Shown here in pieces: positions 1 to 64,000 of a stretch of 64,000 nucleotides of DNA. A program made the translations under genes and the position numbers. The stretch is from assembly GCF_008369915.1 (NCBI RefSeq), contig NZ_VSRN01000001.1:1674001-1738000 (forward strand), given 5' to 3'. The notes under the pieces are model-generated. The model was not told the origin of the DNA. It saw only the letters and a list, made by a program, of their open reading frames with translations, and searched no databases. The first letter of the stretch is position 1, and every line of letters starts with the position of its first letter. The DNA is from Dyadobacter sp. UC 10 (lineage in GTDB: Bacteria > Bacteroidota > Bacteroidia > Cytophagales > Spirosomataceae).

Positions 1-2676
1 AGTAGACAAAGCCTTCTGGTGACAATGTCCGTGCAGTTTGATCAGCTGCTTTTTTTGTGTAAAAACGGCTTTATTAATACGTTTGGCGTCGATTTCCCTC
101 GCTATGAATTCTTCAAAAAGCAATGCATTTTCGGAAATCTTTTCCGCGTCGCTACGGTGGTTCTCCGGTACCAGATCAATGTATTCGTCCCGGAACGAAA
201 GGATAGCAGACGGTTCAATGCCGATCAGCGGCGTTTCATGGGTGATCTTATCTTTTAACAGACCAACGTTTTCAATAGCAAGCTGCTGCGCTTCTTTGAC
301 AAAACCTTTGGAAAGATACGATCGCCCCGATTCTGTGTGTTTTGGAAAGACCACTTCATACCCCAGCGCTTCCAGCAATTCCACAGCCTTTTGACCAATT
401 TCGACATCATTATAGTTCGTAAACTCGTCACAGAACAAATATACCTTCCCAGTTTTCGGGTCCGCAGCATTCATTTTTTTTCGCTTCTGCCACCATTGAG
501 ATAAAGTCTGCGAAGCAAGAACAGGCATAGAACGTTCCGGGTGAAAACCTACCATTTTGTTGGCAACTTTACGCAACGCCGGCTGCCCGAAAACCGCATT
601 AAATGCCCAGGGCGCAATAGAAGCCAGTTTCATTTGTTTCGAGAAATTCGCGATCAGCCTGCTGCGCATCGGAACACCATGCGACTCGTAATACTGCTGC
701 GTAAATTCTGCCTTCATCTTCCCGATATCCACACTCGATGGGCATTCGGACTTGCAGCCCTTGCAAGACAGGCAAAGGTCCAGCACTTCCTTCACCATTT
801 CCTGATTGGCCCCGATCTGCTCCTTTTTATTGGAAGGCGTAAAATATTGCCGGAGAATATTAGCCCTTGCGCGGGTAGTATCGCGCTCGCGGCGGGTGGC
901 CATATAGCTGGGGCACATGGTACCGCCGGTCAATTCGGTTTTCCTGCAATCGCCTGACCCACTGCACTTTTCAGCGAGTCGCAGTATGCCCTCCTGTTTG
1001 CTGAAATCGAAAATCGTTTTGATCTCCGGCTGCGGCTTATCCTGCTCGTAGCGCAGGAATTCGTTCATTGGCGGGGTATCGACGATTTTATTGGCATTAA
1101 AAATCCCGTCTGGGTCCCAGATCCGCTTTACCTGCCGGAACATTTCATACACTTCATCCCCCATCATAAACGGAATGAACTCGCCCCGCAGCCGCCCGTC
1201 GCCGTGCTCACCAGACAATGCGCCATTGTATTTTTTGACCAAAACGGCAGTATCTGCGAGTACCTGCCTGAAAAGTGCCTTTCCCTCAGAAGTTTTGAGA
1301 TTGATCATCGGCTCGACGTGCAGTTCACCGGCGCCAGCGTGGGCATAATAGGAAGCGTGCAGGTTGTGCGACCGCAAAAGCGATTCCACTTCTTCAATGT
1401 AAGCAGGCAGGTCCTCTACCGCCACCGCACAGTCTTCGATCAGGTTGACCGGCTGCGTATCTCCGGGCAGGTTTCTGATTAACCCCAGACCTGCTTTCCG
1501 GATATCCCAGGCAGCCGTCGCTTCATTTCCAAAAAGCAGCGGATAAGCATAGCCCAGGCCATTTGCGGTTAAGCCGTTGATCAGGTTGCTGGCTTGCGCT
1601 TCCACTTCCTCGTTTGTATTTCCCCAAAACTCCACCAATAATAAAGCAGCCGGATCGCCCTGCATGAAAAACCGGTTTTGTGAGTACACGGTGTGGTCTT
1701 TGGTAAAATCCATAATGTACTTATCCACCAGCTCGGAAGCCTTCGGATTCAGCTGCATGGCGACGTGGTTGGCATGCAATGCCTCTGCAACCGAGTTGGT
1801 ATGTACGCAAACTACGCCCACCGAGGCCGGCGGCAAGTCGACCAGTGCCAGTTTTGCCTCGGTTACAAAGCACAATGTACCCTCCGAGCCTGCGATCAGG
1901 TTGCAGAGATTAATATGGCCGGTCTCAAAATTGCGGACAAGCGCATCGAGCGCGTAGCCTGAGTTGCGGCGCGTTACAGTCGCTTTCGGAAATTGCTTTT
2001 TGATCAGTTCCTGGTCGACAGGATTCGATATCAGCCCGAACATCCCTGCCAAAATCGCCTTTTCGCGCTCACTTTTCAGCTGTTTGTCAGCAATTCTTTT
2101 GGTGTATTCAATGACGGATTGACTGGAGAAACCTGCGTCCCGGCCGTCGGAAAGCAATGCTTTTACTTCCAGTAGATTACCTCTGGTGTCGCCCCAGGTA
2201 ATCGAATGCAGGCCGCAGGAATTGTTGCCGATCATTCCACCGATCATCGCCCGGCTTGCCGTAGAAGTCTCCGGGCCGAATAGTAATCCGTAAGATGCCA
2301 GGTATTTATTCAGATCGTCGCGGATCACGCCCGGCTGCACCCTTACCCACTTTTCTTCCTGATTGACTTCCAGTATTTTGTTGAAATGTTTCGAAATATC
2401 CACCACAATTCCTTTTCCCACCACCTGCCCGGCCAGCGAAGTTCCGGCAGCTCTTGGAATGAGGGTTACCTTATTATTTTTTGCAAAATCAATTAACGCT
2501 TTGATATCCTGCTCATTTCTTGGCAGTGCCACTGCAATCGGCAGTTCCTGGTATACAGACGCGTCGGTGGCATAAATGGATTTTTGAGCCTTATGCAGGT
2601 TGGAATCGTCAAAGTAAAGCTCGCCTTCGAATTGACGGCGCAGGAGATTGAACTGGAATTGTGAAACTGGATTCAT
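1..2676 (-). CDS. FAD-binding and 4Fe-4S oxidoreductase (D-lactate/2-hydroxyacid dehydrogenase type), 3' end outside window
   Basis: About 892 residues are visible and the frame is still open at base 1, so the C-terminus is missing. The N-terminal half is a PCMH-type FAD domain: IPRAAGTSLAGQVVG near residue 75 is the flavin pyrophosphate loop, and SGEHGDGR marks the FAD-oxidase C domain. It is followed by a ferredoxin-like segment with CSGSGDCR and the cysteine cluster CLSCKGCKSECP, and near the window edge by the heterodisulfide-reductase-like motif HGHCHQKAL. This order is that of large membrane-associated flavin/Fe-S enzymes (Dld/YdiJ type) that oxidise 2-hydroxyacids and pass electrons to quinones; the substrate cannot be told. 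The start at 2676 (MNPVSQFQF) gives a normal lead into the FAD domain. No frameshift was found. The upstream neighbour is divergent. Confidence 0.9.
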   Translation of the reverse strand, partial: MNPVSQFQFNLLRRQFEGELYFDDSNLHKAQKSIYATDASVYQELPIAVALPRNEQDIKALIDFAKNNKVTLIPRAAGTSLAGQVVGKGIVVDISKHFNKILEVNQEEKWVRVQPGVIRDDLNKYLASYGLLFGPETSTASRAMIGGMIGNNSCGLHSITWGDTRGNLLEVKALLSDGRDAGFSSQSVIEYTKRIADKQLKSEREKAILAGMFGLISNPVDQELIKKQFPKATVTRRNSGYALDALVRNFETGHINLCNLIAGSEGTLCFVTEAKLALVDLPPASVGVVCVHTNSVAEALHANHVAMQLNPKASELVDKYIMDFTKDHTVYSQNRFFMQGDPAALLLVEFWGNTNEEVEAQASNLINGLTANGLGYAYPLLFGNEATAAWDIRKAGLGLIRNLPGDTQPVNLIEDCAVAVEDLPAYIEEVESLLRSHNLHASYYAHAGAGELHVEPMINLKTSEGKALFRQVLADTAVLVKKYNGALSGEHGDGRLRGEFIPFMMGDEVYEMFRQVKRIWDPDGIFNANKIVDTPPMNEFLRYEQDKPQPEIKTIFDFSKQEGILRLAEKCSGSGDCRKTELTGGTMCPSYMATRRERDTTRARANILRQYFTPSNKKEQIGANQEMVKEVLDLCLSCKGCKSECPSSVDIGKMKAEFTQQYYESHGVPMRSRLIANFSKQMKLASIAPWAFNAVFGQPALRKVANKMVGFHPERSMPVLASQTLSQWWQKRKKMNAADPKTGKVYLFCDEFTNYNDVEIGQKAVELLEALGYEVVFPKHTESGRSYLSKGFVKEAQQLAIENVGLLKDKITHETPLIGIEPSAILSFRDEYIDLVPENHRSDAEKISENALLFEEFIAREIDAKRINKAVFTQKKQLIKLHGHCHQKALST

Positions 2677-2771
2677 CAGAATTTAGGAATATACCGGCTA
2701 ATTTAGGTCACAAAAACTATTTATTCCTGTAGAAATGAAATTTGATTAAATTGGAATTAAATATTCTGGAC

Positions 2772-3308
2772 ATGAAAAAAATATCTATTCTGCTCACAGC
2801 TCTCCCCCTGCTTTTTATTGGTTGTAAAGAGAAAAAAGAAGTTGAGCCTGCATTTCAATTCTATCAGACGATCGGCGGTGATACAGACAAAGGCCGGAGT
2901 TGGAAGCTCGCCCACTTTTACAGCAATATCGGCTTATCGAACTACGAAAACACTGTAGAAAATGGCATTGACGGCGCGGATCATCATCCGGATTGGGTAT
3001 CTGACAATTACTATACATTCTTTAAAAATGGCTATGGTTTATGCTTTGAAGTCGGCGTCATCAATCCACAGGTGAATGTTGAAACGGAGGAATCTTACGA
3101 TCCAGAAGCCGCAGCATACAAATACATTCAATTTGATTATGGCGGGGGTAAAACAGTGAATATTACCAACCGTGTTCAAAAACCCGCGTTTTTCGGAGAA
3201 TGGGATATTGTTTCCGTTACATCTGACGAAATAGTGTTGTACCAGCAGGAGAAAGAATATAATCAGGAACACGTTATCGTTTTCAAATCTACCCGGGGCG
3301 GTATCTGA
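2772..3308 (+). CDS. putative lipoprotein of unknown function
   Basis: A 178-residue protein with a clear lipoprotein signal: MKKISILL, a hydrophobic stretch and the lipobox FIGC (Cys18), followed by a charged KEKKE linker. It is predicted to be exported and lipidated. An in-frame upstream ATG at 2742 would put ten extra residues before the signal peptide, so 2772 is preferred. The mature part is rich in aromatic residues and alternating polar/hydrophobic strands, with WDIVSVTSDEIVL near the C-terminus, which resembles small lipocalin-like beta-barrels. That resemblance is only an impression. It is followed in the same direction by the thioredoxin-fold protein at 3391, 82 nt downstream, with no terminator between, so co-transcription is possible. 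Confidence 0.7.
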   Translation: MKKISILLTALPLLFIGCKEKKEVEPAFQFYQTIGGDTDKGRSWKLAHFYSNIGLSNYENTVENGIDGADHHPDWVSDNYYTFFKNGYGLCFEVGVINPQVNVETEESYDPEAAAYKYIQFDYGGGKTVNITNRVQKPAFFGEWDIVSVTSDEIVLYQQEKEYNQEHVIVFKSTRGGI

Positions 3309-3390
3309 GATACAAGGCGGATTCGATTACGTATATTGGCACAGTTTTTACATAATCCTGTTCAGGAAAAACTGTTATCAAAAACAAAAC

Positions 3391-4845
3391 ATGAGAAAAA
3401 TTACTATACTGATCCTCACACTATTCAGCTGCTACACTTTTGCACAAAACACTGCGACGATCACACTCTCTATTTCAAAACAGGGGCCTGTTAATGTCAC
3501 ATTGGTCAGCGAGGATGTTCATTTCCACCCCAATCTGGGCATTGGGCTGGCAGACGCCAAGCTGGAACCGGTTATGGCGGTCAATTTTGCCGAAAAGGCC
3601 AGCGAGAAAGCAGTCATACAGTTAAACAAGCCGCAAATGATGCGCCTGCAATACAGCGGCAACGGATTGAATAAAACGTGGATGCTATTTATGCAGCCCG
3701 GCGATGACCTGACAATCAATTTTGCCGAGAACAATGATGTTACCTTCACCGGCAAGAATGCGAATTATCAGACTTTCCTGAAAAATTATTTTCTCGAAAA
3801 TCAATATCAGTACCTGCCTGTTTTTGGCTATAAACCCTCGCAGATCGACAATAAAAGTGTTTTGACGCAAAGCGACAGTCTGAAAAAAGTGCGGCTGGAA
3901 GCTTATGATAAATTCAAAACGGCGAATCCGGCTGTGCCTGCATTTGAAGCTTATGTACTTGCAACAACCGCCACCGAGCCTGCGCTTACCCGCAGGTTGA
4001 TACAGGAACGCATTATGCGCCGGAACCGCGTTACCAAACTCGACGATGCACAACGCAAAGAGTTAGAGGATGCGACATTGGCCGACTTTAAGATCATGCC
4101 CGACGATGCATTGCTGAGCCAGGCTTACCGCGACGAATTGCGCAACTGGGCATTAATACCTTCTACCCGGAAATTCCCGCTTGCCTCCGAAACCCGCTAC
4201 GAGACCAGTCCCGAGGCATTGAAAGATGTATATGCATTCAGCAAGGCGCAACTGGCCGAATATCCAAAGCAGAAAGAGTATTTGCTGACTTACTGGCTTA
4301 ACTATGCAGCCACGGCGATACCGACCGTTGAAACTGCAAAAACACTGCTGGAAGATTATAAGGCGGCTTTTCCACAGTCTCCAAATACCGAGTACATCAC
4401 CAAACTCATCCAAGCCAAGGAATCGTTACAACCTGGCGCTACGCTTGCGGATGTCACACTGCTTGCGCCCGACAGTAGCGCGGTGACGGTCGCTTCGTTG
4501 CAGGGCAAGCCTGTTTGTATGGTATTTTCGTTCAGTATCGGTCAGCACGAACCGGGGTTGAAAGCTCTGGAAGATAAATTCGGAGCTAATGTGCAGTTTG
4601 TTTACGTATTGGTTTCGCCTGGTATTCCACTTGCGACCTGGAAACAATATGTCAAAGAGCGGCCGAATGTGAAACACCTGTGGGCTTCCGATGAAAATAT
4701 TGAGCTACTGAAAGAGAAATACGCGATCGATATCCGCTATCCTTTCCTGGTGGCAGATTCGGGTGGCAAAATCGTTAGCCGCTGGATTCCACAGGAATTC
4801 CCTGATAATAAAACGCTTGCGGCAGAATTACAGAAAGCAAAATAG
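3391..4845 (+). CDS. exported thioredoxin-fold (TlpA/AhpC-like) protein lacking the CxxC pair
   Basis: A 484-residue protein with a Sec signal (MRKITILILTLFSCYTFAQ). Residues about 20-110 form a beta-rich N-terminal domain like the DUF4369-type domain that precedes many Bacteroidota TlpA proteins. A helical middle follows, and residues about 345-484 have the order of a periplasmic thioredoxin-like fold (GATLADVTLLAPDSS, then a PVCMVFSFS strand, then YPFLVADSGGKIVSRW). Where TlpA proteins carry W-C-x-x-C, this one reads FSFSIGQHEPG, so the redox pair is absent. The only cysteine in the domain lies earlier, inside a beta strand. The fold call is good, but oxidoreductase activity is doubtful and a binding or scaffold role is equally possible. 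It ends 39 bp from the convergent histidine kinase gene. Confidence 0.8.
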   Translation: MRKITILILTLFSCYTFAQNTATITLSISKQGPVNVTLVSEDVHFHPNLGIGLADAKLEPVMAVNFAEKASEKAVIQLNKPQMMRLQYSGNGLNKTWMLFMQPGDDLTINFAENNDVTFTGKNANYQTFLKNYFLENQYQYLPVFGYKPSQIDNKSVLTQSDSLKKVRLEAYDKFKTANPAVPAFEAYVLATTATEPALTRRLIQERIMRRNRVTKLDDAQRKELEDATLADFKIMPDDALLSQAYRDELRNWALIPSTRKFPLASETRYETSPEALKDVYAFSKAQLAEYPKQKEYLLTYWLNYAATAIPTVETAKTLLEDYKAAFPQSPNTEYITKLIQAKESLQPGATLADVTLLAPDSSAVTVASLQGKPVCMVFSFSIGQHEPGLKALEDKFGANVQFVYVLVSPGIPLATWKQYVKERPNVKHLWASDENIELLKEKYAIDIRYPFLVADSGGKIVSRWIPQEFPDNKTLAAELQKAK

Positions 4846-4884
4846 CGAGGAAGCGCGGAGGTATTCTTCGCGATAGAAAACTGA

Positions 4885-6141
4885 TTACAAAATGATTATT
4901 TTGTGCATATTGCCTGTATTCAAATAGGCAATATGCAGGCCGCAACTGTCACAGATTTCCTTTACAATAGCAAGCCCAAGTCCCAGAGATTCCGGGCTAC
5001 CCGATTCTTTCTTAAATCTTTCAAATAATCTTTCAGGATCAATATTCAGATTTGCGCCTGTATTGCTGATACTTAGTAAATCGGGTCCGGATTCAATATT
5101 AAGGGTTCCTCCTATATAGTTATGCCTGATCGCGTTGCTAAGTAAATTTGACAAGAAAATATCCGCTAATGTCGGCGACATTACCCAGTGAAAACTACCT
5201 TCCTCCTTTATGTGGACAGTTATTCGCTTATGATTGAGAATATCTTCATAATCTTTTAATTTATCCTGCACCAACACGGTCAGATTTAGCTTTTTCTGTT
5301 CAGCGAACTGCTGGTTTTCAATCTTAGCCAGCAACAATAACCCCTGGTTCAACCTCGACATTCTTCGCGCCGCGTGGTATATCTCCTCTATCCAATGTGT
5401 CTGATTCTCACTCAGATCCCGGGATTGGATAAATTGCTCTACCCGCGCGTTGATCAGCGCAAGCGGAGTCTGGATTTCGTGGGAGGCATTTTCAGTGAAT
5501 TCCCGCAGACTTTTGTAATCGTGCTGCATTTTGGAAGCCATTTTGACCATCACTTCATTCAGCTCATTGAACTCCGAGATTTCACTGCTTTCAAATTCCA
5601 GTTTGCTGTTCTTTGTCCAGTCAAAATCCTTGATACGGGCGAGTGAACCATAAAATGGCCGCCACAATTTCCCCGACAAATTTCTTTGAAAAAAGAACAT
5701 ACCGACCATCAAAAGCGCCAGGAAGGTGATCATAGCCGCAGAAATCGCCTCAATCAGTTTGTAGGATTCCACAATGGATTTCCGGATCGCGACGCGGTAA
5801 GGCGAGCCACCGATCAGCGTATAAAAAGTGAGTTGCCGGAACGGGTCCATACTTTCCTCATATCGATTGTAGATCAGCGTATCGGTAAAGGCTGTTTTAT
5901 TCTCAAATTTCCCAAAAACAGGAACTACCTCGATTTTATTTTCGACAAAGTAAGAGTTGTTGGTCCAGGTATTATTCGAGCGGAGATAAGTCTCGAAATC
6001 GCGTTTTTCTACCATCAGACGACTTTCTACTTCATCATAAATCATGAAGGTAATGATCCAGTAAAAGGCAATACCTACCGCCAGATAAATGAACAGCGAG
6101 GCGAGCAGGTAGATCCGGCTTGTCTTTTCGAGCAGTTTCAA
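4885..6141 (-). CDS. sensor histidine kinase of a two-component system
   Basis: A 418-residue inner-membrane kinase. Transmembrane helix 1 covers about residues 10-34, a periplasmic sensor of about 95 residues follows, and helix 2 covers about 133-152. A short HAMP-like linker leads to the HisKA domain, with phosphoacceptor His221 in ENASHEIQTPLALI. The ATPase domain shows the N box (LLSNAIRHN) and the G2 box (ESLGLGLAIVKEI). In the G1 region the usual Asp is replaced (SISNTGANL), a change common in this Bacteroidota subgroup. The start codon overlaps the stop of the response regulator gene (ATGA), so the two are translationally coupled. The position opposite a TolC/RND efflux operon suggests that it senses an envelope or toxicant signal; the signal itself is unknown. 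Confidence 0.93.
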   Translation of the reverse strand: MKLLEKTSRIYLLASLFIYLAVGIAFYWIITFMIYDEVESRLMVEKRDFETYLRSNNTWTNNSYFVENKIEVVPVFGKFENKTAFTDTLIYNRYEESMDPFRQLTFYTLIGGSPYRVAIRKSIVESYKLIEAISAAMITFLALLMVGMFFFQRNLSGKLWRPFYGSLARIKDFDWTKNSKLEFESSEISEFNELNEVMVKMASKMQHDYKSLREFTENASHEIQTPLALINARVEQFIQSRDLSENQTHWIEEIYHAARRMSRLNQGLLLLAKIENQQFAEQKKLNLTVLVQDKLKDYEDILNHKRITVHIKEEGSFHWVMSPTLADIFLSNLLSNAIRHNYIGGTLNIESGPDLLSISNTGANLNIDPERLFERFKKESGSPESLGLGLAIVKEICDSCGLHIAYLNTGNMHKIIIL

Positions 6142-6815
6142 GGTGCAGTAAATTTGTATCCTATTCCGTATATAGACTGAATGTAGTCTTTCCCGCCTTT
6201 TTCCAAAATCTTGCGCCTCAGGTTTTTAATATGTGAATAAACCATATCGAGCGAATCAGAAGAATCCATATGATCGCCCCACAAATGTTCCGCAATCGCT
6301 TCTTTGGTCAATGCGACATCGATATTTGACAGAAAATAAAGCAGCAGATCGTATTCTTTCCGGGACAGTACCGTGTCTTTTTCGTGAATAAAAACTTTTC
6401 TGGAAGGAAGCTGCACGCGGATTTCTTTCCAGATCATATCGTTATTCCCCCCAAAATTCCGACGACGGATCAGTGATTTCACGCGCGCGTTGAGTTCCGA
6501 CAAATGAAATGGTTTGGTCATGTAATCATCCGAGCCAATTTCCAGCCCTTTGATCTTGTCTTCCAATGTATTACGGGCCGAAATGATAATTATCCCGGTT
6601 GCCGCAGCTATCTTTTTGAGAGTTTGCACGATATTAAAACCGTCTCCGTCAGGCAGGGTTAAATCCACGATCGTGCAATCATATTGGTACAAACTGATCT
6701 TCTCATCCGCCTGCCAGAAAGTGTTGGCCACTTCGCACACGAAACCCTCTTTCGACAGATAATCGACAATGCTTTCGGCCAGCCCTTTTTCGTCTTCCAC
6801 TACAAGTACTTTCAT
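6138..6815 (-). CDS. OmpR-family response regulator
   Basis: A 225-residue regulator. The receiver domain (1 to about 120) has the acidic pair in VVEDEK, phosphoacceptor Asp51 in IVDLTLPDGDG, the Thr/Ser site IIISAR and the Lys in DDYMTKPF. The C-terminal winged helix (about 130-225) includes LSRKEYDLLLYF and the recognition-helix end DSLDMVYSHIKNLRRKI. The start at 6815 gives the canonical MKVLVVEDE. A longer frame from 6863 would read through the promoter elements and is rejected. It forms an operon with the kinase (4-bp overlap). Divergent from it is the TolC/RND operon, and the intergenic region contains a mirrored repeat that is its probable binding site. Confidence 0.95.
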   Translation of the reverse strand: MKVLVVEDEKGLAESIVDYLSKEGFVCEVANTFWQADEKISLYQYDCTIVDLTLPDGDGFNIVQTLKKIAAATGIIIISARNTLEDKIKGLEIGSDDYMTKPFHLSELNARVKSLIRRRNFGGNNDMIWKEIRVQLPSRKVFIHEKDTVLSRKEYDLLLYFLSNIDVALTKEAIAEHLWGDHMDSSDSLDMVYSHIKNLRRKILEKGGKDYIQSIYGIGYKFTAP

Positions 6816-6835
6816 CTTATCCGATTGAATTGCGT

Positions 6836-6868
6836 CAAAAATACGCCCCGAATCTGGAAACATTTAGG
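6836..6868 (-). promoter_or_regulatory. promoter and putative regulator site for the two-component operon
   Basis: Read on the minus strand: a 15-mer CCTAAATGTTTCCAG (6868 to 6854), a 10-bp gap, then TATTTTTG (6843 to 6836), an exact match to the Bacteroidota -7 consensus TAnnTTTG. No -33 TTTG is present; the 15-mer sits in its place, as expected for an activator-dependent promoter. Transcription would begin roughly 14 nt before the response-regulator ATG. The same arrangement recurs in mirror image at 6912-6944. Confidence 0.65.
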
Positions 6869-6911
6869 AAGATAATAATTTATCGCACAGCAGCTTGCTA
6901 CCGGTGCTTTT

Positions 6912-6944
6912 CCCAAATGTTTCCAGAATTGGCCAATAGTTTTG
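6912..6944 (+). promoter_or_regulatory. promoter and putative regulator site for the TolC/RND operon
   Basis: Read on the plus strand: the 15-mer CCCAAATGTTTCCAG (6912-6926; 14 of 15 bases equal to the copy at 6854-6868 in opposite orientation), a 10-bp gap, then TAGTTTTG (6937-6944), an exact TAnnTTTG -7 box. The start codon at 6979 lies about 30 nt past the expected transcription start. Two copies of the palindrome TTGGCCAA (6929-6936 and 6942-6949) overlap the -7 box and may be a second operator. Confidence 0.65.
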
Positions 6945-6978
6945 GCCAAAAATAATTTACCGGAATAGCAAGCATCCT

Positions 6979-8412
6979 ATGTACCGACTCCGTTTCAAAC
7001 CATTTCCACCGGGCAGAAAATCTGCGCTCGTTCCCGAAAATGCCTTCAAGCTGATAGCACTGCTCCTCATCCTTTGTGTAAATGCAAATGCCCAGCAAGT
7101 GCAGTTGCAGGAACTTTTGGAAGAAAGTAAACAGAATTTCCCCTTTCTCAGATCCAAACAGGCCGAGATAAGAAGTGCCGAAAACCGCATTAAGTCTGTC
7201 AAAACCGGCTATCTGCCTGCGTTGATTGTGCAGAACCAATATACTTTCGGTACCGATAACAGCGTGGCCGGCTCTTTTTTACCAAACGAAGGCAGCGCCA
7301 TTTCTCCGTCGGGCGGTATCAGGCCCGAGAATATTTACACAGGTACTTTCGGAAGCTTTACTACCGCGCTGGTCGACTGGCGTGTTTTCAATTTTGGTAA
7401 GGTAAAAGCAGAAGTCAATGCTGCAAAAGCAGACCTGAACCGAAGTCAGGCTGATTATGAAAACGAGCTTTTCCAGCATCAGGTGCGTGTTATTGACGCT
7501 TATCTGGTTCTTTTGATCAATCAAAAGCTCGTAGAAGCGCAGCGGCAGAACCTGCAACGCGCGACTGTTTTCAAGAATGTTACAGACGCGGCTGTCAGCT
7601 CGGGCATGCGTCCTGGCGTTGATAGTTCGCTCGCGGCCGCCGAATTTGCAAAAGCGCGGCTGCTTCTGCTGGAAAGCCAGCGCTCGGAAAAGTCACAGCG
7701 GCTTCGTTTATCCGAGCTGACAGGCGAACTGCGTGATAGTATTCAGGTCGATAGCATGGGATTCTATTCCAAATTGCCTGTTGCCAGCGGCGCAGACGAT
7801 GCATTTCTTAAAAACCCTGCATTGCGCTTTTCGCAAGCCCAGCTGGATGCATCCATGGCGAGAACTCTGGCTATTAAAAGGTCATTTTTGCCTTCCATCT
7901 CCTTAACTGGCGCGGGTTGGGCACGGGGATCGGGCATTTCCAACAAAGACGATTCCTATCATACCAGCTTTTCGAGCGGGGTTAACTACCAGGTTTATAA
8001 TTATTTATTCGGGATTTCTACCCGCTGGAACCTGACCAACATTGCCAGGGTAAGAAACGATTACAAAAGCGAGCAGTTCCAGGTGGAGCGTTTCAAGGAA
8101 ATTTATCAAACCCAAAAATTACAGCTCGACCGCCAGGCGCGCGAAGCTGAAATGCAGCTGGCGCTTTCCATGGAGCAGGCACGGCTTACCCCGGTACAGC
8201 TGAATGCGGCGCAACGTGCTTTCAACCAGGCAGAAGCCAGGTACCAGAGCGGGTTAACCGACCTTTTCACATTGGCCCAGAGTGTCAATGCATTGAACCG
8301 CGCGGAAGTTGACAAGTTCGTAACCAACGGAAACGTCTGGCGCTCGCTGCTGATGAAAGCGGCTGCGGCGGGGGATATCTCCATTTTTTTGAATCAGGTA
8401 GAAAATAAATAA
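6979..8412 (+). CDS. TolC-family outer-membrane efflux protein
   Basis: A 477-residue protein whose N-terminus contains a hydrophobic segment ending in NANAQ, a signal-peptidase I type site, after a positively charged extension of about 25 residues. The rest has the two-fold repeated structure of outer-membrane factors: long amphipathic helices (LEESKQNFPFLRSKQAEIRSAENRI at the start, reappearing as LQLDRQAREAEMQLALSMEQ) and beta segments (YLPALIVQNQYTFG; SFLPSISLTGAGWARG) that build the trimeric channel. It would form the outer-membrane exit duct for the RND pump encoded 5 bp downstream, in the same operon. A later start may be the true one, because the signal peptide lies unusually far from the first Met. 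Transported substrate unknown. Confidence 0.92.
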   Translation: MYRLRFKPFPPGRKSALVPENAFKLIALLLILCVNANAQQVQLQELLEESKQNFPFLRSKQAEIRSAENRIKSVKTGYLPALIVQNQYTFGTDNSVAGSFLPNEGSAISPSGGIRPENIYTGTFGSFTTALVDWRVFNFGKVKAEVNAAKADLNRSQADYENELFQHQVRVIDAYLVLLINQKLVEAQRQNLQRATVFKNVTDAAVSSGMRPGVDSSLAAAEFAKARLLLLESQRSEKSQRLRLSELTGELRDSIQVDSMGFYSKLPVASGADDAFLKNPALRFSQAQLDASMARTLAIKRSFLPSISLTGAGWARGSGISNKDDSYHTSFSSGVNYQVYNYLFGISTRWNLTNIARVRNDYKSEQFQVERFKEIYQTQKLQLDRQAREAEMQLALSMEQARLTPVQLNAAQRAFNQAEARYQSGLTDLFTLAQSVNALNRAEVDKFVTNGNVWRSLLMKAAAAGDISIFLNQVENK

Positions 8413-8417
8413 TCCTT

Positions 8418-11400
8418 ATGTATCAACTCATTCGAACCGCACTCCGACAACCGATTTCCATTGTCGTAGTTGTAATTGGAATCTTATTCTTTTCGGTACT
8501 ATCAATCCGCAGTATTCCTGTCGACATTTTCCCAAATCTGGATTTGCCCACTATTTATGTAGTGCAGCCTTACGGTGGTATGGCGCCTGACCAGATGGAC
8601 GGATTTATTGCTACGCGTTACCAGGATCACTTTCTGTACGTTTCGGGAATCCGGGATGTAGATGTAAAAACGATCCAGGGGCTTTCACTGATCAAACTTT
8701 CCTTTTATCCGGGAACAGATATGGCGCAGGCGGCAGCCGAGGTCGCAAATAACGTATCACGGGCAAAAGCTTATATGCCCGAAGGTACTGTGCCTCCGCA
8801 GGTAGTACGGTTTGACGCGAGTTCTGTGCCGATCGGACAAATGGTTTTTGAAAGTTCTTCCCGTTCTTTGAATGAAATCCAGGATTTTGCTTCGTCGCGG
8901 GTACGGCCAATGTTCAGCCGGATTGAAGGCGTTTCCAGCCCGCCGCCATTTGGTGGAAACCAGCGTACGATCGTAATCCGCGTCGATCCCGAGCGGATCA
9001 GAAGCTATCATTTGACGCCAGAGGAGATCATTAAATCCATCATCACAAATAACCAGCCTTCGCCGGCGGGTAACATCCGAATGGGCGATCGCACTTTGAT
9101 GACGCCGGTTAATTCCCTGATCAAAAAACCGGAGGATTTCCTCAATATCCCGATTCGCATTGGCGCAGGCCCGACGGTTTTTATCCGCGATGTAGGTACC
9201 GTGGAAGACGGCGCCGACGTGACGGTCAGTTATGCATTGATCAATGGCCGCCGCGCGGTTTATATCCCGGTTGTTAAAAAATCAGATGCCTCCACGCTCG
9301 ATGTGGTGAACAATATCCGCGCTGCATTGCCGCAGCTCAGGAATGCAGTGCCGGAAGATGTGAAGATATCGTATGAATTCGACCAGTCTGTATACGTAAC
9401 CAACTCGCTCAAAAGCCTGATCACCGAAGGTATCCTCGGCGCATTGCTCACCGGGTTAATGGTACTTCTCTTCCTCCGCGACTGGCGTAGTGTGATTATC
9501 GTGGTAGTCACGATCCCTATATCGATTTTGTCCGCAGTGATATTGATGAATTTGTTTGGACAAACGATCAATATCATGACTTTAAGCGGCCTCGCACTGG
9601 CGATTGGCGTATTGGTCGACCAGGCGACGGTGACGATTGAAAACATTCACCAGCACCAGGAAATGGGCAAACCCAAGGAACAGGCGATCTGGGATGCTTG
9701 TAAAGAAATCGCATTTCCCGAGTTCCTGATCCTGCTGGCTATATTGGCGGTATTTGCGCCTTCATTTGTTATGAGTGGCATTCCGAGATCGATGTTTTTA
9801 CCCCTTTCGCTCGCGGTAGGTTTTGCGATGATCGCCTCGTTTTTGCTTTCACAAACGTTGGTGCCGGTACTGGCCAACTGGCTTCTGAAAGATCACCCGC
9901 ATCATGAAGCGCCCACTTTGGCACTGGATAGCCAGGAAATAAATGATGTGATCGAAGAGGGTGCGCACCCTTCCCTGCCTCCTACCGGATTTGAAAAGTT
10001 CAAGCTGAAATATCTGAGCGTTCTCTCGGGTATTATGGGTCGCGGAAGACTTGTAGTACCGGTTTATTTAGTTGGAACAGTATTATTGATTGTAGGTGGC
10101 TTTCTGCTGATCGGTACCGATATTTTACCAAAAGCAAACAGTCACCAGTTCCAGATGCGCCTGCGGGTACCCGACGGAACGCGCGTGGAACGTACTGAAC
10201 AGGCGACATTGAAGGTATTGAACCTGATCAAATCGGAAGTAGGTAAAGAACATGTGGAAATTTCGTCCGCCTATGTTGGTACGGTGCCCTCAAGTTACGG
10301 TACTTCCAATATTTTCGTGTTCAACAGCGGCCCCCATGAAGCGGTATTACAGGTTTCGCTGCATGAAGATTTTCCTGTAAAAATGGATGCATTGAAGGAA
10401 AAGCTGCGCCAAAAAATTGGCAAAGAAATCCCGAATCTCACCATATCCTTTGAACCGATCGAGCTGGTTGACAAGATCATGAGCCAGGGCGCTTCCACTC
10501 CAATCGAAGTAACTGTGGCAGCGAAAGATGTGGAAGAGGCTGGCCGGTTCGCTAAGAAAATTCAGAAAGAAATGAAGCAGATTGCATTCCTGCGTGATGT
10601 GCAGATCGCGCAGCCACTGGAATATCCTGTTCTGGACGTAAAAATCGACCGCGAACGGGCCGGGCAACTAGGTATTACCTCCACGCAGGTAGCGAGATCG
10701 ATGGTTGCAGCAACCTCTTCCAGCCGCTTTACGGATAAAAATCTTTGGCTAGATGATTCAAAGGGGCTGGCTTACCAGGTGCAGGTTCAGATTCCGGAAT
10801 ATCAGATGACTTCGGTGGAAGATATTGGGACAATCCCATTGAAAACAGGCGTAAGTAACCCGCTGCTGGCCGATGTAGCCACTTTCTCTGAAAAAACAGC
10901 CCCCGGCGAATACGACCGCGCCGGCCCGAACAGGCTGGTAACTGTTACCGCGAACATTCATCAAAAAGACCTCGGCGCCGCTTCCACTGCGGTTAAGAGT
11001 GCGATCAAAAATGCGGGTGAGCCTCCGCGGGGGGTATTGGTGGAACTGAAAGGACAAACTGATCTGCTCACCGAAACACTGAGTAGTTTGCAAACCGGAC
11101 TTTTGATTGCGGTTGTAATCATGTTCCTGCTGCTTGCGGCTACCTACCAGTCTTTCAAGCTATCGCTGGTGGTTCTATCGACGATTCCTGCGGTTGTTGT
11201 AGGATCAATCGGACTGCTATTGCTGACCGGCGCTACGCTGAACCTGCAATCTTATATGGGATTGATTATGTCGGTCGGCGTATCGGTTGCGAATGCGATT
11301 TTGATGGTAACCAATGCAGAAAACCTGCGACTGAAATTACAGGATGCAGGTAAGGCAGTAATGCTCGCAGCCGGCAGCCGGATCCGACCGATTTTGATGA

Positions 11401-12776
11401 CGAGTATTGCGATGATCGCGGGAATGATCCCGATGGCGTCGGGGCTTGGGGAAGGCGGAGATCAGATTGCCCCACTCGGTCAGGCGGTGATCGGCGGACT
11501 CATCGCGTCTACATTGGCTTCACTGCTCATCCTGCCTGCTGTTTTCACGATGGTACAAAGGAAAGCTTCTGTGCATTCCGTTTCCCTTGATCCAGAGGAT
11601 CCAGATAGTAATTTTTTCCGCAAAAAACTTCAAACATCGATATCCATGAATACCCTGAAATCTCTTCTAATCATTCTGACGGTTACTATTGGAATGAGTG
11701 CGTGCAGTTCCGAGGCAGAAACGAGTAAGAAACACGAGCAAAAAGCTGAACAACGTGCTGCTGTGGAACTTGCGACGGTCCAAAGCCTGAAACCGGCCAA
11801 ACAAATTGCATTGCCCGGCGAATTGAAACCGTGGAATAAGGTAAGTATTTATCCGAAAGTGAAGGGATTTGTCAAAACCGTGCATGCAGACAGGGGAACA
11901 ATGGTTCGAAAGGGTCAGATTCTGGCGGTTCTGGAAGCACCTGAAATCCTGGCGGAACTGAGTCAGGCGAAAGCGCAACTGATCGCTGCGGAAGCAAATT
12001 TGCACGAAATAACCACGAAATATCAAACCAGCGCATTGACTTACAGCCGATTAGTGCGAACCAATAAAACAGAAGGCGCCGTGTCTCTCAACGAACTGGA
12101 TTTGGCGAAAGCAAGAGTGCTAACCGACAGCTCGGCGACTGCGGTTGCAAGAGGAAATGTGCAGGCGGCGAAATCATTTATGGAAACAAAAGCGGAACTG
12201 GCGAGATACCTGACCGTAACAGCGCCATTTGACGGAATTGTGACGGAGCGGAATATCAGTCCCGGTGCCTTGGTCGGACCCGGCGAAAGTAGCGCGAAGC
12301 CTTTGTTTATGCTCGAAGACAACACAAAGCTGCGTCTGACACTCGCTATTCCCGAAAACCTTTCCAGTGCGGTCCCTGCAAAAGGCGAGGTAAATTTTAC
12401 GGTGTCGGCCAGTCCGGAAAAGCAGTACAAGGCAGTTTACGCCAGAAGCTCTCGCACATTATCCGAAGAACATCGGGCTATGATCACTGAATTTGATTTT
12501 ATCAACAAATCAAATGAGCTGAAAGCGGGCATGTACGCACAGGTCTTGCTCAATACCGAAAGATCGGCTAATACCCTGTTCGTCCCTGTCACTTCGGTCG
12601 TAAATTCCAGCGAGCAGGTTTTTGTAATCCGTGATAAACATAATAAAGCGGAATGGGTGCCTGTAAAAAGGGGAACTGTTGTAGACACGCTTGTAGAAGT
12701 ATTCGGGGACCTGCACGCAGGTGATCAAATTGTGAGAAAGGCTTCGGAAGAGTATCGAAACGGTGAGAATTTGTAA
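8418..12776 (+). CDS. RND efflux permease continuous with a membrane-fusion (adaptor) protein
   Basis: One 1452-residue reading frame. Residues 1 to about 1060 are a complete HAE-type RND permease: RTALRQPISIVVVVIG helix 1, the IPVDIFPNLDLPTIYV porter start, a TM4 motif GVLVDQATVTIENIH with one Asp of the usual pair kept and the other Gln, and a final hydrophobic LASLLILPAVFTMVQRK. Residues 1077-1452 are a complete adaptor with its own lipoprotein-like start MNTLKSLLIILTVTIGMSAC (ATG at 11646), a biotinyl-lipoyl half (GFVKTVHADRGTMVRKGQ), a helical hairpin and the APFDGIVTERNISPG return strand. Normally these are two genes. Either the stop was lost and a real fusion is made, or the adaptor is also translated from 11646. 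In a fusion the adaptor's signal would act as a 13th membrane helix, placing the adaptor correctly in the periplasm. Confidence 0.9.
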   Translation: MYQLIRTALRQPISIVVVVIGILFFSVLSIRSIPVDIFPNLDLPTIYVVQPYGGMAPDQMDGFIATRYQDHFLYVSGIRDVDVKTIQGLSLIKLSFYPGTDMAQAAAEVANNVSRAKAYMPEGTVPPQVVRFDASSVPIGQMVFESSSRSLNEIQDFASSRVRPMFSRIEGVSSPPPFGGNQRTIVIRVDPERIRSYHLTPEEIIKSIITNNQPSPAGNIRMGDRTLMTPVNSLIKKPEDFLNIPIRIGAGPTVFIRDVGTVEDGADVTVSYALINGRRAVYIPVVKKSDASTLDVVNNIRAALPQLRNAVPEDVKISYEFDQSVYVTNSLKSLITEGILGALLTGLMVLLFLRDWRSVIIVVVTIPISILSAVILMNLFGQTINIMTLSGLALAIGVLVDQATVTIENIHQHQEMGKPKEQAIWDACKEIAFPEFLILLAILAVFAPSFVMSGIPRSMFLPLSLAVGFAMIASFLLSQTLVPVLANWLLKDHPHHEAPTLALDSQEINDVIEEGAHPSLPPTGFEKFKLKYLSVLSGIMGRGRLVVPVYLVGTVLLIVGGFLLIGTDILPKANSHQFQMRLRVPDGTRVERTEQATLKVLNLIKSEVGKEHVEISSAYVGTVPSSYGTSNIFVFNSGPHEAVLQVSLHEDFPVKMDALKEKLRQKIGKEIPNLTISFEPIELVDKIMSQGASTPIEVTVAAKDVEEAGRFAKKIQKEMKQIAFLRDVQIAQPLEYPVLDVKIDRERAGQLGITSTQVARSMVAATSSSRFTDKNLWLDDSKGLAYQVQVQIPEYQMTSVEDIGTIPLKTGVSNPLLADVATFSEKTAPGEYDRAGPNRLVTVTANIHQKDLGAASTAVKSAIKNAGEPPRGVLVELKGQTDLLTETLSSLQTGLLIAVVIMFLLLAATYQSFKLSLVVLSTIPAVVVGSIGLLLLTGATLNLQSYMGLIMSVGVSVANAILMVTNAENLRLKLQDAGKAVMLAAGSRIRPILMTSIAMIAGMIPMASGLGEGGDQIAPLGQAVIGGLIASTLASLLILPAVFTMVQRKASVHSVSLDPEDPDSNFFRKKLQTSISMNTLKSLLIILTVTIGMSACSSEAETSKKHEQKAEQRAAVELATVQSLKPAKQIALPGELKPWNKVSIYPKVKGFVKTVHADRGTMVRKGQILAVLEAPEILAELSQAKAQLIAAEANLHEITTKYQTSALTYSRLVRTNKTEGAVSLNELDLAKARVLTDSSATAVARGNVQAAKSFMETKAELARYLTVTAPFDGIVTERNISPGALVGPGESSAKPLFMLEDNTKLRLTLAIPENLSSAVPAKGEVNFTVSASPEKQYKAVYARSSRTLSEEHRAMITEFDFINKSNELKAGMYAQVLLNTERSANTLFVPVTSVVNSSEQVFVIRDKHNKAEWVPVKRGTVVDTLVEVFGDLHAGDQIVRKASEEYRNGENL

Positions 12777-12801
12777 AAAGTTGGCTTATCGCCAACTTTT
12801 T
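12775..12801. terminator. bidirectional rho-independent terminator
   Basis: An 11-bp perfect stem (AAAAAGTTGGC, loop TTATC, GCCAACTTTTT) that overlaps the stop codon of the RND gene and lies 29 bp beyond the end of the convergent gene at 12830. A and T runs on both sides make it usable in both directions. Confidence 0.85.
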
Positions 12802-12829
12802 AACTTGTGATCCTTTATTTAAGAAGAGG

Positions 12830-13774
12830 CTATTTTTTCATATTTTCACTAATAAATTGTTGTTTGTCAGACTGAGTTAATAAGCCTTTATTTATAAGGC
12901 CGTTAAACCATGTAGAAAATCTTCTTGCACCCCGAAAATTTAGGTGTCCAAGGTCGCCGAACTCCGAATTTGCTACGGGAAAATCTTTGAAATCTAAAAA
13001 ATCTACATGATCAAACCTAGTTTTAAGTACCTTTTGAAATAATTTTTCATTAGAAACCATTGGGTGTCTTTTATGAATTGGGCTTCTAACCAGGTATACC
13101 TTTACTTTCTTCGATTCACAAAATTCAATTATTTTTTTCAGGTAATTCAAGTTGTATTCAGAGGTATGCATTCCAGTAGTCGCTGTATTTGTATTCGTAC
13201 TTAATTTTTTAATTTCTTTATTAACATCATTTTTGATTAAGTACCGGTACGATCCTCTATTTGCCACATAAGAATAATTGGATGTAGCTATAATGGTAAT
13301 ATTTTGACGTAAATTCTTTTTAATTCCACTAACAAGCCCAACTGGATTTTTATCTAACAACAAACTAAGCCCAGCCGAGTCTATGAATGACCCGTAAAGT
13401 TGGTACTTAAAGGGCAAATACTTATCTCCCCAAATCCAGTCAGTCATGATCGAGTCTACCTGATTGTTTGTAAACTCTATGAAAATTGACTTTATGTTAC
13501 TGTTATTATTAATTAAGGGCTTTAAAGTATAGTAATTATAAAAATAGGATGTTCCGGAAGAGGCCATATTTTTACAATTTGTTATTATAGTGTCATTATA
13601 TGCACATTCCGGATGTGAATGACCAATAACAATTTTATCAATATTTGAATTTACTTTGTAATTCGTTTTATCTATGATTGAACTGCTTGTAACATAGCTA
13701 CCTAAGATAAAAATCATAAATAAGCCCGCTAACACTGCAAAGAAAATAGTGATGTTGTATAAAAAATTTTTCAT
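12830..13774 (-). CDS. SGNH-hydrolase-like membrane-anchored protein, partner of the MBOAT acyltransferase
   Basis: A 314-residue protein with one N-terminal membrane anchor (about residues 6-28, FLYNITIFFAVLAGLFMIF). The rest is predicted to be periplasmic. An N-terminal IGHSHPECAYND takes the place of the SGNH block I, and the C-terminal FGDLGHLNFRGARRF matches the D-x-x-H block V with the catalytic Asp and His. Proteins of this kind (DltD/AlgJ-like) act with MBOAT proteins to move acyl groups, usually acetyl, onto surface polysaccharides; that is known for the families, and the substrate here is not known. Its start lies 5 bp after the stop of the MBOAT gene, so the two are surely co-transcribed. 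The gene is visibly more AT-rich than its neighbours on either side. Confidence 0.75.
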   Translation of the reverse strand: MKNFLYNITIFFAVLAGLFMIFILGSYVTSSSIIDKTNYKVNSNIDKIVIGHSHPECAYNDTIITNCKNMASSGTSYFYNYYTLKPLINNNSNIKSIFIEFTNNQVDSIMTDWIWGDKYLPFKYQLYGSFIDSAGLSLLLDKNPVGLVSGIKKNLRQNITIIATSNYSYVANRGSYRYLIKNDVNKEIKKLSTNTNTATTGMHTSEYNLNYLKKIIEFCESKKVKVYLVRSPIHKRHPMVSNEKLFQKVLKTRFDHVDFLDFKDFPVANSEFGDLGHLNFRGARRFSTWFNGLINKGLLTQSDKQQFISENMKK

Positions 13775-13779
13775 TTAAG

Positions 13780-15228
13780 CTAAAATTGGAAATAAATAAA
13801 TGTCTGATTTTCTCCTGTAAATAAGAAAATCAGAATAACTACTGAATAATAAAATCCCCAACGTACTGGCTTGATCCAAGTTGTTCCCAATTTTTCGATA
13901 GCGTATTTTTCTTCCCTCCCTTGCCATTCGATTAAAACAAATAACCCTAGCAGAATAGTTGTAACCAGAGATTTTTTATCTCCTGCAAAACTGGGAACTG
14001 TGAACAATGAAGTTGAAAATATCTCAGCTATATAATTAAAAGCGTGCGACACATTGTTCGCCCGAAAGAATATCCAGGCGAGTACCGTTAATGCAAAAGT
14101 CGATATAATAGCAAAAAATTCTCTTAAAGTCGGAAACAGTCTCCCTTTTGCTACAATATCGAGATTATTTCGATTCGTGTTGAAAATTATTGATGGCAAT
14201 ATATAAATGGCATTTAATACTCCCCAAACTATAAATGTCCAATTCGCGCCATGCCAAAAGCCACTTACTAAAAAAATAATAAATGTATTTCGTACTTTCA
14301 TCCATGTGCTTCCTTTGCTGCCTCCCAATGGAATATAAAGATAATCTTTAAACCAGGAGGAGAGGGAAATGTGCCATCGCCGCCAAAATTCTGCGATGTC
14401 ACGGGAGAAGTAAGGGAAGGCAAAATTTCTTAAAAGATCAATACCAAATAATCTGGCTGTACCTAAGGCTATATCGGAATATCCTGAAAAGTCGCAGTAA
14501 ATTTGAAATGTGAAGAACAACGCTCCTACCACCAATGTACTTCCCGAATATGCATCAGAATTATTAAAAATTGTATTTGCATATTCAGCACAATTGTCCG
14601 CTATAACAATTTTCTTGAACAGGCCCCACAAAATTTGCCGAAGACCGTCAATTGCTTTTGAAGAATTGAATTTTCTCGCCTTAGTAAGTTGAGGCAGAAG
14701 ATGTGTCCCTCTTTCAATTGGTCCGGCTACAAGTAAGGGAAAAAAGCTGACAAATAGGGAATAAGGAACGAAATTCCTTTCGGGCTCAAACCTGCCCTTA
14801 TAAATGTCGATCACATAGGATAGTCCGTGAAACGTATAGAAGGATATACCTATCGGTAATATTATCTGCAAGGTTTCAAAATTAGCTCTAAATCCCAATA
14901 ACGCTAATCCATCGGCAAACGAATCGGCAAAAAAGTTGTAATATTTGAAAATACCAAGAAACCCGAGATTGATACTTATGCTTAGCCATAACCAAAACTT
15001 CTTACTTTTATGATTAGAAGCTTCATGTATCTTAATTCCAGTGAAATAATCTAATAAGGTAGAAAAAACCAGCAGTAGCATGAATCTCCAGTCCCAGCAG
15101 GAATAAAAGAAATAGCTGGCAAATAGTAATACGATGTTTTGCAGTTTTAGATTTTCTTTGGCAATAAACCAATGTATAAAAAATACAATTGGTAAAAATA
15201 AAGCGAAGTGTATAGAGTTAAAAAGCAT
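13780..15228 (-). CDS. MBOAT-family O-acyltransferase
   Basis: A 482-residue polytopic membrane protein. The start MLFNSIHFALFLP at 15228 is the standard N-terminus of the AlgI/DltB-like family; a frame extension to 15294 adds 22 residues of no family likeness. Key motifs are the cytosolic DFSGYSDIALGTARLFGI and FAFPYFSRDIAEFWRRWHISLSSWF, and the catalytic His326 in SGFWHGANWTFIVWG. The enzyme would transfer an acyl group across the inner membrane for modification of a cell-surface glycan. Downstream, 5 bp away, is its SGNH-like partner. No exopolysaccharide biosynthesis genes are adjacent, so the acceptor polymer must be made elsewhere. Base composition is low in GC, hinting at transfer from another genome. 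Confidence 0.93.
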   Translation of the reverse strand: MLFNSIHFALFLPIVFFIHWFIAKENLKLQNIVLLFASYFFYSCWDWRFMLLLVFSTLLDYFTGIKIHEASNHKSKKFWLWLSISINLGFLGIFKYYNFFADSFADGLALLGFRANFETLQIILPIGISFYTFHGLSYVIDIYKGRFEPERNFVPYSLFVSFFPLLVAGPIERGTHLLPQLTKARKFNSSKAIDGLRQILWGLFKKIVIADNCAEYANTIFNNSDAYSGSTLVVGALFFTFQIYCDFSGYSDIALGTARLFGIDLLRNFAFPYFSRDIAEFWRRWHISLSSWFKDYLYIPLGGSKGSTWMKVRNTFIIFLVSGFWHGANWTFIVWGVLNAIYILPSIIFNTNRNNLDIVAKGRLFPTLREFFAIISTFALTVLAWIFFRANNVSHAFNYIAEIFSTSLFTVPSFAGDKKSLVTTILLGLFVLIEWQGREEKYAIEKLGTTWIKPVRWGFYYSVVILIFLFTGENQTFIYFQF

Positions 15229-15316
15229 ATTATCTGTTTCTAAAATTTGACGACGTCCATATAAAATTTGACTTATGGAACGAATAATTGACAACTAAAA
15301 GGACAGGAAATATACT

Positions 15317-15748
15317 CTAAGAACTATTGGTTATGCAACTTTTCGTGTTGACGAAACCGGATCTCAACAGAGTAATGCGGAAAGCATATATCCAGCTCAA
15401 CACTCCTTCAAATGGTGCATAAGTGGCCATTTTCATACAGTTCAACGTCCAGGTCATTAGCTCGCCTGGAAGGCTCCGGGGTAAGATCGAGTACAGGGAC
15501 TCACTTACTAAAGAGGACACAGATGAACAGTTCTCTGTTGCCTTGATTTCGCAGATTTTGTCTGCAACCTTCTTTGCATCAATCAAGAAACGAACAACGA
15601 AGATTGAATCAGCATACCTCCTGACGAAATGCGTTGACTTAGATTTATCGCGTACTTCATTAAATAAGTCACGAGTATGTAGAAATTTTTCTAGTGTGAT
15701 CTCTTTATCTTCAAAAATGACAGGAGCCACGTTTGGGGTTATAGGCAT
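15317..15748 (-). CDS. hypothetical protein, possible orphan or remnant
   Basis: A 143-residue frame upstream of the MBOAT gene. I do not recognise the family. Residues about 12-75 look like a real globular domain (EITLEKFLHTRDLFNEVRD, then HFVRRYADSIFVVRFLID); the C-terminal half is more hydrophobic and could hold an amphipathic or membrane-associated helix (MATYAPFEGVLSWIYAF). No signal peptide is seen. A 122-residue plus-strand frame overlaps it (15423-15791), but its composition is less protein-like. The gene lies 88 bp upstream of the MBOAT start in the same AT-rich block, so it may belong to the same transferred segment or be the remains of a longer gene. Confidence 0.4.
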   Translation of the reverse strand: MPITPNVAPVIFEDKEITLEKFLHTRDLFNEVRDKSKSTHFVRRYADSIFVVRFLIDAKKVADKICEIKATENCSSVSSLVSESLYSILPRSLPGELMTWTLNCMKMATYAPFEGVLSWIYAFRITLLRSGFVNTKSCITNSS

Positions 15749-16055
15749 GTATTACATTACGGTCCAGAGAGTTTCCAGCAAGTTACATTAATTTCTCATT
15801 CTCAACAGTTTCCAGGAATAGGGAATTATTCGAATATTTTTTAACGGTATCAGATTGCCTGCGCCGCCCTCTATTATACGTTGCCCTGTGAAGTAAATTA
15901 GGGATCGTCACGGATACCGGGATAAAGCATTAGAAACAGCTGGTATCAGAACGTGCGTTGCGCAGTCAGTCGAAAGGGATTCGGCTAAATATGCCTGCGG
16001 TCAGGTAAAATGGATTTAGGGAGTTTAACTTCTTCAATAGGTACAGTACCTATAA
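15749..16055. other. intergenic region without a recognisable gene
   Basis: About 300 bases between the orphan frame and the terminator of the DUF4136 gene. No convincing frame, tRNA, repeat or exact promoter box was seen. The base composition returns to the chromosomal average from about 15860 on, so the edge of the AT-rich block lies here. Confidence 0.5.
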
Positions 16056-16091
16056 AAACAACGAGCCGCTCAAATGAACGGCTCGTTGTTT
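16056..16091 (-). terminator. rho-independent terminator of the DUF4136 gene
   Basis: A perfect 13-bp inverted repeat (AAACAACGAGCCG, 10-nt loop, CGGCTCGTTGTTT). On the minus strand the stem is followed by a T-rich run. It lies 17 bp beyond the end of the gene at 16108. Confidence 0.9.
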
Positions 16092-16107
16092 AACACTTTG
16101 AATTAAA

Positions 16108-16683
16108 TTACTTTCTGCTATACGTATCCTGCGTTGCTTGCGGGAATGTTCTCAGAATATCGGACATGGTGTTTTTAACCATTGTTTCACGATCTTCTTT
16201 TTTGGTAGGCGCCTTTACTTTTCCCGAAGCCCAGCCTTGCCAGATCATCCTGTCGCTGTTTTTCTGATAAATATTCAGGATAAAGCGGCTTTCCTGGTAG
16301 TTATAAGTGGAAAAATTGTTACCGCCCCCGTACCACCACATATATGGTGAGTACATATTGTTGGATCGTACCTGTTGACGGTCTTTTACGTCTGTCATAA
16401 AGCGCACGATCAGTTCAGGACTTTGCTGGTCGTATTTATAACCTTTTGCCTCCATTACTTCTTTCACCGCGTCACCCAGCCTTCTCCGGTTCAATTCGCT
16501 GCCTAGCAAAGGATCGGTTTCCATATTATGTTCCGCTTCCACCTTGAAGGTTTTGAACTGCTTTAAATTGACGGATGAATCGTAATCGTAACTGACCTGA
16601 AGGGCCTGGCTGCACGCCATGACCAGTACTCCCGCCACTACCGCAGTACCTGCGGATTTCATCAACTTCACTATGTTTTTCAT
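16108..16683 (-). CDS. DUF4136-family lipoprotein
   Basis: A 191-residue exported lipoprotein: basic start MKNIVKLMKSAG, hydrophobic core AVVAGVLVMAC with the lipobox Cys at 24. The mature domain matches the DUF4136 pattern: VSYDYDSSVNLKQFKTFKV at the start, SPELIVRFMTDVKDRQ in the middle and NSDRMIWQGWASGKV near the end. Members of this family are common in Bacteroidota and Proteobacteria envelopes, and their biochemical role is not established. The gene stands alone between two terminators (16056-16091 and 16821-16847), so it is transcribed on its own. Confidence 0.9.
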   Translation of the reverse strand: MKNIVKLMKSAGTAVVAGVLVMACSQALQVSYDYDSSVNLKQFKTFKVEAEHNMETDPLLGSELNRRRLGDAVKEVMEAKGYKYDQQSPELIVRFMTDVKDRQQVRSNNMYSPYMWWYGGGNNFSTYNYQESRFILNIYQKNSDRMIWQGWASGKVKAPTKKEDRETMVKNTMSDILRTFPQATQDTYSRK

Positions 16684-16820
16684 CTTTTGATTGAACGTTT
16701 AGTTTAACAATATATCTGACAGCTTCCGAGGGTAAAAGGTTTAAAATGATCGGAAAACAATCTATAAACTCCATTATTGTCAAATTGTTATGTCCGACTA
16801 TAAATTTCATATCAGCAACA

Positions 16821-16847
16821 AAAAAGCGCCCGGATTTTGCCGGACGC
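16821..16847 (-). terminator. rho-independent terminator after the Gfo/Idh/MocA gene
   Basis: On the minus strand, GCGTCCGG, loop CAAAAT, CCGGGCGC, with one G-U pair, followed by a run of T. It lies 43 bp beyond the stop at 16890. Confidence 0.8.
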
Positions 16848-16889
16848 GATGCACTGGAGTATTCGGGGACCACAAGCTTTTTAATCGAA

Positions 16890-18257
16890 CTAAACGGTTT
16901 TATAGTCGGGATGAATGTAGGGTGAACGGTAAGCTCTTGCCAGCAATCCGGTCGCTTCTCTATCCCCAACAATTTCGCGTTTTACAGGATCATAAACAAG
17001 CGACCTGCCGGTTTTCATGGAGAGATTTGCAAGGATACAGCTGGCTGTCGAAATATGACTTTCCTCAATATCCGCCACGGGCTTGCTGCTGTTGTCGATC
17101 GCACTCAGGAAATCAAGCATGTGCAATCGGGTAGCCGGCGCGGCATTTAGCTCTATCTTGTCTTCTTTCAGATCTTCCGGATACTTTTCCTTTTCGTAAA
17201 CCACATCTTTATGGATCTTCTCGCCTTTACCTTGCGGGATGAAATCGTATGCCATGGTACTCGCCCAAAGCGTCCCTTTTTCGCCATATAACGTAAACGA
17301 CCACGGATAATCGGGATTGTTCGGTGTCCCCCAGGTGCGGTGCTGCCAAACACAGTTCAATTCGTCGTATTCAAATATGGCTGACTGCGTGTCGGATATG
17401 TTAGACTTACCTTCTTTCTGGACATAAATACCACCAGTCGAACTGATTTTTTTCGGCCAGCCAAGTTTAAGCATCCACCGGACTGTATCAAACATGTGTA
17501 CGCACATATCTCCGGTAATGCCATTTCCATATTCCATAAATGTGCGCCACCAACGGATATGCGGCAGTCCGTCGTACGGCCTGAGTGGCGCGGGGCCGGT
17601 CCATTTTTCGTAATCGAGGAAGTCAGGCACTTTTTCAAGGGGCGGGTTGCCATTGTTTCGCATATGAAAGTAGCAGCACATTTCCACGTGGGAAATTTTG
17701 CCTAACAGGCCCGCGTCGACAATGTTTTTCTTTGCTTCGATTAAATGCGGAGTGCTTTTTCGCTGCGTTCCTACCTGCACCACTTTTTTATACTTGCGTG
17801 CGGCAGCAACCATTGCCTCGCCTTCCATCACATCCACACTGATCGGTTTCTGCACATATACGTGCGCCCCGGCTTTCACGGCATCGATCATTTGCAATGC
17901 ATGCCAATGATCCGGCGTACCGATGAGTACAATATCCATTTCATTTTCGGCAAGCATTTTCTGATAATCGCCGTAAAGTTTTGGTACTTTACCCGATTTC
18001 TGCCGCTGGCTTACCAGCTTGCCTGCTTCGTTCAACTGGTTTTTATCTACATCGCAAAGCGCAAGCACTTCCACGGGAGCTACCTGGATCAACCTGAACA
18101 GATCACTTTTTCCATACCAGCCCGTACCGATCAGTCCCACGCGTAAAGTTTTAGCCGGGTTGATCAGGTCCATTCCTCTTGCGCCAAAAGTAGAAAGCGC
18201 CAGCGCCGCCGTTGCACCATGCAAAAAACTGCGGCGGTTGATGTTGAAATTGTTCAT
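16890..18257 (-). CDS. Tat-exported Gfo/Idh/MocA-family oxidoreductase
   Basis: A 455-residue protein beginning with a twin-arginine signal (NRRSFLHGATAALALSTFGARG), so it is probably folded with its nicotinamide cofactor in the cytoplasm and then exported. The Rossmann domain starts at about residue 36 (LRVGLIGTGWYG), with the acidic residue of ALCDVDK, the TPDHWHA loop and the family hallmark VQKPIS (Lys that closes the cofactor site). The C-terminal alpha/beta domain contains GDMCVHMFDTVRWML. Exported members are abundant in Bacteroidota and Planctomycetes and are often glycoside-oxidising or glycosidase-like enzymes; the substrate here is unknown. It precedes the sugar cluster but is separated from it by a DUF6934 pair on the opposite strand. 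Confidence 0.93.
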   Translation of the reverse strand: MNNFNINRRSFLHGATAALALSTFGARGMDLINPAKTLRVGLIGTGWYGKSDLFRLIQVAPVEVLALCDVDKNQLNEAGKLVSQRQKSGKVPKLYGDYQKMLAENEMDIVLIGTPDHWHALQMIDAVKAGAHVYVQKPISVDVMEGEAMVAAARKYKKVVQVGTQRKSTPHLIEAKKNIVDAGLLGKISHVEMCCYFHMRNNGNPPLEKVPDFLDYEKWTGPAPLRPYDGLPHIRWWRTFMEYGNGITGDMCVHMFDTVRWMLKLGWPKKISSTGGIYVQKEGKSNISDTQSAIFEYDELNCVWQHRTWGTPNNPDYPWSFTLYGEKGTLWASTMAYDFIPQGKGEKIHKDVVYEKEKYPEDLKEDKIELNAAPATRLHMLDFLSAIDNSSKPVADIEESHISTASCILANLSMKTGRSLVYDPVKREIVGDREATGLLARAYRSPYIHPDYKTV

Positions 18258-18394
18258 TCGTTGATTGTTGGTTTATTCGAAATCAATATGAAATGCTATT
18301 AAAAGCGAATGCCGGTCGTGGATTTACTTTACAAAAACAACTTGTTACTATTTATCAAGTCTGACGTCTAATGCTTGTATAACTGAAAACAGCA

Positions 18395-18847
18395 ATGAGG
18401 TCAGACTTTTACCCATTTACGCATGACGAGTCCTGTCGTTATTTTGAATTTATAAGTAAGGGGAGTTGCAAAGCAGACCGGAAAATTGTGATCTATTCGC
18501 CGGTAGCGGCAAATTTTAATCAATACAACTTGTTTCTCGGGCACCTCCTAGCAGACGGAAATTTATGCGATTTAACGATCACTAACAATGGCGATATGGA
18601 AACTATCATAGCGACCGTCATTCGGACAATATCACTTTTTCTAGGCAAGTATCCGCAGAGGTCAGTATATTTTACGGGCAGTACCCCTGCAAGGACCAGG
18701 CTTTACAGGGTGATTATCAGTCGAGAATTTCTGGAAGTCACAAAATATTATGAAATTTATGGAGTCACAAAGGATAATGAAGAACCTTTCGAGCCCAATA
18801 AAAACTACATTGGATATATAGTTAAATCAAAACGCACAATAAAATGA
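18395..18847 (+). CDS. DUF6934-family protein
   Basis: A 150-residue soluble protein. It fits the DUF6934 pattern found widely and mostly in Bacteroidota: an N-terminal FEFISKGS strand, KIVIYSPV, the DLTITNNGDMETIIATV segment and the strongly conserved YFTGSTPARTRLYRVIIS block, ending with NKNYIGYIVK. No catalytic function is established for the family. Its stop overlaps the ATG of a 49-residue gene (ATGA), so the two are translationally coupled, as in many toxin-antitoxin or other stoichiometric pairs. The pair sits between two minus-strand genes on the opposite strand, which fits an independent module. No clear promoter box was found in the 137 bp upstream. Confidence 0.75.
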   Translation: MRSDFYPFTHDESCRYFEFISKGSCKADRKIVIYSPVAANFNQYNLFLGHLLADGNLCDLTITNNGDMETIIATVIRTISLFLGKYPQRSVYFTGSTPARTRLYRVIISREFLEVTKYYEIYGVTKDNEEPFEPNKNYIGYIVKSKRTIK

Positions 18848-18993
18848 ACACGATAGACAAGTCAAAAAGAAGAATTCCCAGGGAAGTGATTATTTATCCG
18901 AGTCTTGACGCGGCTGTCGAAGCGAAGCTGAAAATCGCCCGTGAACAGCTAAAAGGAAGAGATCTATCCTTTCTCGATAAGGATAGGAAGTAA
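18844..18993 (+). CDS. small protein coupled to the DUF6934 gene
   Basis: A 49-residue frame whose start overlaps the stop of the gene above by four bases (ATGA). The sequence is strongly charged: a basic N-terminus (MNTIDKSKRRIPREV), a short beta-like IIYPSLDAA and a helix rich in Lys/Arg/Glu (VEAKLKIAREQLKGRDLSF). No signal or membrane segment is seen. The overlap, the codon use like that of its neighbour and the 4-bp gap to the next convergent gene argue that it is real. A small basic/acidic partner with a predicted helix could be a binding partner or antitoxin-like subunit of the DUF6934 protein. That is inference; I know of no described function. Confidence 0.6.
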   Translation: MNTIDKSKRRIPREVIIYPSLDAAVEAKLKIAREQLKGRDLSFLDKDRK

Positions 18994-18997
18994 ACTA

Positions 18998-19930
18998 CTA
19001 CCTCAAAAACTCCCCCACGTTGTCCTTCGTAACAAGCTGAAAAGGGATCAGGACCTCTTTGTCAAAAGCTTCTTTCCTGGCAGCCTTCACCGCCGTTTCA
19101 ATAGCTTTGCTTCCTTGTTCTTTTGCGTTTTGGAACACGGTGGCGTTCAGTGTTCCTTTTTTTACTGCCTGCAATGCATCAGGAATAGCATCCACGCTGA
19201 CTACAATCACTTTGTCTTTCAATCCCGCAGCTTCCAGTGCTTTTACCGCGCCCATTCCCATTTCATCGTTTTGCGCAAAAATGGCGTTGATCTGCGGGCC
19301 GTAAGATTGAATCCAGTTTTCGGTTAGAGACATTCCCTTCGCGCGGTCCCATTCGCCGGTCTGCTCGGCAAGCAATTTCAAACCCGGATTTGCTTTCAGG
19401 ATTTCCTTTGCTCCCTTATCTCTTTTCAATTGCGCAGCTTGTCCCATAAAGCCGTGCATCATCAGTATATTACCTTTTCCACCCAGTTTTTCGGCCAGAT
19501 ATTTCATCGCAATGCGAGCCGATTCCGTATCGTCGGATCCGACGAATGCAGTTGGTTCCGCAGAAGTTTCTGAATTGACATTGATAATAGGGATATTTGC
19601 TTCCATGGCCAGTTTGACGGCCGGTGAGCTCGCCTCCACTTCGCACGGATTCATAATAATAGCATTAACCCCCTGTGCAATAAAGCTTTCGACCTGTTCC
19701 ACCTGTTTCAAAGCCGAGCGTTCGGCGTCTACCGTGATCAGCTCCACGCCCAGCTCTTTTGCCTTGGCCTCCATTTCATCGCTCACATTCACAATAAATT
19801 CATTCTGCATGCTCAGCATAGTAGCACCAATCACCAGTTTTTCTCCGCCTTCGGATCCTTTTTCAGAAGACTGATTACAACCAGCCAAAAGAGCAGTTGC
19901 GATAAGGGTAGTTAAAATTGCATTTTTCAT
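18998..19930 (-). CDS. sugar ABC transporter substrate-binding lipoprotein (RbsB-like)
   Basis: A 310-residue periplasmic binding protein anchored as a lipoprotein (lipobox LLAGC, Cys18). The two-lobed type I fold is clear: LVIGATMLSMQNEFIVNV at the first strand, QVESFIAQGVNAIIMNPCE, the FVGSDDTESARIAMKYLAE segment typical of ribose/galactose/allose binders, FAQNDEMGMGAVKALEAAG and VSVDAIPDALQAVKKGTLNATVFQN. It would deliver a monosaccharide to the permease and ATPase encoded upstream in the same orientation. It is the last gene of the sugar cluster, 138 bp after the permease and behind a long pyrimidine tract. Substrate not determinable from sequence; the nearby epimerase of the tagatose/psicose type makes allose, psicose or a related ketohexose reasonable guesses. 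Confidence 0.93.
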   Translation of the reverse strand: MKNAILTTLIATALLAGCNQSSEKGSEGGEKLVIGATMLSMQNEFIVNVSDEMEAKAKELGVELITVDAERSALKQVEQVESFIAQGVNAIIMNPCEVEASSPAVKLAMEANIPIINVNSETSAEPTAFVGSDDTESARIAMKYLAEKLGGKGNILMMHGFMGQAAQLKRDKGAKEILKANPGLKLLAEQTGEWDRAKGMSLTENWIQSYGPQINAIFAQNDEMGMGAVKALEAAGLKDKVIVVSVDAIPDALQAVKKGTLNATVFQNAKEQGSKAIETAVKAARKEAFDKEVLIPFQLVTKDNVGEFLR

Positions 19931-19988
19931 AAGGTTATCAGCATTCGGCTATCGGCCGTCGAGTTTATATTTTGATAAAATCATTAAA

Positions 19989-20062
19989 CCTTCCTCCCTT
20001 TTCTCCTTCCTCCCTTTTCTCCCTCCTCCCTTTCTCCTTCCTCCCTTTCCTCCCTCTCCTCC
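19989..20062. repeat. 74-nt uninterrupted polypyrimidine/polypurine tract
   Basis: Every base from 19989 to 20062 on the plus strand is C or T, built from near-repeats of CCTCCCTTTTCTCCTT. On the transcript (minus strand) it is a purine run with many GGAGG cores, in the 138-bp gap between permease and binding-protein genes. A shorter run of the same flavour lies at 31839-31865. Confidence 0.9.
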
Positions 20063-20068
20063 ATTCAA

Positions 20069-21016
20069 TCATTCCTTCTTCCCAAAACCATCCAGCACCA
20101 CAGCGCCGATAATAATGGCGCCCATTACGACCTGCTGGTAATATGAAGTCACGTTAAGTAAGTCCAGACTATTGCTGATCACGCCGATCAAAAGCGCTCC
20201 TATCAACGTGCCGGTCATAGTGCCGGTTCCGCCCGAGGTACTGGTGCCGCCGATAATCGCAGCAGCAATTGCGTCAAGTTCAAAACCCGCACCTGCGTTG
20301 GGCTGTCCTGTTGTGATCCTGGCGGTAAGCAAGATTCCGCCGATTGCAGAAAGTATTCCGCAGATTGTATAAACCCACATTTTCACATTCCCAACGCGAA
20401 TACCCGAAGCACGCGCGGCTGGCTCATTACCGCCAACCGCATACATATATCTGCCCAAAACAGTTTTATTCAGAATCACTGCGCAAACGATAAATGCGAC
20501 AATCAGAATGATTATGGGAAATGGGATTCCCAAAATATTACCCCCTCCGATAAAATTGAATGAATCAGACAAATTAGAAATCGGTCTGCCTTTACTGATA
20601 ATTAAAGCCAGGCCACGCCCGATCGTCATCGTCCCGAGCGTTACAATGAATGGAGGCACTTTGCTTTTTGTAATGACTAGTCCGTTAAATGCTCCGAAAA
20701 GCAGCCCGGCACCAATTCCGGCCAGCAGCGGAACCGCCAGCGGATAAGTATCAGGATGCGCAAAAGTGGCCGCGACTACGCCCGTCACTGCTACCATCGA
20801 CCCTAGAGAAAGGTCAATCCCGCCGGTAATAATCACAAAAGTAACTCCAAATGCCAGCAGTGCATTAATGGAAACCTGTGTGCCGATAATCAATATATTG
20901 GAAACCGTAAAAAATCGTGGCGTGCTGAAAGCGAGTACAATGCACAGCAAAAGGAAAGCCAGAAAAATGCCGTAGCGGCCAATATTTGTCAGACGGAAAT
21001 TGGAATAGGAGTTCAT
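20069..21016 (-). CDS. sugar ABC transporter permease (RbsC-like)
   Basis: A 315-residue inner-membrane protein with eight to ten hydrophobic helices. The family signature is intact: NALLAFGVTFVIITGGIDLSLGSM in the first third, FNGLVITKSKVPPFIVTLGTM, then the coupling region GGNEPAARASGIRVGNVKMWVY that docks to the ATPase, and LDAIAAAIIGGTSTSGGTGTM. It would form a homodimeric channel for a monosaccharide with the ATPase encoded upstream. The spacer to the ATPase gene (211 bp) is filled by an inverted arm-core-arm repeat, unusual for transporter genes that normally lie close together. Confidence 0.94.
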   Translation of the reverse strand: MNSYSNFRLTNIGRYGIFLAFLLLCIVLAFSTPRFFTVSNILIIGTQVSINALLAFGVTFVIITGGIDLSLGSMVAVTGVVAATFAHPDTYPLAVPLLAGIGAGLLFGAFNGLVITKSKVPPFIVTLGTMTIGRGLALIISKGRPISNLSDSFNFIGGGNILGIPFPIIILIVAFIVCAVILNKTVLGRYMYAVGGNEPAARASGIRVGNVKMWVYTICGILSAIGGILLTARITTGQPNAGAGFELDAIAAAIIGGTSTSGGTGTMTGTLIGALLIGVISNSLDLLNVTSYYQQVVMGAIIIGAVVLDGFGKKE

Positions 21017-21040
21017 GTTTTGGCTGGTTGGGGGGCGGTG

Positions 21041-21230
21041 TCAGCTTTTAGCTTTCAGCTATTAGCCTTTAGCTATTAGCTTTTAGTTGTGGCTGCTGGC
21101 TTTCGACATTGCTGTCTGTAAGATTATAGTTAAAATTTAGTTTCTATCCATGTTTAAATAACCAAACTTAGCCAAAAGCTAACAGCTAATAGCTAATAGC
21201 TAAAAGCCAATGGCCAACAGCCAACAGCTA
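21041..21230. repeat. arm-core-arm inverted repeat spacer 1 (between ATPase and permease genes)
   Basis: Left arm 21041-21100 consists of units like AGCTATTAGC, AGCTTTTAG and GGCTGCTGGC; right arm 21169-21230 has the complementary style (AGCTAATAGC, AGCTAAAAGCC, GCCAACAGC). They can pair over about 50 bp around a roughly 68-bp unique core. The right arm overlaps the TAG stop codon of the ATPase gene. Confidence 0.8.
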
Positions 21231-22730
21231 CCCCACCGCATATTTCATGATCAATTCCTGCGTTGCATCCTGCCTGGAAAGCATCGCAGTTTGTCTGCCT
21301 TTTGACAAGACAATGATCCGGTCGCTCATGCCTAATATCTCGGGTAGCTCCGAGGAAATCATGATGATCGCCATGCCTTTCTCAGCCAGGTTGCGAACGA
21401 GTTTATATATTTCAAATTTGGCTCCTACATCCACACCCCGCGTCGGCTCGTCCAGTATAATGAGTTTTGGCGATGCCAGTAACACTTTACCAATCACCAC
21501 TTTCTGCTGATTTCCACCACTCAGATTTGTCACTTTCTGATTCATCCCCGAGGTTTTGATCCGCAGGTCGGCGATCATTTGCGCTGTGTCGGCTTCTTCA
21601 CTTTTTGTATCGATAAAAATGCCTTTCCGGTGGCGCTTCATACTGGATAATGTAACATTATCTTTGACCGACATCTTCGGAATAAAACCCAGTCCTTTCC
21701 TATCTTCACTCACATATCCGATGCCATTTTTCAATGCTTTTAATGGAGAACTGATCTGCACGGTTTGACCCGAGATCCTGATCATTCCTTCATCTGATTT
21801 GTCCAAACCAAAAATTGCCCGGGCAATTTCTGTCCGTCCCGCACCCATTAATCCGGACAATCCCACAATTTCACCCGCGTGAACCGCAAAGCTGATATTG
21901 GAGAATTTCCCCTTTTTCCCTAAGTTTTCAACCGATAGAACTTCTTCTTTTATAGCTGTATTGCCTTCCGGAAACATCTGTCCTATTTCCCGCCCTACCA
22001 TCATCGAAATCAGCGAGTTCTGATCCAATTCGGCCGCACTTCTGGTTCCAATGTATTTGCCATCCCGCAAAACGGTAACCGTATCCGAAATCCGGAAAAT
22101 CTCGTCCATTTTGTGGGATATATAAATGATACTCACGTCTTGGGCTTTCAGGTCGCGGATCATTTTAAACAGCATTTCCACCTCTTTGTCGGAAATCGCA
22201 GACGTAGGCTCGTCCATGATAATCACCTTTGCATCATTGGAAATCGCCTTGGCAATCTCCACCAACTGCATTTGCGCTACGCTCAGGTGTTTCATTTTTA
22301 TTTTGGGAGAAATAGCAACACCCAGCTGTTGCAGGATTACTTCCGACCTCCTGTTAATCTCATCGTCATTTAACCAGCCCGAAAGCCAGCTTTTCTGATT
22401 GGAAACTGCTTTTTCTCTGCCTAAAAAGATATTCTGAGCAACGGTCAGCTCAGGAATGATCAGTATTTCCTGATGGATCATGGAAATACCCTTTTTCAAA
22501 GTATCACCTACTTTTTGATCCGTCAGGTTATTGCCTTCAAAAACAATTTCACCTGAATCCGGCGCGAGCAGGCCGATCAGGATTTTCATAAATGTTGACT
22601 TACCCGCGCCATTTTCCCCCATCAATGCATGCACTTCCCCTCTCCGCAGATTAAAGCTGACATTGTCCAGCGCCTTAATACCCGAAAATGATTTGGAAAG
22701 CTGATTGACGGTGAGAATAAAATCCGGCAT
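21228..22730 (-). CDS. sugar ABC transporter ATP-binding protein with two ATPase domains (RbsA-like)
   Basis: A 500-residue protein (start at 22730, MPDFILTVNQLSKSFSG; ten more codons are open upstream). Two ABC domains in tandem, as in RbsA/XylG/AlsA. Domain 1: Walker A GENGAGKSTFM, Q-loop ISMIHQE, signature LSVAQMQLVEIAKA (degenerate), Walker B VIIMDEPTSA. Domain 2: Walker A position GLMGAGRTEIARA (lacks the Lys-Ser/Thr pair, as is typical of the second domain), signature LSGGNQQKVVIGK, Walker B LIILDEPTRGVDVG. Energises the permease at 20069. The transcript from the dehydrogenase gene upstream must pass a hairpin at 22747-22788 only 16 bp before this start. Confidence 0.94.
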   Translation of the reverse strand: MPDFILTVNQLSKSFSGIKALDNVSFNLRRGEVHALMGENGAGKSTFMKILIGLLAPDSGEIVFEGNNLTDQKVGDTLKKGISMIHQEILIIPELTVAQNIFLGREKAVSNQKSWLSGWLNDDEINRRSEVILQQLGVAISPKIKMKHLSVAQMQLVEIAKAISNDAKVIIMDEPTSAISDKEVEMLFKMIRDLKAQDVSIIYISHKMDEIFRISDTVTVLRDGKYIGTRSAAELDQNSLISMMVGREIGQMFPEGNTAIKEEVLSVENLGKKGKFSNISFAVHAGEIVGLSGLMGAGRTEIARAIFGLDKSDEGMIRISGQTVQISSPLKALKNGIGYVSEDRKGLGFIPKMSVKDNVTLSSMKRHRKGIFIDTKSEEADTAQMIADLRIKTSGMNQKVTNLSGGNQQKVVIGKVLLASPKLIILDEPTRGVDVGAKFEIYKLVRNLAEKGMAIIMISSELPEILGMSDRIIVLSKGRQTAMLSRQDATQELIMKYAVG

Positions 22731-22746
22731 AAGTCGATTTGAGAAA

Positions 22747-22788
22747 GGCTTTAACCCCAACCTGAATACTCAGCAAGAGGTTAAAGCC
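22747..22788 (-). terminator. stem-loop between dehydrogenase and ABC ATPase genes
   Basis: A perfect 10-bp inverted repeat, GGCTTTAACC and GGTTAAAGCC, with a 22-nt loop. On the minus strand only TTTC follows the stem; the longer T run lies on the other strand. It may therefore act as a leaky terminator or as an RNA-stabilising 3' end that sets the transporter level apart from the genes upstream. Confidence 0.6.
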
Positions 22789-22818
22789 CTTTTTTATTTT
22801 TTGGTCAAAATAATGGAG

Positions 22819-23976
22819 TTAACCTTCCCATTCTACGCCGGTATCCTTCCATGATTTAGAAGCTGCCGAATCAAGTACCGCTTCGCAAACTTTCTGTGTT
22901 TCGTAAGCATCCTTGAAAGTAGGCGAGCAAGGTTTACCAGTTTGCAGACTTTCGAAGAAATCGGCAGCCTGGTGGATGAACGAATGTTCATAACCAATGC
23001 TGGTTCCCGGGATCCACCAGCGCTTCATATAAGGCTGGTCGCTGTCTGTCACCAGGATCGATCTCCAACCGCGAACGATGGACTCGTCGCTATGGTCGAA
23101 ATACTCCAAACGGTTCAGATCATGCAGGTCCCAGCGAATGGAAGCGTGCTCACCGTTGATTTCAAATGTATAGAGCGCCTTGTGGCCACGTGCATAACGC
23201 GTTGATTCAAAAAGGCCCAGCGAACCATTATCGAAGTGGCAATGGAAGATACAGGCATCGTCGATACCCACTTTCTTCTTCTCTCCGCTTCCTGAATGCA
23301 CGCGTTCCTTGATGAAAGTTTCAGTAACCGCTGATACATCTTTAATACCTCCGTTAATCCACATCGCAGTGTCGATACAGTGCGCAAGCAAATCGCCCGT
23401 TACACCGGAACCGGCTGCATCCACGTCCAGACGCCAGGTTGCAGCACCTCCCTGCGGTACGTCCGGACTGATCGTCCAGTCTTGCAGGAAGTTGGCGCGG
23501 TAATGGAAAATGCGTCCCAACTTACCGGAATCAACGATTTGTTTGGCCAAAGTAACCGCCGGCACGCGGCGATAGTTGTACCATACCGTATTTTTTACAC
23601 CTGCTTTTTCAATGGCTTCCACCATTGCCTTGGCTTCGTCCAATGTACGGGCAAGTGGTTTTTCGCAAAGGATCATTTTACCCGCAGCGGCGGCAGCCAG
23701 TGCTATTTCAGCATGGGTATCGTTGGGTGTACAAATATCGACTGCGTCAATATCATCACGCTCGATAATTCTTCTCCAATCCGTTTCGTAAGAAGCATAG
23801 CCCCATTGCTCTGCGAAGGCTTTCACTTTTTCTTCATTACGCGAGCAAACAGCCTGCAATACCGGGCGGTACTCCAGCTCCGGGAAGAAATCACCTATTC
23901 TTTTATATCCGTTAGAATGCGTACGCCCCATCAGCCCGCTTCCTATTAATGCTACTCTTATCTCTTTTTTAGCCAT
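22819..23976 (-). CDS. cytoplasmic Gfo/Idh/MocA-family dehydrogenase
   Basis: A 385-residue NAD(P)-dependent enzyme without a signal peptide. Rossmann motif [17 protein letters not shown] at residue 8, [24 protein letters not shown] and the hallmark CEKPLAR. The C-terminal substrate domain shows [16 protein letters not shown], with the conserved Asp and His of inositol/scyllo-inosose-type members. Enzymes of this class oxidise a sugar or inositol hydroxyl, often at C3. Its place between the ABC importer and three sugar isomerases makes it the likely first oxidation step of the imported sugar. In contrast to the homologue at 16890 it is cytoplasmic. Confidence 0.93.
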
Positions 23977-23994
23977 AATTTTATCTATCTTATT

Positions 23995-24087
23995 CCGTCG
24001 GCTGAAGCCGGCGGCAAGTGGATTTTTTTGTTGCCTTGAGTCGTTTGATGATTCCCAAAATCATTACCCGTCGACTTCAGTCGACGG
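23995..24087. repeat. REP-like pair of palindromes in inverted orientation
   Basis: Two 20-nt palindromes: CCGTCGGCTGAAGCCGGCGG (23995-24014) and CCGTCGACTTCAGTCGACGG (24068-24087). The second is near-identical to the reverse complement of the first, differing by a few transitions. A third small stem (GGCAA/TTGCC) lies just inside. This is the layout of a bacterial REP doublet (BIME), in the gap between the isomerase and dehydrogenase genes. Confidence 0.75.
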
Positions 24088-24109
24088 AAAAGACACGCTG
24101 CAATGAGGA

Positions 24110-25150
24110 TTAAACCTCCTGATACCAGCCGTGGGCTTTTCGTACATTGATCAATGCAGCGAGAATATCATTCCATGTCTGCTGATTGGTCATTACCTCG
24201 TTCGGGAACATACAACCGTCCCAGCAGATGTGGCGGAACGCTTTGGTTACATTGCCGTTTTCATCCCGCATCCAAAAACCTGCGTCCCGAACGATATCAA
24301 GCTTACCGTTAGGATCAGTCGCCAGACAGTGGCGGCCGGTTTTATCGTGAGAACCTGTTCCGTGTACCGTTCCATCGTTTTGTGCAACGTGGAAATCGAA
24401 AGTGTACGGGCGAAGCGCAGCGGTCATTTTTTTCAACCCTTCTTCCTGAGCAGCGCGGTCTCCCCATTGGAAATCTGCCGGCAGGATACGATCCTCGGGT
24501 GCATTGTAACCCAACAAATACAGGAAAGTATGCGACATATCGGCCTGGAAACCCATATTAGGACGATCAACGGCTTTCAGTGTTTCCAGCATAGTTTTCC
24601 AGCTATGCATACCACCCCAGCAGATTTCTCCCTCAGCAGCGAGCTTCTCACCAAAATCAGCAGCTATATCGCAGGCGCGGCGCCAGGTTTCAGCAATTTG
24701 TTTGGTATTACCCGTAGGATCAGCAGCCCACGCTTCCGGCGAGCAAGCCGAGTCAACGCGGATTACACCACCTTTGCGAACGCCCAGGTCACGCAGTTTT
24801 TTACCAAATTCACAAGCAATCCGTACCTGGTTGACAAACTCGTCGCGCGCTTCCTGCGTACCCATTGCAGAGCCGGCCCATACATTCGCAACGAGGCTCC
24901 CTACTTCCAGGCCAAGTGCGTTTAGTTTGGCTGCAAGCTTGGCGGGTCCGTCTTCCGTGTTCATATAAATGCCCACGTGCGGATCGAAAAGGCCGATATC
25001 GATACCATCGAACTTAACACCATCTACCTCAGCGGCAGCGGTGTGTTCCAGCATGGTATCAAAAGAAATAATAGGCTCAGAATCAGAACCTTTTCCAACA
25101 ATCCCAGGCCAGGTGGCATTGTGGAGTTTGGGATAATTATTTTCAGGCAT
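24110..25150 (-). CDS. sugar phosphate isomerase/epimerase-like TIM-barrel protein
   Basis: A 346-residue cytoplasmic protein of the xylose-isomerase-like TIM-barrel superfamily (AP endonuclease 2 fold). Features include a barrel-start [34 protein letters not shown], the metal-site-like [15 protein letters not shown] and [15 protein letters not shown], and the [18 protein letters not shown] strand with a probable metal His. It is longer than the usual 270-300 residues owing to an insertion in the C-terminal half. The fold-level call is firm; the actual substrate is not known. It is flanked by a cupin protein and the Gfo/Idh/MocA dehydrogenase in one orientation and probably acts on the oxidised sugar. 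Confidence 0.88.
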
Positions 25151-25161
25151 GGTTTAGTTGG

Positions 25162-25288
25162 TTTTGCTAATAGCTAACAGCTATTCGCGGTTAGCTATTA
25201 GCTTTTAGCTTATGTTTGAATTTGAAATTTTGATTACACAAAGAGAAAAACAAAAAGCTACGAGCTAACAGCTAATAGCCAACAGCTT
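25162..25288. repeat. arm-core-arm inverted repeat spacer 2
   Basis: Left arm 25162-25213 (GCTAATAGCTAACAGC ... TTAGCTATTAGCTTTTAGC), a core of about 40 bp rich in A and T, right arm 25256-25288 (AGCTACGAGCTAACAGC, TAATAGCCAACAGC). It starts 11 bp before the isomerase ATG and ends next to the stop of the cupin gene. Confidence 0.75.
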
Positions 25289-25289
25289 C

Positions 25290-26504
25290 CTACAACACCA
25301 AATCCGGATTGCGCGGACCGAAGTGTTTCAGAATCACGATCGGGTCGGTTTTGGATGGGTTGCTGATCACAACACCTTCTGTTGCCGCTTTCTCGCTTAC
25401 AAAAAACTCATCATTCGTCAATTGTCCGTAGCGGATCAATGCAGGCGTTTCAATATCCCATTCGCCGAATTTACCGTGACCCTGCATCACGATCATGCCG
25501 TAAGCTGCTGCATCTTTAATGGTCACAGTTTGTCCCGGGAGTACCGTCAGTTCCTTGGCGCTGTACGCCTCGTTTTTATAGCAAATCCAATTTTCACTAT
25601 ATCCTTCCTGCTCCATTTCGGCGACATTTTTTACCGGTTTGGGACGCATAAAATGCTTTTCCATCAGATTTGGATTCACGTTCAAATCCCAGTCGATCAC
25701 TTCCATTAGCAGGTCATAATCGCCAATTCTGTCTTCAGGCGTTCCTTTCCAAAGCAACTCTTCCGGAATAACCGCCTCATTTACCAGCGACTGATACATC
25801 GCAAAAATATCCGATGCTTTCTGAGGCTCGTAAGTACATAAGCTGCCTGGCGCGTGTAACATGCCGGGAGGCACGTCCCAGCCTGTTCCAGGTTCCAGAC
25901 GGAATGCCTGGGAGTAGTTGGTAATCTTGTTGTCACCCTTGGTGAAGTTCATCAAACACTCTTTGATCTGCTCTTTGGTCGTCCCCGGTGCGATGCCAAT
26001 AAATGTGTATGGAAAATCACCACCATGATTATTCAGTTGAGGTGGGAAATAATAGGCTTCAGGCTTTCCATTCTGACCCACCATGGCAGCGTGCTCATCG
26101 CGGTGGTGAATATGGTGCGGAAGCGGACCCATATTGTCAAAGAACTTGGAGTACATAGGCCAGCTTTTGTACTGATCCCAAAGCCTGTCGCCAATAATCT
26201 GACCTTTCAGTTCTTCTACCGCATCCCGCAATGTCACTTTTTGAACTCCAGACGCATCTTCAAAAACGATTTGGCTTAAACCTTCATTTTCGCCTGTGAG
26301 CGGCCCGTTTTCCGCAGGGGTAGTCGACGACAGCCAGCGTTCGTCAATTCCACCTCTTTCTCCACCCAGTACATAATAATCGTCCGGGTGCAATTTGATC
26401 CTGCGGCCGGGAACGCAAAACGAGCGCGGCACCCAGGTAGGCGCCAGACGCAATATTCCTTTTCCCTGCTCTAATGCCTTTTCAGCTATACTTGAAAGTC
26501 CCAT
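25290..26504 (-). CDS. cupin-fold protein, phosphomannose-isomerase-like
   Basis: A 404-residue protein with two cupin-type half-barrels. The first metal-binding motif is evident in PLPHHIHHRDEHAAMVG near residues 129-145, followed by EAYYFPPQLN and, some 70 residues on, GWDVPPGMLHAPGSLCTYE, which supplies the last metal His. This arrangement is close to type I phosphomannose isomerases and related sugar-binding cupins. The C-terminal half (TVLPGQTVTIKDAAAYGMIVMQGHGKFG) is a second, probably metal-free cupin. It is probably an aldose-ketose isomerase or lyxose-type isomerase for the cluster's sugar. No signal peptide. Placement in the catabolic gene cluster supports a sugar role; the specific reaction is inference. 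Confidence 0.8.
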   Translation of the reverse strand: MGLSSIAEKALEQGKGILRLAPTWVPRSFCVPGRRIKLHPDDYYVLGGERGGIDERWLSSTTPAENGPLTGENEGLSQIVFEDASGVQKVTLRDAVEELKGQIIGDRLWDQYKSWPMYSKFFDNMGPLPHHIHHRDEHAAMVGQNGKPEAYYFPPQLNNHGGDFPYTFIGIAPGTTKEQIKECLMNFTKGDNKITNYSQAFRLEPGTGWDVPPGMLHAPGSLCTYEPQKASDIFAMYQSLVNEAVIPEELLWKGTPEDRIGDYDLLMEVIDWDLNVNPNLMEKHFMRPKPVKNVAEMEQEGYSENWICYKNEAYSAKELTVLPGQTVTIKDAAAYGMIVMQGHGKFGEWDIETPALIRYGQLTNDEFFVSEKAATEGVVISNPSKTDPIVILKHFGPRNPDLVL

Positions 26505-26530
26505 TGTATTGTATTAAAAATTGGTTTTAG

Positions 26531-26616
26531 GTACAGATATTACAGCGCTCTGCGCTTTTTTACGATAAAGTTTGCTTGTGTACAGATATTACAGCGCTCT
26601 GCGCTTTTTTACGATA
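26531..26616. repeat. 37-bp direct duplication (period 49) containing a small hairpin
   Basis: Bases 26531-26567 and 26580-26616 are identical (each begins GTACAGATATTACAGC and ends TTTTTTACGATA). Each copy holds the hairpin AGCGC-TCT-GCGCT followed on the plus strand by a T run. The second copy runs into the coding sequence at 26609 and supplies the TAA stop of the DUF4432 gene. Confidence 0.9.
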
Positions 26617-27691
26617 TATTCACTTGCAGTACGAATTCGTCAATCGCTTCTTTTTCTGTCAAGACGTTCAGTTCGAGTTCGTACAATTTTGTCTCTTCCG
26701 GCCCGATAAAGATCAATGTCCCGTCCTCCCTGGCCTTCGCTTGCCCCGATAATGGATGCGTACTTGGTTCCACGCCGGTAACATATTCTCCCTTTCCCCA
26801 ATGCTGCCAGTTCGCCATCCAGGGCAACTGCTCTTTTTTCCATTTCAGTGAGACAGCCAGGCCGAGCTTTTCATTGTGCAGACCGCAAATGCTATCACCA
26901 AAAATATCGGCTTCCACATCTATCAATGCCACTTCTTCGCCGCTTCCCAGGTGTTCTCCGAGCGGTGCCGGGCACTTTTTAAATGCATTTCCTTCTTTAA
27001 ATATCTTCGCATTCTCCTCTCCGTGACGTGGCTGCCATTTCCCATTCCAGAGAATATCGGTTCCCTCGTCAGCCAGCGGCCAGCCGAAATTGAAATGATA
27101 CAGCAACATATGTGGCGCAGGGGTATTTGCCCTGTTTGTGACTTCGTCTTTAATACGGATTCCAGGCTTTCCTAATGTTGCTGAAATTGTTCTTTTCAGT
27201 TCGAAATTCGGCCCAAACGGTTTCGATTCGCGGATAATACCCGTAATACTCATTTCCAGATCGTCCTTCCGCAAGTCCGGCTGCTTGATCGAGATGATTT
27301 CCGCCGGCGAATTGCTGATCAATCCGTGCAAGCCACGTTCGCCATATTGGTCCGACTCCGGCCCGCCGGCGTGTGAAAGTCCGCAGGTGGTCAGTAAGCC
27401 GCCTCCGAATGTGCGTAGCCAGTCGATCCCTTTGTCGGAAAACGGCTGCGGATAAGTAATGCCGCCGTGGCTCAGCCAGGCCAGACTATGCTGGTTATAA
27501 AATGCCTCTGCAATATCCATTGCACGATCCAGAACGATCTTGTAGCGCAAGCCGGCGCCGGTATTCAACCAGGCAATCCGGGTACCTCTGCCGGCTCCAT
27601 TGTCAAGTACGGAAGTTTCTATCCCACCCACCTGCAAATGATTGGATACTTTATCTTTCCAGTCCTGCTTGATCGACTCAGCACTTTTCAT
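26609..27691 (-). CDS. DUF4432-family aldose 1-epimerase-like protein
   Basis: A 360-residue cytoplasmic protein with the galactose-mutarotase-like beta-sandwich order of DUF4432: NGAGRGTRIAWLNTGAGLRYKIVLDRAMDIAEA near the start, GLHGLISNSPAEII with a probable catalytic His, HMLLYHFNFGWPLADEGT and GEYVTGVEPSTHPLSG near the end, which in the superfamily carries the base-acting Glu. It probably interconverts anomers of the sugar before oxidation or isomerisation. The final codons and TAA stop lie inside one copy of a 37-bp duplicated sequence, so the C-terminus may have been trimmed or extended by that duplication; the length is normal for the family. Confidence 0.9.
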   Translation of the reverse strand: MKSAESIKQDWKDKVSNHLQVGGIETSVLDNGAGRGTRIAWLNTGAGLRYKIVLDRAMDIAEAFYNQHSLAWLSHGGITYPQPFSDKGIDWLRTFGGGLLTTCGLSHAGGPESDQYGERGLHGLISNSPAEIISIKQPDLRKDDLEMSITGIIRESKPFGPNFELKRTISATLGKPGIRIKDEVTNRANTPAPHMLLYHFNFGWPLADEGTDILWNGKWQPRHGEENAKIFKEGNAFKKCPAPLGEHLGSGEEVALIDVEADIFGDSICGLHNEKLGLAVSLKWKKEQLPWMANWQHWGKGEYVTGVEPSTHPLSGQAKAREDGTLIFIGPEETKLYELELNVLTEKEAIDEFVLQVNIS

Positions 27692-27773
27692 TTATTTCTG
27701 TTATCTGATTTAATATATATGAAAGGCAGAAAAGCCTGTTTTTTAATGTTGTTTTCAAAGCTTTGTCGCCTCA

Positions 27774-28577
27774 TTACAGCTTTTTGAGCCAATCCCTTAC
27801 CCTGCCATTGAAATCCTCCGTATTTTCAAAATGGAATGCGTGACCCAGTTTTTCGTATAAAAACAACTCTGCACCCGGAATGCCGCCTGCTACTTCTTCG
27901 GCCATCCAGACAGGTGTGAAGATATCTTCCCGGCCGCCGATTACCAGTGTCGGTTTGTTGATTTTGTTCAAATCAGGCAATGCATTGTGATTGATACAAG
28001 CCGCAGCCTGACCTTCCAATCCATGCAGTGGTTGCGGAAACGCTCCATAAGCGTCCTGCTCCCTTCCCTGCGCCAGATCAGCGTGCTTTTCAGCATTGCC
28101 CCAGGAGGATTTCGAAAAAATGAGCAACTGGATATATAAACTAAACTCTTCCGGCCTGAACCTCGCTTTACAATTCATGATGTGCTGAAAAAGCGACTTC
28201 GCATAATTATCACAACGCGCCCAGGGACACATTAAAACCAGGGATTTAACCTTGTCAGGATGCCTGATCGCAAGTTGCTGCGCGATTGTACTCCCCATTG
28301 AACAGCCTACCACGTGTACATGCTCCAATCCGAGAGAATCCAGCAACCCGGCATAATCATCCGCCATTTGTTCTGATGAATAAGGCCCGGCGGGTTTATC
28401 CGTCAGCCCAACCCCGCGATTATCCCCGATAATACACCTGAATTGATGCTTCCAATCCGCCACGTGCACATTCCACACAGCACCAGGCGCGGTAATACCC
28501 ATAATCAGCAAAAGAGGCTCACCCGATCCGCGTTCTTCGTAGTAGAAATTGATTCCGTTGGTTTTGATGGTGGGCAT
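27774..28577 (-). CDS. alpha/beta-hydrolase
   Basis: A 267-residue soluble enzyme. It has the oxyanion-loop strand GEPLLLIMGITAPG, the nucleophile elbow VVGCSMGSTIAQ with Ser93, the acid in IGGREDIFTPVWMA and the base in YEKLGHAFHFEN. No signal peptide is visible. The family is close to 3-oxoadipate enol-lactonase and related esterases. In this cluster it could open a sugar lactone formed by the Gfo/Idh/MocA enzyme, but that is inference from position. 82 bp separate it from the DUF4432 gene downstream. Confidence 0.9.
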   Translation of the reverse strand: MPTIKTNGINFYYEERGSGEPLLLIMGITAPGAVWNVHVADWKHQFRCIIGDNRGVGLTDKPAGPYSSEQMADDYAGLLDSLGLEHVHVVGCSMGSTIAQQLAIRHPDKVKSLVLMCPWARCDNYAKSLFQHIMNCKARFRPEEFSLYIQLLIFSKSSWGNAEKHADLAQGREQDAYGAFPQPLHGLEGQAAACINHNALPDLNKINKPTLVIGGREDIFTPVWMAEEVAGGIPGAELFLYEKLGHAFHFENTEDFNGRVRDWLKKL

Positions 28578-28592
28578 TTTTGTGGGATGCTA

Positions 28593-28707
28593 GTTAGCTA
28601 CAAGCTTTAGGCTTTAAGCTGTATGCTTTTTTAAGATTGAGATAACAAGTTGATATTCTGGCAGGAAAGGCATAAAGCTTAAAGCCTATTGCCTACGGCT
28701 GTAAGCT
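28593..28707. repeat. arm-core-arm inverted repeat spacer 3
   Basis: Left arm about 28593-28627 (TAGCTACAAGCTTTAGGC, TTTAAGCTGTATGC), core of about 45 bp, right arm about 28672-28707 (ATAAAGCTTAAAGCC, TATTGCCTACGGC, TGTAAGCT). The same design as spacers 1 and 2, with a more TAAGC-rich unit. The right arm touches the TGA of the isomerase gene at 28707. Confidence 0.7.
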
Positions 28708-29534
28708 CACCCCAACCCCGGAACCAGCTTTTCCTGTATCCAGCTTCCATCGTGCAGGGTCACGTAGTCCGGGTCGTCGAGGGCTTCGGCTCCTTCGTCT
28801 TCACAAATGATCCAGCCGCTGTAATCGATATCCTTTAACCATTGCGTTATTTCCAAAAGATTCACTTTTCCATTGCCCATCAATGCAAACTCCGGCGCGC
28901 CGTCCCAATCCTTGTAATGCACGTGGTTGATCAGTGACTGGTATTCCTTCATTTTCGCCAGCGGGTCCATGCCGCCGTTGATAATGTGGCCCACATCGGG
29001 TGTCCAGCCCGTCACCGAAATATCCAGTGATTCCAACACCGTTTTATAATCCTCTTCGGTGCGGATAATGGAGGTATGCGGTGAGTTTGGGTGAAAGCTG
29101 CAGGGAACTCCTTTTTCGGCCGCCCTTCTAGAAACCGTATTGACTATATTCACCAGGTTTGCCTGACGATCAGCGAGATTGTGCCTGCCAGTCGGAATCT
29201 GTACAGTATTGAGCATAGCGCCGGGGAAACGCTGCAATACCCTGATCGCGTGATCAGCTACTTCGCGCTCGTGGGCAGTTTCCTCAGTCCCGTTCCAGTC
29301 CAATGCCAGTGCCAATGCAGCCAGCTCGATTCCCTGTTCCTTAAGTTTCGCTTCCAGCAAATCCGGGTCAACCAATTCACCCATCCAGGTAAAAATGGGC
29401 TGGATACCACTGAAACCCGCCCTGGCAATCACCTCGATCATATGCCCCAGCCGGCCTTCGTGCGTTTTGCCGTTGCCGCTCATAAACCAGGTATATACCT
29501 CAGAACCAAAACGAAATGGAAGTTGTACTGACAT
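28707..29534 (-). CDS. sugar phosphate isomerase/epimerase (TIM barrel)
   Basis: A 275-residue cytoplasmic TIM-barrel protein of the xylose-isomerase-like superfamily. Visible are MIEVIARAGFSGIQPIF for the first barrel strand, KEQGIELAALALALDW, GVPCSFHPNSPHTSI with metal-site His residues, VTGWTPDVGHIINGG with the Asp/His pair, INHVHYKDWDG and the closing WIICEDEGAEALDD with the terminal Glu. This set matches inosose dehydratase (IolE) and hydroxypyruvate-isomerase-type proteins. It starts 33 bp after the ThuA gene ends and is probably co-transcribed with it. Confidence 0.9.
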   Translation of the reverse strand: MSVQLPFRFGSEVYTWFMSGNGKTHEGRLGHMIEVIARAGFSGIQPIFTWMGELVDPDLLEAKLKEQGIELAALALALDWNGTEETAHEREVADHAIRVLQRFPGAMLNTVQIPTGRHNLADRQANLVNIVNTVSRRAAEKGVPCSFHPNSPHTSIIRTEEDYKTVLESLDISVTGWTPDVGHIINGGMDPLAKMKEYQSLINHVHYKDWDGAPEFALMGNGKVNLLEITQWLKDIDYSGWIICEDEGAEALDDPDYVTLHDGSWIQEKLVPGLG

Positions 29535-29567
29535 TATTTTTAAATATTGTTGATCAAAAACATAAAC

Positions 29568-30605
29568 TTAATTGGCCTTCTTTTTCAAAATCTCTCCCGG
29601 CATGATCAGCGAATCAAAACCAGCCAGATCCGCGGGTTTTACATTCGCCTTATAACCGCTGAAATTAAAAGTAGTGGGCTTGTAAGGCCCTACGAAGGCC
29701 ATATCGTTGCCGGCCTTAATTGATTTTTCCATTCCCAGCCCCCAGAACATAGCATTCATCGCCATTCTGCGGAAGCCTTCGTTCAATATATCCTCGGATG
29801 CACCGTGCGTTGTTGTGAAAGACCGCCCTTTTTTTCCTCCTTCCACCTGATATTCCTTGATCCAGGCTACCGGCAGCAATTCTTTGGTCGGATCAGGCGC
29901 AGAGGTCGCAGTCATTCCGTTCAAAACCTGCCCCCGCGCAAGTATAGTACCTTTCGGCTCAGCCGTGTAGCCGCCCGATTGTACCCACATATCCTTCACG
30001 CCGGTCATTATAGGATGCCCGGCCTGTGATTTTTCAATGATGATTTTGGAAGATTGCTTATGGTTGGTACCGTAGTGAGAAACCCAGGTTTCACCAAGCA
30101 CAACTTCACCGAAACCGTCTTTCCATGCCGCTTTATCGCCTTTATAGTTCCAGGTGTAATGCGCCCACTTAGGGTCATTTTTGATTTCAAATGCATGGGT
30201 AGAAGTCCGGAATGCTACAATGGGGCCGCCGCGTTTGATGTAGTCGTCAATATGCTGCATTTCTTTATCTTCAAAATGAGCGAAACGCATGAACATCACC
30301 AGCAGGTCGGCTTTGTCTAATGCTTCCAGTCCTTTAAGGTTAGAGCCGCCTGGCAGGATATTACCCGCATCATCCAGTGCCCAGATTACCGTACAGGTAA
30401 AGCCATACTTTTTAGCCAGTATCCGCGCGAACGCCGGAAGTGACTCTTCTCCCCGATATTCATGGTCGGTCGCGACAAAAACAATGTTCTTCCCAACGCC
30501 CGGGCCCTTATCCCCTTTGTAAACTACTTTGTATTTGTCATTTTCGCCCTGGCCAGAGGCTGGAGTAAATAATGTAAGTGTCAGTAGGAAGATAATGTAT
30601 TTCAT
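29568..30605 (-). CDS. exported ThuA-domain protein
   Basis: A 345-residue protein with a Sec signal (MKYIIFLLTLTLFTPASGQG). The ThuA domain, a class I glutamine-amidotransferase-like fold, covers most of the protein: KNIVFVATDHEYRGEESLPAFARILA, KADLLVMFMRFAHFEDKEM and the strand GGPIVAFRTSTHAF, where a classical amidotransferase would have its nucleophile elbow; here Arg and Thr replace Cys. The C-terminal FTTTHGASEDILNEGFRRMAMNAMFWGLG is the family's usual end. ThuA proteins work with Gfo/Idh/MocA enzymes (ThuB) in oxidising disaccharides to 3-keto sugars in rhizobia. The exported form here suggests a periplasmic step. Confidence 0.92.
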   Translation of the reverse strand: MKYIIFLLTLTLFTPASGQGENDKYKVVYKGDKGPGVGKNIVFVATDHEYRGEESLPAFARILAKKYGFTCTVIWALDDAGNILPGGSNLKGLEALDKADLLVMFMRFAHFEDKEMQHIDDYIKRGGPIVAFRTSTHAFEIKNDPKWAHYTWNYKGDKAAWKDGFGEVVLGETWVSHYGTNHKQSSKIIIEKSQAGHPIMTGVKDMWVQSGGYTAEPKGTILARGQVLNGMTATSAPDPTKELLPVAWIKEYQVEGGKKGRSFTTTHGASEDILNEGFRRMAMNAMFWGLGMEKSIKAGNDMAFVGPYKPTTFNFSGYKANVKPADLAGFDSLIMPGEILKKKAN

Positions 30606-30609
30606 GCGG

Positions 30610-30733
30610 TTGTTAGCTTTTGGCGATTAGCTGTTGGCTATTTTGAAAATAGTGTAAAATTCTTTTGTAGTATCCGAAATTAGTCTCCCCAAGAGGCATA
30701 AAGCTATAAGCTAATGGCTAACAGCTATTAGCC
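30610..30733. repeat. arm-core-arm inverted repeat spacer 4
   Basis: Left arm about 30610-30635 (TTAGCTTTTGGC, GATTAGCTGTTGGC), core of about 60 bp, right arm about 30697-30733 (AAAGCTATAAGC, TAATGGCTAACAGC, TATTAGCC). It begins 5 bp before the ThuA start codon and ends a few bases from the stop of the epimerase gene. Confidence 0.75.
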
Positions 30734-30736
30734 ATC

Positions 30737-31588
30737 TCACAACCCATGCTTCAGCCCCATTTCCCGGATAAACTTGTAGCCATTCTCGGCAATATCCCAG
30801 GGATCATTAAACTCCCGCCAGACGCCGATTGCATTAGCAAAGCCGGGGTCGTTTCTTGAGAAAGCTTCGATCGTGAGCCAGCCCTGGTAGTTAATGGCAG
30901 CTAACCCTGCAAAGGCATCGTCCCACAAAACCTGTCCGCTTCCCGGCGTGCCCCGGTCATTTTCGCTGATGTGGACGTGGGCTAATACCGGCGCGATGGT
31001 TTGCAGCGCAGCACCATACTTTTTTTCCTCGATATTGGAATGATGGGTATCGAACATCGCGCGGACGTTCGGGTGATTGGCAGCTGTTACAAGCTTGTGA
31101 AGCTGCTCCATCGTATTGCAGAGATAGCATTCAAAACGGTTGAGCGCCTCCAGTGCAAAAGTGATATTGGCTTGCGCCGCATAATCCGCAGCTGCATTCA
31201 AAACTTCGCCGGCCAGTGCATATTCGCGGTCCTCCGCAGGGCGGTTTACAAAAATGGTATGAGCCGAATGAAAAGGCCCGCAAATGATTTTCGAGTTCAG
31301 TTCATGAGCCCTGTCAACCGCCCATTTGATTTTATCCAGTGCTTTCTGGCGAACATCGACAGATTCGCTGACCGGGTTCTCGTCTGCGCCCAAAGTCATT
31401 ACCGACGTTGTTTCAAGTCCAAGGTCTTTGGTATAGTCACCCATTCGCTTGTAGGCGGCACTTTCCTGCGGGCCAAGATAAAACTCGACGCCGTTGTAAC
31501 CTATTCCTTTCAGCCTGTCAATGATCGGAAACAAATCATCCGAAACCGATGCCGTCCACGCGAGGACGTTAAATCCTATTTTGTTCAT
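30737..31588 (-). CDS. D-tagatose/D-psicose 3-epimerase-like TIM-barrel enzyme
   Basis: A 283-residue protein starting at 31588 (MNKIGFNVLAWT); a longer frame to 31627 would add residues translated from a repeat arm and is rejected. The four metal/catalytic positions of the ketose 3-epimerase family are present: Glu in TFALEALNRFE, Asp in AMFDTHHSNIEE, His in LAHVHISENDRGTPGSG and the closing Glu in WLTIEAFSR. Known members exchange C3 epimers of free ketohexoses such as fructose, psicose and tagatose. This is the most specific functional hint for the sugar handled by the cluster, since the substrate would be a free, not phosphorylated, ketose. Confidence 0.9.
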   Translation of the reverse strand: MNKIGFNVLAWTASVSDDLFPIIDRLKGIGYNGVEFYLGPQESAAYKRMGDYTKDLGLETTSVMTLGADENPVSESVDVRQKALDKIKWAVDRAHELNSKIICGPFHSAHTIFVNRPAEDREYALAGEVLNAAADYAAQANITFALEALNRFECYLCNTMEQLHKLVTAANHPNVRAMFDTHHSNIEEKKYGAALQTIAPVLAHVHISENDRGTPGSGQVLWDDAFAGLAAINYQGWLTIEAFSRNDPGFANAIGVWREFNDPWDIAENGYKFIREMGLKHGL

Positions 31589-31596
31589 TGTAAATG

Positions 31597-31920
31597 CTTT
31601 ATGCGATAGGCTGTAAGCTGTAAGCAATTAGCTTTTGGCTTTTAGCTTTTGGCTTTTGGCTTTTGGCTTTTGGCTTTTGGCTTTTGGCTTTTGGCTTTTG
31701 GCTTTTGGCTTTTGGCTTTTGGCTCTAAGCGCTTCGCTTTAAGTTTTATACTCAATTTAAATTATGGACTACTGAGGGTCAACCATAACCCGCATCCCAA
31801 CATCCATCCACTTCCTCTCTACGCAGGCCGCCCTTTCGTCCCTTTCCTCCCTCCTCCTTTCCTCCAACAGCTAACAGCTAACAGCTAACAGCCAAAAGCC
31901 AATAGCTAACAGCTAAAAGC
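31597..31920. repeat. arm-core-arm inverted repeat spacer 5, largest copy
   Basis: Left arm about 31597-31735 (units AGGCTGTAAGCTGTAAGC, TTAGCTTTTGGC expanded into a heptamer array), a core of about 130 bp that ends in a pyrimidine run (31839-31865), right arm 31866-31920 (AACAGCTAACAGC repeated, GCCAAAAGCCAATAGC, AGCTAAAAGC). The right arm ends exactly at the stop codon of the DUF1080 gene. This 332-bp gap holds no credible gene. Confidence 0.8.
31631..31721. repeat. heptamer array (GCTTTTG) x13
   Basis: Thirteen consecutive 7-bp units; the second reads GCTTTTA and the rest are GCTTTTG. The array is part of the left arm of spacer 5. The unit count is probably variable between strains. Confidence 0.95.
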
Positions 31921-32685
31921 CTACTGCTTAATCCTCAAATCCTTAAACTCAACTTTCATCGGCGGACCTACGTGCACCTGCATACCCAGATAGCCTTTTT
32001 TACGACCATTATAGGTATCGTTATCAATCACCTCGCTCATCAGCACATCGTTGATATAATGCTGTAACCGGTTGCCTTTAATCACCAGGTGGAAGGTGTT
32101 CCAGTCTTCGCTTTTGATCAATGTTTTGAGGGAATCGGAAGAGCCGAGTGAGCCGGTTACTTCGAAGCCTTTCCAGGCATTGGCTTTTATATTGCCGCGA
32201 ACACCTTCGGGCGTTTTATCACCTGTGTATTCGTTGATAACCGTTTTTTGTCCGCGATAGGCGAGTGTCGTGCGGCGGCGCTCTTCATAATTCTGGCCGG
32301 TGTAAGTCCTTTTTCCGTCAATATCTGCCTGGTAACCTCTTAGTGCATTCGGCACATCCTCTACTATTTCGCTCCGGTACTGAATGCCCGAATTACCGCT
32401 TTGCTGGATCTTAAATGAACCTTTCAGTTCAAAATCCGCTGGCTGACCACCTTGCCATACAATGAAAGAATTGTTCTTTAGAAGGGTTTCCGGGGTAATT
32501 TCACCTACAAGATTCCCATTTTCCACCCGCCAGTATTTTGCATCATACTCCCAACCTTTCAGGGATTTTCCATCAAAAATAGAGACAAACCCTTTTTCCT
32601 TTTTTTGCGCTACCGTAGTAGCCTGGCTTGCGATGATCAGCAGAATAGCCAGCATAAAGCCGACTTTGATAAATCTGGAATTCAT
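31921..32685 (-). CDS. exported DUF1080 protein (3-keto-disaccharide hydrolase domain)
   Basis: A 254-residue protein with a Sec signal (MLAILLIIASQATTVAQK). The DUF1080 concanavalin-like sandwich follows: FVSIFDGKSLKGWEYDAKYWRVENG near residue 33, FIVWQGGQPADFELKGSF, SGIQYRSEI, then WNTFHLVIKGNRLQHYINDVLMSEV and the final GYLGMQVHVGPPMKVEFKDLRI. The domain is tied to hydrolysis or elimination of 3-keto-glycosides, and its genes commonly neighbour ThuA, Gfo/Idh/MocA and sugar-isomerase genes as here. It heads the minus-strand cluster, so it may be encoded by the first gene of the transcript; a stretch with two motifs shared with another promoter region lies upstream (32763-32836). Confidence 0.93.
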   Translation of the reverse strand: MNSRFIKVGFMLAILLIIASQATTVAQKKEKGFVSIFDGKSLKGWEYDAKYWRVENGNLVGEITPETLLKNNSFIVWQGGQPADFELKGSFKIQQSGNSGIQYRSEIVEDVPNALRGYQADIDGKRTYTGQNYEERRRTTLAYRGQKTVINEYTGDKTPEGVRGNIKANAWKGFEVTGSLGSSDSLKTLIKSEDWNTFHLVIKGNRLQHYINDVLMSEVIDNDTYNGRKKGYLGMQVHVGPPMKVEFKDLRIKQ

Positions 32686-32762
32686 TTGAATGGTCTTTAT
32701 AGGTTTAGTGACTTCTGTAACTTTCCTTTCCCTTACAAGATGGCAGTTTTAAAAGTGAATAC

Positions 32763-32836
32763 TCTTAAAAAAGCAGAAAATTATATCCAAAAATTCCTAA
32801 AATTATCCGACCGACTATCCTGTACTAACCTGCTTT
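32763..32836 (-). promoter_or_regulatory. two upstream motifs shared with the DUF4142 gene
   Basis: On the minus strand AAAGCAGGTTAGTA (32836 to 32823) and, 47 bp further, TGCTTTTTTAAGA (32775 to 32763). Both occur, in the same order and orientation but directly adjoining, upstream of the DUF4142 gene (41046 to 41020). The start codon at 32685 is 77 bp downstream. Confidence 0.4.
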
Positions 32837-32863
32837 CGTGAATACGATCTCCGCCAATGCGCA

Positions 32864-32895
32864 CAAAAAAACGGGAAGACCTAAGTCCTCCCGTT
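32864..32895 (-). terminator. rho-independent terminator of the fasciclin gene
   Basis: On the minus strand AACGGGAGGAC, loop TTAG, GTCTTCCCGTT with one G-U pair, followed by TTTTTT. It lies 40 bp past the stop at 32936. Confidence 0.85.
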
Positions 32896-32935
32896 GCCTC
32901 AACAACCCAACTACACAACCATCTTCACCTTGTTG

Positions 32936-33493
32936 TCAAGGCATTAGCACTTTGTCAATCACGTGGATTACACCATTTGACTGAAATACATCAGCCGTGG
33001 TAACTTTTGCCATGTTCCCTTTCGCATCCGTCACGATCACATCTTTCCCATTCATCGAAAATGTAAGTTCAGCGCCCTGAGCGGTTTTCGCCATTGCCTT
33101 GCCGCCGCCGTCCTTGATCATTTTCATAACCGACTTGGCATCCACTTTGCCCGGAACCACATGATACGTAAGTACGGAGGTAAGCATAGCCTTGTTCTCC
33201 GGCTTCAGCAGGTTATCAACCGTTCCTGCCGGAAGTGCCTCGAACGCAGCATTTACGGGTGCGAAAACCGTGAACGGACCAGTGCCTGACAATGTTTCTA
33301 CCAACCCGGCCGCTTTTACTGCCGCTACGAGCGTAGTGTGGTCTTTGGAGTTAACCGCATTTTCAATGATGTTTTTGGAAGGATACATTTCAGCGCCTCC
33401 AACCATTACCGTTTTTTCCTTTTGAGCAAAAGCAGAAACAGTTGTAAACATCGCCGCAAGCAGCAGCCCCATCATCTTTGTTGACCTTTTCAT
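32936..33493 (-). CDS. exported fasciclin-domain protein
   Basis: A 185-residue protein with a Sec signal (MGLLLAAMFTTVSAFAQK). One FAS1 domain: the H1 box TGPFTVFAPVNAAFEALPAG, the intermediate LTSVLTYHVVPGKVDAKSV and the H2-like NGVIHVIDKVLMP at the very end. Fasciclin domains mediate adhesion or bind small molecules; the role in Bacteroidota is not established. The gene is monocistronic, with its own terminator downstream and about 110 bp of upstream sequence in which I saw no clear promoter box. Confidence 0.93.
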   Translation of the reverse strand: MKRSTKMMGLLLAAMFTTVSAFAQKEKTVMVGGAEMYPSKNIIENAVNSKDHTTLVAAVKAAGLVETLSGTGPFTVFAPVNAAFEALPAGTVDNLLKPENKAMLTSVLTYHVVPGKVDAKSVMKMIKDGGGKAMAKTAQGAELTFSMNGKDVIVTDAKGNMAKVTTADVFQSNGVIHVIDKVLMP

Positions 33494-33603
33494 AATAAGA
33501 AATCTAGTTTAGTTGATTTCCCCTATGTACGCCAGCAAGTTTCCGATCGATCGAACCGCTCGAATAATAAGTCTCTCAGTATCTAAATGAGCAATAGCCC
33601 GGC

Positions 33604-34749
33604 TTAAGGAAGCGGATCGCCGGGCGTTTTCTTCGCAGGATCATAAATAGCTACTCCTACCCTTGAATCAGCGCAGCCATAATACAGGAACCATTTCTTT
33701 TTGTAGTAAACCATTCCTTCTATAAAAACCGTCCCGGCTACATACTGACCACTTTTTTCAAAGGCTTCCATCGGGCGAAAAAACGGTTTATCAAGCCTGG
33801 CCAGCACCTTGGAGGGATCATTCTTGTCGAAAAGGACCTGGCCCGCACAGTAGCTGTTTGGCGTAAATTGCTTGTCGCCATCTTCGCCTTTATCGTTTTT
33901 ACCATTATAAAGGAGCACAATTCCTTTGTCGGTCAAAATCGCCGGTGGGCCGCATTCTGTGAGATTACTGTCAAAATACCCTTTGCGCGGCGATATCAGG
34001 TTGACAAGGTTCTGATTGTTATCCACCACAGGTTCCCAGTTGATCAGGTCGGTCGATGTAGCTACGTTCACATTTGCTTCTCCAAAATAAAGCCAGTATT
34101 TGCCGTTGATCTTCGCAATCACCTGCTTGTCGCCTGCCAGCTTAGTCACGATCGAACCCGATTTGGTCCAGATCTCATTAAACTTTCCGTTGAATGCTTT
34201 TTTAAATACCGGCCCGTGCTTCTCCCATTTGATCAGATCGCGGGAAGTAGCCACGCCGATCCGTGCCTTATCCTGGTTCCATTGTGTGTAAAAAACGACG
34301 TACAGCCCGTCTTCGGTCACTGCAACGCGCGGATCTTCGCAGCCGCCCGGCCATTCTACCGCCTTCTGGCTGTCTTCTGCCGGAAACAGTACCGGCTCTT
34401 TCCGCCTTTGGAATGTGATCCCGTCCTCACTTTCCGCATATCCGAGCCTGGAAGTTCGCTTACCGATCGCCTTGCCTGCCTTGTCTTCGGCGCGGTAGAG
34501 CACCACAATCTTGCCGTCTTTAATTGCCGCAGCCGGGTTGAACGTGTCATTAGATTCCCAGTCGATCTGCTTCTTGTTCATCGGACAAAAAAACGTGGAA
34601 GTACTGTCAGGGGAAATGACGGGATTTACGCCGGCGGGACGCTCAAATCCGCCTAAGGTCCAGTCAGGCAGTTTATTTTCAGTTTGCGCAAATGCTTCTC
34701 CCATGAAAAGCGAGGCGCATAGCAGCAGGCCGGTAATCGATTTGTTCAT
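33604..34749 (-). CDS. exported glycoside hydrolase family 130-like protein
   Basis: A 381-residue protein with a Sec signal (LLLCASLFMGEAFAQ). The five-bladed beta-propeller of GH130 can be followed: NPVISPDSTSTFFCPM, WESNDTFNPAAAIKDGKIVVLYRAED (the Asn-Pro-Ala motif near the active site), the substrate-binding EWPGGCEDPRVAVTEDGLYVVFYT with Glu-Asp-Pro-Arg, KINGKYWLYFGE and the last blade FLYYGCADSRVGVAIYDP. The family contains beta-mannoside phosphorylases and hydrolases. The exported form probably hydrolyses or phosphorolyses beta-mannosides outside the cytoplasm. A terminator (34764-34796) separates it from the YceI gene upstream. Confidence 0.9.
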   Translation of the reverse strand: MNKSITGLLLCASLFMGEAFAQTENKLPDWTLGGFERPAGVNPVISPDSTSTFFCPMNKKQIDWESNDTFNPAAAIKDGKIVVLYRAEDKAGKAIGKRTSRLGYAESEDGITFQRRKEPVLFPAEDSQKAVEWPGGCEDPRVAVTEDGLYVVFYTQWNQDKARIGVATSRDLIKWEKHGPVFKKAFNGKFNEIWTKSGSIVTKLAGDKQVIAKINGKYWLYFGEANVNVATSTDLINWEPVVDNNQNLVNLISPRKGYFDSNLTECGPPAILTDKGIVLLYNGKNDKGEDGDKQFTPNSYCAGQVLFDKNDPSKVLARLDKPFFRPMEAFEKSGQYVAGTVFIEGMVYYKKKWFLYYGCADSRVGVAIYDPAKKTPGDPLP

Positions 34750-34763
34750 AGGTCTAAAAGTTA

Positions 34764-34796
34764 AAAATCCGGTCTGAAATATTCAAACCGGATTTT
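34764..34796 (-). terminator. rho-independent terminator of the YceI gene
   Basis: A perfect 10-bp stem, AAAATCCGGT and ACCGGATTTT, with a 13-nt loop and T-rich downstream sequence on the minus strand. It lies 26 bp past the YceI stop and only 15 bp before the GH130 start codon. Confidence 0.8.
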
Positions 34797-34821
34797 CTAT
34801 TTCAAAGAAAAACTGCAACTA

Positions 34822-35433
34822 TTATTTGTTGGCAACCAGATTCACATCCAAAGTAAAATCGTTGTCGATCGCCTTGTCACCCAAATTTTCGAAGAAATTG
34901 GAAGAGCGGAATTTGATATCATACTTCGTCCGATCGATCGTTACCTTCGCGGTAGCAGACACTTTTTGCGCGTCAGCTTTTACAGTTGCCGGAAACTTCA
35001 CATCCTGCGTAATGCCTTTAATCGTCAGCTTTCCTGCCACATCATAAGCATTGCCGCCTTTTGGAGTAACCGAAGAGATCACCAGTTTAGCCTGCGGGTG
35101 CTTTTCTACCGAAAAGAAATCGTCGCTTTTGAGGTGACCAGTGAGTTTTCCGTTCATTTCCTTATCTGTAACATCAGTTACAACCAGATTTTTAATATCT
35201 GCCACAAAACTTCCTCCTTTTAGCTTATCGCCGTCGACAATGAGGCTTCCGCTTTCCAGCGGTACGGTACCTGCATGCGTTCCCGTTACTTTTTTAGCTC
35301 CCCAGGTTACACTGCTTGCTTTGGTGTCCACCTTCAATGTTTTGTCTGCGGCCTTCGTCTTGCCCGGCCCGTCGGCAATAGCTGCTACATTGAATAGCAA
35401 GCCTGCCATTGCGAAAAGAAACATCTTTTTCAT
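34822..35433 (-). CDS. exported YceI-family lipocalin-like protein
   Basis: A 203-residue protein with a Sec signal (MKKMFLFAMAGLLFNVAAIAD). The YceI barrel is seen in LKVDTKASSVTWGAKKVTGTHAG, SLIVDGDKLKGGSFVADIKNLVV, HLKSDDFFSVEKHPQAKLVISSV, KLTIKGITQDVKFPATV and TKYDIKFRSSNFF. YceI proteins bind long-chain polyisoprenoid or fatty molecules in the periplasm; ligand unknown here. The gene is isolated by a terminator downstream and by a 92-bp AT-rich gap upstream. Confidence 0.95.
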   Translation of the reverse strand: MKKMFLFAMAGLLFNVAAIADGPGKTKAADKTLKVDTKASSVTWGAKKVTGTHAGTVPLESGSLIVDGDKLKGGSFVADIKNLVVTDVTDKEMNGKLTGHLKSDDFFSVEKHPQAKLVISSVTPKGGNAYDVAGKLTIKGITQDVKFPATVKADAQKVSATAKVTIDRTKYDIKFRSSNFFENLGDKAIDNDFTLDVNLVANK

Positions 35434-35525
35434 AATTGCTCCATCGTTTAAAGTGTAGAAAGATTTTTTTGTAATATAAAAAGATATAGTGAAAATACGC
35501 AGGTATTCATTTAAATGCGAAACCG

Positions 35526-36089
35526 TTAATAGCTCGTTTTGTAGTCGGTTAATACATTTTGCCCGGCTAATTTTTGCAGAATTTCCTTTCCCTCTGCCCA
35601 GTCGCCCAGCCCTGATACTGCATTGATATGCCCTTTTTTACCCAAATTAATAAATTCACTCCCCCAGCTTTCCGCAAACGACTCCGACCGCCCGATTGTT
35701 GCGTACATATCGTTGGTACTGGCAACTACAATGCTTGGAAAACGATATTTGATCGTTGGAATGGGTGTAAAGCCGACCACAAAATTCAGCCTTTTTGATA
35801 AATCGGCGTCCGCTGGTGCCACTAGTAACGCTCCTTTCACATTTTCGGACACATGTTCGCGTGCCCAATGTGCAACGGTAATGCAGCCAAGACTATGTGC
35901 TACCAAAATCGTGGGACCACTTAGCTCACTGATCTGCTTTTGCAGCTGCGCTACCCAGTCGTTTTTTACAGGCCAGTCCCAGTTCTCCTGCCTGACACGA
36001 CTGAAAAGCTGCGGATGCTGCTCTTCCCAGATGGTTTGCCAATGTTGAGGGCCGGAGCTCGCCAGGCCCGGAATGTTCATAAAATGCAT
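35526..36089 (-). CDS. small alpha/beta-hydrolase of the RBBP9/YdeN type
   Basis: A 187-residue cytoplasmic serine hydrolase: N-terminal MNIPGLASSGPQHWQTIWE, nucleophile elbow TILVAHSLGCITVAHWA with Ser66, acid in VVASTNDMYATIGRS and His in GKKGHINAVSGLGDW. The family is small and its natural substrates are unknown. It is the last gene of the sulfatase operon, starting 22 bp after the end of the formylglycine-generating-enzyme gene. An alternative start three codons on (36080) is possible. Confidence 0.9.
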   Translation of the reverse strand: MHFMNIPGLASSGPQHWQTIWEEQHPQLFSRVRQENWDWPVKNDWVAQLQKQISELSGPTILVAHSLGCITVAHWAREHVSENVKGALLVAPADADLSKRLNFVVGFTPIPTIKYRFPSIVVASTNDMYATIGRSESFAESWGSEFINLGKKGHINAVSGLGDWAEGKEILQKLAGQNVLTDYKTSY

Positions 36090-36111
36090 TTCAATGTTTT
36101 TGTCTATCCTG

Positions 36112-37200
36112 TTATTTATTCATCACACAGCGAAAACCCAGGTTGTTACTTCCGCTCGTCACTTCACCCTTCCCGCGGCTACCCGCTTTATAGCGAATAC
36201 AATAGTCGTCGCTGCAAAGAAAAGAACCTCCGCGCTGTACGCGTTTGACGGCTCCCGGTTCATCGGGATCAAAGCTGTCGTTCGGGCCTTTCGGATTGTT
36301 TTTCGGGCTTTTCTGATAATAATCCGGCCGGTAAAGATCTTCGCACCATTCCCACACATTTCCATCCATATCATATAATCCGTAGCCGTTTGCAGGAAAT
36401 GTCCGCACGGGAGCGGCTGTCAGGTAACCATCTTCCTGGGTATTCTTATCAGGAAAACTGCCCTGGTAAATATTGGCAACCCATTTATTGCCGGGTTTCA
36501 GTTCATCGCCCCAGTAATAGGTATGATTCCCTTTTCCTCCCTGGGCAGCATATTCCCACTCAGCCTCGGTAGGCAGGCGTTTTCCGGCCCACTTTGCATA
36601 AGCTGCCGCATCTTCGTACGATACATGCGTAACCGGAAAATTCTCCCGCCCCTTTATCGCGCTTTGCGGTCCTTCGGGATGCGCCCAACTTGCGCCTGGC
36701 ACGTAATTCCACCATTGGAGAGGATTATCCAGGCTTACCCGCGTGGCAGTAGGGGTAAAAACGGCTGAACCGGGAACAAGCTTGTCGGCCGGCACACCCG
36801 GATAGTCTGCCGGGTTTAGCGGGCGCTCGGCAACGGTTTTATAGTTCGTCGCTTTTACGAATGCCGCAAACTCCGCATTGGTAACTTCATGCGCGTCCAT
36901 ATAAAACCCGTCGACGGTCACTTCATGCATAGGCCGGGAATCCGGAAATTCGTCGGCCCCCATCAGAAACTTGCCCCCTTTTATCCAAACCATTCCGGAG
37001 GTATCGCCTTTGCCCGCCGAAATCTGTACCGCGCTCGCAATCGCGGCGGCGCGGGACGGAATACCTTCGGAGATGCACATTGCCAAACTATCCGCTTTTC
37101 GCTCTTCGGCAGTCTGCTTATTGCCGCAGCCCATCGTGATAAATGCAATTGCAGCAGTGAATGCACAGGTTTCCAAAAATTCACTTTCAAATAATTTCAT
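36112..37200 (-). CDS. formylglycine-generating-enzyme-family lipoprotein with both active-site cysteines
   Basis: A 362-residue protein with a lipoprotein signal (TAAIAFITMGC, Cys25). The SUMF1/FGE fold follows from about residue 70: MVWIKGGKFLMGADEF, HEVTVDGFYMDAHEVTNAEFAAFVKATNY, FPVTHVSYEDAAAYAKWAGKRLPTEAEWEYAA, DMDGNVWEWCEDLY and RGGSFLCSDDYCIRYKAGSR. The last motif holds Cys329 and Cys334 at the spacing of the two copper-binding catalytic cysteines of genuine FGE, which most Bacteroidota SUMF1 paralogues (GldJ/GldK type) lack. It should convert a sulfatase cysteine to formylglycine. The sulfatase gene lies two genes upstream in the same operon. A lipidated, exported maturase is worth noting. 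Confidence 0.93.
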   Translation of the reverse strand: MKLFESEFLETCAFTAAIAFITMGCGNKQTAEERKADSLAMCISEGIPSRAAAIASAVQISAGKGDTSGMVWIKGGKFLMGADEFPDSRPMHEVTVDGFYMDAHEVTNAEFAAFVKATNYKTVAERPLNPADYPGVPADKLVPGSAVFTPTATRVSLDNPLQWWNYVPGASWAHPEGPQSAIKGRENFPVTHVSYEDAAAYAKWAGKRLPTEAEWEYAAQGGKGNHTYYWGDELKPGNKWVANIYQGSFPDKNTQEDGYLTAAPVRTFPANGYGLYDMDGNVWEWCEDLYRPDYYQKSPKNNPKGPNDSFDPDEPGAVKRVQRGGSFLCSDDYCIRYKAGSRGKGEVTSGSNNLGFRCVMNK

Positions 37201-37214
37201 ACCAATTCAAAAAA

Positions 37215-38660
37215 TTATACACTAAAAGGGACCGCAATTTTAAAAATGTCTTTCAAAGCCTGTCGCGCCGCATGATATCCGCACATGCCGTGTACTCCGC
37301 CGCCCGGAGGTGTGGAAGAGGAGCAGATATAAATATGGGATGCGGAAGTCCGGTAAGGTGAAACGCTCAGAACAGGTCGTGAATACAACTGAAAAATATC
37401 CTGTACCCCGCCATTGATATCTCCTCCGATATAGTTCGGATTATAGCTTTCTATCAAAGCAGGCCCCATTACATGCTTCCCCCTGATCAACTCCTTGAAA
37501 CCGGGCGCCACCAGTTCGATCTGATTTTCAATCGCCGCTGTCATATCTTTCCCGGATCCATTCGGAACGTGACAATATGCCCAAACCGTATGCTTTCCTT
37601 CCGGCGCCCTTGTAGCGTCGAACCTGCTTTGCTGTGACAGCAGTACAAAAGGTTTATCCGAATCTACATTTCTGGAAATACCGCTTTCATATTCGGCAAT
37701 ATCTTCAAATGTATTCCCCAAATGTACTGTTCCGGCGTTTCTGCAAGCGTCTGCTGTGAATGGAATCGCTGCATCCAATGCCCAATCTACTTTGAAAACA
37801 CCTGCACCGTAGCGGTAGTTATTAAGGCGTTTACGATAGGAGGCACTTAACTCATCCCCGGCAATGCGCGCCAGCTGCTTTGGGGTTACATCCATCAAAA
37901 CCACCCTGGATCCGGGAAGTTCTTTCAGTGAATCCACCAGAAAACCGGTTTGGATTTCTCCTCCGAGCGATACAAAATAGTCGGAAAGTGTATTGGCAAT
38001 AGCCTGACTCCCGCCTTTCGGTATCGGCCAGCCGTACATATGCGCGGCCGCCAGGAGTATAATACCAAATGCCGATGTAGCTACATTTTCAAGCGGCTGT
38101 ATTGCGTGAGCTGCCATGCCCGCCCACAACCCTCTTGCACCTTTGGTCTTAAACCTGTTGGCCGACCAGGTGGCAGATGGCAGCGCCTTCAAACCAAATT
38201 TCGCCAATGCAACGGGATGCGCGGGAAAAGAAAACGGCCCGAGCAGGCTGGGCAGCAGCGTGGGTAAATCTTCCAGCAAAGGCCCCATAAAGTCGAGATA
38301 GGCTTGCTGGTCATCGCCCAGTCCGCGCGCGGTTTCTTCGAAAGATCGATGCAATACCGCCGCCGATCCGTCCTCAAACGCGTGCGCGGCAGCCAATGTG
38401 GGCTGAATGAATTCCAGACCGAAATCTTGCAGCGGTATACTTTGAAAAAACGGAGACATCAAGGCCATCGGATGAACAGCTGAGCATACATCGTGCAGGT
38501 ATCCCGGCAGGGTAAGTTCCGCGGAACGCATACCTCCGCCCACCGTGTCCTTTCCTTCCACGATCAGGACCGACAGCCCCTGACGCTGCAACGTAATTCC
38601 CGCAGCCAGTCCATTCGGGCCCGAGCCTACTACGATCGCATCATATTGTGTTCGAGCCAC
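37215..38660 (-). CDS. phytoene-desaturase-like FAD-dependent oxidoreductase
   Basis: A 481-residue cytoplasmic flavoprotein. The dinucleotide-binding motif is at the N-terminus (YDAIVVGSGPNGLAAGITLQR), followed by VLIVEGKDTVGGGMRS, the CrtI/PYROXD2-type GGSQAIANTLSDYFVSLGGEI in the middle and the C-terminal SSSTPPGGGVHGMCGYHAA that closes the FAD site. Family members desaturate carotenoids or act on diverse lipids; the substrate here is unknown, and no carotenoid genes are close. It lies six bases after the sulfatase stop and 14 bases before the FGE gene, which ties it to the sulfatase operon for reasons that are not obvious. Confidence 0.9.
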   Translation of the reverse strand: MARTQYDAIVVGSGPNGLAAGITLQRQGLSVLIVEGKDTVGGGMRSAELTLPGYLHDVCSAVHPMALMSPFFQSIPLQDFGLEFIQPTLAAAHAFEDGSAAVLHRSFEETARGLGDDQQAYLDFMGPLLEDLPTLLPSLLGPFSFPAHPVALAKFGLKALPSATWSANRFKTKGARGLWAGMAAHAIQPLENVATSAFGIILLAAAHMYGWPIPKGGSQAIANTLSDYFVSLGGEIQTGFLVDSLKELPGSRVVLMDVTPKQLARIAGDELSASYRKRLNNYRYGAGVFKVDWALDAAIPFTADACRNAGTVHLGNTFEDIAEYESGISRNVDSDKPFVLLSQQSRFDATRAPEGKHTVWAYCHVPNGSGKDMTAAIENQIELVAPGFKELIRGKHVMGPALIESYNPNYIGGDINGGVQDIFQLYSRPVLSVSPYRTSASHIYICSSSTPPGGGVHGMCGYHAARQALKDIFKIAVPFSV

Positions 38661-38666
38661 GTTCCA

Positions 38667-40229
38667 TTATTTTTTAGCCGAAGCCAGGATTTTCAGTGCT
38701 TCCGCATCTTTATATTCATTCATCAGCACTTTCAGTTTCGCCTTTAAATCAGCCGAAATGGCTTCCGTTTCTTTGGTACCATAAATATTATTGACTTCCG
38801 AAGGGTCCTTCTGCAAATCGAAAAGCTCCCAGGTATCGGCACCTCCATAAAAATAGGCGAGCTTATAGCGGCTTGTGCGTAGTCCGAAGTGTGGATAAAC
38901 GCGGTGCGGTTCGGGAAACTCATAGTAATGATAGTAGGCTTCTTTCCGCCAGGGTACCAGTGCAGTGCGCGTTCCCTGCAAAAGCGGCAAAAATGATTTC
39001 CCCTGCATGTCAGCCGGAACCTTCGCGCCAGCAATGTTCAGTACAGTAGGCGCCCAGTCGATATTCAAAACCAGGTCCTCTGTTTTTGTTCCGGGCTTGA
39101 TCACACCCGGATAACGGATCACAAAGGGCGTTTTCAGCGATTCTTCATAGATAAAACGCTTATCGAACCATCCGTGCTCGCCCAGATAAAAGCCCTGGTC
39201 GGATGCGTAAATAACGACTGTGTTTTTAGCAAGGCCACTTTTATCGAGGTAATCGAGCAGTTTCCCGATATTCCTGTCCAGCGACTTGCCTACTGCGTAA
39301 TAATCTTTCAGGTAACGCTGGTATTTCCATTCAGTCAGCGCCTTTCCGGTTAGCTTTTTATCCTGAAATTCTTTTGTAATATTGTCGTAATAGGCTTTAA
39401 ATACCTTTTTCTGCTCCGGGTTTAAGCGTTTATACGTCCAATCCTTTTCAAAATCCACGCCCACTTTGAGGTCCTGTTTCAAGCGCATTGTTTTTTCAAT
39501 TGTCATATCCTGCTCCATCGCCGCGGGCCTTCCTTTGTAATCGTCGTAGAAATTGGCGGGAACAGGGAAATTGATATGATCGTAAGCGCCCAGATCCTGC
39601 AGGTCGGGAAGCCATTCCCGGTGGGTAGCTTTATGCCCAACGATCAGGAAAAAAGGTTTGGAATTATCCCGCTTGTCCAGCCAATCTGTCGAAAATTTGG
39701 TGATGAGGTCGGAAACGTAGCCGGTATATTTGGTGGTATCGTTGGGCTGGCCGATGAATTCGGGATTGTAGTAATGTCCCTGCCCCGGCAGTACATTCCA
39801 GTAGTCAAATCCGGCAGGCAGACTATTCAAGTGCATTTTCCCAATCCAGGCAGTCTGGTATCCGCTTTTTCTCAGGGTTTCAGAAAGTAATGTCTGATTG
39901 GTATTGAAGCGCGTGTTATCGTTTCGCTTGTAGCCGTTCATGTGGCTGTATTTTCCGGTGAGCAAAGTCGCCCGGCTGGGCCCGCATATCGAATTGGTAA
40001 CCAGGTTGTTCGTTAGCAACGCACCTTCACTGGCAATACGATCAATATTAGGGGTTTGAACCAGCTTATTCCCGTATGCACTGATAGCCTGGTAAGCATG
40101 GTCATCTGAAAAAATGAAAATGATGTTAGGCTTAGTAGCGGTTTGTGCTAATGCATTTCCTGCAAAAAACACCGAGACCAATAATAACCTGATTGACAGC
40201 AAATTGCGTATTGAGAAAATTAGGAACAT
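38667..40229 (-). CDS. exported type I sulfatase
   Basis: A 520-residue protein with a Sec signal (LLLVSVFFAGNALAQ). The alkaline-phosphatase-like core begins KPNIIFIFSDDHAYQAISAYG with the metal-binding Asp pair. The sulfatase signature is NSICGPSRATLLTGKYSH: Cys82 in C-x-P-S-R is the residue oxidised to formylglycine. Other conserved points are WIGKMHL and VIYASDQGFYLGEHGWFDKR. It resembles arylsulfatase/iduronate-sulfatase subgroups and probably removes sulfate from a glycan in the periplasm. It heads an operon with an FAD enzyme, a formylglycine-generating enzyme and a small hydrolase. A -33/-7 promoter is placed at 40252-40283. Confidence 0.94.
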   Translation of the reverse strand: MFLIFSIRNLLSIRLLLVSVFFAGNALAQTATKPNIIFIFSDDHAYQAISAYGNKLVQTPNIDRIASEGALLTNNLVTNSICGPSRATLLTGKYSHMNGYKRNDNTRFNTNQTLLSETLRKSGYQTAWIGKMHLNSLPAGFDYWNVLPGQGHYYNPEFIGQPNDTTKYTGYVSDLITKFSTDWLDKRDNSKPFFLIVGHKATHREWLPDLQDLGAYDHINFPVPANFYDDYKGRPAAMEQDMTIEKTMRLKQDLKVGVDFEKDWTYKRLNPEQKKVFKAYYDNITKEFQDKKLTGKALTEWKYQRYLKDYYAVGKSLDRNIGKLLDYLDKSGLAKNTVVIYASDQGFYLGEHGWFDKRFIYEESLKTPFVIRYPGVIKPGTKTEDLVLNIDWAPTVLNIAGAKVPADMQGKSFLPLLQGTRTALVPWRKEAYYHYYEFPEPHRVYPHFGLRTSRYKLAYFYGGADTWELFDLQKDPSEVNNIYGTKETEAISADLKAKLKVLMNEYKDAEALKILASAKK

Positions 40230-40251
40230 ATTACTCTATTAAATAGATAGA

Positions 40252-40283
40252 CAAAGTAAAATTATAAAAAGGTATTTATCAAA
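40252..40283 (-). promoter_or_regulatory. putative promoter of the sulfatase operon
   Basis: On the minus strand TTTG (40283 to 40280), a 20-bp spacer and TTACTTTG (40259 to 40252), one mismatch from TAnnTTTG. The predicted start lies about 15 bp before the sulfatase ATG. Confidence 0.45.
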
Positions 40284-40363
40284 CGATTCGCGACTTTAAG
40301 TAGCGTTTCATATGAGCAAAGTTAAAATTCCTGGTTTCTTCCTATAAGGAAACTGATATTTAA

Positions 40364-40395
40364 ATAAAAAAGCCGGATCACTGACGGACCCGGCT
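40364..40395 (-). terminator. rho-independent terminator of the DUF4142 gene
   Basis: On the minus strand AGCCGGGTC, a 7-nt loop, GATCCGGCT with one G-U pair, then TTTTTT. It lies about 27 bp past the stop at 40423. Confidence 0.85.
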
Positions 40396-40422
40396 CATGG
40401 TTTAGCATATTATTAGAACTCA

Positions 40423-40986
40423 TTATTTTTGAGCATCCTTAATCTTTTGAGCCATTTCAAGATGGTGTTTCAGAGCAGGAACTTTACCTGCAGCCCATGA
40501 TTTAACCTCAGGATCTTTGGCGTCCTTCGAGGCTTCTTCGAATTCGCTTATATCTTCCTTGTGGTCATCTACCATAAAAGCGATATATGCTTTGTCGAAA
40601 TCAGCCCCCTTTTTCGCTGCCAGGTCATCGTATTTCTTTTGCTTTTCATCACTCAATGCCATGGGCAGTGTGATATTTTTCTGCTGGGCCAATGCTTTCA
40701 GTTCATCGTTTGCCTTTCCGTGATCCGTGACCATTGTTTCACCAAATTTCTTCACCTCAGCGCTGGCTGCATTGGTTTTGGCCAATTCGCCTAGTTTCAC
40801 TTCCATCATTCCACCGTCTGCCGCATCCACTGCGAACTCCGAATCGTCTTCCAGATTAGTACTGTCCAATGCCTGTTCGTTTTGTTCTTCCGCTACTTCT
40901 TTCGAGTCTTCTGTTTTATTCGTATTGCAACCCGAGAACGCCGTCATCGCAGCAAGGGCGAGTGAAACTATTGTGATCTTTTTCAT
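40423..40986 (-). CDS. DUF4142 ferritin-like lipoprotein
   Basis: A 187-residue exported protein starting at 40986 (MKKITIVSLALAAMTAFSGC, lipobox Cys20); a start four codons upstream is also open. A low-complexity acidic linker (NKTEDSKEVAEEQNEQALDS) leads to a four-helix bundle: GMMEVKLGELAKTNAASAEVKKFGETMVTDHGKAN, DEKQKKYDDLAAKKGADFDKAYIAFMVDDHKEDI and the final helix with VKSWAAGKVPALKHHLEMA. The repeated D-H and H pattern is that of the DUF4142 ferritin-like domain, associated with stress responses in many bacteria. It is monocistronic, with a terminator downstream. Confidence 0.93.
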   Translation of the reverse strand: MKKITIVSLALAAMTAFSGCNTNKTEDSKEVAEEQNEQALDSTNLEDDSEFAVDAADGGMMEVKLGELAKTNAASAEVKKFGETMVTDHGKANDELKALAQQKNITLPMALSDEKQKKYDDLAAKKGADFDKAYIAFMVDDHKEDISEFEEASKDAKDPEVKSWAAGKVPALKHHLEMAQKIKDAQK

Positions 40987-41019
40987 AATCTCTTTCATTA
41001 TTTTGTGTTTTAACCATCA

Positions 41020-41046
41020 TCTTAAAAAAGCATACCAACCTGCTTT
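41020..41046 (-). promoter_or_regulatory. two adjoining motifs shared with the DUF1080 upstream region
   Basis: On the minus strand AAAGCAGGTTGGTA (41046 to 41033) directly followed by TGCTTTTTTAAGA (41032 to 41020), 33 bp before the DUF4142 start codon. Both reappear at 32836-32823 and 32775-32763. Confidence 0.4.
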
Positions 41047-41091
41047 GCTGGAAACTCGCCGAAGTCGGTCAAATTGATTATTCCGGGCAAC

Positions 41092-41158
41092 CACTCCTGA
41101 AATCTTAGTCGTAAAAGGAGTGAATGCATTTATTTAAATAAAAGAAATATTAGTTTTG
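41092..41158 (+). promoter_or_regulatory. possible promoter of the bacteriophytochrome operon
   Basis: TAGTTTTG at 41151-41158 fits the -7 consensus TAnnTTTG. There is no TTTG at the expected -33 position. An inverted repeat CACTCCT (41092-41098) and AGGAGTG (41116-41122) ends 28 bp upstream and could be a regulator site. The first start codon of the operon is at 41252. Confidence 0.35.
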
Positions 41159-41251
41159 TTTTTAGCTCATTAGCGCCTCTACGGTTATTGAACCAACTAT
41201 TTATACTCCATAAACCAACAAGTTAAACTTACCCCCCACCTCAAATAAAGA

Positions 41252-41695
41252 ATGAAACACGATCAATATTTTCGTATTCTGCTAGCTGACGATGACGATG
41301 ACGATACCTTTTTGTTTCGCGAGGCACTGGGGCAGGTTTCATTTCAATCACAGTTAATCACTGCGGCCAACGGAATGGAGCTGATGAATACCATCCTTGG
41401 CGACAACCCAAAACCCGACCTTATTTTCCTGGATATGAACATGCCTGTCAAAAATGGGCTGGAATGCCTCGGAGATATCAGGACTACGCCGGGATTTGAA
41501 GAAACGCCTATTGTGATCCTTTCTACATCCGTTGCGCAGTACCTCTGGGAATCTGCGTATAAAGGGGGAGCGAACCTGTATATTCAAAAGCCCACCAGCT
41601 TTTCCGGACTTGTTGATATTTTGCATAAATGCCTGTTCCAAAGACTCGCAAAAGACAATTCAACATCAGTGGAACAATTTTTGATTACGAATTAA
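41252..41695 (+). CDS. single-domain CheY-like response regulator (Rcp1-type)
   Basis: A 147-residue receiver domain with nothing attached. It has the acidic pocket in ILLADDDDDDTFLF, phosphoacceptor Asp61 in LIFLDMNMPVKNGLE, the Ser/Thr switch in VILSTSVAQ and the Lys in LYIQKPTSFSG. Stand-alone receivers of this Rcp1 type commonly partner bacteriophytochrome kinases and are encoded beside them. It is followed 27 bp downstream by the heme oxygenase and then the phytochrome gene, which completes a chromophore, photoreceptor and output set. No DNA-binding domain is present, so its output goes through protein contacts. Confidence 0.95.
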   Translation: MKHDQYFRILLADDDDDDTFLFREALGQVSFQSQLITAANGMELMNTILGDNPKPDLIFLDMNMPVKNGLECLGDIRTTPGFEETPIVILSTSVAQYLWESAYKGGANLYIQKPTSFSGLVDILHKCLFQRLAKDNSTSVEQFLITN

Positions 41696-41722
41696 TTTTT
41701 AAGGTTTGAATTTGCATTCGCT

Positions 41723-42334
41723 ATGAGTGAAGTGTCAGTTTTTGAAATGGCTCAGGAATCTTTTATTAAAACGCTAAGAAAGGAAACAGCCGAAAGCCAC
41801 CAGAATTTAGAAGATAATCCGCTGTCGAAAGCTTTACTTGATCCGGATGTTACCCTAGCTGATTATCAGGCGTATTTATCGAAACTATATGGTGTTACAG
41901 TTGTATGTGAAAAGCAGGTTTTTCCTGAGCTAGCCTCTGTTTTGCCCGATTTGAGTGAGCGCTACAAAGCTCATCTGATTGAAAAGGACCTCCTTGCTAC
42001 CGGGCTCACAGACGCGCAGATACAGGCTTTGCCGGTTCATCATTTTCACTTTTCGCGGCGCTCGGAGGCCATTGGTATTATGTATGTCCTGGAAGGCTCA
42101 ACGCTCGGAGGAAAGATCATATACAAGCATATTCACGAAAAGCTGGGCTTTACACCTGAAAGTGGGGCCGCTTATTTCTGGGGCTACGGTACACAAACTG
42201 GCACTTTGTGGAAATCATTCGTCTCCATCCTTACCCAATTCGCAGCTGAAAATAATGACGATCCGCTCGTTATTGAAAGTGCAAAAAAAACCTTTACAGA
42301 AATAAATAAGTGGCTCAGCGGCAGAAATTGTTAG
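41723..42334 (+). CDS. bphO: biliverdin-producing heme oxygenase
   Basis: A 203-residue helical enzyme of the bacterial heme-oxygenase family. The proximal heme His is in LRKETAESHQNLEDN near residue 28; the distal helix appears as AIGIMYVLEGSTLGGKIIYKHIH, with the flexible glycines that lie over the heme. It cleaves heme to biliverdin, the chromophore of the phytochrome encoded 5 bp downstream. There is no signal peptide, so it is cytoplasmic. Being between the receiver gene and the phytochrome gene makes a role in chromophore supply, not iron scavenging, the natural reading. Confidence 0.94.
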   Translation: MSEVSVFEMAQESFIKTLRKETAESHQNLEDNPLSKALLDPDVTLADYQAYLSKLYGVTVVCEKQVFPELASVLPDLSERYKAHLIEKDLLATGLTDAQIQALPVHHFHFSRRSEAIGIMYVLEGSTLGGKIIYKHIHEKLGFTPESGAAYFWGYGTQTGTLWKSFVSILTQFAAENNDDPLVIESAKKTFTEINKWLSGRNC

Positions 42335-42339
42335 TCGAA

Positions 42340-44625
42340 ATGAACATTAAGAATATCGTCAATCAGGACATTGTCAACCTGACAAATTGCGAAAGTGAAC
42401 CCATCCATATACCGGGCAGTATTCAGCCTCACGGATTTTTGTTCGGTGTAAAAAAGGACAGCTTAAAAATTGAGTTTAGCAGTGAAAATACGCAGGATTA
42501 TATTGGCCTCACCCCGGACTTCCTTTTAGGAAAGTCGCTGTACGATATTTTCACGAAGGAGGAGACAAAAAAGTTTCTGGACTATTCCAATGCGACGGTC
42601 ATTGATTCGGCCAAGCCGTTTGTCTTTGCATTGAACGATATTTCGTATAACACCACAGTTCACCAAAGCGGCGAGACAATCATTCTCGAATTCGAGCCCT
42701 TCCCCGACGGTACCCTTAACCTGCCCAATTTGTATAACCAGACCCGGAAGTTTGTCTCGATTATGGAGAAAGCGACCTATCTGAAAGAGATGTGTCAGGA
42801 AATAGCCAACGAAACGCGCGAAATCACCGGTTACGACAGGGTCATGATTTACAAGTTCGACGCGGACTATAACGGAGAGGTGATTGCGGAGAGCCGGCGT
42901 GAGGATATTGTTTCTTTTGAGGGCCAAAAATATCCGCATACGGATATTCCTGTTCAGGCCCGCGAGCTATATATCCGCAATCCACTGAGAATGATCGCCG
43001 ATGTCAACTATAAGCCTGTACCGCTGCTGACCATTGATGAGACAGGCGACAAAAGCCACAAATCACTCGATCTGAGCCTTTCCATTTTGCGGAGCGTGTC
43101 ACCGATTCACATCGAATATCTGGTGAATATGGGCGTAGCGGCAACACTGACGATTTCACTGCTACAAAACCAGAGATTGTGGGGACTGATCGCATGTCAC
43201 CATTATTCCCCTAAAATATTACCGCACTATACACGACTTTCTGCATTGCTTCAGGGGCATTTTCTAACCTCCCAGATCGCCGTGAGAGAAGTCGCTGAAG
43301 AGTTTGAAGTAAGCCAGCAGGTCGACAAGGCACTTAGCAAGTCCCTTACCCTGCTGCACGAACACGAGGATTTTATCGAGGCATTTCACCAGTCGCCATC
43401 GGTGCTGAAGCTGGCTAACGCAACAGGCGTTGTGATTTCCTATCATGGGAAGTTATATAAAAGCGGCCTGGTTCCGGGCGACGAAGACCTTATACCGCTG
43501 CTTAAACAGCTGGCTAAAACATACTCCTCTAACGGTGTCTGCACGGACCGGCTGCTTGGCATTTACCCGGAAGGAAAACCCCTTACCAAATATGCTGCGG
43601 GAATTATCTATCATTCCATTCAGTCGGGCCCTTACGACGGTATTATATGGCTGCGGGCAGAGCAGGTGGAAACTATCAACTGGGCAGGTAATCCTAACAA
43701 AGCTGTACTGCCAAATGAAGACGGGCTCAGGCTTACCCCGCGCAAATCCTTCGATCTTTGGGCAGAGGAAGTGAAAGACAAAAGTGAACAGTGGCGAAAA
43801 TCGGAGATTAATGCGGCTGCCAACTTCTCTTTTTCCTTACAAAAGCATGTAAACTTTCGACTGATCCGCATTCAGGAAGACAAGAACAGGATCCTGAACG
43901 AGGAACTGAAGAGCGCCAACAAGGAACTTGCTAACCTCAACTGGATCAGCACGCACGATTTGAAAGAGCCACTTCGCAAAATACAGATATTCGCATCAAA
44001 AGTTTTGGACCGTGAAGATCCTGATCTTTCGGCGCAGGTGAAGGATTCTGTTGAACGCATGCGGTTTGCAGCAGAAAAAATGCAGCTTTTGATCGAGGAT
44101 ATCCTTACCTATTCCAAAACCGGAAATATGGAGAAGGTTTTCGAAAAGCTGGATCTGAATGCGGTATTATCAGAGGTATTGCAGGAGCTGGGAACTGTTA
44201 TTGAAGAAAGAAAGGCGGTGATGCACGCCGATAAACTGCCCGAGCTTCAAGTGATCCCGTTCCAGGTACGCCAGCTTTTCATAAATCTGATCAGCAATGG
44301 CATTAAATTCACAAAAACCGACGTTCAGCCAGAGATCATGATCACTGCCGACAAGGTAAGTGGCGAAAAAATCGAGCACGAAAAGGCAGTCGCAGGAACA
44401 CAGTATCAGATAATTTCTTTTGCTGACAATGGTATCGGCTTCGAAGAAGAATACCGCGAAAGAATATTTGACGTATTTCAAAGACTGCATCCTGCTCACA
44501 AATATCCGGGTACCGGAATCGGACTGGCTATCTGTAAAAAGATCATGGAAAACCACAAAGGCTTCCTGACCGCTTCGTCCGAGCTTGGTAAAGGTTCTGT
44601 CTTTCGGATCTACTTCCCCGTTTGA
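42340..44625 (+). CDS. bphP: bacteriophytochrome sensor histidine kinase
   Basis: A 761-residue photoreceptor starting at 42340 (MNIKNIVNQD); an earlier frame from 42310 overlaps the oxygenase gene and is less likely. Cys17 (TNCESEPIHIPGSIQPHG) is the biliverdin-attaching cysteine typical of bacteriophytochromes. PAS, GAF (YPHTDIPVQARELYIRNPLRMIADV, with the chromophore-pocket DIP motif, and LIACHHYSP with the pocket His) and PHY (about residues 330-500) precede the HisKA helix with phosphoacceptor His near 540 (LNWISTHDLKEPLRKIQ) and an intact ATPase domain (NLISNGIKFT, ADNGIGFEEEY, GTGIGLAICKKI). It senses red/far-red light and should phosphorylate the receiver at 41252. Confidence 0.96.
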   Translation: MNIKNIVNQDIVNLTNCESEPIHIPGSIQPHGFLFGVKKDSLKIEFSSENTQDYIGLTPDFLLGKSLYDIFTKEETKKFLDYSNATVIDSAKPFVFALNDISYNTTVHQSGETIILEFEPFPDGTLNLPNLYNQTRKFVSIMEKATYLKEMCQEIANETREITGYDRVMIYKFDADYNGEVIAESRREDIVSFEGQKYPHTDIPVQARELYIRNPLRMIADVNYKPVPLLTIDETGDKSHKSLDLSLSILRSVSPIHIEYLVNMGVAATLTISLLQNQRLWGLIACHHYSPKILPHYTRLSALLQGHFLTSQIAVREVAEEFEVSQQVDKALSKSLTLLHEHEDFIEAFHQSPSVLKLANATGVVISYHGKLYKSGLVPGDEDLIPLLKQLAKTYSSNGVCTDRLLGIYPEGKPLTKYAAGIIYHSIQSGPYDGIIWLRAEQVETINWAGNPNKAVLPNEDGLRLTPRKSFDLWAEEVKDKSEQWRKSEINAAANFSFSLQKHVNFRLIRIQEDKNRILNEELKSANKELANLNWISTHDLKEPLRKIQIFASKVLDREDPDLSAQVKDSVERMRFAAEKMQLLIEDILTYSKTGNMEKVFEKLDLNAVLSEVLQELGTVIEERKAVMHADKLPELQVIPFQVRQLFINLISNGIKFTKTDVQPEIMITADKVSGEKIEHEKAVAGTQYQIISFADNGIGFEEEYRERIFDVFQRLHPAHKYPGTGIGLAICKKIMENHKGFLTASSELGKGSVFRIYFPV

Positions 44626-44804
44626 TTTCAAAAAAACTGAGTATATACTTCCTCAGCTCGCTCCGGTAAGGATCGGGATGAGGATTTTTATTTTGCCTCA
44701 AAGCTCCCAATACCTTACATAGCGCATTTTTTAATGGTTGCGGATTCCTCATTTTGACTGGTACTAATTTGTTAATACCATCCGAAAATTTAACAGGATC
44801 TGAA

Positions 44805-45905
44805 ATGCAATCAGCCGCAATAGGAGCGCTCACGGAAGTCCCCGAAATATCAGCAAGGCAATTTAAAAAGTTGAGGAAGGATCCTGCCCTGACGGCAGCG
44901 GCGGTCGGGCTCAGTTATATCAGGTCGGGTTTTGCGCCGGGTTATCTACGCAAGGGCAAGGCGCCGCGCTTTTACTATACGGACCAGAAAGGAAGCCGCG
45001 TGAAGGATAAGGAAGCAATCAGACGTATCAAATCGCTTGTATTGCCGCCTGCGTGGAAAGAAGTGTGGATCAGCAATGATCCTGATGCACATTTGCAGGC
45101 AACCGGCACCGATGATGCGGGCAGAAAGCAGTACCGTTACCATCCGCAATGGAATCTGATCCGGAACCAGGCAAAATACTTCAGGCTGCTCACCTTTTCA
45201 GAGGCACTTCCGAAGTTGAGAGAACAGGTTGAACATGACCTGAGAAAGCGTGACCTCGACCTTCATAAATCAATTGCACTGGTAATCAAGCTGATGGACA
45301 AAACTTGCATACGAGTAGGTAACCAGCGATACAAAGTCAAGCACGGCTCTTCCGGCATTACCACACTGGATGCAAAATGTGCTACGGTTAATGGCAGCAG
45401 GATCAGGTTTGTATTCAAAGGTAAAAAGGGGATTAAGCAGGATATTACATTGCGGGATACGCAATTGGCGAGACTGGTGAAGCTATATAAAGAGTTGCCC
45501 GGCAAGCGGCTGTTTCAATATACCAATGAGGCTGGCGGAAGATGCGGACTCTCTGCCGCGCAGGTGAATGACTACATACGCGAACACACGGGCGCTCACT
45601 TTTCTGCCAAAGATTTCAGGACCTGGATGGGTACAGTTACCGCATTTGAATATTTGAGCACGCAGGAAAAGGCACCGTCTCAACGCCAGCTCACGCGCAC
45701 GTTCAATACCTGCCTCGATGTTGTGGCCGCTCACTTAGGAAATACAAGGGCTGTATGCAAGAAATACTACGTTCACCCCGCCATTTTCCGGGCTTATGAG
45801 CAGGATAGGATCAGAAGATATGCGAACAAGCCGGTTGAGGAAACGAAGCATTTCTCAGGCAGCGAGCAGCAGGTAAGAATGCTGCTTGGAAACCCCAAGG
45901 TATAA
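44805..45905 (+). CDS. type IB DNA topoisomerase (bacterial, small form)
   Basis: A 366-residue enzyme; the start at 44805 (MQSAAIGALTEV) is chosen over an open frame from 44754. The N-terminal domain is marked by YYTDQKGSRVKDKEAIRRIKSLVLPPAWKEVWI and QYRYHPQWNLIRN. The catalytic domain has KTCIRVGNQRY (first Arg), FKGKKGIKQDI, FSAKDFRTWMGTV (second Arg) and the nucleophile Tyr in CKKYYVHPAIF near residue 321. These are the residues of poxvirus-type topoisomerase IB, which relaxes supercoils by transient 3'-phosphotyrosyl links. It stands alone with no partner gene. Confidence 0.95.
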   Translation: MQSAAIGALTEVPEISARQFKKLRKDPALTAAAVGLSYIRSGFAPGYLRKGKAPRFYYTDQKGSRVKDKEAIRRIKSLVLPPAWKEVWISNDPDAHLQATGTDDAGRKQYRYHPQWNLIRNQAKYFRLLTFSEALPKLREQVEHDLRKRDLDLHKSIALVIKLMDKTCIRVGNQRYKVKHGSSGITTLDAKCATVNGSRIRFVFKGKKGIKQDITLRDTQLARLVKLYKELPGKRLFQYTNEAGGRCGLSAAQVNDYIREHTGAHFSAKDFRTWMGTVTAFEYLSTQEKAPSQRQLTRTFNTCLDVVAAHLGNTRAVCKKYYVHPAIFRAYEQDRIRRYANKPVEETKHFSGSEQQVRMLLGNPKV

Positions 45906-46055
45906 GGCATGGCTTATCGTGCAAAAAATCCTACATATACGTTTCCGAGAGGGGCTTTTGGCGAATGGGACGCCAGTCGGCGTAAATGGCATAGCATTTT
46001 TAAATGATCCGGCGAAGGTTTATAATCAATTTATCAACAACTAATAAGACAAGTT

Positions 46056-46526
46056 ATGGAAACCAATGAAAATCTTGTGGAAGTTCTCAATGACCTGATC
46101 AAAATCAATAACGACCGAATCGAAGGTTACGAAAAGGCCCTGAATGAAGTAGAAGATATTGACATCGACCTTCGTGGGATTTTTCAAAAAATGGCCAACG
46201 AGAGCCGCCAGAATATCAACGAACTGAGCGCGGAAGTGCGTAACCTGGGAGGAGAAATCGCAACAGGTACTACCAACTCAGGAAAAATATACAGGGTTTG
46301 GATGGATATAAAGGCAACTTTCACCGGTCACGACAGAACCTCGGTACTGGAGAGCTGCGAATACGGCGAAGATGCCGCGCAGGAAGCCTATGATGATGCA
46401 CTGGCAACCGATGCTGACCTGCCTGTTGATATCAGGCAGATTATCGCTAACCAGAAAGCCGAGCTGCTTGAGTCACACAATCTGATCAAAAAATACCGCG
46501 ATCTGCATCAATCAGTGAACAGTTAA
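46056..46526 (+). CDS. PA2169-family four-helix-bundle protein (DUF2383)
   Basis: A 156-residue soluble protein, all helix. The signature is NDLIKINNDRIEGYEKALNEVED, FQKMANESRQNINELSAEVRNLGGE, then WMDIKATFTGHDRTSVLESCEYGEDAAQEAYDDAL and a last helix RQIIANQKAELLESHNLIKKYRDLH. This fits the PA2169/DUF2383 ferritin-like family, found in Gammaproteobacteria and Bacteroidota; its function is not established, though it is often stress induced. Convergent with the LolA-like gene, separated by a strong bidirectional terminator. Confidence 0.92.
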   Translation: METNENLVEVLNDLIKINNDRIEGYEKALNEVEDIDIDLRGIFQKMANESRQNINELSAEVRNLGGEIATGTTNSGKIYRVWMDIKATFTGHDRTSVLESCEYGEDAAQEAYDDALATDADLPVDIRQIIANQKAELLESHNLIKKYRDLHQSVNS

Positions 46527-46550
46527 TATCACGCAAACACACGCTATTAA

Positions 46551-46586
46551 CGAAAAAGGCGAAATCGATCGATTTCGCCTTTTTCG
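46551..46586. terminator. bidirectional terminator, 36-nt perfect palindrome
   Basis: CGAAAAAGGCGAAATCGA and its exact reverse complement adjoin without a spacer; GC-rich inner arms and A/T runs at both ends make a terminator in both directions. It serves the convergent genes ending at 46526 and 46609. Confidence 0.9.
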
Positions 46587-46608
46587 CATTTAATATGGTT
46601 TCAAACTT

Positions 46609-47253
46609 TTACCGAAGATCCACCACTTCCACGCCTGGGTATTGTTTCGAATTGAACGTGAAGTAAGTATCGGCAACTGCCACATCAGGCTGAAACTGGT
46701 CGACTTTATATACTACTTCCTGTCCATTCTTTTGAAATATTTTCCAGCTGCTGATCGATTTATCAGCTTTATTCACTTCTATCTGTACTTTATCGACCTG
46801 GCTGCTCTTGTTGGTAGATGTAAGCTCGACCACTTCCAGCGTTTTGGCGCCTTCCTTTTTCTCTTTCACAAATGCATTCTTGAAACCTTTTTTGTAAGCC
46901 GAGTAAATTCTGGTCGGATCGAGGTCTCCGCTAGCTGTGGGATCAAAATCCTGCAAGTTCACTTCGTTGGTTTCCTTGATGTAAGTGGCCATTAATTTGC
47001 CGTCATTGAAGATCTCCTGACCAGCCATTTTCAACCTGAACTTCGTTCCCTTTACGGTCGCTTCGCCTTTCAGCGGCGTGCCGCCCTCCGGCGTGTAAGT
47101 AAATGCTGCCTTAAAGGATTTGATCTTCTGGTATTTATTGCTCATTGCTTCCAGAATCGCTGCGGATTTTTTATCTCCCTGTGCAAACACATTGCCGCCG
47201 AGAAAGACAAACAATACAACAAGCCGGAATGCATTCTTTTTCAGATTTTTCAT
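46609..47253 (-). CDS. LolA-like outer-membrane lipoprotein carrier protein
   Basis: A 214-residue periplasmic protein with a Sec signal (FRLVVLFVFLGGNVFAQ). LolA-type half-barrel: ILEAMSNKYQKIKSFKAAFTYTP, KGEATVKGTKFRLKMAGQEIFNDGKLMATYIKETNEV, and the C-terminal SISSWKIFQKNGQEVVYKVDQFQPD. LolA shuttles lipoproteins across the periplasm, and this protein is probably that carrier. The gene follows ftsK on the same strand (134 bp gap), an arrangement seen in other Bacteroidota and Proteobacteria. A second, more divergent LolA-like protein is encoded at 53980. Confidence 0.85.
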   Translation of the reverse strand: MKNLKKNAFRLVVLFVFLGGNVFAQGDKKSAAILEAMSNKYQKIKSFKAAFTYTPEGGTPLKGEATVKGTKFRLKMAGQEIFNDGKLMATYIKETNEVNLQDFDPTASGDLDPTRIYSAYKKGFKNAFVKEKKEGAKTLEVVELTSTNKSSQVDKVQIEVNKADKSISSWKIFQKNGQEVVYKVDQFQPDVAVADTYFTFNSKQYPGVEVVDLR

Positions 47254-47387
47254 ACTGGGTTTCTAGTGAGTAAGGAAATTAAATTGCTTGATTAAAATAT
47301 AGTACAAAATTTAGACCATCACCCAAAATGAAGGTTTAAAGAAGGATTCAGTAATTCAACGGATTAATGTGGGCAAAGGCAGATCGA

Positions 47388-49913
47388 TTAGATTACACCC
47401 ATAACCCGAAGGTGCTCTTCCAGGCCGCTCAGATCGTGGAACATGACATCCCTCGCTTTACTTCCGGTGAACGGGCCTACGACTCCCAGGACTTCCAGCT
47501 GGTCCATAATACGGCCTGCGCGGTTATAACCCAGTTTCATTTTCCGCTGGATAAGCGAAGTACTTCCCTGCTGATGTGTTACGATCAGGCGGGCTGCGTC
47601 CGGCAACAAGCTGTCAAAATCATCGGGATTGAGCTCCGCTTTTCCTTCGGCGGCATCTTCGCCTTCATATTCAGGCAGGGCGTAGGCTTCATCGTATCCA
47701 CGCTGCCCGCCAATGAATTCGCAGACGTCTTCGATTTCGCGGGTATCGATAAACGGACATTGCAAACGGATCACTTCGGAATTGATCGCAAGCAGCATAT
47801 CTCCCTGGCCCACTAGTTGCTCAGCGCCGCCCATATCCAGAATAGTACGTGAGTCGATGCTGGAAGTTACCCGGAAAGACAAACGGGCAGGGAAGTTGGC
47901 TTTGATCAAGCCGGTAATTACTTTCACCGAAGGCCGCTGTGTGGCCACAACCAGGTGAATACCTACCGCTCTGGCCAGCTGTGCCAAACGTGCAATCGGC
48001 GTTTCGACCTCTTTGCCGGCCGTCATCATCAGGTCTGCCAGCTCATCGATCACAAGTACGATATAAGGCAGGAACCGGTGCCCTTTTTCAGGATTCAGTC
48101 TTCTCTGGGCGAATTTAGCATTGTATTCTTTCAGATTCCTCACGGCTGCTTCCTTGAGAAGGTCGTACCGCGAATCCATTTCGATACATAGGGAATTCAA
48201 TGTGAAAATCACCTTTTTGGTATCGGTGATGATTGCCTCTTCCGCATTTGGAAGCTTGGCAAGAAAATGTCTTTCCAGCTTGTTGAAAAGTGTAAGCTCC
48301 ACCTTTTTCGGGTCGACAAGCACAAATTTCAGTTCAGCAGGATGTTTTTTATAAATAAGTGAAGCCAGTATGACATTCAGCCCCACAGATTTACCCTGTC
48401 CGGTTGCACCCGCCATCAGCAAGTGAGGCATTTTGGCAAGGTCTACGATGTGAATATCATTGGAAATTGTCTTTCCGAGAACAATAGGCAGGTCGTAATT
48501 TGATTTTTGAAAACGTTCATTTGATAAAACCGAGCGCGCAAATACTGTTTCCCTGTTCTTGTTAGGTACTTCAATACCGATCGTACCACGACCCGGCATC
48601 GGCGCTATGATCCTGATCCCCAAGGCTGCGAGGCTCAATGCGATATCGCCTTCCAGGTTTTTAATCTTCGATATCCGAACGCCCGCTTCCGGGATGATTT
48701 CATACAGCGTTACAGTCGGACCGATGGTGGCTTTGATCTTGGAAATATTGATACCGTAACTTCCCAGGGTATCCACGATCTTTGTTTTATTGCTTTCCAG
48801 CTCCTCCTGACTTACTTTTTCGTGGTGGTTATCCACTACTTCGTTCAGCAGGTCCACCTTTGGAAATTGGTAGGACGGCAGATCCAGCATAGGATCATAT
48901 TGCCCGAACTCGCGTAAGATCGACGCGTTGACATCCTCATCTTCAAATTCTTCCGCCTCAGCCACCGCAATCTGTGTGGTATCCTCCACTTCCAGTTCCA
49001 GTTTCGCATCGGCAACCGTAACAGCCGGTACAACCGGGGATACTGGAATAACCGGCTGGACAGGCACAGGAGCCGGGATTTCTTCGTCAACTTCAACCTC
49101 CATTTCAACTTCCGGCCTGGAAGCTACTTCCTTTCCATTTATAGCGGGGATTTCGTCATCGTAAGTATCATTCAGAACGGAGGCATAGGTATTGACCGGC
49201 TCGGCTGGCTTTGCTTCCGCGGTTACTGCTGATCCGTTGAGCTCAGGAGCGACTTCCGGCCTGGCATTTTTCTGTTGCCACGCCTCATAGGCCGATCTTG
49301 CATCGTAGAAGAACACTGCAAAAACGAAAAGCGCGAAAATGATCGGAATAATGCTTCCCCACTTCAGCCAGTCGAACAGGGTAACATTGATAATATAGCC
49401 GATACCGCCCGAGACGAAGCTCATGGTACTTTCGGAATTGCTCATCAGGATGATATACCCCATTAACGCACTTACCCACAGTGTAAAAAAGACTACCTCC
49501 TTCGTAACTCTGTTCAATGGAAGTATTTCGCGGTCAAAAGCCATTTTCCAGCCTGCCACGATCGGAACAAGCGGTAGTAGCAGGGCGCCTACCCCGAACC
49601 ATCTGTAAACAAAGAAATGAGAAATCACGGCACCCAGCACGCCGAAGAAATTGCGCGTTTGCCGCCCTGCATCGCGAACTGACTGCTGCCCCAGCCCGTC
49701 GATCACGCTCTGGTCCGAAATGCCGGTAACGAGATAGGAAATGAATGCTATTTCAAGAAATATCCCTAGCAGAATAAAAAATGTGCCCCAGGCTAATGTG
49801 CCTTTGGGACTCGAAAAAAGTTGCTCCCAATCAAAAGAGAAGCGAATACCGGATTCCGCAGTTTCCTCCGCTTTTTGACGTTGTGTGTTTCCTCTCGGCT
49901 TATTGACAGACAT
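47388..49913 (-). CDS. ftsK: DNA translocase FtsK
   Basis: An 841-residue inner-membrane motor. Four membrane helices lie in the first 200 residues (GTLAWGTFFILLGIFLEIAF, then FFVYRWFGVGALLLPLVPIV and others). A Pro/Glu/Val-rich linker of about 150 residues follows. The motor has Walker A LMAGATGQGKSVGLNV near residue 503, Walker B VLVIDELADLMM near 620 and the RARAVGIHLVVATQRPSV segment. The C-terminal gamma winged helix reads RLIVTHQQGSTSLIQRKMKLGYNRAGRIMDQLE. It pumps DNA toward dif at septation. The linker is much shorter than in E. coli, as usual for the phylum. Confidence 0.96.
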   Translation of the reverse strand: MSVNKPRGNTQRQKAEETAESGIRFSFDWEQLFSSPKGTLAWGTFFILLGIFLEIAFISYLVTGISDQSVIDGLGQQSVRDAGRQTRNFFGVLGAVISHFFVYRWFGVGALLLPLVPIVAGWKMAFDREILPLNRVTKEVVFFTLWVSALMGYIILMSNSESTMSFVSGGIGYIINVTLFDWLKWGSIIPIIFALFVFAVFFYDARSAYEAWQQKNARPEVAPELNGSAVTAEAKPAEPVNTYASVLNDTYDDEIPAINGKEVASRPEVEMEVEVDEEIPAPVPVQPVIPVSPVVPAVTVADAKLELEVEDTTQIAVAEAEEFEDEDVNASILREFGQYDPMLDLPSYQFPKVDLLNEVVDNHHEKVSQEELESNKTKIVDTLGSYGINISKIKATIGPTVTLYEIIPEAGVRISKIKNLEGDIALSLAALGIRIIAPMPGRGTIGIEVPNKNRETVFARSVLSNERFQKSNYDLPIVLGKTISNDIHIVDLAKMPHLLMAGATGQGKSVGLNVILASLIYKKHPAELKFVLVDPKKVELTLFNKLERHFLAKLPNAEEAIITDTKKVIFTLNSLCIEMDSRYDLLKEAAVRNLKEYNAKFAQRRLNPEKGHRFLPYIVLVIDELADLMMTAGKEVETPIARLAQLARAVGIHLVVATQRPSVKVITGLIKANFPARLSFRVTSSIDSRTILDMGGAEQLVGQGDMLLAINSEVIRLQCPFIDTREIEDVCEFIGGQRGYDEAYALPEYEGEDAAEGKAELNPDDFDSLLPDAARLIVTHQQGSTSLIQRKMKLGYNRAGRIMDQLEVLGVVGPFTGSKARDVMFHDLSGLEEHLRVMGVI

Positions 49914-49955
49914 TTATTTCAACTCTGGGATGCGTGAATGCTTAATTTGTACTTC

Positions 49956-50987
49956 TTACCGCCCGACAAACGCCTTGCAAATCCGCTTGACGAGCCCCGG
50001 ACCTTCGTAAATGAACCCGGTATATAATTGAATTAATGCAGCTCCTGCATTTTTTTTCTCCAAAGCCTCTCCCGGCGAAGCGATTCCGCCAACGCCGATT
50101 ACCGGAAATGCATGGTTCGATTTATCGCAAAGGTAACGAATTACTTCCGTTGACCGATGTGTAAGTGGCGCGCCGCTTAGCCCGCCAGCTCCTATTTTTT
50201 CGATCTCACGCTTCTCAGTGCGAAGGTTTTCCCGTCCTATTGTAGTATTGGTTGCAATCACGCCGGCAATTCCAGTTTCTTTAACAATATCAATAATATC
50301 GTCCAGCTGGCTGTTCGTTAAATCGGGAGCAATCTTTAAAAATATAGGTTTTGGATTGAATTTTTCGCGATTCTTTGTCTGAAGTTCTTTCAGCAAAGCG
50401 GTGAGCGGCTCCTTTTCCTGCAAATCGCGCAAACCAGGCGTATTAGGTGAGCTTACATTAACAACAAAATAGTCTACAACATCAAATAACTCCCGAAAAC
50501 AGATCAGGTAATCGCTCAATGCCTGGTCGTTGGGGGTGTCCTTATTTTTACCAATATTCCCCCCCACCATAATCTTCGACTGCCTCTTCGCAAGTTTCGC
50601 TGAGGCTACTGCCGCTCCCTTGTTATTAAAACCCATTCTGTTGATCAGCGCCTTATCCTTTTTTAACCTGAACAACCTGGGCTTATCGTTTCCGGGTTGC
50701 GGGCGGGGCGTAACGGTACCTATCTCAATATACCCGAACCCCAACGCTTCGAAATAGTCGACCATTTCTGCATTTTTATCAAAACCTGCTGCGAGGCCCA
50801 CAGGATTTCGGAACCGGAGTCCGGCCACTTCCGTCACCAGGTCGGGATGCTCAAATGTGTACATCGATCGGATCAGCTGCGGCACAAACGGGATTTTGAA
50901 GGCGACGCGTAAAACTTCGCAAACAAAATAATGAATCCGCTCAGCATCAAACAGGAAAAGTATAGGGGAGATGAGAATTTTATACAT
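49956..50987 (-). CDS. pyrD: quinone-dependent dihydroorotate dehydrogenase
   Basis: A 343-residue class 2 enzyme. The N-terminal helix that contacts the membrane and quinone is [30 protein letters not shown]-barrel motifs: [60 protein letters not shown] with the catalytic Ser near 174, [18 protein letters not shown] and [16 protein letters not shown]. It oxidises dihydroorotate to orotate in pyrimidine synthesis and passes electrons to menaquinone. The downstream gene ftsK starts 42 bp on; the two may share a transcript. A possible -7 box (TATTTTTG) lies only five bases before the start codon. Confidence 0.97.
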
Positions 50988-51289
50988 GCTGCAAAAATAG
51001 CTTGTTTCACAGCAAGGGGTCGAAGCAAATGAAATTTATTTTTTATTATAACAAACCCAGCTACCGGTAAAGAAAATCTTCTTAAAGATATGACGCCGTA
51101 TTGTGCTTTAATATTTCCTAATCTTTATTTTTTTATAATTTTATGTAATTCTTTCCGTAAAACACACGTTACGATTATTCAGGTAACTTTGCATTTTCAG
51201 AGTTTTTTCTGGTGCTTTTTACTTTTCCCACACTATTCCAATTTGCATTCTGACAACTTTACTCCTAATAAAAATTAAATCCTGTATCC
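50988..51289. other. divergent intergenic region, AT-rich, with a probable -7 box
   Basis: About 300 bp between pyrD and the receptor gene. TAACTTTG at 51184-51191 matches the -7 consensus TAnnTTTG for the receptor gene and leaves a leader of about 90 nt; no TTTG stands at the -33 position. The rest is AT-rich with no frame or repeat of note. Confidence 0.4.
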
Positions 51290-53716
51290 GTGATAAAATC
51301 TACTTTTCTGCATGTTATCGCACTTTTTACACTCCCTGTAAGTCTTTTTGCCAGCAGCGTTCCCACTTTTTCTGATCCCGTTACGGTAACGTCACCGGTT
51401 GTTGATGGCGGTAAGCTGGTAGGCAAGATTGTGGAAGCCCCTACCAATGCTGTCGTGAGTTTTGCTACGGTTGCACTTCTGGCTGCCCGCGACTCTTCGA
51501 TCACGGACGGAGTGGTAGCAGATGAAAATGGAGTATTTGCGATCGCCAATGTTGCACCGGGTAGTTATGTCTTGCGGGTTACCAACATGGGTTATCAAAC
51601 GCTGTATGTACCTAACATCCGCGTGGCTGCGGAAGCTAATTTGCTCGACCTTGGGATGATCACGATTTTGCCAGAAGCTCAGAAGCTGGCTGAAGTTTTG
51701 GTAAGAGGCGAAAAAAGTATGATCGTTGATGATATCGATAAAAAGATCGTCAATATTGGAAAGGATATGCTCGCTACCAGTAACAATGTGAGCGACCTGC
51801 TTGAAAAGGTACCGGCAGTTTCGCTGGATGAAAACGGCAACCCGCAGGTTCGTGGAAAGGGAAATGTGGTTGTGCTGATCGACGGAAAACCTTCCAATCT
51901 CTATGGAAGCGATCTTCCAACGATATTGCAATCCTTCCCGGCCAACCTGATCGAACGGATCGACGTAATGACGACACCGTCTGCCAAGTACGAAGGAGAA
52001 GGTGCATCGGGTGTTATTGATATCATCACTAAAAAGACCAAAATCCGGGGAATGAATGGGGGATTGCGCATCGGGCTTGGCAATAAAAACAACCACAATG
52101 CTTCCGGCAACATCAGCTACCGCGCCGGGAAATTCGGCATGAACGCTTCCCTGAGCGGCCAGAGCCGTGGCATGACCTGGAAAAGAACATTGAACCGTGA
52201 AAATTTCATCTCCGAAAACACGTCGCATCTTGAACAAACCGGGACGGGAGATAACTTCGGTAAAAGCGCTTTTGGCCGGATAGGCCTTAATTATGATTTC
52301 AATGAAAAGAACTCGCTGGAAGTTGGCGTGAACTACTCGGGCAATGACAGCAAAAATAACAGTAACCTGCTCAACGAAACCAGTGACGCCACAGGTGCAG
52401 TTTATGAAAGTTTCCGCCGGCTGAATGCCAGCACTGGCAATGGAAACAATATGAATTTCAATCTTGATTACCGCAAAAAGTTTGACGACAAAGACCACCA
52501 GTTCACTTTTACGACCAGTTATTCCCTGGGCGAATCGGATGGTGAATCTTTTTTTGCACAGGAAAGTAAGATTGACAGCCTGATACGGAACCAGCAGAAC
52601 CTGCGTGACAACAATCGTAAATCGCTTTTTATCAATACCGATTACACCTGGCCGATCACACCCAAAGCTACGCTGGAAGCAGGCTTGCGGACACGCATGA
52701 GCTCAAACGATAATACCAATTCCTTCTATACGATGGATCGGGAAACGGGTTCTTATGAATTTGATGAGAATATCAGTAACATATTCGGCTACCGGGATGC
52801 GACTTATACCGGTTTCATGACATTTTCTCAAAAAACCGATCTGTGGGGAATGCGTGCCGGGTTGCGCGTAACCGACTACAACCAGGATATTAATCAGATC
52901 AGCGCGAACAGAGAATTTAGCGTACACTTTCTGACACTTGTACCTTCGCTGGCCCTGACGCGCAAGCTGGGCGAATCGTCGCAGATCAAACTCAATTACA
53001 GCCGCCGCGTGCAGCGCCCGGAAGCCGATTGGCTCAATCCCTTCACCGATGTATCCGACCCCAGAAACGTAAAGTCTGGCAACCCCAACCTGCGTCCTGA
53101 ATTTACACACAAGGCGGAAATGGGCTTTTCTAATTATGAGGCTTCCGGTGGATTCGGACCTTCCCTTTTTATGGATTACTCCAACAACGCGATTACCCAG
53201 CTCAGGACGATTGACGAAAGCGGTGTTTCACTCACACGTTACGACAACGTGGGCCGGGAACTTTCCTATGGTTTCGAAACCGATTTTTCACAAAAAATCG
53301 GTGAAGTACTTAAAATTAACGGAAGCGGCAGGGTTTTCCGGAGCGAGGTGGTATCCCAACTGGCCCAGATCGATAACCGCACGTGGAGTTATTCCGGTAA
53401 CCTGAACGCATTCGTGACGTTACCTGCCGATTTTCGTGCGTCGGCTTATGTCAACTATGAGGGTCCCCGGGCTATTGCGCAGGGAACACGGGAGGGTGTG
53501 TTTATCGCCAATATGGGTATCAGAAAGGACTTGTTGGAAAAGAAGGCCACAATTTCTTTTAATGTCCAGGACATCTTTTTGTCCAGGGCTTATAAGAGTC
53601 AGCTGGGTACAGCCACCTATTCCCAGGCTTCACACTGGCAACAAACGAATCGACAGGTTAACCTGACATTCCAATACAGATTCGGCAAGATCTCCTCGAG
53701 CGGCGATGACGCTTAA
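51290..53716 (+). CDS. TonB-dependent-receptor-like outer-membrane beta-barrel protein
   Basis: An 808-residue protein with a Sec signal (HVIALFTLPVSLFAS). Residues about 45-125 form a carboxypeptidase-regulatory-like domain (LVGKIVEAPTNAVVSFATVALLA). The plug follows (SDLLEKVPAVSLDENGNPQVRGKGNVVVLIDGKPS, then GEGASGVIDIITKKT), and residues about 260-808 form the barrel, closing with QVNLTFQYRFGKIS. No SusD partner gene is adjacent, so it is more like the outer-membrane beta-barrel family that resembles ferric siderophore or peptide receptors than a SusC. Ligand unknown. It has its own terminator (53741-53776). Confidence 0.92.
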   Translation: MIKSTFLHVIALFTLPVSLFASSVPTFSDPVTVTSPVVDGGKLVGKIVEAPTNAVVSFATVALLAARDSSITDGVVADENGVFAIANVAPGSYVLRVTNMGYQTLYVPNIRVAAEANLLDLGMITILPEAQKLAEVLVRGEKSMIVDDIDKKIVNIGKDMLATSNNVSDLLEKVPAVSLDENGNPQVRGKGNVVVLIDGKPSNLYGSDLPTILQSFPANLIERIDVMTTPSAKYEGEGASGVIDIITKKTKIRGMNGGLRIGLGNKNNHNASGNISYRAGKFGMNASLSGQSRGMTWKRTLNRENFISENTSHLEQTGTGDNFGKSAFGRIGLNYDFNEKNSLEVGVNYSGNDSKNNSNLLNETSDATGAVYESFRRLNASTGNGNNMNFNLDYRKKFDDKDHQFTFTTSYSLGESDGESFFAQESKIDSLIRNQQNLRDNNRKSLFINTDYTWPITPKATLEAGLRTRMSSNDNTNSFYTMDRETGSYEFDENISNIFGYRDATYTGFMTFSQKTDLWGMRAGLRVTDYNQDINQISANREFSVHFLTLVPSLALTRKLGESSQIKLNYSRRVQRPEADWLNPFTDVSDPRNVKSGNPNLRPEFTHKAEMGFSNYEASGGFGPSLFMDYSNNAITQLRTIDESGVSLTRYDNVGRELSYGFETDFSQKIGEVLKINGSGRVFRSEVVSQLAQIDNRTWSYSGNLNAFVTLPADFRASAYVNYEGPRAIAQGTREGVFIANMGIRKDLLEKKATISFNVQDIFLSRAYKSQLGTATYSQASHWQQTNRQVNLTFQYRFGKISSSGDDA

Positions 53717-53740
53717 CAAAAGTTAACAAAACAATTTGTC

Positions 53741-53776
53741 AGGAAGAGGAAGGGCGCGTGTAGCTCTTCCTTTTTG
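53741..53776 (+). terminator. rho-independent terminator of the receptor gene
   Basis: AGGAAGAG (53741-53748) and CTCTTCCT (53764-53771) with a 15-nt loop that can partly pair, followed by a T run. It lies 25 bp past the stop. Confidence 0.8.
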
Positions 53777-53979
53777 TTTTTACCGGTAAGCTACCGCATA
53801 TTATTGCTACTATGCCAAAAATGGAATGGTTTTTGCAAAGCATTAAAAAATGAGGAAAAGAACGTCGAATCTGGCATAATTAAACCTCAGGTGCGGATAC
53901 TGATCTAAAATGTTGTAATTACGCAGACCATCAATATATGGACCCTGGCAACATTTTTAAACAATAACATTTAATCCAC

Positions 53980-54693
53980 ATGAAAAATACACCGAAAATC
54001 TTAATCGCACTATTGCTGATCAGCACCGCTTCATTTGCCCAAAAAATCCCCGCAGATTCCATCTTCGCAAACTTTTATAAAGCGACAGGCGGAAAAGCAC
54101 TTTGGGACGGAGTCAAATCTTTCAGCCTCAAAAGAAGCTATGCAGCCGCAGCAGCTGCTCCTTACGTAGCCGATTTCACTGTATCGCTTCCTGATCAATC
54201 TATTTATAAATCCAAAACCATCATGAAACGCAGTTTCGTCTATACTGTGAAAGGCAATGAGGGATGGATCAAAGTGCCTATTGGTCAGCGTATGGATGTG
54301 AAAGACCTGAGCCAGGCAGAGCAGCAAAATATGCGCCTTGAAATGTACGATCTGATCGCACCATTTCTCGATTACAAGAAAAGAGGGCTGATCGCAACTA
54401 CGGTAGGTACCGAAACTTTAAATGGCGCGCAGGTAAACCAGGTAGAGTTACAGGGGAAAGGTGTGAAATATAACCTTTATTTTGACGCAAAAACAGGGCT
54501 TCTGGTGCGCCAGAAAGAAAATCAAGCCGGCGTTGAAACCACAACCGATATGTCGGATTACGTGAAGTCAGATTATGGATTGTCTTTCCCGTCGAAATTG
54601 GTTGAAGTCAACTCGGTGGATAAAAAACCGGTAACGATCAAGTCGGCAGTAACTGTAAATGCACCTGTGAAAGTCGAATTGTTCAAGAGATAA
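53980..54693 (+). CDS. exported LolA-fold-like protein of unknown function
   Basis: A 237-residue protein with a Sec signal (KILIALLLISTASFAQ). It begins SIFANFYKATGGKALWDGVKSFSLKRSY, the common start of LolA/LolB-fold outer-membrane-associated proteins in Bacteroidota, and continues as a beta half-barrel: TVSLPDQSIYKSKTIM, GNEGWIKVPIG, KYNLYFDAKTGLLVRQKENQ. It probably binds a lipid or lipoprotein in the periplasm, but no exact family is recognised. It sits alone: 263 bp after the receptor gene, and it has a terminator downstream (54719-54758) before tamB. Confidence 0.75.
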   Translation: MKNTPKILIALLLISTASFAQKIPADSIFANFYKATGGKALWDGVKSFSLKRSYAAAAAAPYVADFTVSLPDQSIYKSKTIMKRSFVYTVKGNEGWIKVPIGQRMDVKDLSQAEQQNMRLEMYDLIAPFLDYKKRGLIATTVGTETLNGAQVNQVELQGKGVKYNLYFDAKTGLLVRQKENQAGVETTTDMSDYVKSDYGLSFPSKLVEVNSVDKKPVTIKSAVTVNAPVKVELFKR

Positions 54694-54718
54694 CAGGTTG
54701 GATATTAATTAAGTGTAA

Positions 54719-54758
54719 CTGGATGGTCAGCAATATAATCTGACCGTCCAGATTTTTT
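54719..54758 (+). terminator. rho-independent terminator before tamB
   Basis: CTGGATGGTCAG, loop CAATATAAT, CTGACCGTCCAG with one G-U pair, then ATTTTTTAT. It lies 25 bp after the stop at 54693. Confidence 0.9.
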
Positions 54759-54820
54759 ATCAGGGAGCGCAATCACTCATTGTCTGTTTCAGGCTGAGGC
54801 AAACGGAATACAAGTCGGGG

Positions 54821-57800
54821 ATGAAGAAAGTATTGAAAGTACTGGCAATTATAATTTTAACAGTATTGATTCTGGTCGGGGTGCTGATCTGGGGAATTAC
54901 GACACCGTACGGGCAGAATGTTTTAACATCCCAGGCGAATTCATTCCTGCGAAAAAAGCTCAAAACCAATGTCAGTATCGAGAAGGTCCGCTTCGACATT
55001 CCGGACTGGATCATGCTGGAAGGTGTTTATTTCGAAGATACCCACGGCGACACGCTTGTTTCCGGCAAAAGACTGTACGTGGATCTGGATATGTTCAGTC
55101 TCATAAAGGGAAATATTGGTATCAACAAAGTGGAGCTGGAAGGGATCAATGCAAATATCAACCGGGTACTTCCCGATACCGTTTTCAATTTCCAGTTTAT
55201 TGTCGATGCATTTGCCAGTACGGACACGACTACCGTAGAAGATACTACCGCTGCGCCGTTGGAAATGCGACTCGATCAGATCTCGCTCAAACAAGTACGG
55301 CTTTCTTATCGCGATGCTGTAACGGGAATGGACGCAATCGCCGTTATTGATTCGGCACACGTCAAGTTTGACAAATTCAACCCTACCCTTTCCCAATACC
55401 ACCCAACTATGGTTGCCTTGCTGAACAGCGAGGCGAAACTGCGGATGTATGCACCACTTAAAACCGCCGCAGCTGGCCCGCCAGTCGCTGAACCAAAAAC
55501 TGAGCCGGGGGACACGTTAGATCTGAAATTGGGCGATATTGATATCAGCCAGTTCAAATTTCAGTTTGAAGATGAGGTTTCAGGTTTGAAAAACGGGATC
55601 ACGCTTGACAAGTTGCAGGGACATATCAATAAGCTTTTTCTGGAAAGCCAGCAGGTGGATGTAAAAAGTGTGAGCCTGGAAAACATGTCGCTTTTTGCGG
55701 AGTTTGCTAAAAAGCAAAAGGTGGCCGAAAAGAAGGATACTACTGCTACTGCACCCGAAACGCCGGGCTGGAATGTAAAAGTGGGGCAGATAAAATTAGT
55801 AAATAATGATATCCGGTACGATGATAACAACTCCCCTGCTCAACCAAGAGGACTCGACTTTGCGCATTTGAATATAAAAGACCTGAATATCGATCTGCAG
55901 GATTTTATCTTCTCGCCGGAAACGATAGCGGGAGCGTTGAAATCTGGTTCATTCAATGAAAAAAGCGGATTTAAATTACGGGAATTTCATACCGATTTCG
56001 CTTACGGGGAACAGGAAACTTACCTGCGCAACCTCCTGGTAAGGACTCCCAATACGACCTTGCGCGACGAATTAAGCCTGCGTTACGCTAATCTGGAACA
56101 GCTCACAAACGATATTGCGAAAGTCAAACTCAAACTGAAACTGACCAACAGCCGCGTTTCTTTTGCCGATGTACTGTTGATCATGCCGGATCTGGCGAAA
56201 ACGCCTCCTTTTGACAAAGAACCAAATGGTGTAGTGCAAGGCTCGGCCAATATCACCGGCTCCGTGAATGATATGCTGATTTCGAAAGCCGATTTCCGCA
56301 TGCTCAATGGAACGGTACTAAATATAAATGGTCGCGTGCAGGGATTGCCGGAAGCTGAAAAACTGGCAATGGATCTCAATATCAGCGAAATTTCCTCTAC
56401 TAAACAGGATTTGATGAAAATGCTTCCCGATAGCGCAGTACCTGCGTCGATCGAGCTGCCGGAGGATATTAAGATTTCGGGTAAGGTGAAGGGTTCGATG
56501 GAAAACCTGACGATGACCACGACCATCAACACTTCTTTTGGAACGGGAACATTTTCCGGAAACCTGAAAAATATTACCGATAGCTTAAAAGCACAATACA
56601 ACGGTACGCTCGCATTCGAGGATTTTGATCTTGGCAAACTTACAAAACAGCCACCCGCGGAAATGGGCAAGCTTACGCTCCGGACGGATCTGGAAGGTGT
56701 CGGTTATGCGCCTAATACCATGAAAGCACGGCTCGACGGAACGATCGCCAGTGCAGATATTAAAGGTTATGTATATCAAAACCTGACATTAAAAGGCGAC
56801 ATAGACCATGGAATGGCGAATGTAACAGCCGATATGGAAGACCGGAACATCGACGTCAACCTCACTGCCCAGGCTGATCTTTCCAAAGAATATCCTGCCG
56901 TAAAAGCAGACTTGTCGATCGACCATCTTGACCTGACTGCGCTAAATCTATATGCAGACTCTTTGCAGATCAAAGGGGATATCCAAGTCGATATGCCTTC
57001 GACCAACCCTGAAAATCCCCTTGGAACAGTCAATATCAGTGACCTGGTACTTACCCACCACCGCCGGCCAACTACCGTCGCAAATATCAATATGGCGCTG
57101 ACGGATTCGAGCGGAAAGCGGCAGGCCAATATCGATTCGCCTTTTTTGAAGGTAAAAATGGAGGGTGATTATTCCTACACTAAACTTGGCGACGCCTTAT
57201 TGACGGAGATTGGGAAACACTTTAAAGCACCGGACCTTACTTACACGGAAGTAACCAAGCCGGTCAACTTTACGTTGGACGCCACGGTAACTAACCACCC
57301 GGTTTTTCAAATGTTCGCGCCGCAGTTGCGTGAGATGAACCCAATTCAGTTTCATGCCGAGATGGACAACCAGAAAGATTCATCGATTGTGGCGAAACTG
57401 AGTATTCCAATGGTGGATTACGACAGTATCCGAATCGAGCGCGTTTCCGTTGATTTGAGTACCGTGGATGAAAATGCCGCGCTGAATGCGAATGTTGGCT
57501 CGGTAAACACAGGCAGTTTCAGAGTACAAAAAGCCTCTTTGGCGAGCAAAATCGTTAATAATGACGTCAAATTTGACTTCATCGTAAGAGATTCTGTCAA
57601 TACCGAACAGCATATGGTGAAAGGTGACCTGATGATCGCTGACAACCGCTACCGCCTCAACCTGCGCGAAAACCTGCTCTTAAATTATAGTGAATGGGCG
57701 ACAGACACTTCTGGCTACATTCAATATACCACTGATAGTCTTTATGTAAAGGATTTTATAATTAAAAATGGCGAACAGTCGCTGGTGATCAATTCTACTA

Positions 57801-59761
57801 CCCCAGAGCCGAATAGTCCGCTGGATATTGCCATGTCCAATATCTCCATTGGAAAACTGATCGAAATCGCTACCCGCGATTCGACGATGGCGACGGGAAT
57901 ATTGAATGGGAAGGTACTTTTGAGCAATTATATGACTGCGCCGGTTTATACCGGTGACCTGACGATCGACAGTCTGGCGGTGACCAAAATTCCGGTAGGA
58001 AATCTGTCGGTGAAATCGACCAATGAAACCGAAGACCTGATCAAGGTTGCGATGTCGCTTGTGAGCAGCCAGAATGATATTGCCATCGACGGAAGTTACA
58101 ACCTGAAATCCGACTCGCCGATGGATTTCAAAATGGCACTAAAAAAGCTCAGTGCACAGACAATCGAGGCATTCAGTTTTGGGGAGTTGAAAAGAGCAGA
58201 AGGTAACCTGACGGGAGATATTGCAATTACAGGCGCAACCGACAGCCCCCGCCTGAATGGCGCAGTTAATTTCGACAAAGTAGCTTTCAAAGCAACACAG
58301 CTCGGCTCGCGCTATTCGCTGGCAAATCAGAAGATCCAGTTTAACGGACAAAAGATCAATTTCAACAATTTCACGATCGCCGATTCGCTGAACCAGCAAA
58401 TGAAGATCAACGGGAATGTGGATATTGCCAATATCCCGAATGTAGGATACGACCTGACGATAGAGGGTAAGAATTTCAACGTTCTTAATTCTACACAAAA
58501 AGAAAACGAACTGTTTTTCGGAAAGGCCAACATTGACGCTAACCTGACAGTAAAAGGTGTAGGCAGTAAGTCGGTGATCGACGGGAGCGTAAAAGTAGAC
58601 CCGGGCAGCAACATTACTTTTGTGATGCCAAATGACGCTACCGAGGCTGGCGACGCGACGAAAGGGGTGATAGAATTTGTCGATATGAGCGATTCTACAC
58701 AAATCGCGCTGGCTGATTCTGCTGAGAAAGCTGAAAATATAGTAGTCGACTTCGCTTCGCAAATCTCGCTGGATATTGCCGTTGACGATAAATCTGAGTT
58801 TAAAGTAGTGATCGATGAATTGAATGGTGACAATATCCGATTGAAAGGAAATGCGCAGCTCAATACCGGTATTGCACCAAATGGTCAGCTATTCCTGCTC
58901 GGTTCTTACGATCTGACAGAAGGTTCTTACGATCTTACATTGCAGATTCTGAAGAGGCAGTTTCAAATCAAAAAAGAAAGCACTTTGCTTTGGACCGGCG
59001 ATCCGATGAAAGCGGACCTGAATATTACTGCCGCCTATGAAGTAGAGGTGGATCCGGGCTCGATCGCCTCCAAATTCCAGGGAGCGAGCAAGATCCCCAT
59101 CGAAGTGCAGATCGTGATCACAGGTAACCTGACTACTCCCAATATTACATTCAATATTGTTCCCGGTACCGGCATTGACGAACAGATAAAAAGTGACATT
59201 ACCGGCCAGATTTTCTGGAATGATATGAAGAATAATCCTTCGGAAATGAACAAGCAGGCATTCGCACTGCTGATCACGAATAAGTTTATTACCGACCAAT
59301 CGTCTTCCGGTTTCAACCTGGGCTCCAGTGCAGAAGCAGTGGCGCGGCAGAGTGTGAGCCAGCTATTGAGCGACCAGCTGAATAACCTGGCTTCCGACCT
59401 GATCAAAGGGGTTGACCTGGATATCGGACTTAACTCGACCGCTGATCAAACCACCGGCGCACGTACCGATTTGAATGTAGGGTTGAGCAAAGCTTTCCTG
59501 AACGATCGTTTGAAGGTTTCAGTGGGTAAAAATTTCGAGCTGGAAAGTCAGTCAAATTCTGCGAGTTCTTCAGAGGTATTCGACAACATCGCACTCGATT
59601 ACTCCATTTCCAAAGACGGCAGGTATATGTTCAGGGGGTATCGTAAAAATCAATATCAATCCATTCTGGAAGGTTTTATTATAGAAACCGGCGTGAGTTT
59701 CATTGTTACGGCGGATTATGATCTGTTCCGTGAATTTTTTCAAAAGCGAAATGAAGAATAG
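54821..59761 (+). CDS. tamB: translocation and assembly module protein TamB
   Basis: A 1646-residue protein with one N-terminal membrane anchor (VLAIIILTVLILVGVLIWGI). An AsmA-like start (TKVNVSIEK-type LKTNVSIEKVRFDIPDWIMLEGVYFED) is followed by about 1200 residues of repeated beta-strand segments of the type that builds a long hydrophobic groove, and by the conserved TamB C-terminal domain (from about residue 1270: DGSVKVDPGSNITFVMP, LTEGSYDLTLQILKRQFQIKKES, DLNVGLSKAFLNDRLKVSVGKNFEL). TamB bridges the inner and outer membranes and helps assemble outer-membrane components or transport lipids. The gene overlaps the start of tamL by 11 bp. Confidence 0.95.
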   Translation: MKKVLKVLAIIILTVLILVGVLIWGITTPYGQNVLTSQANSFLRKKLKTNVSIEKVRFDIPDWIMLEGVYFEDTHGDTLVSGKRLYVDLDMFSLIKGNIGINKVELEGINANINRVLPDTVFNFQFIVDAFASTDTTTVEDTTAAPLEMRLDQISLKQVRLSYRDAVTGMDAIAVIDSAHVKFDKFNPTLSQYHPTMVALLNSEAKLRMYAPLKTAAAGPPVAEPKTEPGDTLDLKLGDIDISQFKFQFEDEVSGLKNGITLDKLQGHINKLFLESQQVDVKSVSLENMSLFAEFAKKQKVAEKKDTTATAPETPGWNVKVGQIKLVNNDIRYDDNNSPAQPRGLDFAHLNIKDLNIDLQDFIFSPETIAGALKSGSFNEKSGFKLREFHTDFAYGEQETYLRNLLVRTPNTTLRDELSLRYANLEQLTNDIAKVKLKLKLTNSRVSFADVLLIMPDLAKTPPFDKEPNGVVQGSANITGSVNDMLISKADFRMLNGTVLNINGRVQGLPEAEKLAMDLNISEISSTKQDLMKMLPDSAVPASIELPEDIKISGKVKGSMENLTMTTTINTSFGTGTFSGNLKNITDSLKAQYNGTLAFEDFDLGKLTKQPPAEMGKLTLRTDLEGVGYAPNTMKARLDGTIASADIKGYVYQNLTLKGDIDHGMANVTADMEDRNIDVNLTAQADLSKEYPAVKADLSIDHLDLTALNLYADSLQIKGDIQVDMPSTNPENPLGTVNISDLVLTHHRRPTTVANINMALTDSSGKRQANIDSPFLKVKMEGDYSYTKLGDALLTEIGKHFKAPDLTYTEVTKPVNFTLDATVTNHPVFQMFAPQLREMNPIQFHAEMDNQKDSSIVAKLSIPMVDYDSIRIERVSVDLSTVDENAALNANVGSVNTGSFRVQKASLASKIVNNDVKFDFIVRDSVNTEQHMVKGDLMIADNRYRLNLRENLLLNYSEWATDTSGYIQYTTDSLYVKDFIIKNGEQSLVINSTTPEPNSPLDIAMSNISIGKLIEIATRDSTMATGILNGKVLLSNYMTAPVYTGDLTIDSLAVTKIPVGNLSVKSTNETEDLIKVAMSLVSSQNDIAIDGSYNLKSDSPMDFKMALKKLSAQTIEAFSFGELKRAEGNLTGDIAITGATDSPRLNGAVNFDKVAFKATQLGSRYSLANQKIQFNGQKINFNNFTIADSLNQQMKINGNVDIANIPNVGYDLTIEGKNFNVLNSTQKENELFFGKANIDANLTVKGVGSKSVIDGSVKVDPGSNITFVMPNDATEAGDATKGVIEFVDMSDSTQIALADSAEKAENIVVDFASQISLDIAVDDKSEFKVVIDELNGDNIRLKGNAQLNTGIAPNGQLFLLGSYDLTEGSYDLTLQILKRQFQIKKESTLLWTGDPMKADLNITAAYEVEVDPGSIASKFQGASKIPIEVQIVITGNLTTPNITFNIVPGTGIDEQIKSDITGQIFWNDMKNNPSEMNKQAFALLITNKFITDQSSSGFNLGSSAEAVARQSVSQLLSDQLNNLASDLIKGVDLDIGLNSTADQTTGARTDLNVGLSKAFLNDRLKVSVGKNFELESQSNSASSSEVFDNIALDYSISKDGRYMFRGYRKNQYQSILEGFIIETGVSFIVTADYDLFREFFQKRNEE

Positions 59762-62198
59762 TCTGTTTGTCATACTGGTATCATGCTTATTTCTGGGCGG
59801 CTGTTCAGTGAATAAATATGTTCCCGCCGGGCAAAGTTTATATGTAGGAAGCAAGGTCAACGTGACGCCCGACAGCATCTCCAGGCCAAATGTCTCCGGC
59901 GTGGCGGATCAGCTCGAAGGGCTGGTGAAACCGCCGCCAAATAAGACACTTTTCGGCTTCGCATGGAAAGTATGGTTTTACTACTGGATCGGTGAACCGA
60001 AAGACGAAGGCGGCCTCCGGAGCTGGTTCCGCAACAAGCTGGGAGAAGAACCACGTTTTGCTACCGAACGTGTGGCGGATATCAATGCAGCCAATATGGT
60101 ATCTCATCTCGACAACGAAGGTTATTACCGCTCTTCCGTACAAGGCAAGGTTGTTCCAACCAAAAAGCAAAAACGCCGCACTGCGGTCATGGAGTTCGAT
60201 GCATACGTAATGCCGCGATATGTAATTAATCAATTCAACTACGTGGTTCCGGATAGCTCTTTGTTTAACAGGGATCTTGTGAAGGCTAAGGAGAAAACAC
60301 TTTTCAGAAAAGGTGATCCGATCAGGCTGGACGTCGTTACAGCCGAAAGAACACGCATTGATCAGGAATTAAAAGGAAAAGGCTATTACTTTTTCAATCC
60401 TGATTATCTGATCGTCAAGGTCGATTCGACGATCGGACGGGCAGATTCTACATTGGGGCCGCAGCAGGTTAACCTGTTTCTGGAAGTGAAGAAAGAAACC
60501 GCGCAGACTTCTCTGAAGCAGTATTTTATCAATAATATTTTCGTAAACACAGGCACACAGGAAAATCAGAGTGCCGACTCCGTTGTAACACGCGGACCGT
60601 TGCGCAGGGGCATCCAGGTTACAGACCCTGGCAAGCTATACAAGCGACGGATATTCTACGACGCGATTGGTTTCCGGAGGGGAAATATGTATACCAACAC
60701 CATGCACGAAGTATCACTGTCGAGGCTGGTCAACCTCCAAAATTTTCGTTTTGTAAAAAACCGTTTCGATCTCGTGCCGCGTTCAGACTCTGCTTTACTG
60801 GATGTGTATTACGATCTGGCGCCGATGAAGAAAAAGTCGCTGCAAACGACATTGAGCGCCAGTACCAAATCGAACAACCTGGGCGGTTCTCAGCTGGACG
60901 TAACCTGGCGGAACCGGAATTTTTTCAGGGGTGCAGAGATGTTGTCTGTTAATGCTTATTACGGATTCGACGTTCAGTTAGGCGGTAATCGAAGTGAAAG
61001 TATCAGTGCTTTGAGAAAAATTGGGAATGAATATATCCGATATGGTGCCAGAGCAGATCTTTCTTTCCCCAGGTTTATTATTCCATTTGTTCGGATAAGA
61101 CCCGAAAAAAGCCAGGCTTTGCCTAAAACTATTTTATCTCTTAACTATGAGAACCGGGTACAGCGCGGACTCTATACCACTACTTCCATAAGGGGCGACT
61201 GGTCTTATGTTTGGAGCAAAAAATCAGAAGTTGTCCACACGCTCGCGCCGTTTTCTATTAACTATGTAACAACCGGGGGACTCAATCTTGAAAACATCGC
61301 TAAAATTGCTGAAAGCCCAAATACCAATCCGCTTGACACAGATAGACTATACAAAATCATTGACGCGAAATATTTTATTGCAGGATCCAATTATAGCATC
61401 TCTTACCGCCCCACTCCGCGGCCTTTCAGCAAAAATCAATTCGCGTTGACTGGCGGTATAGACTATGGTGGTAATCTCCTCAGTTTATTTGCAAAAAGAC
61501 CCCTGCCACCCGATGACACATTGCCAAAGGAATTTTTGAAAGTACCCGTTTTTCAATATGTAAAAGTAGATGGAGATATCCGGTACTACCGCACACTTAC
61601 TCCTTCCATTAAATGGGCCAATCGCTTGTTAGTAGGAATGATAAAGCCGTATGGTAATTCTAAAACAATGCCTACTCCACAGTTCAAACAGTATTTCGGT
61701 GGCGGTAGCACTGGAATCCGTGCATTTCGGGCACGGGCACTCGGCCCGGGCTCTCTTGAACCGGATACAGCGAGTTTCAATTTGTTAGGATATCAGCAAT
61801 TCGGCGATATTCGCATGGAATTCAACACAGAGTTTAGGGTTAAATTCACCAATATTATTAACGGCGCTGTGTTTATGGATGCTGGAAACATCTGGTCCTT
61901 TGGCGACACGACGCGAATCGGCTATGGTTCCAAGGCATTAATAAAAAATGGATTTATAAAGCAACTAGCGGTAGGCGGTGGTATTGGTTTACGCCTTGAC
62001 TTTTCCTATTTAGTGTTCAGGCTCGACTTGGCTACTCCTTTCAGAAAACCCTGGTACAGAGAGTTGAGAAATCCTGAGGATCCTTTCGGAGCGCCAATAT
62101 CAAAGAATACCTGGGTATTTAACGAAATTGATTTTGGAAGTAAAGCTTGGCGGCGGGAGAATTTGATATTGAATATCGCGGTTGGCTTGCCATTTTGA
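59751..62198 (+). CDS. tamL: TamL, lipoprotein BamA/TamA-family outer-membrane protein
   Basis: An 815-residue Omp85-type protein starting at 59751 (MKNSLFVILVSCLFLGGC, lipobox Cys18). POTRA-like domains span roughly 25-350, and the 16-strand barrel the rest, with the Omp85 loop motif FRARALGPGSLE and the last strand WRRENLILNIAVGLPF ending in Phe, the usual C-terminus of outer-membrane proteins. The lipid anchor distinguishes TamL of the Bacteroidota from TamA of Proteobacteria. The start lies inside the end of tamB (11-bp overlap), so the two products are made together. A longer frame from 59703 would lack the signal peptide at its N-terminus and is rejected. Confidence 0.95.
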   Translation: MKNSLFVILVSCLFLGGCSVNKYVPAGQSLYVGSKVNVTPDSISRPNVSGVADQLEGLVKPPPNKTLFGFAWKVWFYYWIGEPKDEGGLRSWFRNKLGEEPRFATERVADINAANMVSHLDNEGYYRSSVQGKVVPTKKQKRRTAVMEFDAYVMPRYVINQFNYVVPDSSLFNRDLVKAKEKTLFRKGDPIRLDVVTAERTRIDQELKGKGYYFFNPDYLIVKVDSTIGRADSTLGPQQVNLFLEVKKETAQTSLKQYFINNIFVNTGTQENQSADSVVTRGPLRRGIQVTDPGKLYKRRIFYDAIGFRRGNMYTNTMHEVSLSRLVNLQNFRFVKNRFDLVPRSDSALLDVYYDLAPMKKKSLQTTLSASTKSNNLGGSQLDVTWRNRNFFRGAEMLSVNAYYGFDVQLGGNRSESISALRKIGNEYIRYGARADLSFPRFIIPFVRIRPEKSQALPKTILSLNYENRVQRGLYTTTSIRGDWSYVWSKKSEVVHTLAPFSINYVTTGGLNLENIAKIAESPNTNPLDTDRLYKIIDAKYFIAGSNYSISYRPTPRPFSKNQFALTGGIDYGGNLLSLFAKRPLPPDDTLPKEFLKVPVFQYVKVDGDIRYYRTLTPSIKWANRLLVGMIKPYGNSKTMPTPQFKQYFGGGSTGIRAFRARALGPGSLEPDTASFNLLGYQQFGDIRMEFNTEFRVKFTNIINGAVFMDAGNIWSFGDTTRIGYGSKALIKNGFIKQLAVGGGIGLRLDFSYLVFRLDLATPFRKPWYRELRNPEDPFGAPISKNTWVFNEIDFGSKAWRRENLILNIAVGLPF

Positions 62199-62277
62199 TA
62201 ATCACATAGCTTACTTCGATTATTTCGATATTTTTCAGGAGGGTTCACAGGATTGGATGATTGCCATGACAATAAAT

Positions 62278-62344
62278 GCCCCAGCGGGGCACCCTGCTTA
62301 TAGACAAATACACCATTTTTTCAAGCTCCAAAGGAGCTCCCTGC
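62278..62344. repeat. two REP-like hairpins in tandem
   Basis: GCCCCAGCGGGGC (62278-62290) then ACCCTGC, and AGCTCCAAAGGAGCT (62324-62338) then CCCTGC. Both have a short perfect stem, a three-base loop and the same trailing CCCTGC, which suggests two diverged copies of one dispersed element. It fills the gap between convergent tamL and the epimerase gene and may also terminate transcription. Confidence 0.55.
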
Positions 62345-62361
62345 AAAACCAAATCGAAACG

Positions 62362-62763
62362 CTATTTCATCTCCTGGCACAATTCCACCAATATGCCGTT
62401 CGTGCCTTTTGGATGAAGGAAGCAAACCAACTTATTATCAGCCCCCGGCTTCGGATCAGGGCTTAAAAGTGTAAAACCTTCATTTTCAAGACGTGTCATT
62501 TCCGCTCGGATATCGTCGACTTCGAAGGCAATATGGTGAAATCCTTCGCCTTTTTTCTCAATAAATCTGGCGATGACACTGTCGGAATGAGTGGCTTCCA
62601 ACAGCTCTATTTTGGTTTGATTAATTTTGAAAAATGAAGTCGCAACACTTTCGGAATCGACGGTTTCCCGCTTATAAGGTACTGTGTTGAACAGGCTGGC
62701 AAACAATTTCTCTGCCGCCGCCAGCTCTTTCACCGCAATACCGATATGCTCCACATTAATCAT
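62362..62763 (-). CDS. mce: methylmalonyl-CoA epimerase
   Basis: A 133-residue glyoxalase-fold enzyme; the start at 62763 (MINVEHIGIAVKEL) is preferred over one two codons upstream. Metal ligands fit the family: His near residue 6 (EHIGIAV), Gln/Glu in KIELLEATHSDS, His in GFHHIAFEVDDI and the final Glu in GILVELCQ. The enzyme interconverts (2R)- and (2S)-methylmalonyl-CoA in propionate metabolism. It lies 37 bp downstream of rsgA on the same strand and is probably co-transcribed. Confidence 0.95.
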   Translation of the reverse strand: MINVEHIGIAVKELAAAEKLFASLFNTVPYKRETVDSESVATSFFKINQTKIELLEATHSDSVIARFIEKKGEGFHHIAFEVDDIRAEMTRLENEGFTLLSPDPKPGADNKLVCFLHPKGTNGILVELCQEMK

Positions 62764-62800
62764 AATCAAACTCTAAACTCATAAACTATGAACCCGCAAA

Positions 62801-63736
62801 CTACTTCCTGTTATCTCCTCCCCCAACCATGCTCAGATAGCTTTCATACCTGCTCAAAGCGATTTCGCCTTCGGTAACGGCTGTCTTCACAGCACAGCCG
62901 GGCTCGTTGATATGCTGGCAGTTGTTGAACCTGCACTGATTTAACAATTCACGCATTTCGGGGAAATAATGGCTGATTTCTTCCGGCTTCATATCAGCCA
63001 GCCCAAGCTCCTTAATACCAGGTGAATCAATGATATAAGTGCCCTCCCCAAGCTCGAACATCTCAGCAAAAGTCGTCGTATGTACACCCTTGTTAGCAAA
63101 AGTTGAAACCTCCTGGGTTTTAATCGAAAGCCCCGGCGCGATGGCATTCACCAATGTGGACTTACCTACCCCCGAATGCCCGGAAAGCAGCGAAACCTTG
63201 CCTTGAAGCAGTTCCGAAAAGTGTTCCAGCCCGGTTTGACCCAATGCCGTGACTGCGAGACAGCGGTATCCCAGACTTTCATAAAGCTCCATCAGTTCTG
63301 CCTGAAACTCCTTCATTTCATCATTCAGCAGATCCTGTTTGTTAAAAACCAATACGCCCGGAATGCGGAAGGATTCGATCGCGACCAGAAAACGGTCGAT
63401 GAAGCCGAGTGAAGTCCTTGGAAATACCAGCGTCGCGATCAATATCGCCTGATCCACATTCGCTGCCAGTAAATGCGCATGGGCTGTTTTATGCACCGAT
63501 TGCCGGATCACATAATTCTCCCTAGGCAATATCTCATGGATTATGCCGAAATTCTCTCCTTCATCTTCTATTTCAAATCTGACGAAATCACCAACGGCGA
63601 TCGGATTGGTTACTTTCAATCCCAGTGCCTTAAATTTTCCTTTTAATCTGCACTGCCATATATGGCCGTCCGTATCGTCACGTACCTCGTACCATGAGCC
63701 GGTTGATCGCAGTACCAATCCTCTGTTCAAGCCCAT
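62801..63736 (-). CDS. rsgA: ribosome biogenesis GTPase RsgA
   Basis: A 311-residue GTPase starting at 63736 (MGLNRGLVLRSTGSWYEV); an upstream frame to 63814 adds unrelated residues. An OB-fold domain (1 to about 75) binds 16S rRNA. The G motifs come in circularly permuted order: G4 VFNKQDLL first, then G1 GHSGVGKSTLVN near 184 and G3 IDSPGIKELG. The C-terminal zinc site is CRFNNCQHINEPGC. RsgA acts in late 30S subunit maturation. Nothing but AT-rich sequence lies between its start and the window end. Confidence 0.97.
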   Translation of the reverse strand: MGLNRGLVLRSTGSWYEVRDDTDGHIWQCRLKGKFKALGLKVTNPIAVGDFVRFEIEDEGENFGIIHEILPRENYVIRQSVHKTAHAHLLAANVDQAILIATLVFPRTSLGFIDRFLVAIESFRIPGVLVFNKQDLLNDEMKEFQAELMELYESLGYRCLAVTALGQTGLEHFSELLQGKVSLLSGHSGVGKSTLVNAIAPGLSIKTQEVSTFANKGVHTTTFAEMFELGEGTYIIDSPGIKELGLADMKPEEISHYFPEMRELLNQCRFNNCQHINEPGCAVKTAVTEGEIALSRYESYLSMVGGGDNRK

Positions 63737-64000
63737 TCTTCTATTTTTTTGTCTAAGTACAGCAAATAAAAAGGAGATTTCCACAGTCACACAAAAAATG
63801 TTACCGCTTTGCACATTTTGAGCATATTAATTCAGTAGTTCTTACCCATTTGTAACCTTTACTCATGATAAGGTACCTGCTCCCGGAGACCTGGCCAATA
63901 CACCAAATTTTGACCAATCGAGTTCTGCAATACGTTCGAAGTAAGGTGTCAATTTATATTTACTAAATAATATTTTTTAAAAATTCCTCTCTTCGGGGCT

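Follow-up and report, generated by a model that had tools for sequence, protein, structure and literature searches.

The fused gene examined here lies in a 64,000-nucleotide stretch of Dyadobacter sp. UC 10 DNA (the window), at a locus where a tolC gene, a permease and a periplasmic adaptor follow one another in that order, accompanied by a divergent two-component pair (Table 1). The response regulator of this pair probably begins at a conserved start at codon 17. Positions 8418-12776 of the forward strand form a single open reading frame of 1452 codons that is free of internal stops. The frame contains a full permease domain (Pfam ACR_tran, residues 5-1046, E 4.9e-198), followed by HlyD_D23 (residues 1142-1374) and the adaptor family TIGR01730 (residues 1116-1450; 159.9 bits, cutoff 94.9), which bears out an earlier, sequence-only reading that an RND permease and an adaptor are joined in one frame.

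Table 1. Features of the fused gene and its neighbours, with positions counted in the window.
Feature	Position	Strand	Evidence
Divergent sensor histidine kinase	4885..6141	-	Pfam; relatives compared
Divergent response regulator	6138..6863	-	Pfam; relatives compared
TolC-family outer-membrane channel gene, directly upstream of the fused gene	6979..8412	+	Pfam OEP
RND permease-adaptor fused frame, 1452 aa	8418..12776	+	ORF, Pfam, TIGR01730, open junction in 33/48 genus genomes
Permease part, residues 1-1067	8418..11618	+	Pfam ACR_tran 5-1046; tail comparison
New linker (codons 1068-1076); overlaps the region where adaptor translation presumably initiates	11619..11645	+	
A6 run where the net one-base shift may have occurred (a guess)	11622..11627	+	
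ATGA: Met1077 start codon of the adaptor, sharing bases with an out-of-frame TGA presumed to be the former permease stop	11646..11649	+	
Lipoprotein signal peptide of the adaptor (residues 1077-1095), lying inside the fused chain	11646..11702	+	Lipobox pattern; model helix
Lipobox Cys1096 (TGC)	11703..11705	+	33/33
Mature periplasmic adaptor, residues 1096-1452	11703..12773	+	TIGR01730, AF2 model, Foldseek

The named NCBIfam permease models remained below their curated cutoffs among the 25 of 40 matches listed, the best being RND_permease_2 (555 versus 1250 bits). In AcrB-type permeases, the charged relay comprises an Asp-Asp pair in TM4 and a Lys in TM10. Across the 89 permeases compared here, D401 is invariant and is followed by Q402 in 86 sequences (Glu in the other three), and A958, which we take to occupy the position of the relay Lys in TM10, is found in 88. 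The permease part ends in a tail, SVSLDPEDP.SNFF, that is common to unfused orthologues. The adaptor was modelled with AF2 at a pLDDT of 74-98 per ten-residue block from block 12 onward; the model displays two helices of about 40 residues with strands on either side, the arrangement of an alpha-hairpin with lipoyl and barrel domains, and its Foldseek matches include AcrA, MexA and MacA.

Of 48 Dyadobacter genomes, 33 have an open junction, with 76-100% identity across a 553-residue junction query. When 89 permeases are placed in a midpoint-rooted tree, the 33 fused sequences group as a single clade with support 0.971. For this reason, a sequencing or assembly error behind the joined frame is scarcely credible and was rejected: comparison with relatives, as the sequence-only reading had suggested, recovers the same open junction in other species, among them D. 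beijingensis (L096), D. psychrophilus (L107) and D. sediminis (L101). Altogether, 144 loci were scored, 57 as fused and 87 as separate, leaving out L159, for which no adaptor sequence was included in the data; a further 26 of 26 loci checked in sequence carry separate genes. Because reported open-frame lengths run through stops, long frames had to be checked in sequence, and those checked in samples of 390 genomes from the order and 395 from the phylum (a few scored candidates per genome, among the matches listed) revealed no independent fusion in other genera or in Dyadobacter paralogues, all being separate. As far as genome comparison goes, the fusion is derived and conserved within one clade of Dyadobacter, a genus of soil bacteria.

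At the junction, the ATGA overlap is kept in all 33 fused genes, with the TGA at 11647-11649 out of frame. The same stop/start overlap closes the permease in 21 of 46 unfused orthologues and a gap is present in 24 of 46, the unfused adaptor starts having been picked by a simple rule (Met before the lipobox) that is surely wrong in some cases, e.g. L045, L134 and L158. The distance from the motif to the ATG is 45 or 42 nt in fused genes (0 mod 3) and 32-56 nt in the ATGA orthologues (2 mod 3; 41 or 44 nt in 15 of 21). An indel probably did bypass the ancestral stop, as first proposed from the sequence. The stop suggested at that time was a TAG TAA pair, which does exist in another frame (TAG 11606-11608, TAA 11609-11611) but does not qualify as the ancestral stop: in unfused orthologues the site is read in frame as permease sequence (SLDPEDPES[KN]) and the stop comes further on, so the bypassed stop was most likely the TGA of the ATGA. 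Moreover, the TAG requires GAT at codon 1063, and Asp occupies that residue in one of the 33 fused sequences. An ATGA ancestor is likely rather than proven, because only 21 of the 46 unfused orthologues have the overlap and L164, which the tree places as the closest unfused sister, has a gap instead. In 23 of the 33 fused genes, the longest run of A before the ATG measures six bases, and slippage at such a run might restore the old permease stop in some transcripts, giving a separate permease and a coupled adaptor besides the fused chain. The frame ending at the TGA does stay free of stops over the preceding 24 codons or more in the seven sequences listed; nevertheless, the longest run is just 3-5 A in the other ten genes, six A is short for slippage, and we judge this explanation very improbable.

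Both Met1077 (ATG 11646-11648) and Cys1096 are conserved in 33/33 fused genes. A lipoprotein signal with its Cys is recognised by a permissive lipobox pattern in all 33, residue 1095 is always A, S or G, and the signal core varies (pN/pS 0.54), the segment being modelled as a helix by AF2. The adaptor's own lipoprotein-type signal is intact, as had been claimed, and given RND topology it could also serve, as proposed, as a 13th membrane helix in the right orientation. Should Lgt and LspA cut the long chain at Ala1095-Cys1096 as well, that chain would be a polyprotein; if it were the only product, processing of the internal lipobox would deliver, at 1:1, a lipidated adaptor and a permease that still carries the signal helix. 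The invariance of Cys1096 and of a small preceding residue despite the variable core fits this possibility, as do two fusions of an RND permease to TolC elsewhere in this genome, each of which has an internal signal-like segment with no Met before it. The cytochrome b/c1 precursor, a polytopic protein with an internal signal peptide cut by signal peptidase, offers a precedent. However, such a scheme leaves unexplained why Met1077 is invariant and why the surrounding sequence is constrained in its synonymous sites and its structure, and LspA action on a signal behind twelve helices was not found documented in the literature consulted; we consider a polyprotein as the only product rather unlikely.

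This constraint is the gene's strongest synonymous conservation, which falls at codons 1067-1081 (z 5.3; next peak 3.65). Codon shuffling equalled it in 0/2000 cases whichever of four widths was used, block shuffling in 1/1000. Synonymous differences reach 0.31 per site in the linker and 0.50 in codons 1077-1083, versus 0.69-0.79 in five other regions. The start context of Met1077 is nearly unstructured, with a mean MFE of -0.84 kcal/mol (-8.49 for the next among 39 Met codons) and rank 2 of 1425 codons for low structure. Synonymous recoding brings it to -5.8 kcal/mol, none of 300 recodings being as unstructured; seven control Mets compared with their own recodings range from z -5.2 to +4.3, one of them deviating by z 4.3. 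Upstream of the ATG, A occurs at -14 and -13 in 33/33 genes and at -12 in 27/33, resembling the Bacteroidetes initiation motif. Position -6 is A in only 15/33 and position -3 is U in 31/33, a base disfavoured at -3 in Flavobacterium. The permease's own start yields z 2.79, and the overlapping regulator/kinase start at the same loci only 1.49 (25 sequences). No peak was seen at the tolC end in the 24 of 33 sequences kept (nine were not extracted), a site that is often not a true overlap, the permease starting up to 59 nt past the tolC stop in several. A conserved start and a constrained initiation region are features of an in-frame internal-start gene, and the -3 position and mixed controls count against one; the adaptor's own start looks to be still under selection.

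We infer that the single frame yields two proteins, the permease-adaptor chain and an adaptor lipoprotein made on its own, following a derived fusion of RND pump genes, and give this reading a probability of roughly 0.7. Since the adaptor start and the lipid signal still look selected, the gene probably makes both joined and free protein. In the ancestor, an ATGA would have combined the permease stop with the adaptor start. Once a net shift of one base in the permease tail, which is poorly conserved, had put the TGA out of frame, translation would run on into the adaptor, whose ATG would have been retained as an initiation site that is autonomous and unstructured. The first product would be the 1452-residue chain, in which the internal signal peptide would form a 13th helix and so export the adaptor. 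The second would be a free 376-residue pre-lipoprotein adaptor starting at Met1077 and lipidated at Cys1096, a product that ordinary single-frame annotation would miss and that would provide the additional adaptors of a 6:3 pump. That no lineage has regained a stop is weak evidence for the usefulness of the long chain, because few single changes would create one.

The sequence-only reading had instead expected fixed 1:1 subunits. If only the uncut chain were made, with three adaptors per trimer, the lipobox and internal start would be conserved needlessly; engineered AcrB-AcrA fusions reportedly act as efflux transporters, and we nonetheless find this arrangement quite improbable. Solved RND pumps have two adaptors per permease, with 6 AcrA and 3 AcrB chains in 5v5s, and the adaptor start region is the gene's most constrained synonymous stretch, so a fixed 1:1 ratio is unlikely. 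It is conceivable, though doubtful, that a nested in-frame gene sets the ratio, with three tied and three free adaptors in an alternating hexamer, and that it arose by the one-base shift that ended stop/start coupling; the non-equivalence of the two adaptor positions would then be hard-wired. A natural fusion in 33 genomes of one genus, with an apparently selected adaptor start, offers a way to test the number of tied adaptors, would let one test LspA processing of a signal peptide behind twelve helices, and would show how two genes coupled through ATGA cope once the stop is gone.

Fusion of an RND permease to an adaptor had been called less familiar, and no natural case was found in the open-access literature searched, including passages of review PMC8277102. 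Like the AcrAB-TolC and MexAB-OprM pumps, the Dyadobacter system combines an ACR_tran permease, a TIGR01730 adaptor with a lipoprotein signal and an adjoining TolC-family channel, and AcrA, MexA and MacA match the predicted adaptor fold; unlike in those pumps, permease and adaptor share one frame and the order is tolC-permease-adaptor. In the CzcA/CusA-like fusions of permease and TolC encoded by this genome (L007, L009), an RND permease likewise continues across an internal signal-like segment into a partner that is exported, but there the partner is the outer-membrane channel and the segment has no Met in front of it. What sets the Dyadobacter chain apart from the cytochrome b/c1 precursor is its lipobox, the type of site cut by LspA, together with a start codon conserved inside the frame. 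In the AcrB-AcrA fusions reportedly engineered as efflux transporters by Hayashi et al. (2016, J Bacteriol), permease and adaptor are likewise joined; these are artificial, whereas the Dyadobacter fusion is natural and retains its signal peptide and start site. In-frame short-form genes such as SpaO/SpaO-short (PMC12132427) similarly pair a long form with a C-terminal short form joining the same complex, but the Dyadobacter short form would be a whole exported lipoprotein that is encoded by a separate gene in relatives.

The fused gene joins an ACR_tran match over residues 5–1046 of its protein to a TIGR01730 match at residues 1116–1450 that exceeds the curated cutoff, and both permease and adaptor are ordinary members of their respective superfamilies. 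A response regulator and histidine kinase pair is divergent from tolC and the fused gene; its homologues were found in most named loci searched, some distant ones with only about 30% identity. Many relatives of the regulator align only from about residue 13–17 of its longest ORF, so that codon 17 is probably where the conserved start lies.

Positions of the fused gene and other features (window positions unless a locus is named)
Feature	Position	Strand	Remark
RND permease-adaptor fused frame	8418-12776	+	1452 residues, stop-free
TolC-family gene	6979-8412		adjoins fused gene, upstream side
Response regulator	6138-6863	-	
MBOAT acyltransferase	13780-15294	-	adjoins pump, within 12830-15294; neighbour without Pfam match
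ORF	54821-59761	+	1646 residues
Permease-TolC fusion (ACR_tran + OEP)	L007:1471-5853		locus of same genome
Permease-TolC fusion (ACR_tran + OEP)	L009:1435-5856		locus of same genome

The single frame proposed in the sequence-only reading is real and not a sequencing error: comparison across relatives found the junction open in 33 of 48 genomes of the genus, Dyadobacter, the closest relative among the matches listed being Dyadobacter sp. CECT 9623 (97%). In the remaining 15, the best full-length matches among those listed reach at most 54% identity. Removing duplicates between collections reduced 58 sequences to 33; in one genome (G034) the match starts at residue 37, and in another (G043, locus L172) the gene is interrupted near residues 177–192 with the junction still open. 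Across 144 scored loci, L159 being left out, 57 were fused, all from Dyadobacter, and 87 separate: 20 loci of Dyadobacter paralogues, and 67 in Spirosoma, Larkinella, Runella, Siphonobacter, Chryseolinea, Mucilaginibacter, Hymenobacter and further genera; the fusion was also absent from all 26 additional loci drawn from order and phylum searches. In a midpoint-rooted tree built from 89 permeases, all 33 fused ones group together as a single clade (0.971 support), and the fusion is a single, derived event. In the Dyadobacter paralogues L040–L051, permease and adaptor share a frame with one or few stops between them, a near-fusion that is fused in 0 of 12.

The TAG TAA pair at 11606–11611, previously read as a hint of a bypassed ancestral stop, is not a relic of one, because unfused orthologues read through the site in the permease frame, sharing the tail SVSLDPEDPES[KN], with variations, and stopping shortly beyond; its TAG depends on GAT at codon 1063, where Asp occurs in only one of 33 sequences. 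Of the 46 unfused orthologues whose permease is at least 70% identical, permease stop and adaptor start overlap as ATGA in 21, overlap differently in one and are separated by a gap in 24, and ATGA is retained in 33/33 fused genes. The spacing between DPED motif and ATG is 45 nt in 31 fused genes and 42 nt in the other two, 0 mod 3, versus 32–56 nt, 2 mod 3, in the 21 ATGA orthologues (15 at 41 or 44), a difference that would be accounted for if the tail had gained one base net (or lost two); placing the extra base in the A6 run at 11622–11627 is a guess. Certainty about an ATGA ancestor is reduced by L164: the tree places it as the closest sister lacking the fusion, and it has a 22-nt gap.

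Met1077, Asn1078 and Cys1096 are invariant in the 33 sequences and residue 1095 is always A, S or G, while the signal core in between varies. When codon choice in sliding windows was scored relative to the gene's own average, conservation was maximal at codons 1067–1081 (z 5.3; runner-up 3.65; permease start, window 2–16, 2.79), a peak matched by 0/2000 codon shuffles at widths 9, 12, 15 and 20 and by 1/1000 block shuffles. Pairwise synonymous differences are 0.31 in the linker, 0.50 in codons 1077–1083 and 0.69–0.79 in five other regions. Judged from these sequences, the adaptor's own start looks to be still under selection. The controls for start-region constraint are mixed: the regulator/kinase overlap of the same loci gave a weak codon-choice peak (z 1.49) and the tolC end none.

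RNA near the Met1077 ATG is almost unstructured (-0.84 kcal/mol; next among 39 Met codons, -8.49), ranking second of 1425 codons (mean -12.9) behind adjacent codon 1078. Mean folding energies are -2.9 for permease starts (31 sequences) and -4.2 for unfused adaptor starts (78, start picked by rule). Synonymous recodings of the start region average -5.8, none of 300 reaching the observed value; the z, computed from mean and SD, is about +10.6, against -5.2 to +4.3 for seven control Met codons. Translation initiation in Bacteroidetes does not rely on Shine-Dalgarno pairing; according to PMC6847099, it favours low structure and A at -14 to -11, -6 and -3. Upstream of this ATG, A occupies -14 and -13 in 33/33 and -12 in 27; the site is not ideal, since -3 is U in 31/33 and -6 is A in only 15. 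An ATGA-coupled start would need little signal of its own, and the fusion's out-of-frame stop may have uncoupled the adaptor start, forcing it to become autonomous.

A long chain is expected because no in-frame stop ends the permease; slippage at the A6 run is very improbable. Placed behind an even number of helices, as expected from RND topology, the signal peptide would export the adaptor. In the predicted structure of residues 1006–1452, a helix spans 1077–1093 (pLDDT 47–61), the linker has low confidence, and the confident adaptor core carries two helices of about 40 residues each; Foldseek matches the predicted adaptor to AcrA, MexA and MacA. The solved pump 5v5s contains six AcrA and three AcrB chains, and a 3:6:3 stoichiometry has been reported. 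The chain alone at 1:1 would leave three adaptor sites unfilled, making the permanently uncut tether, with its fixed 1:1 subunits as earlier proposed, very improbable; free adaptor initiated at Met1077 would occupy the vacancies. The kept lipobox would serve this free adaptor and may additionally permit LspA cleavage of the chain, although a pure polyprotein is unlikely. Two translation products are the most likely reading (probability roughly 0.7), held slightly less firmly because of the U at -3.

At TM4 residues 401–402 the permeases carry Asp-Gln in 86/89 and Asp-Glu in three, and at TM10 residue 958 Ala in 88/89, where AcrB has Asp-Asp and Lys; the fused permease may have a non-standard proton relay.

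Searches of the open-access literature turned up no description of a permease-adaptor fusion in nature; engineered AcrB-AcrA fusions have reportedly been made. The accessible part of a Dyadobacter genome paper lists adaptors and TolC proteins and does not mention such a fusion (PMC12584681). In SpaO, a C-terminal short form enters the same complex (PMC12132427). The two permease-TolC fusions of the same genome (L007, L009) contrast naturally with the fused gene described here: each has an internal signal-like segment without a Met just ahead of it.
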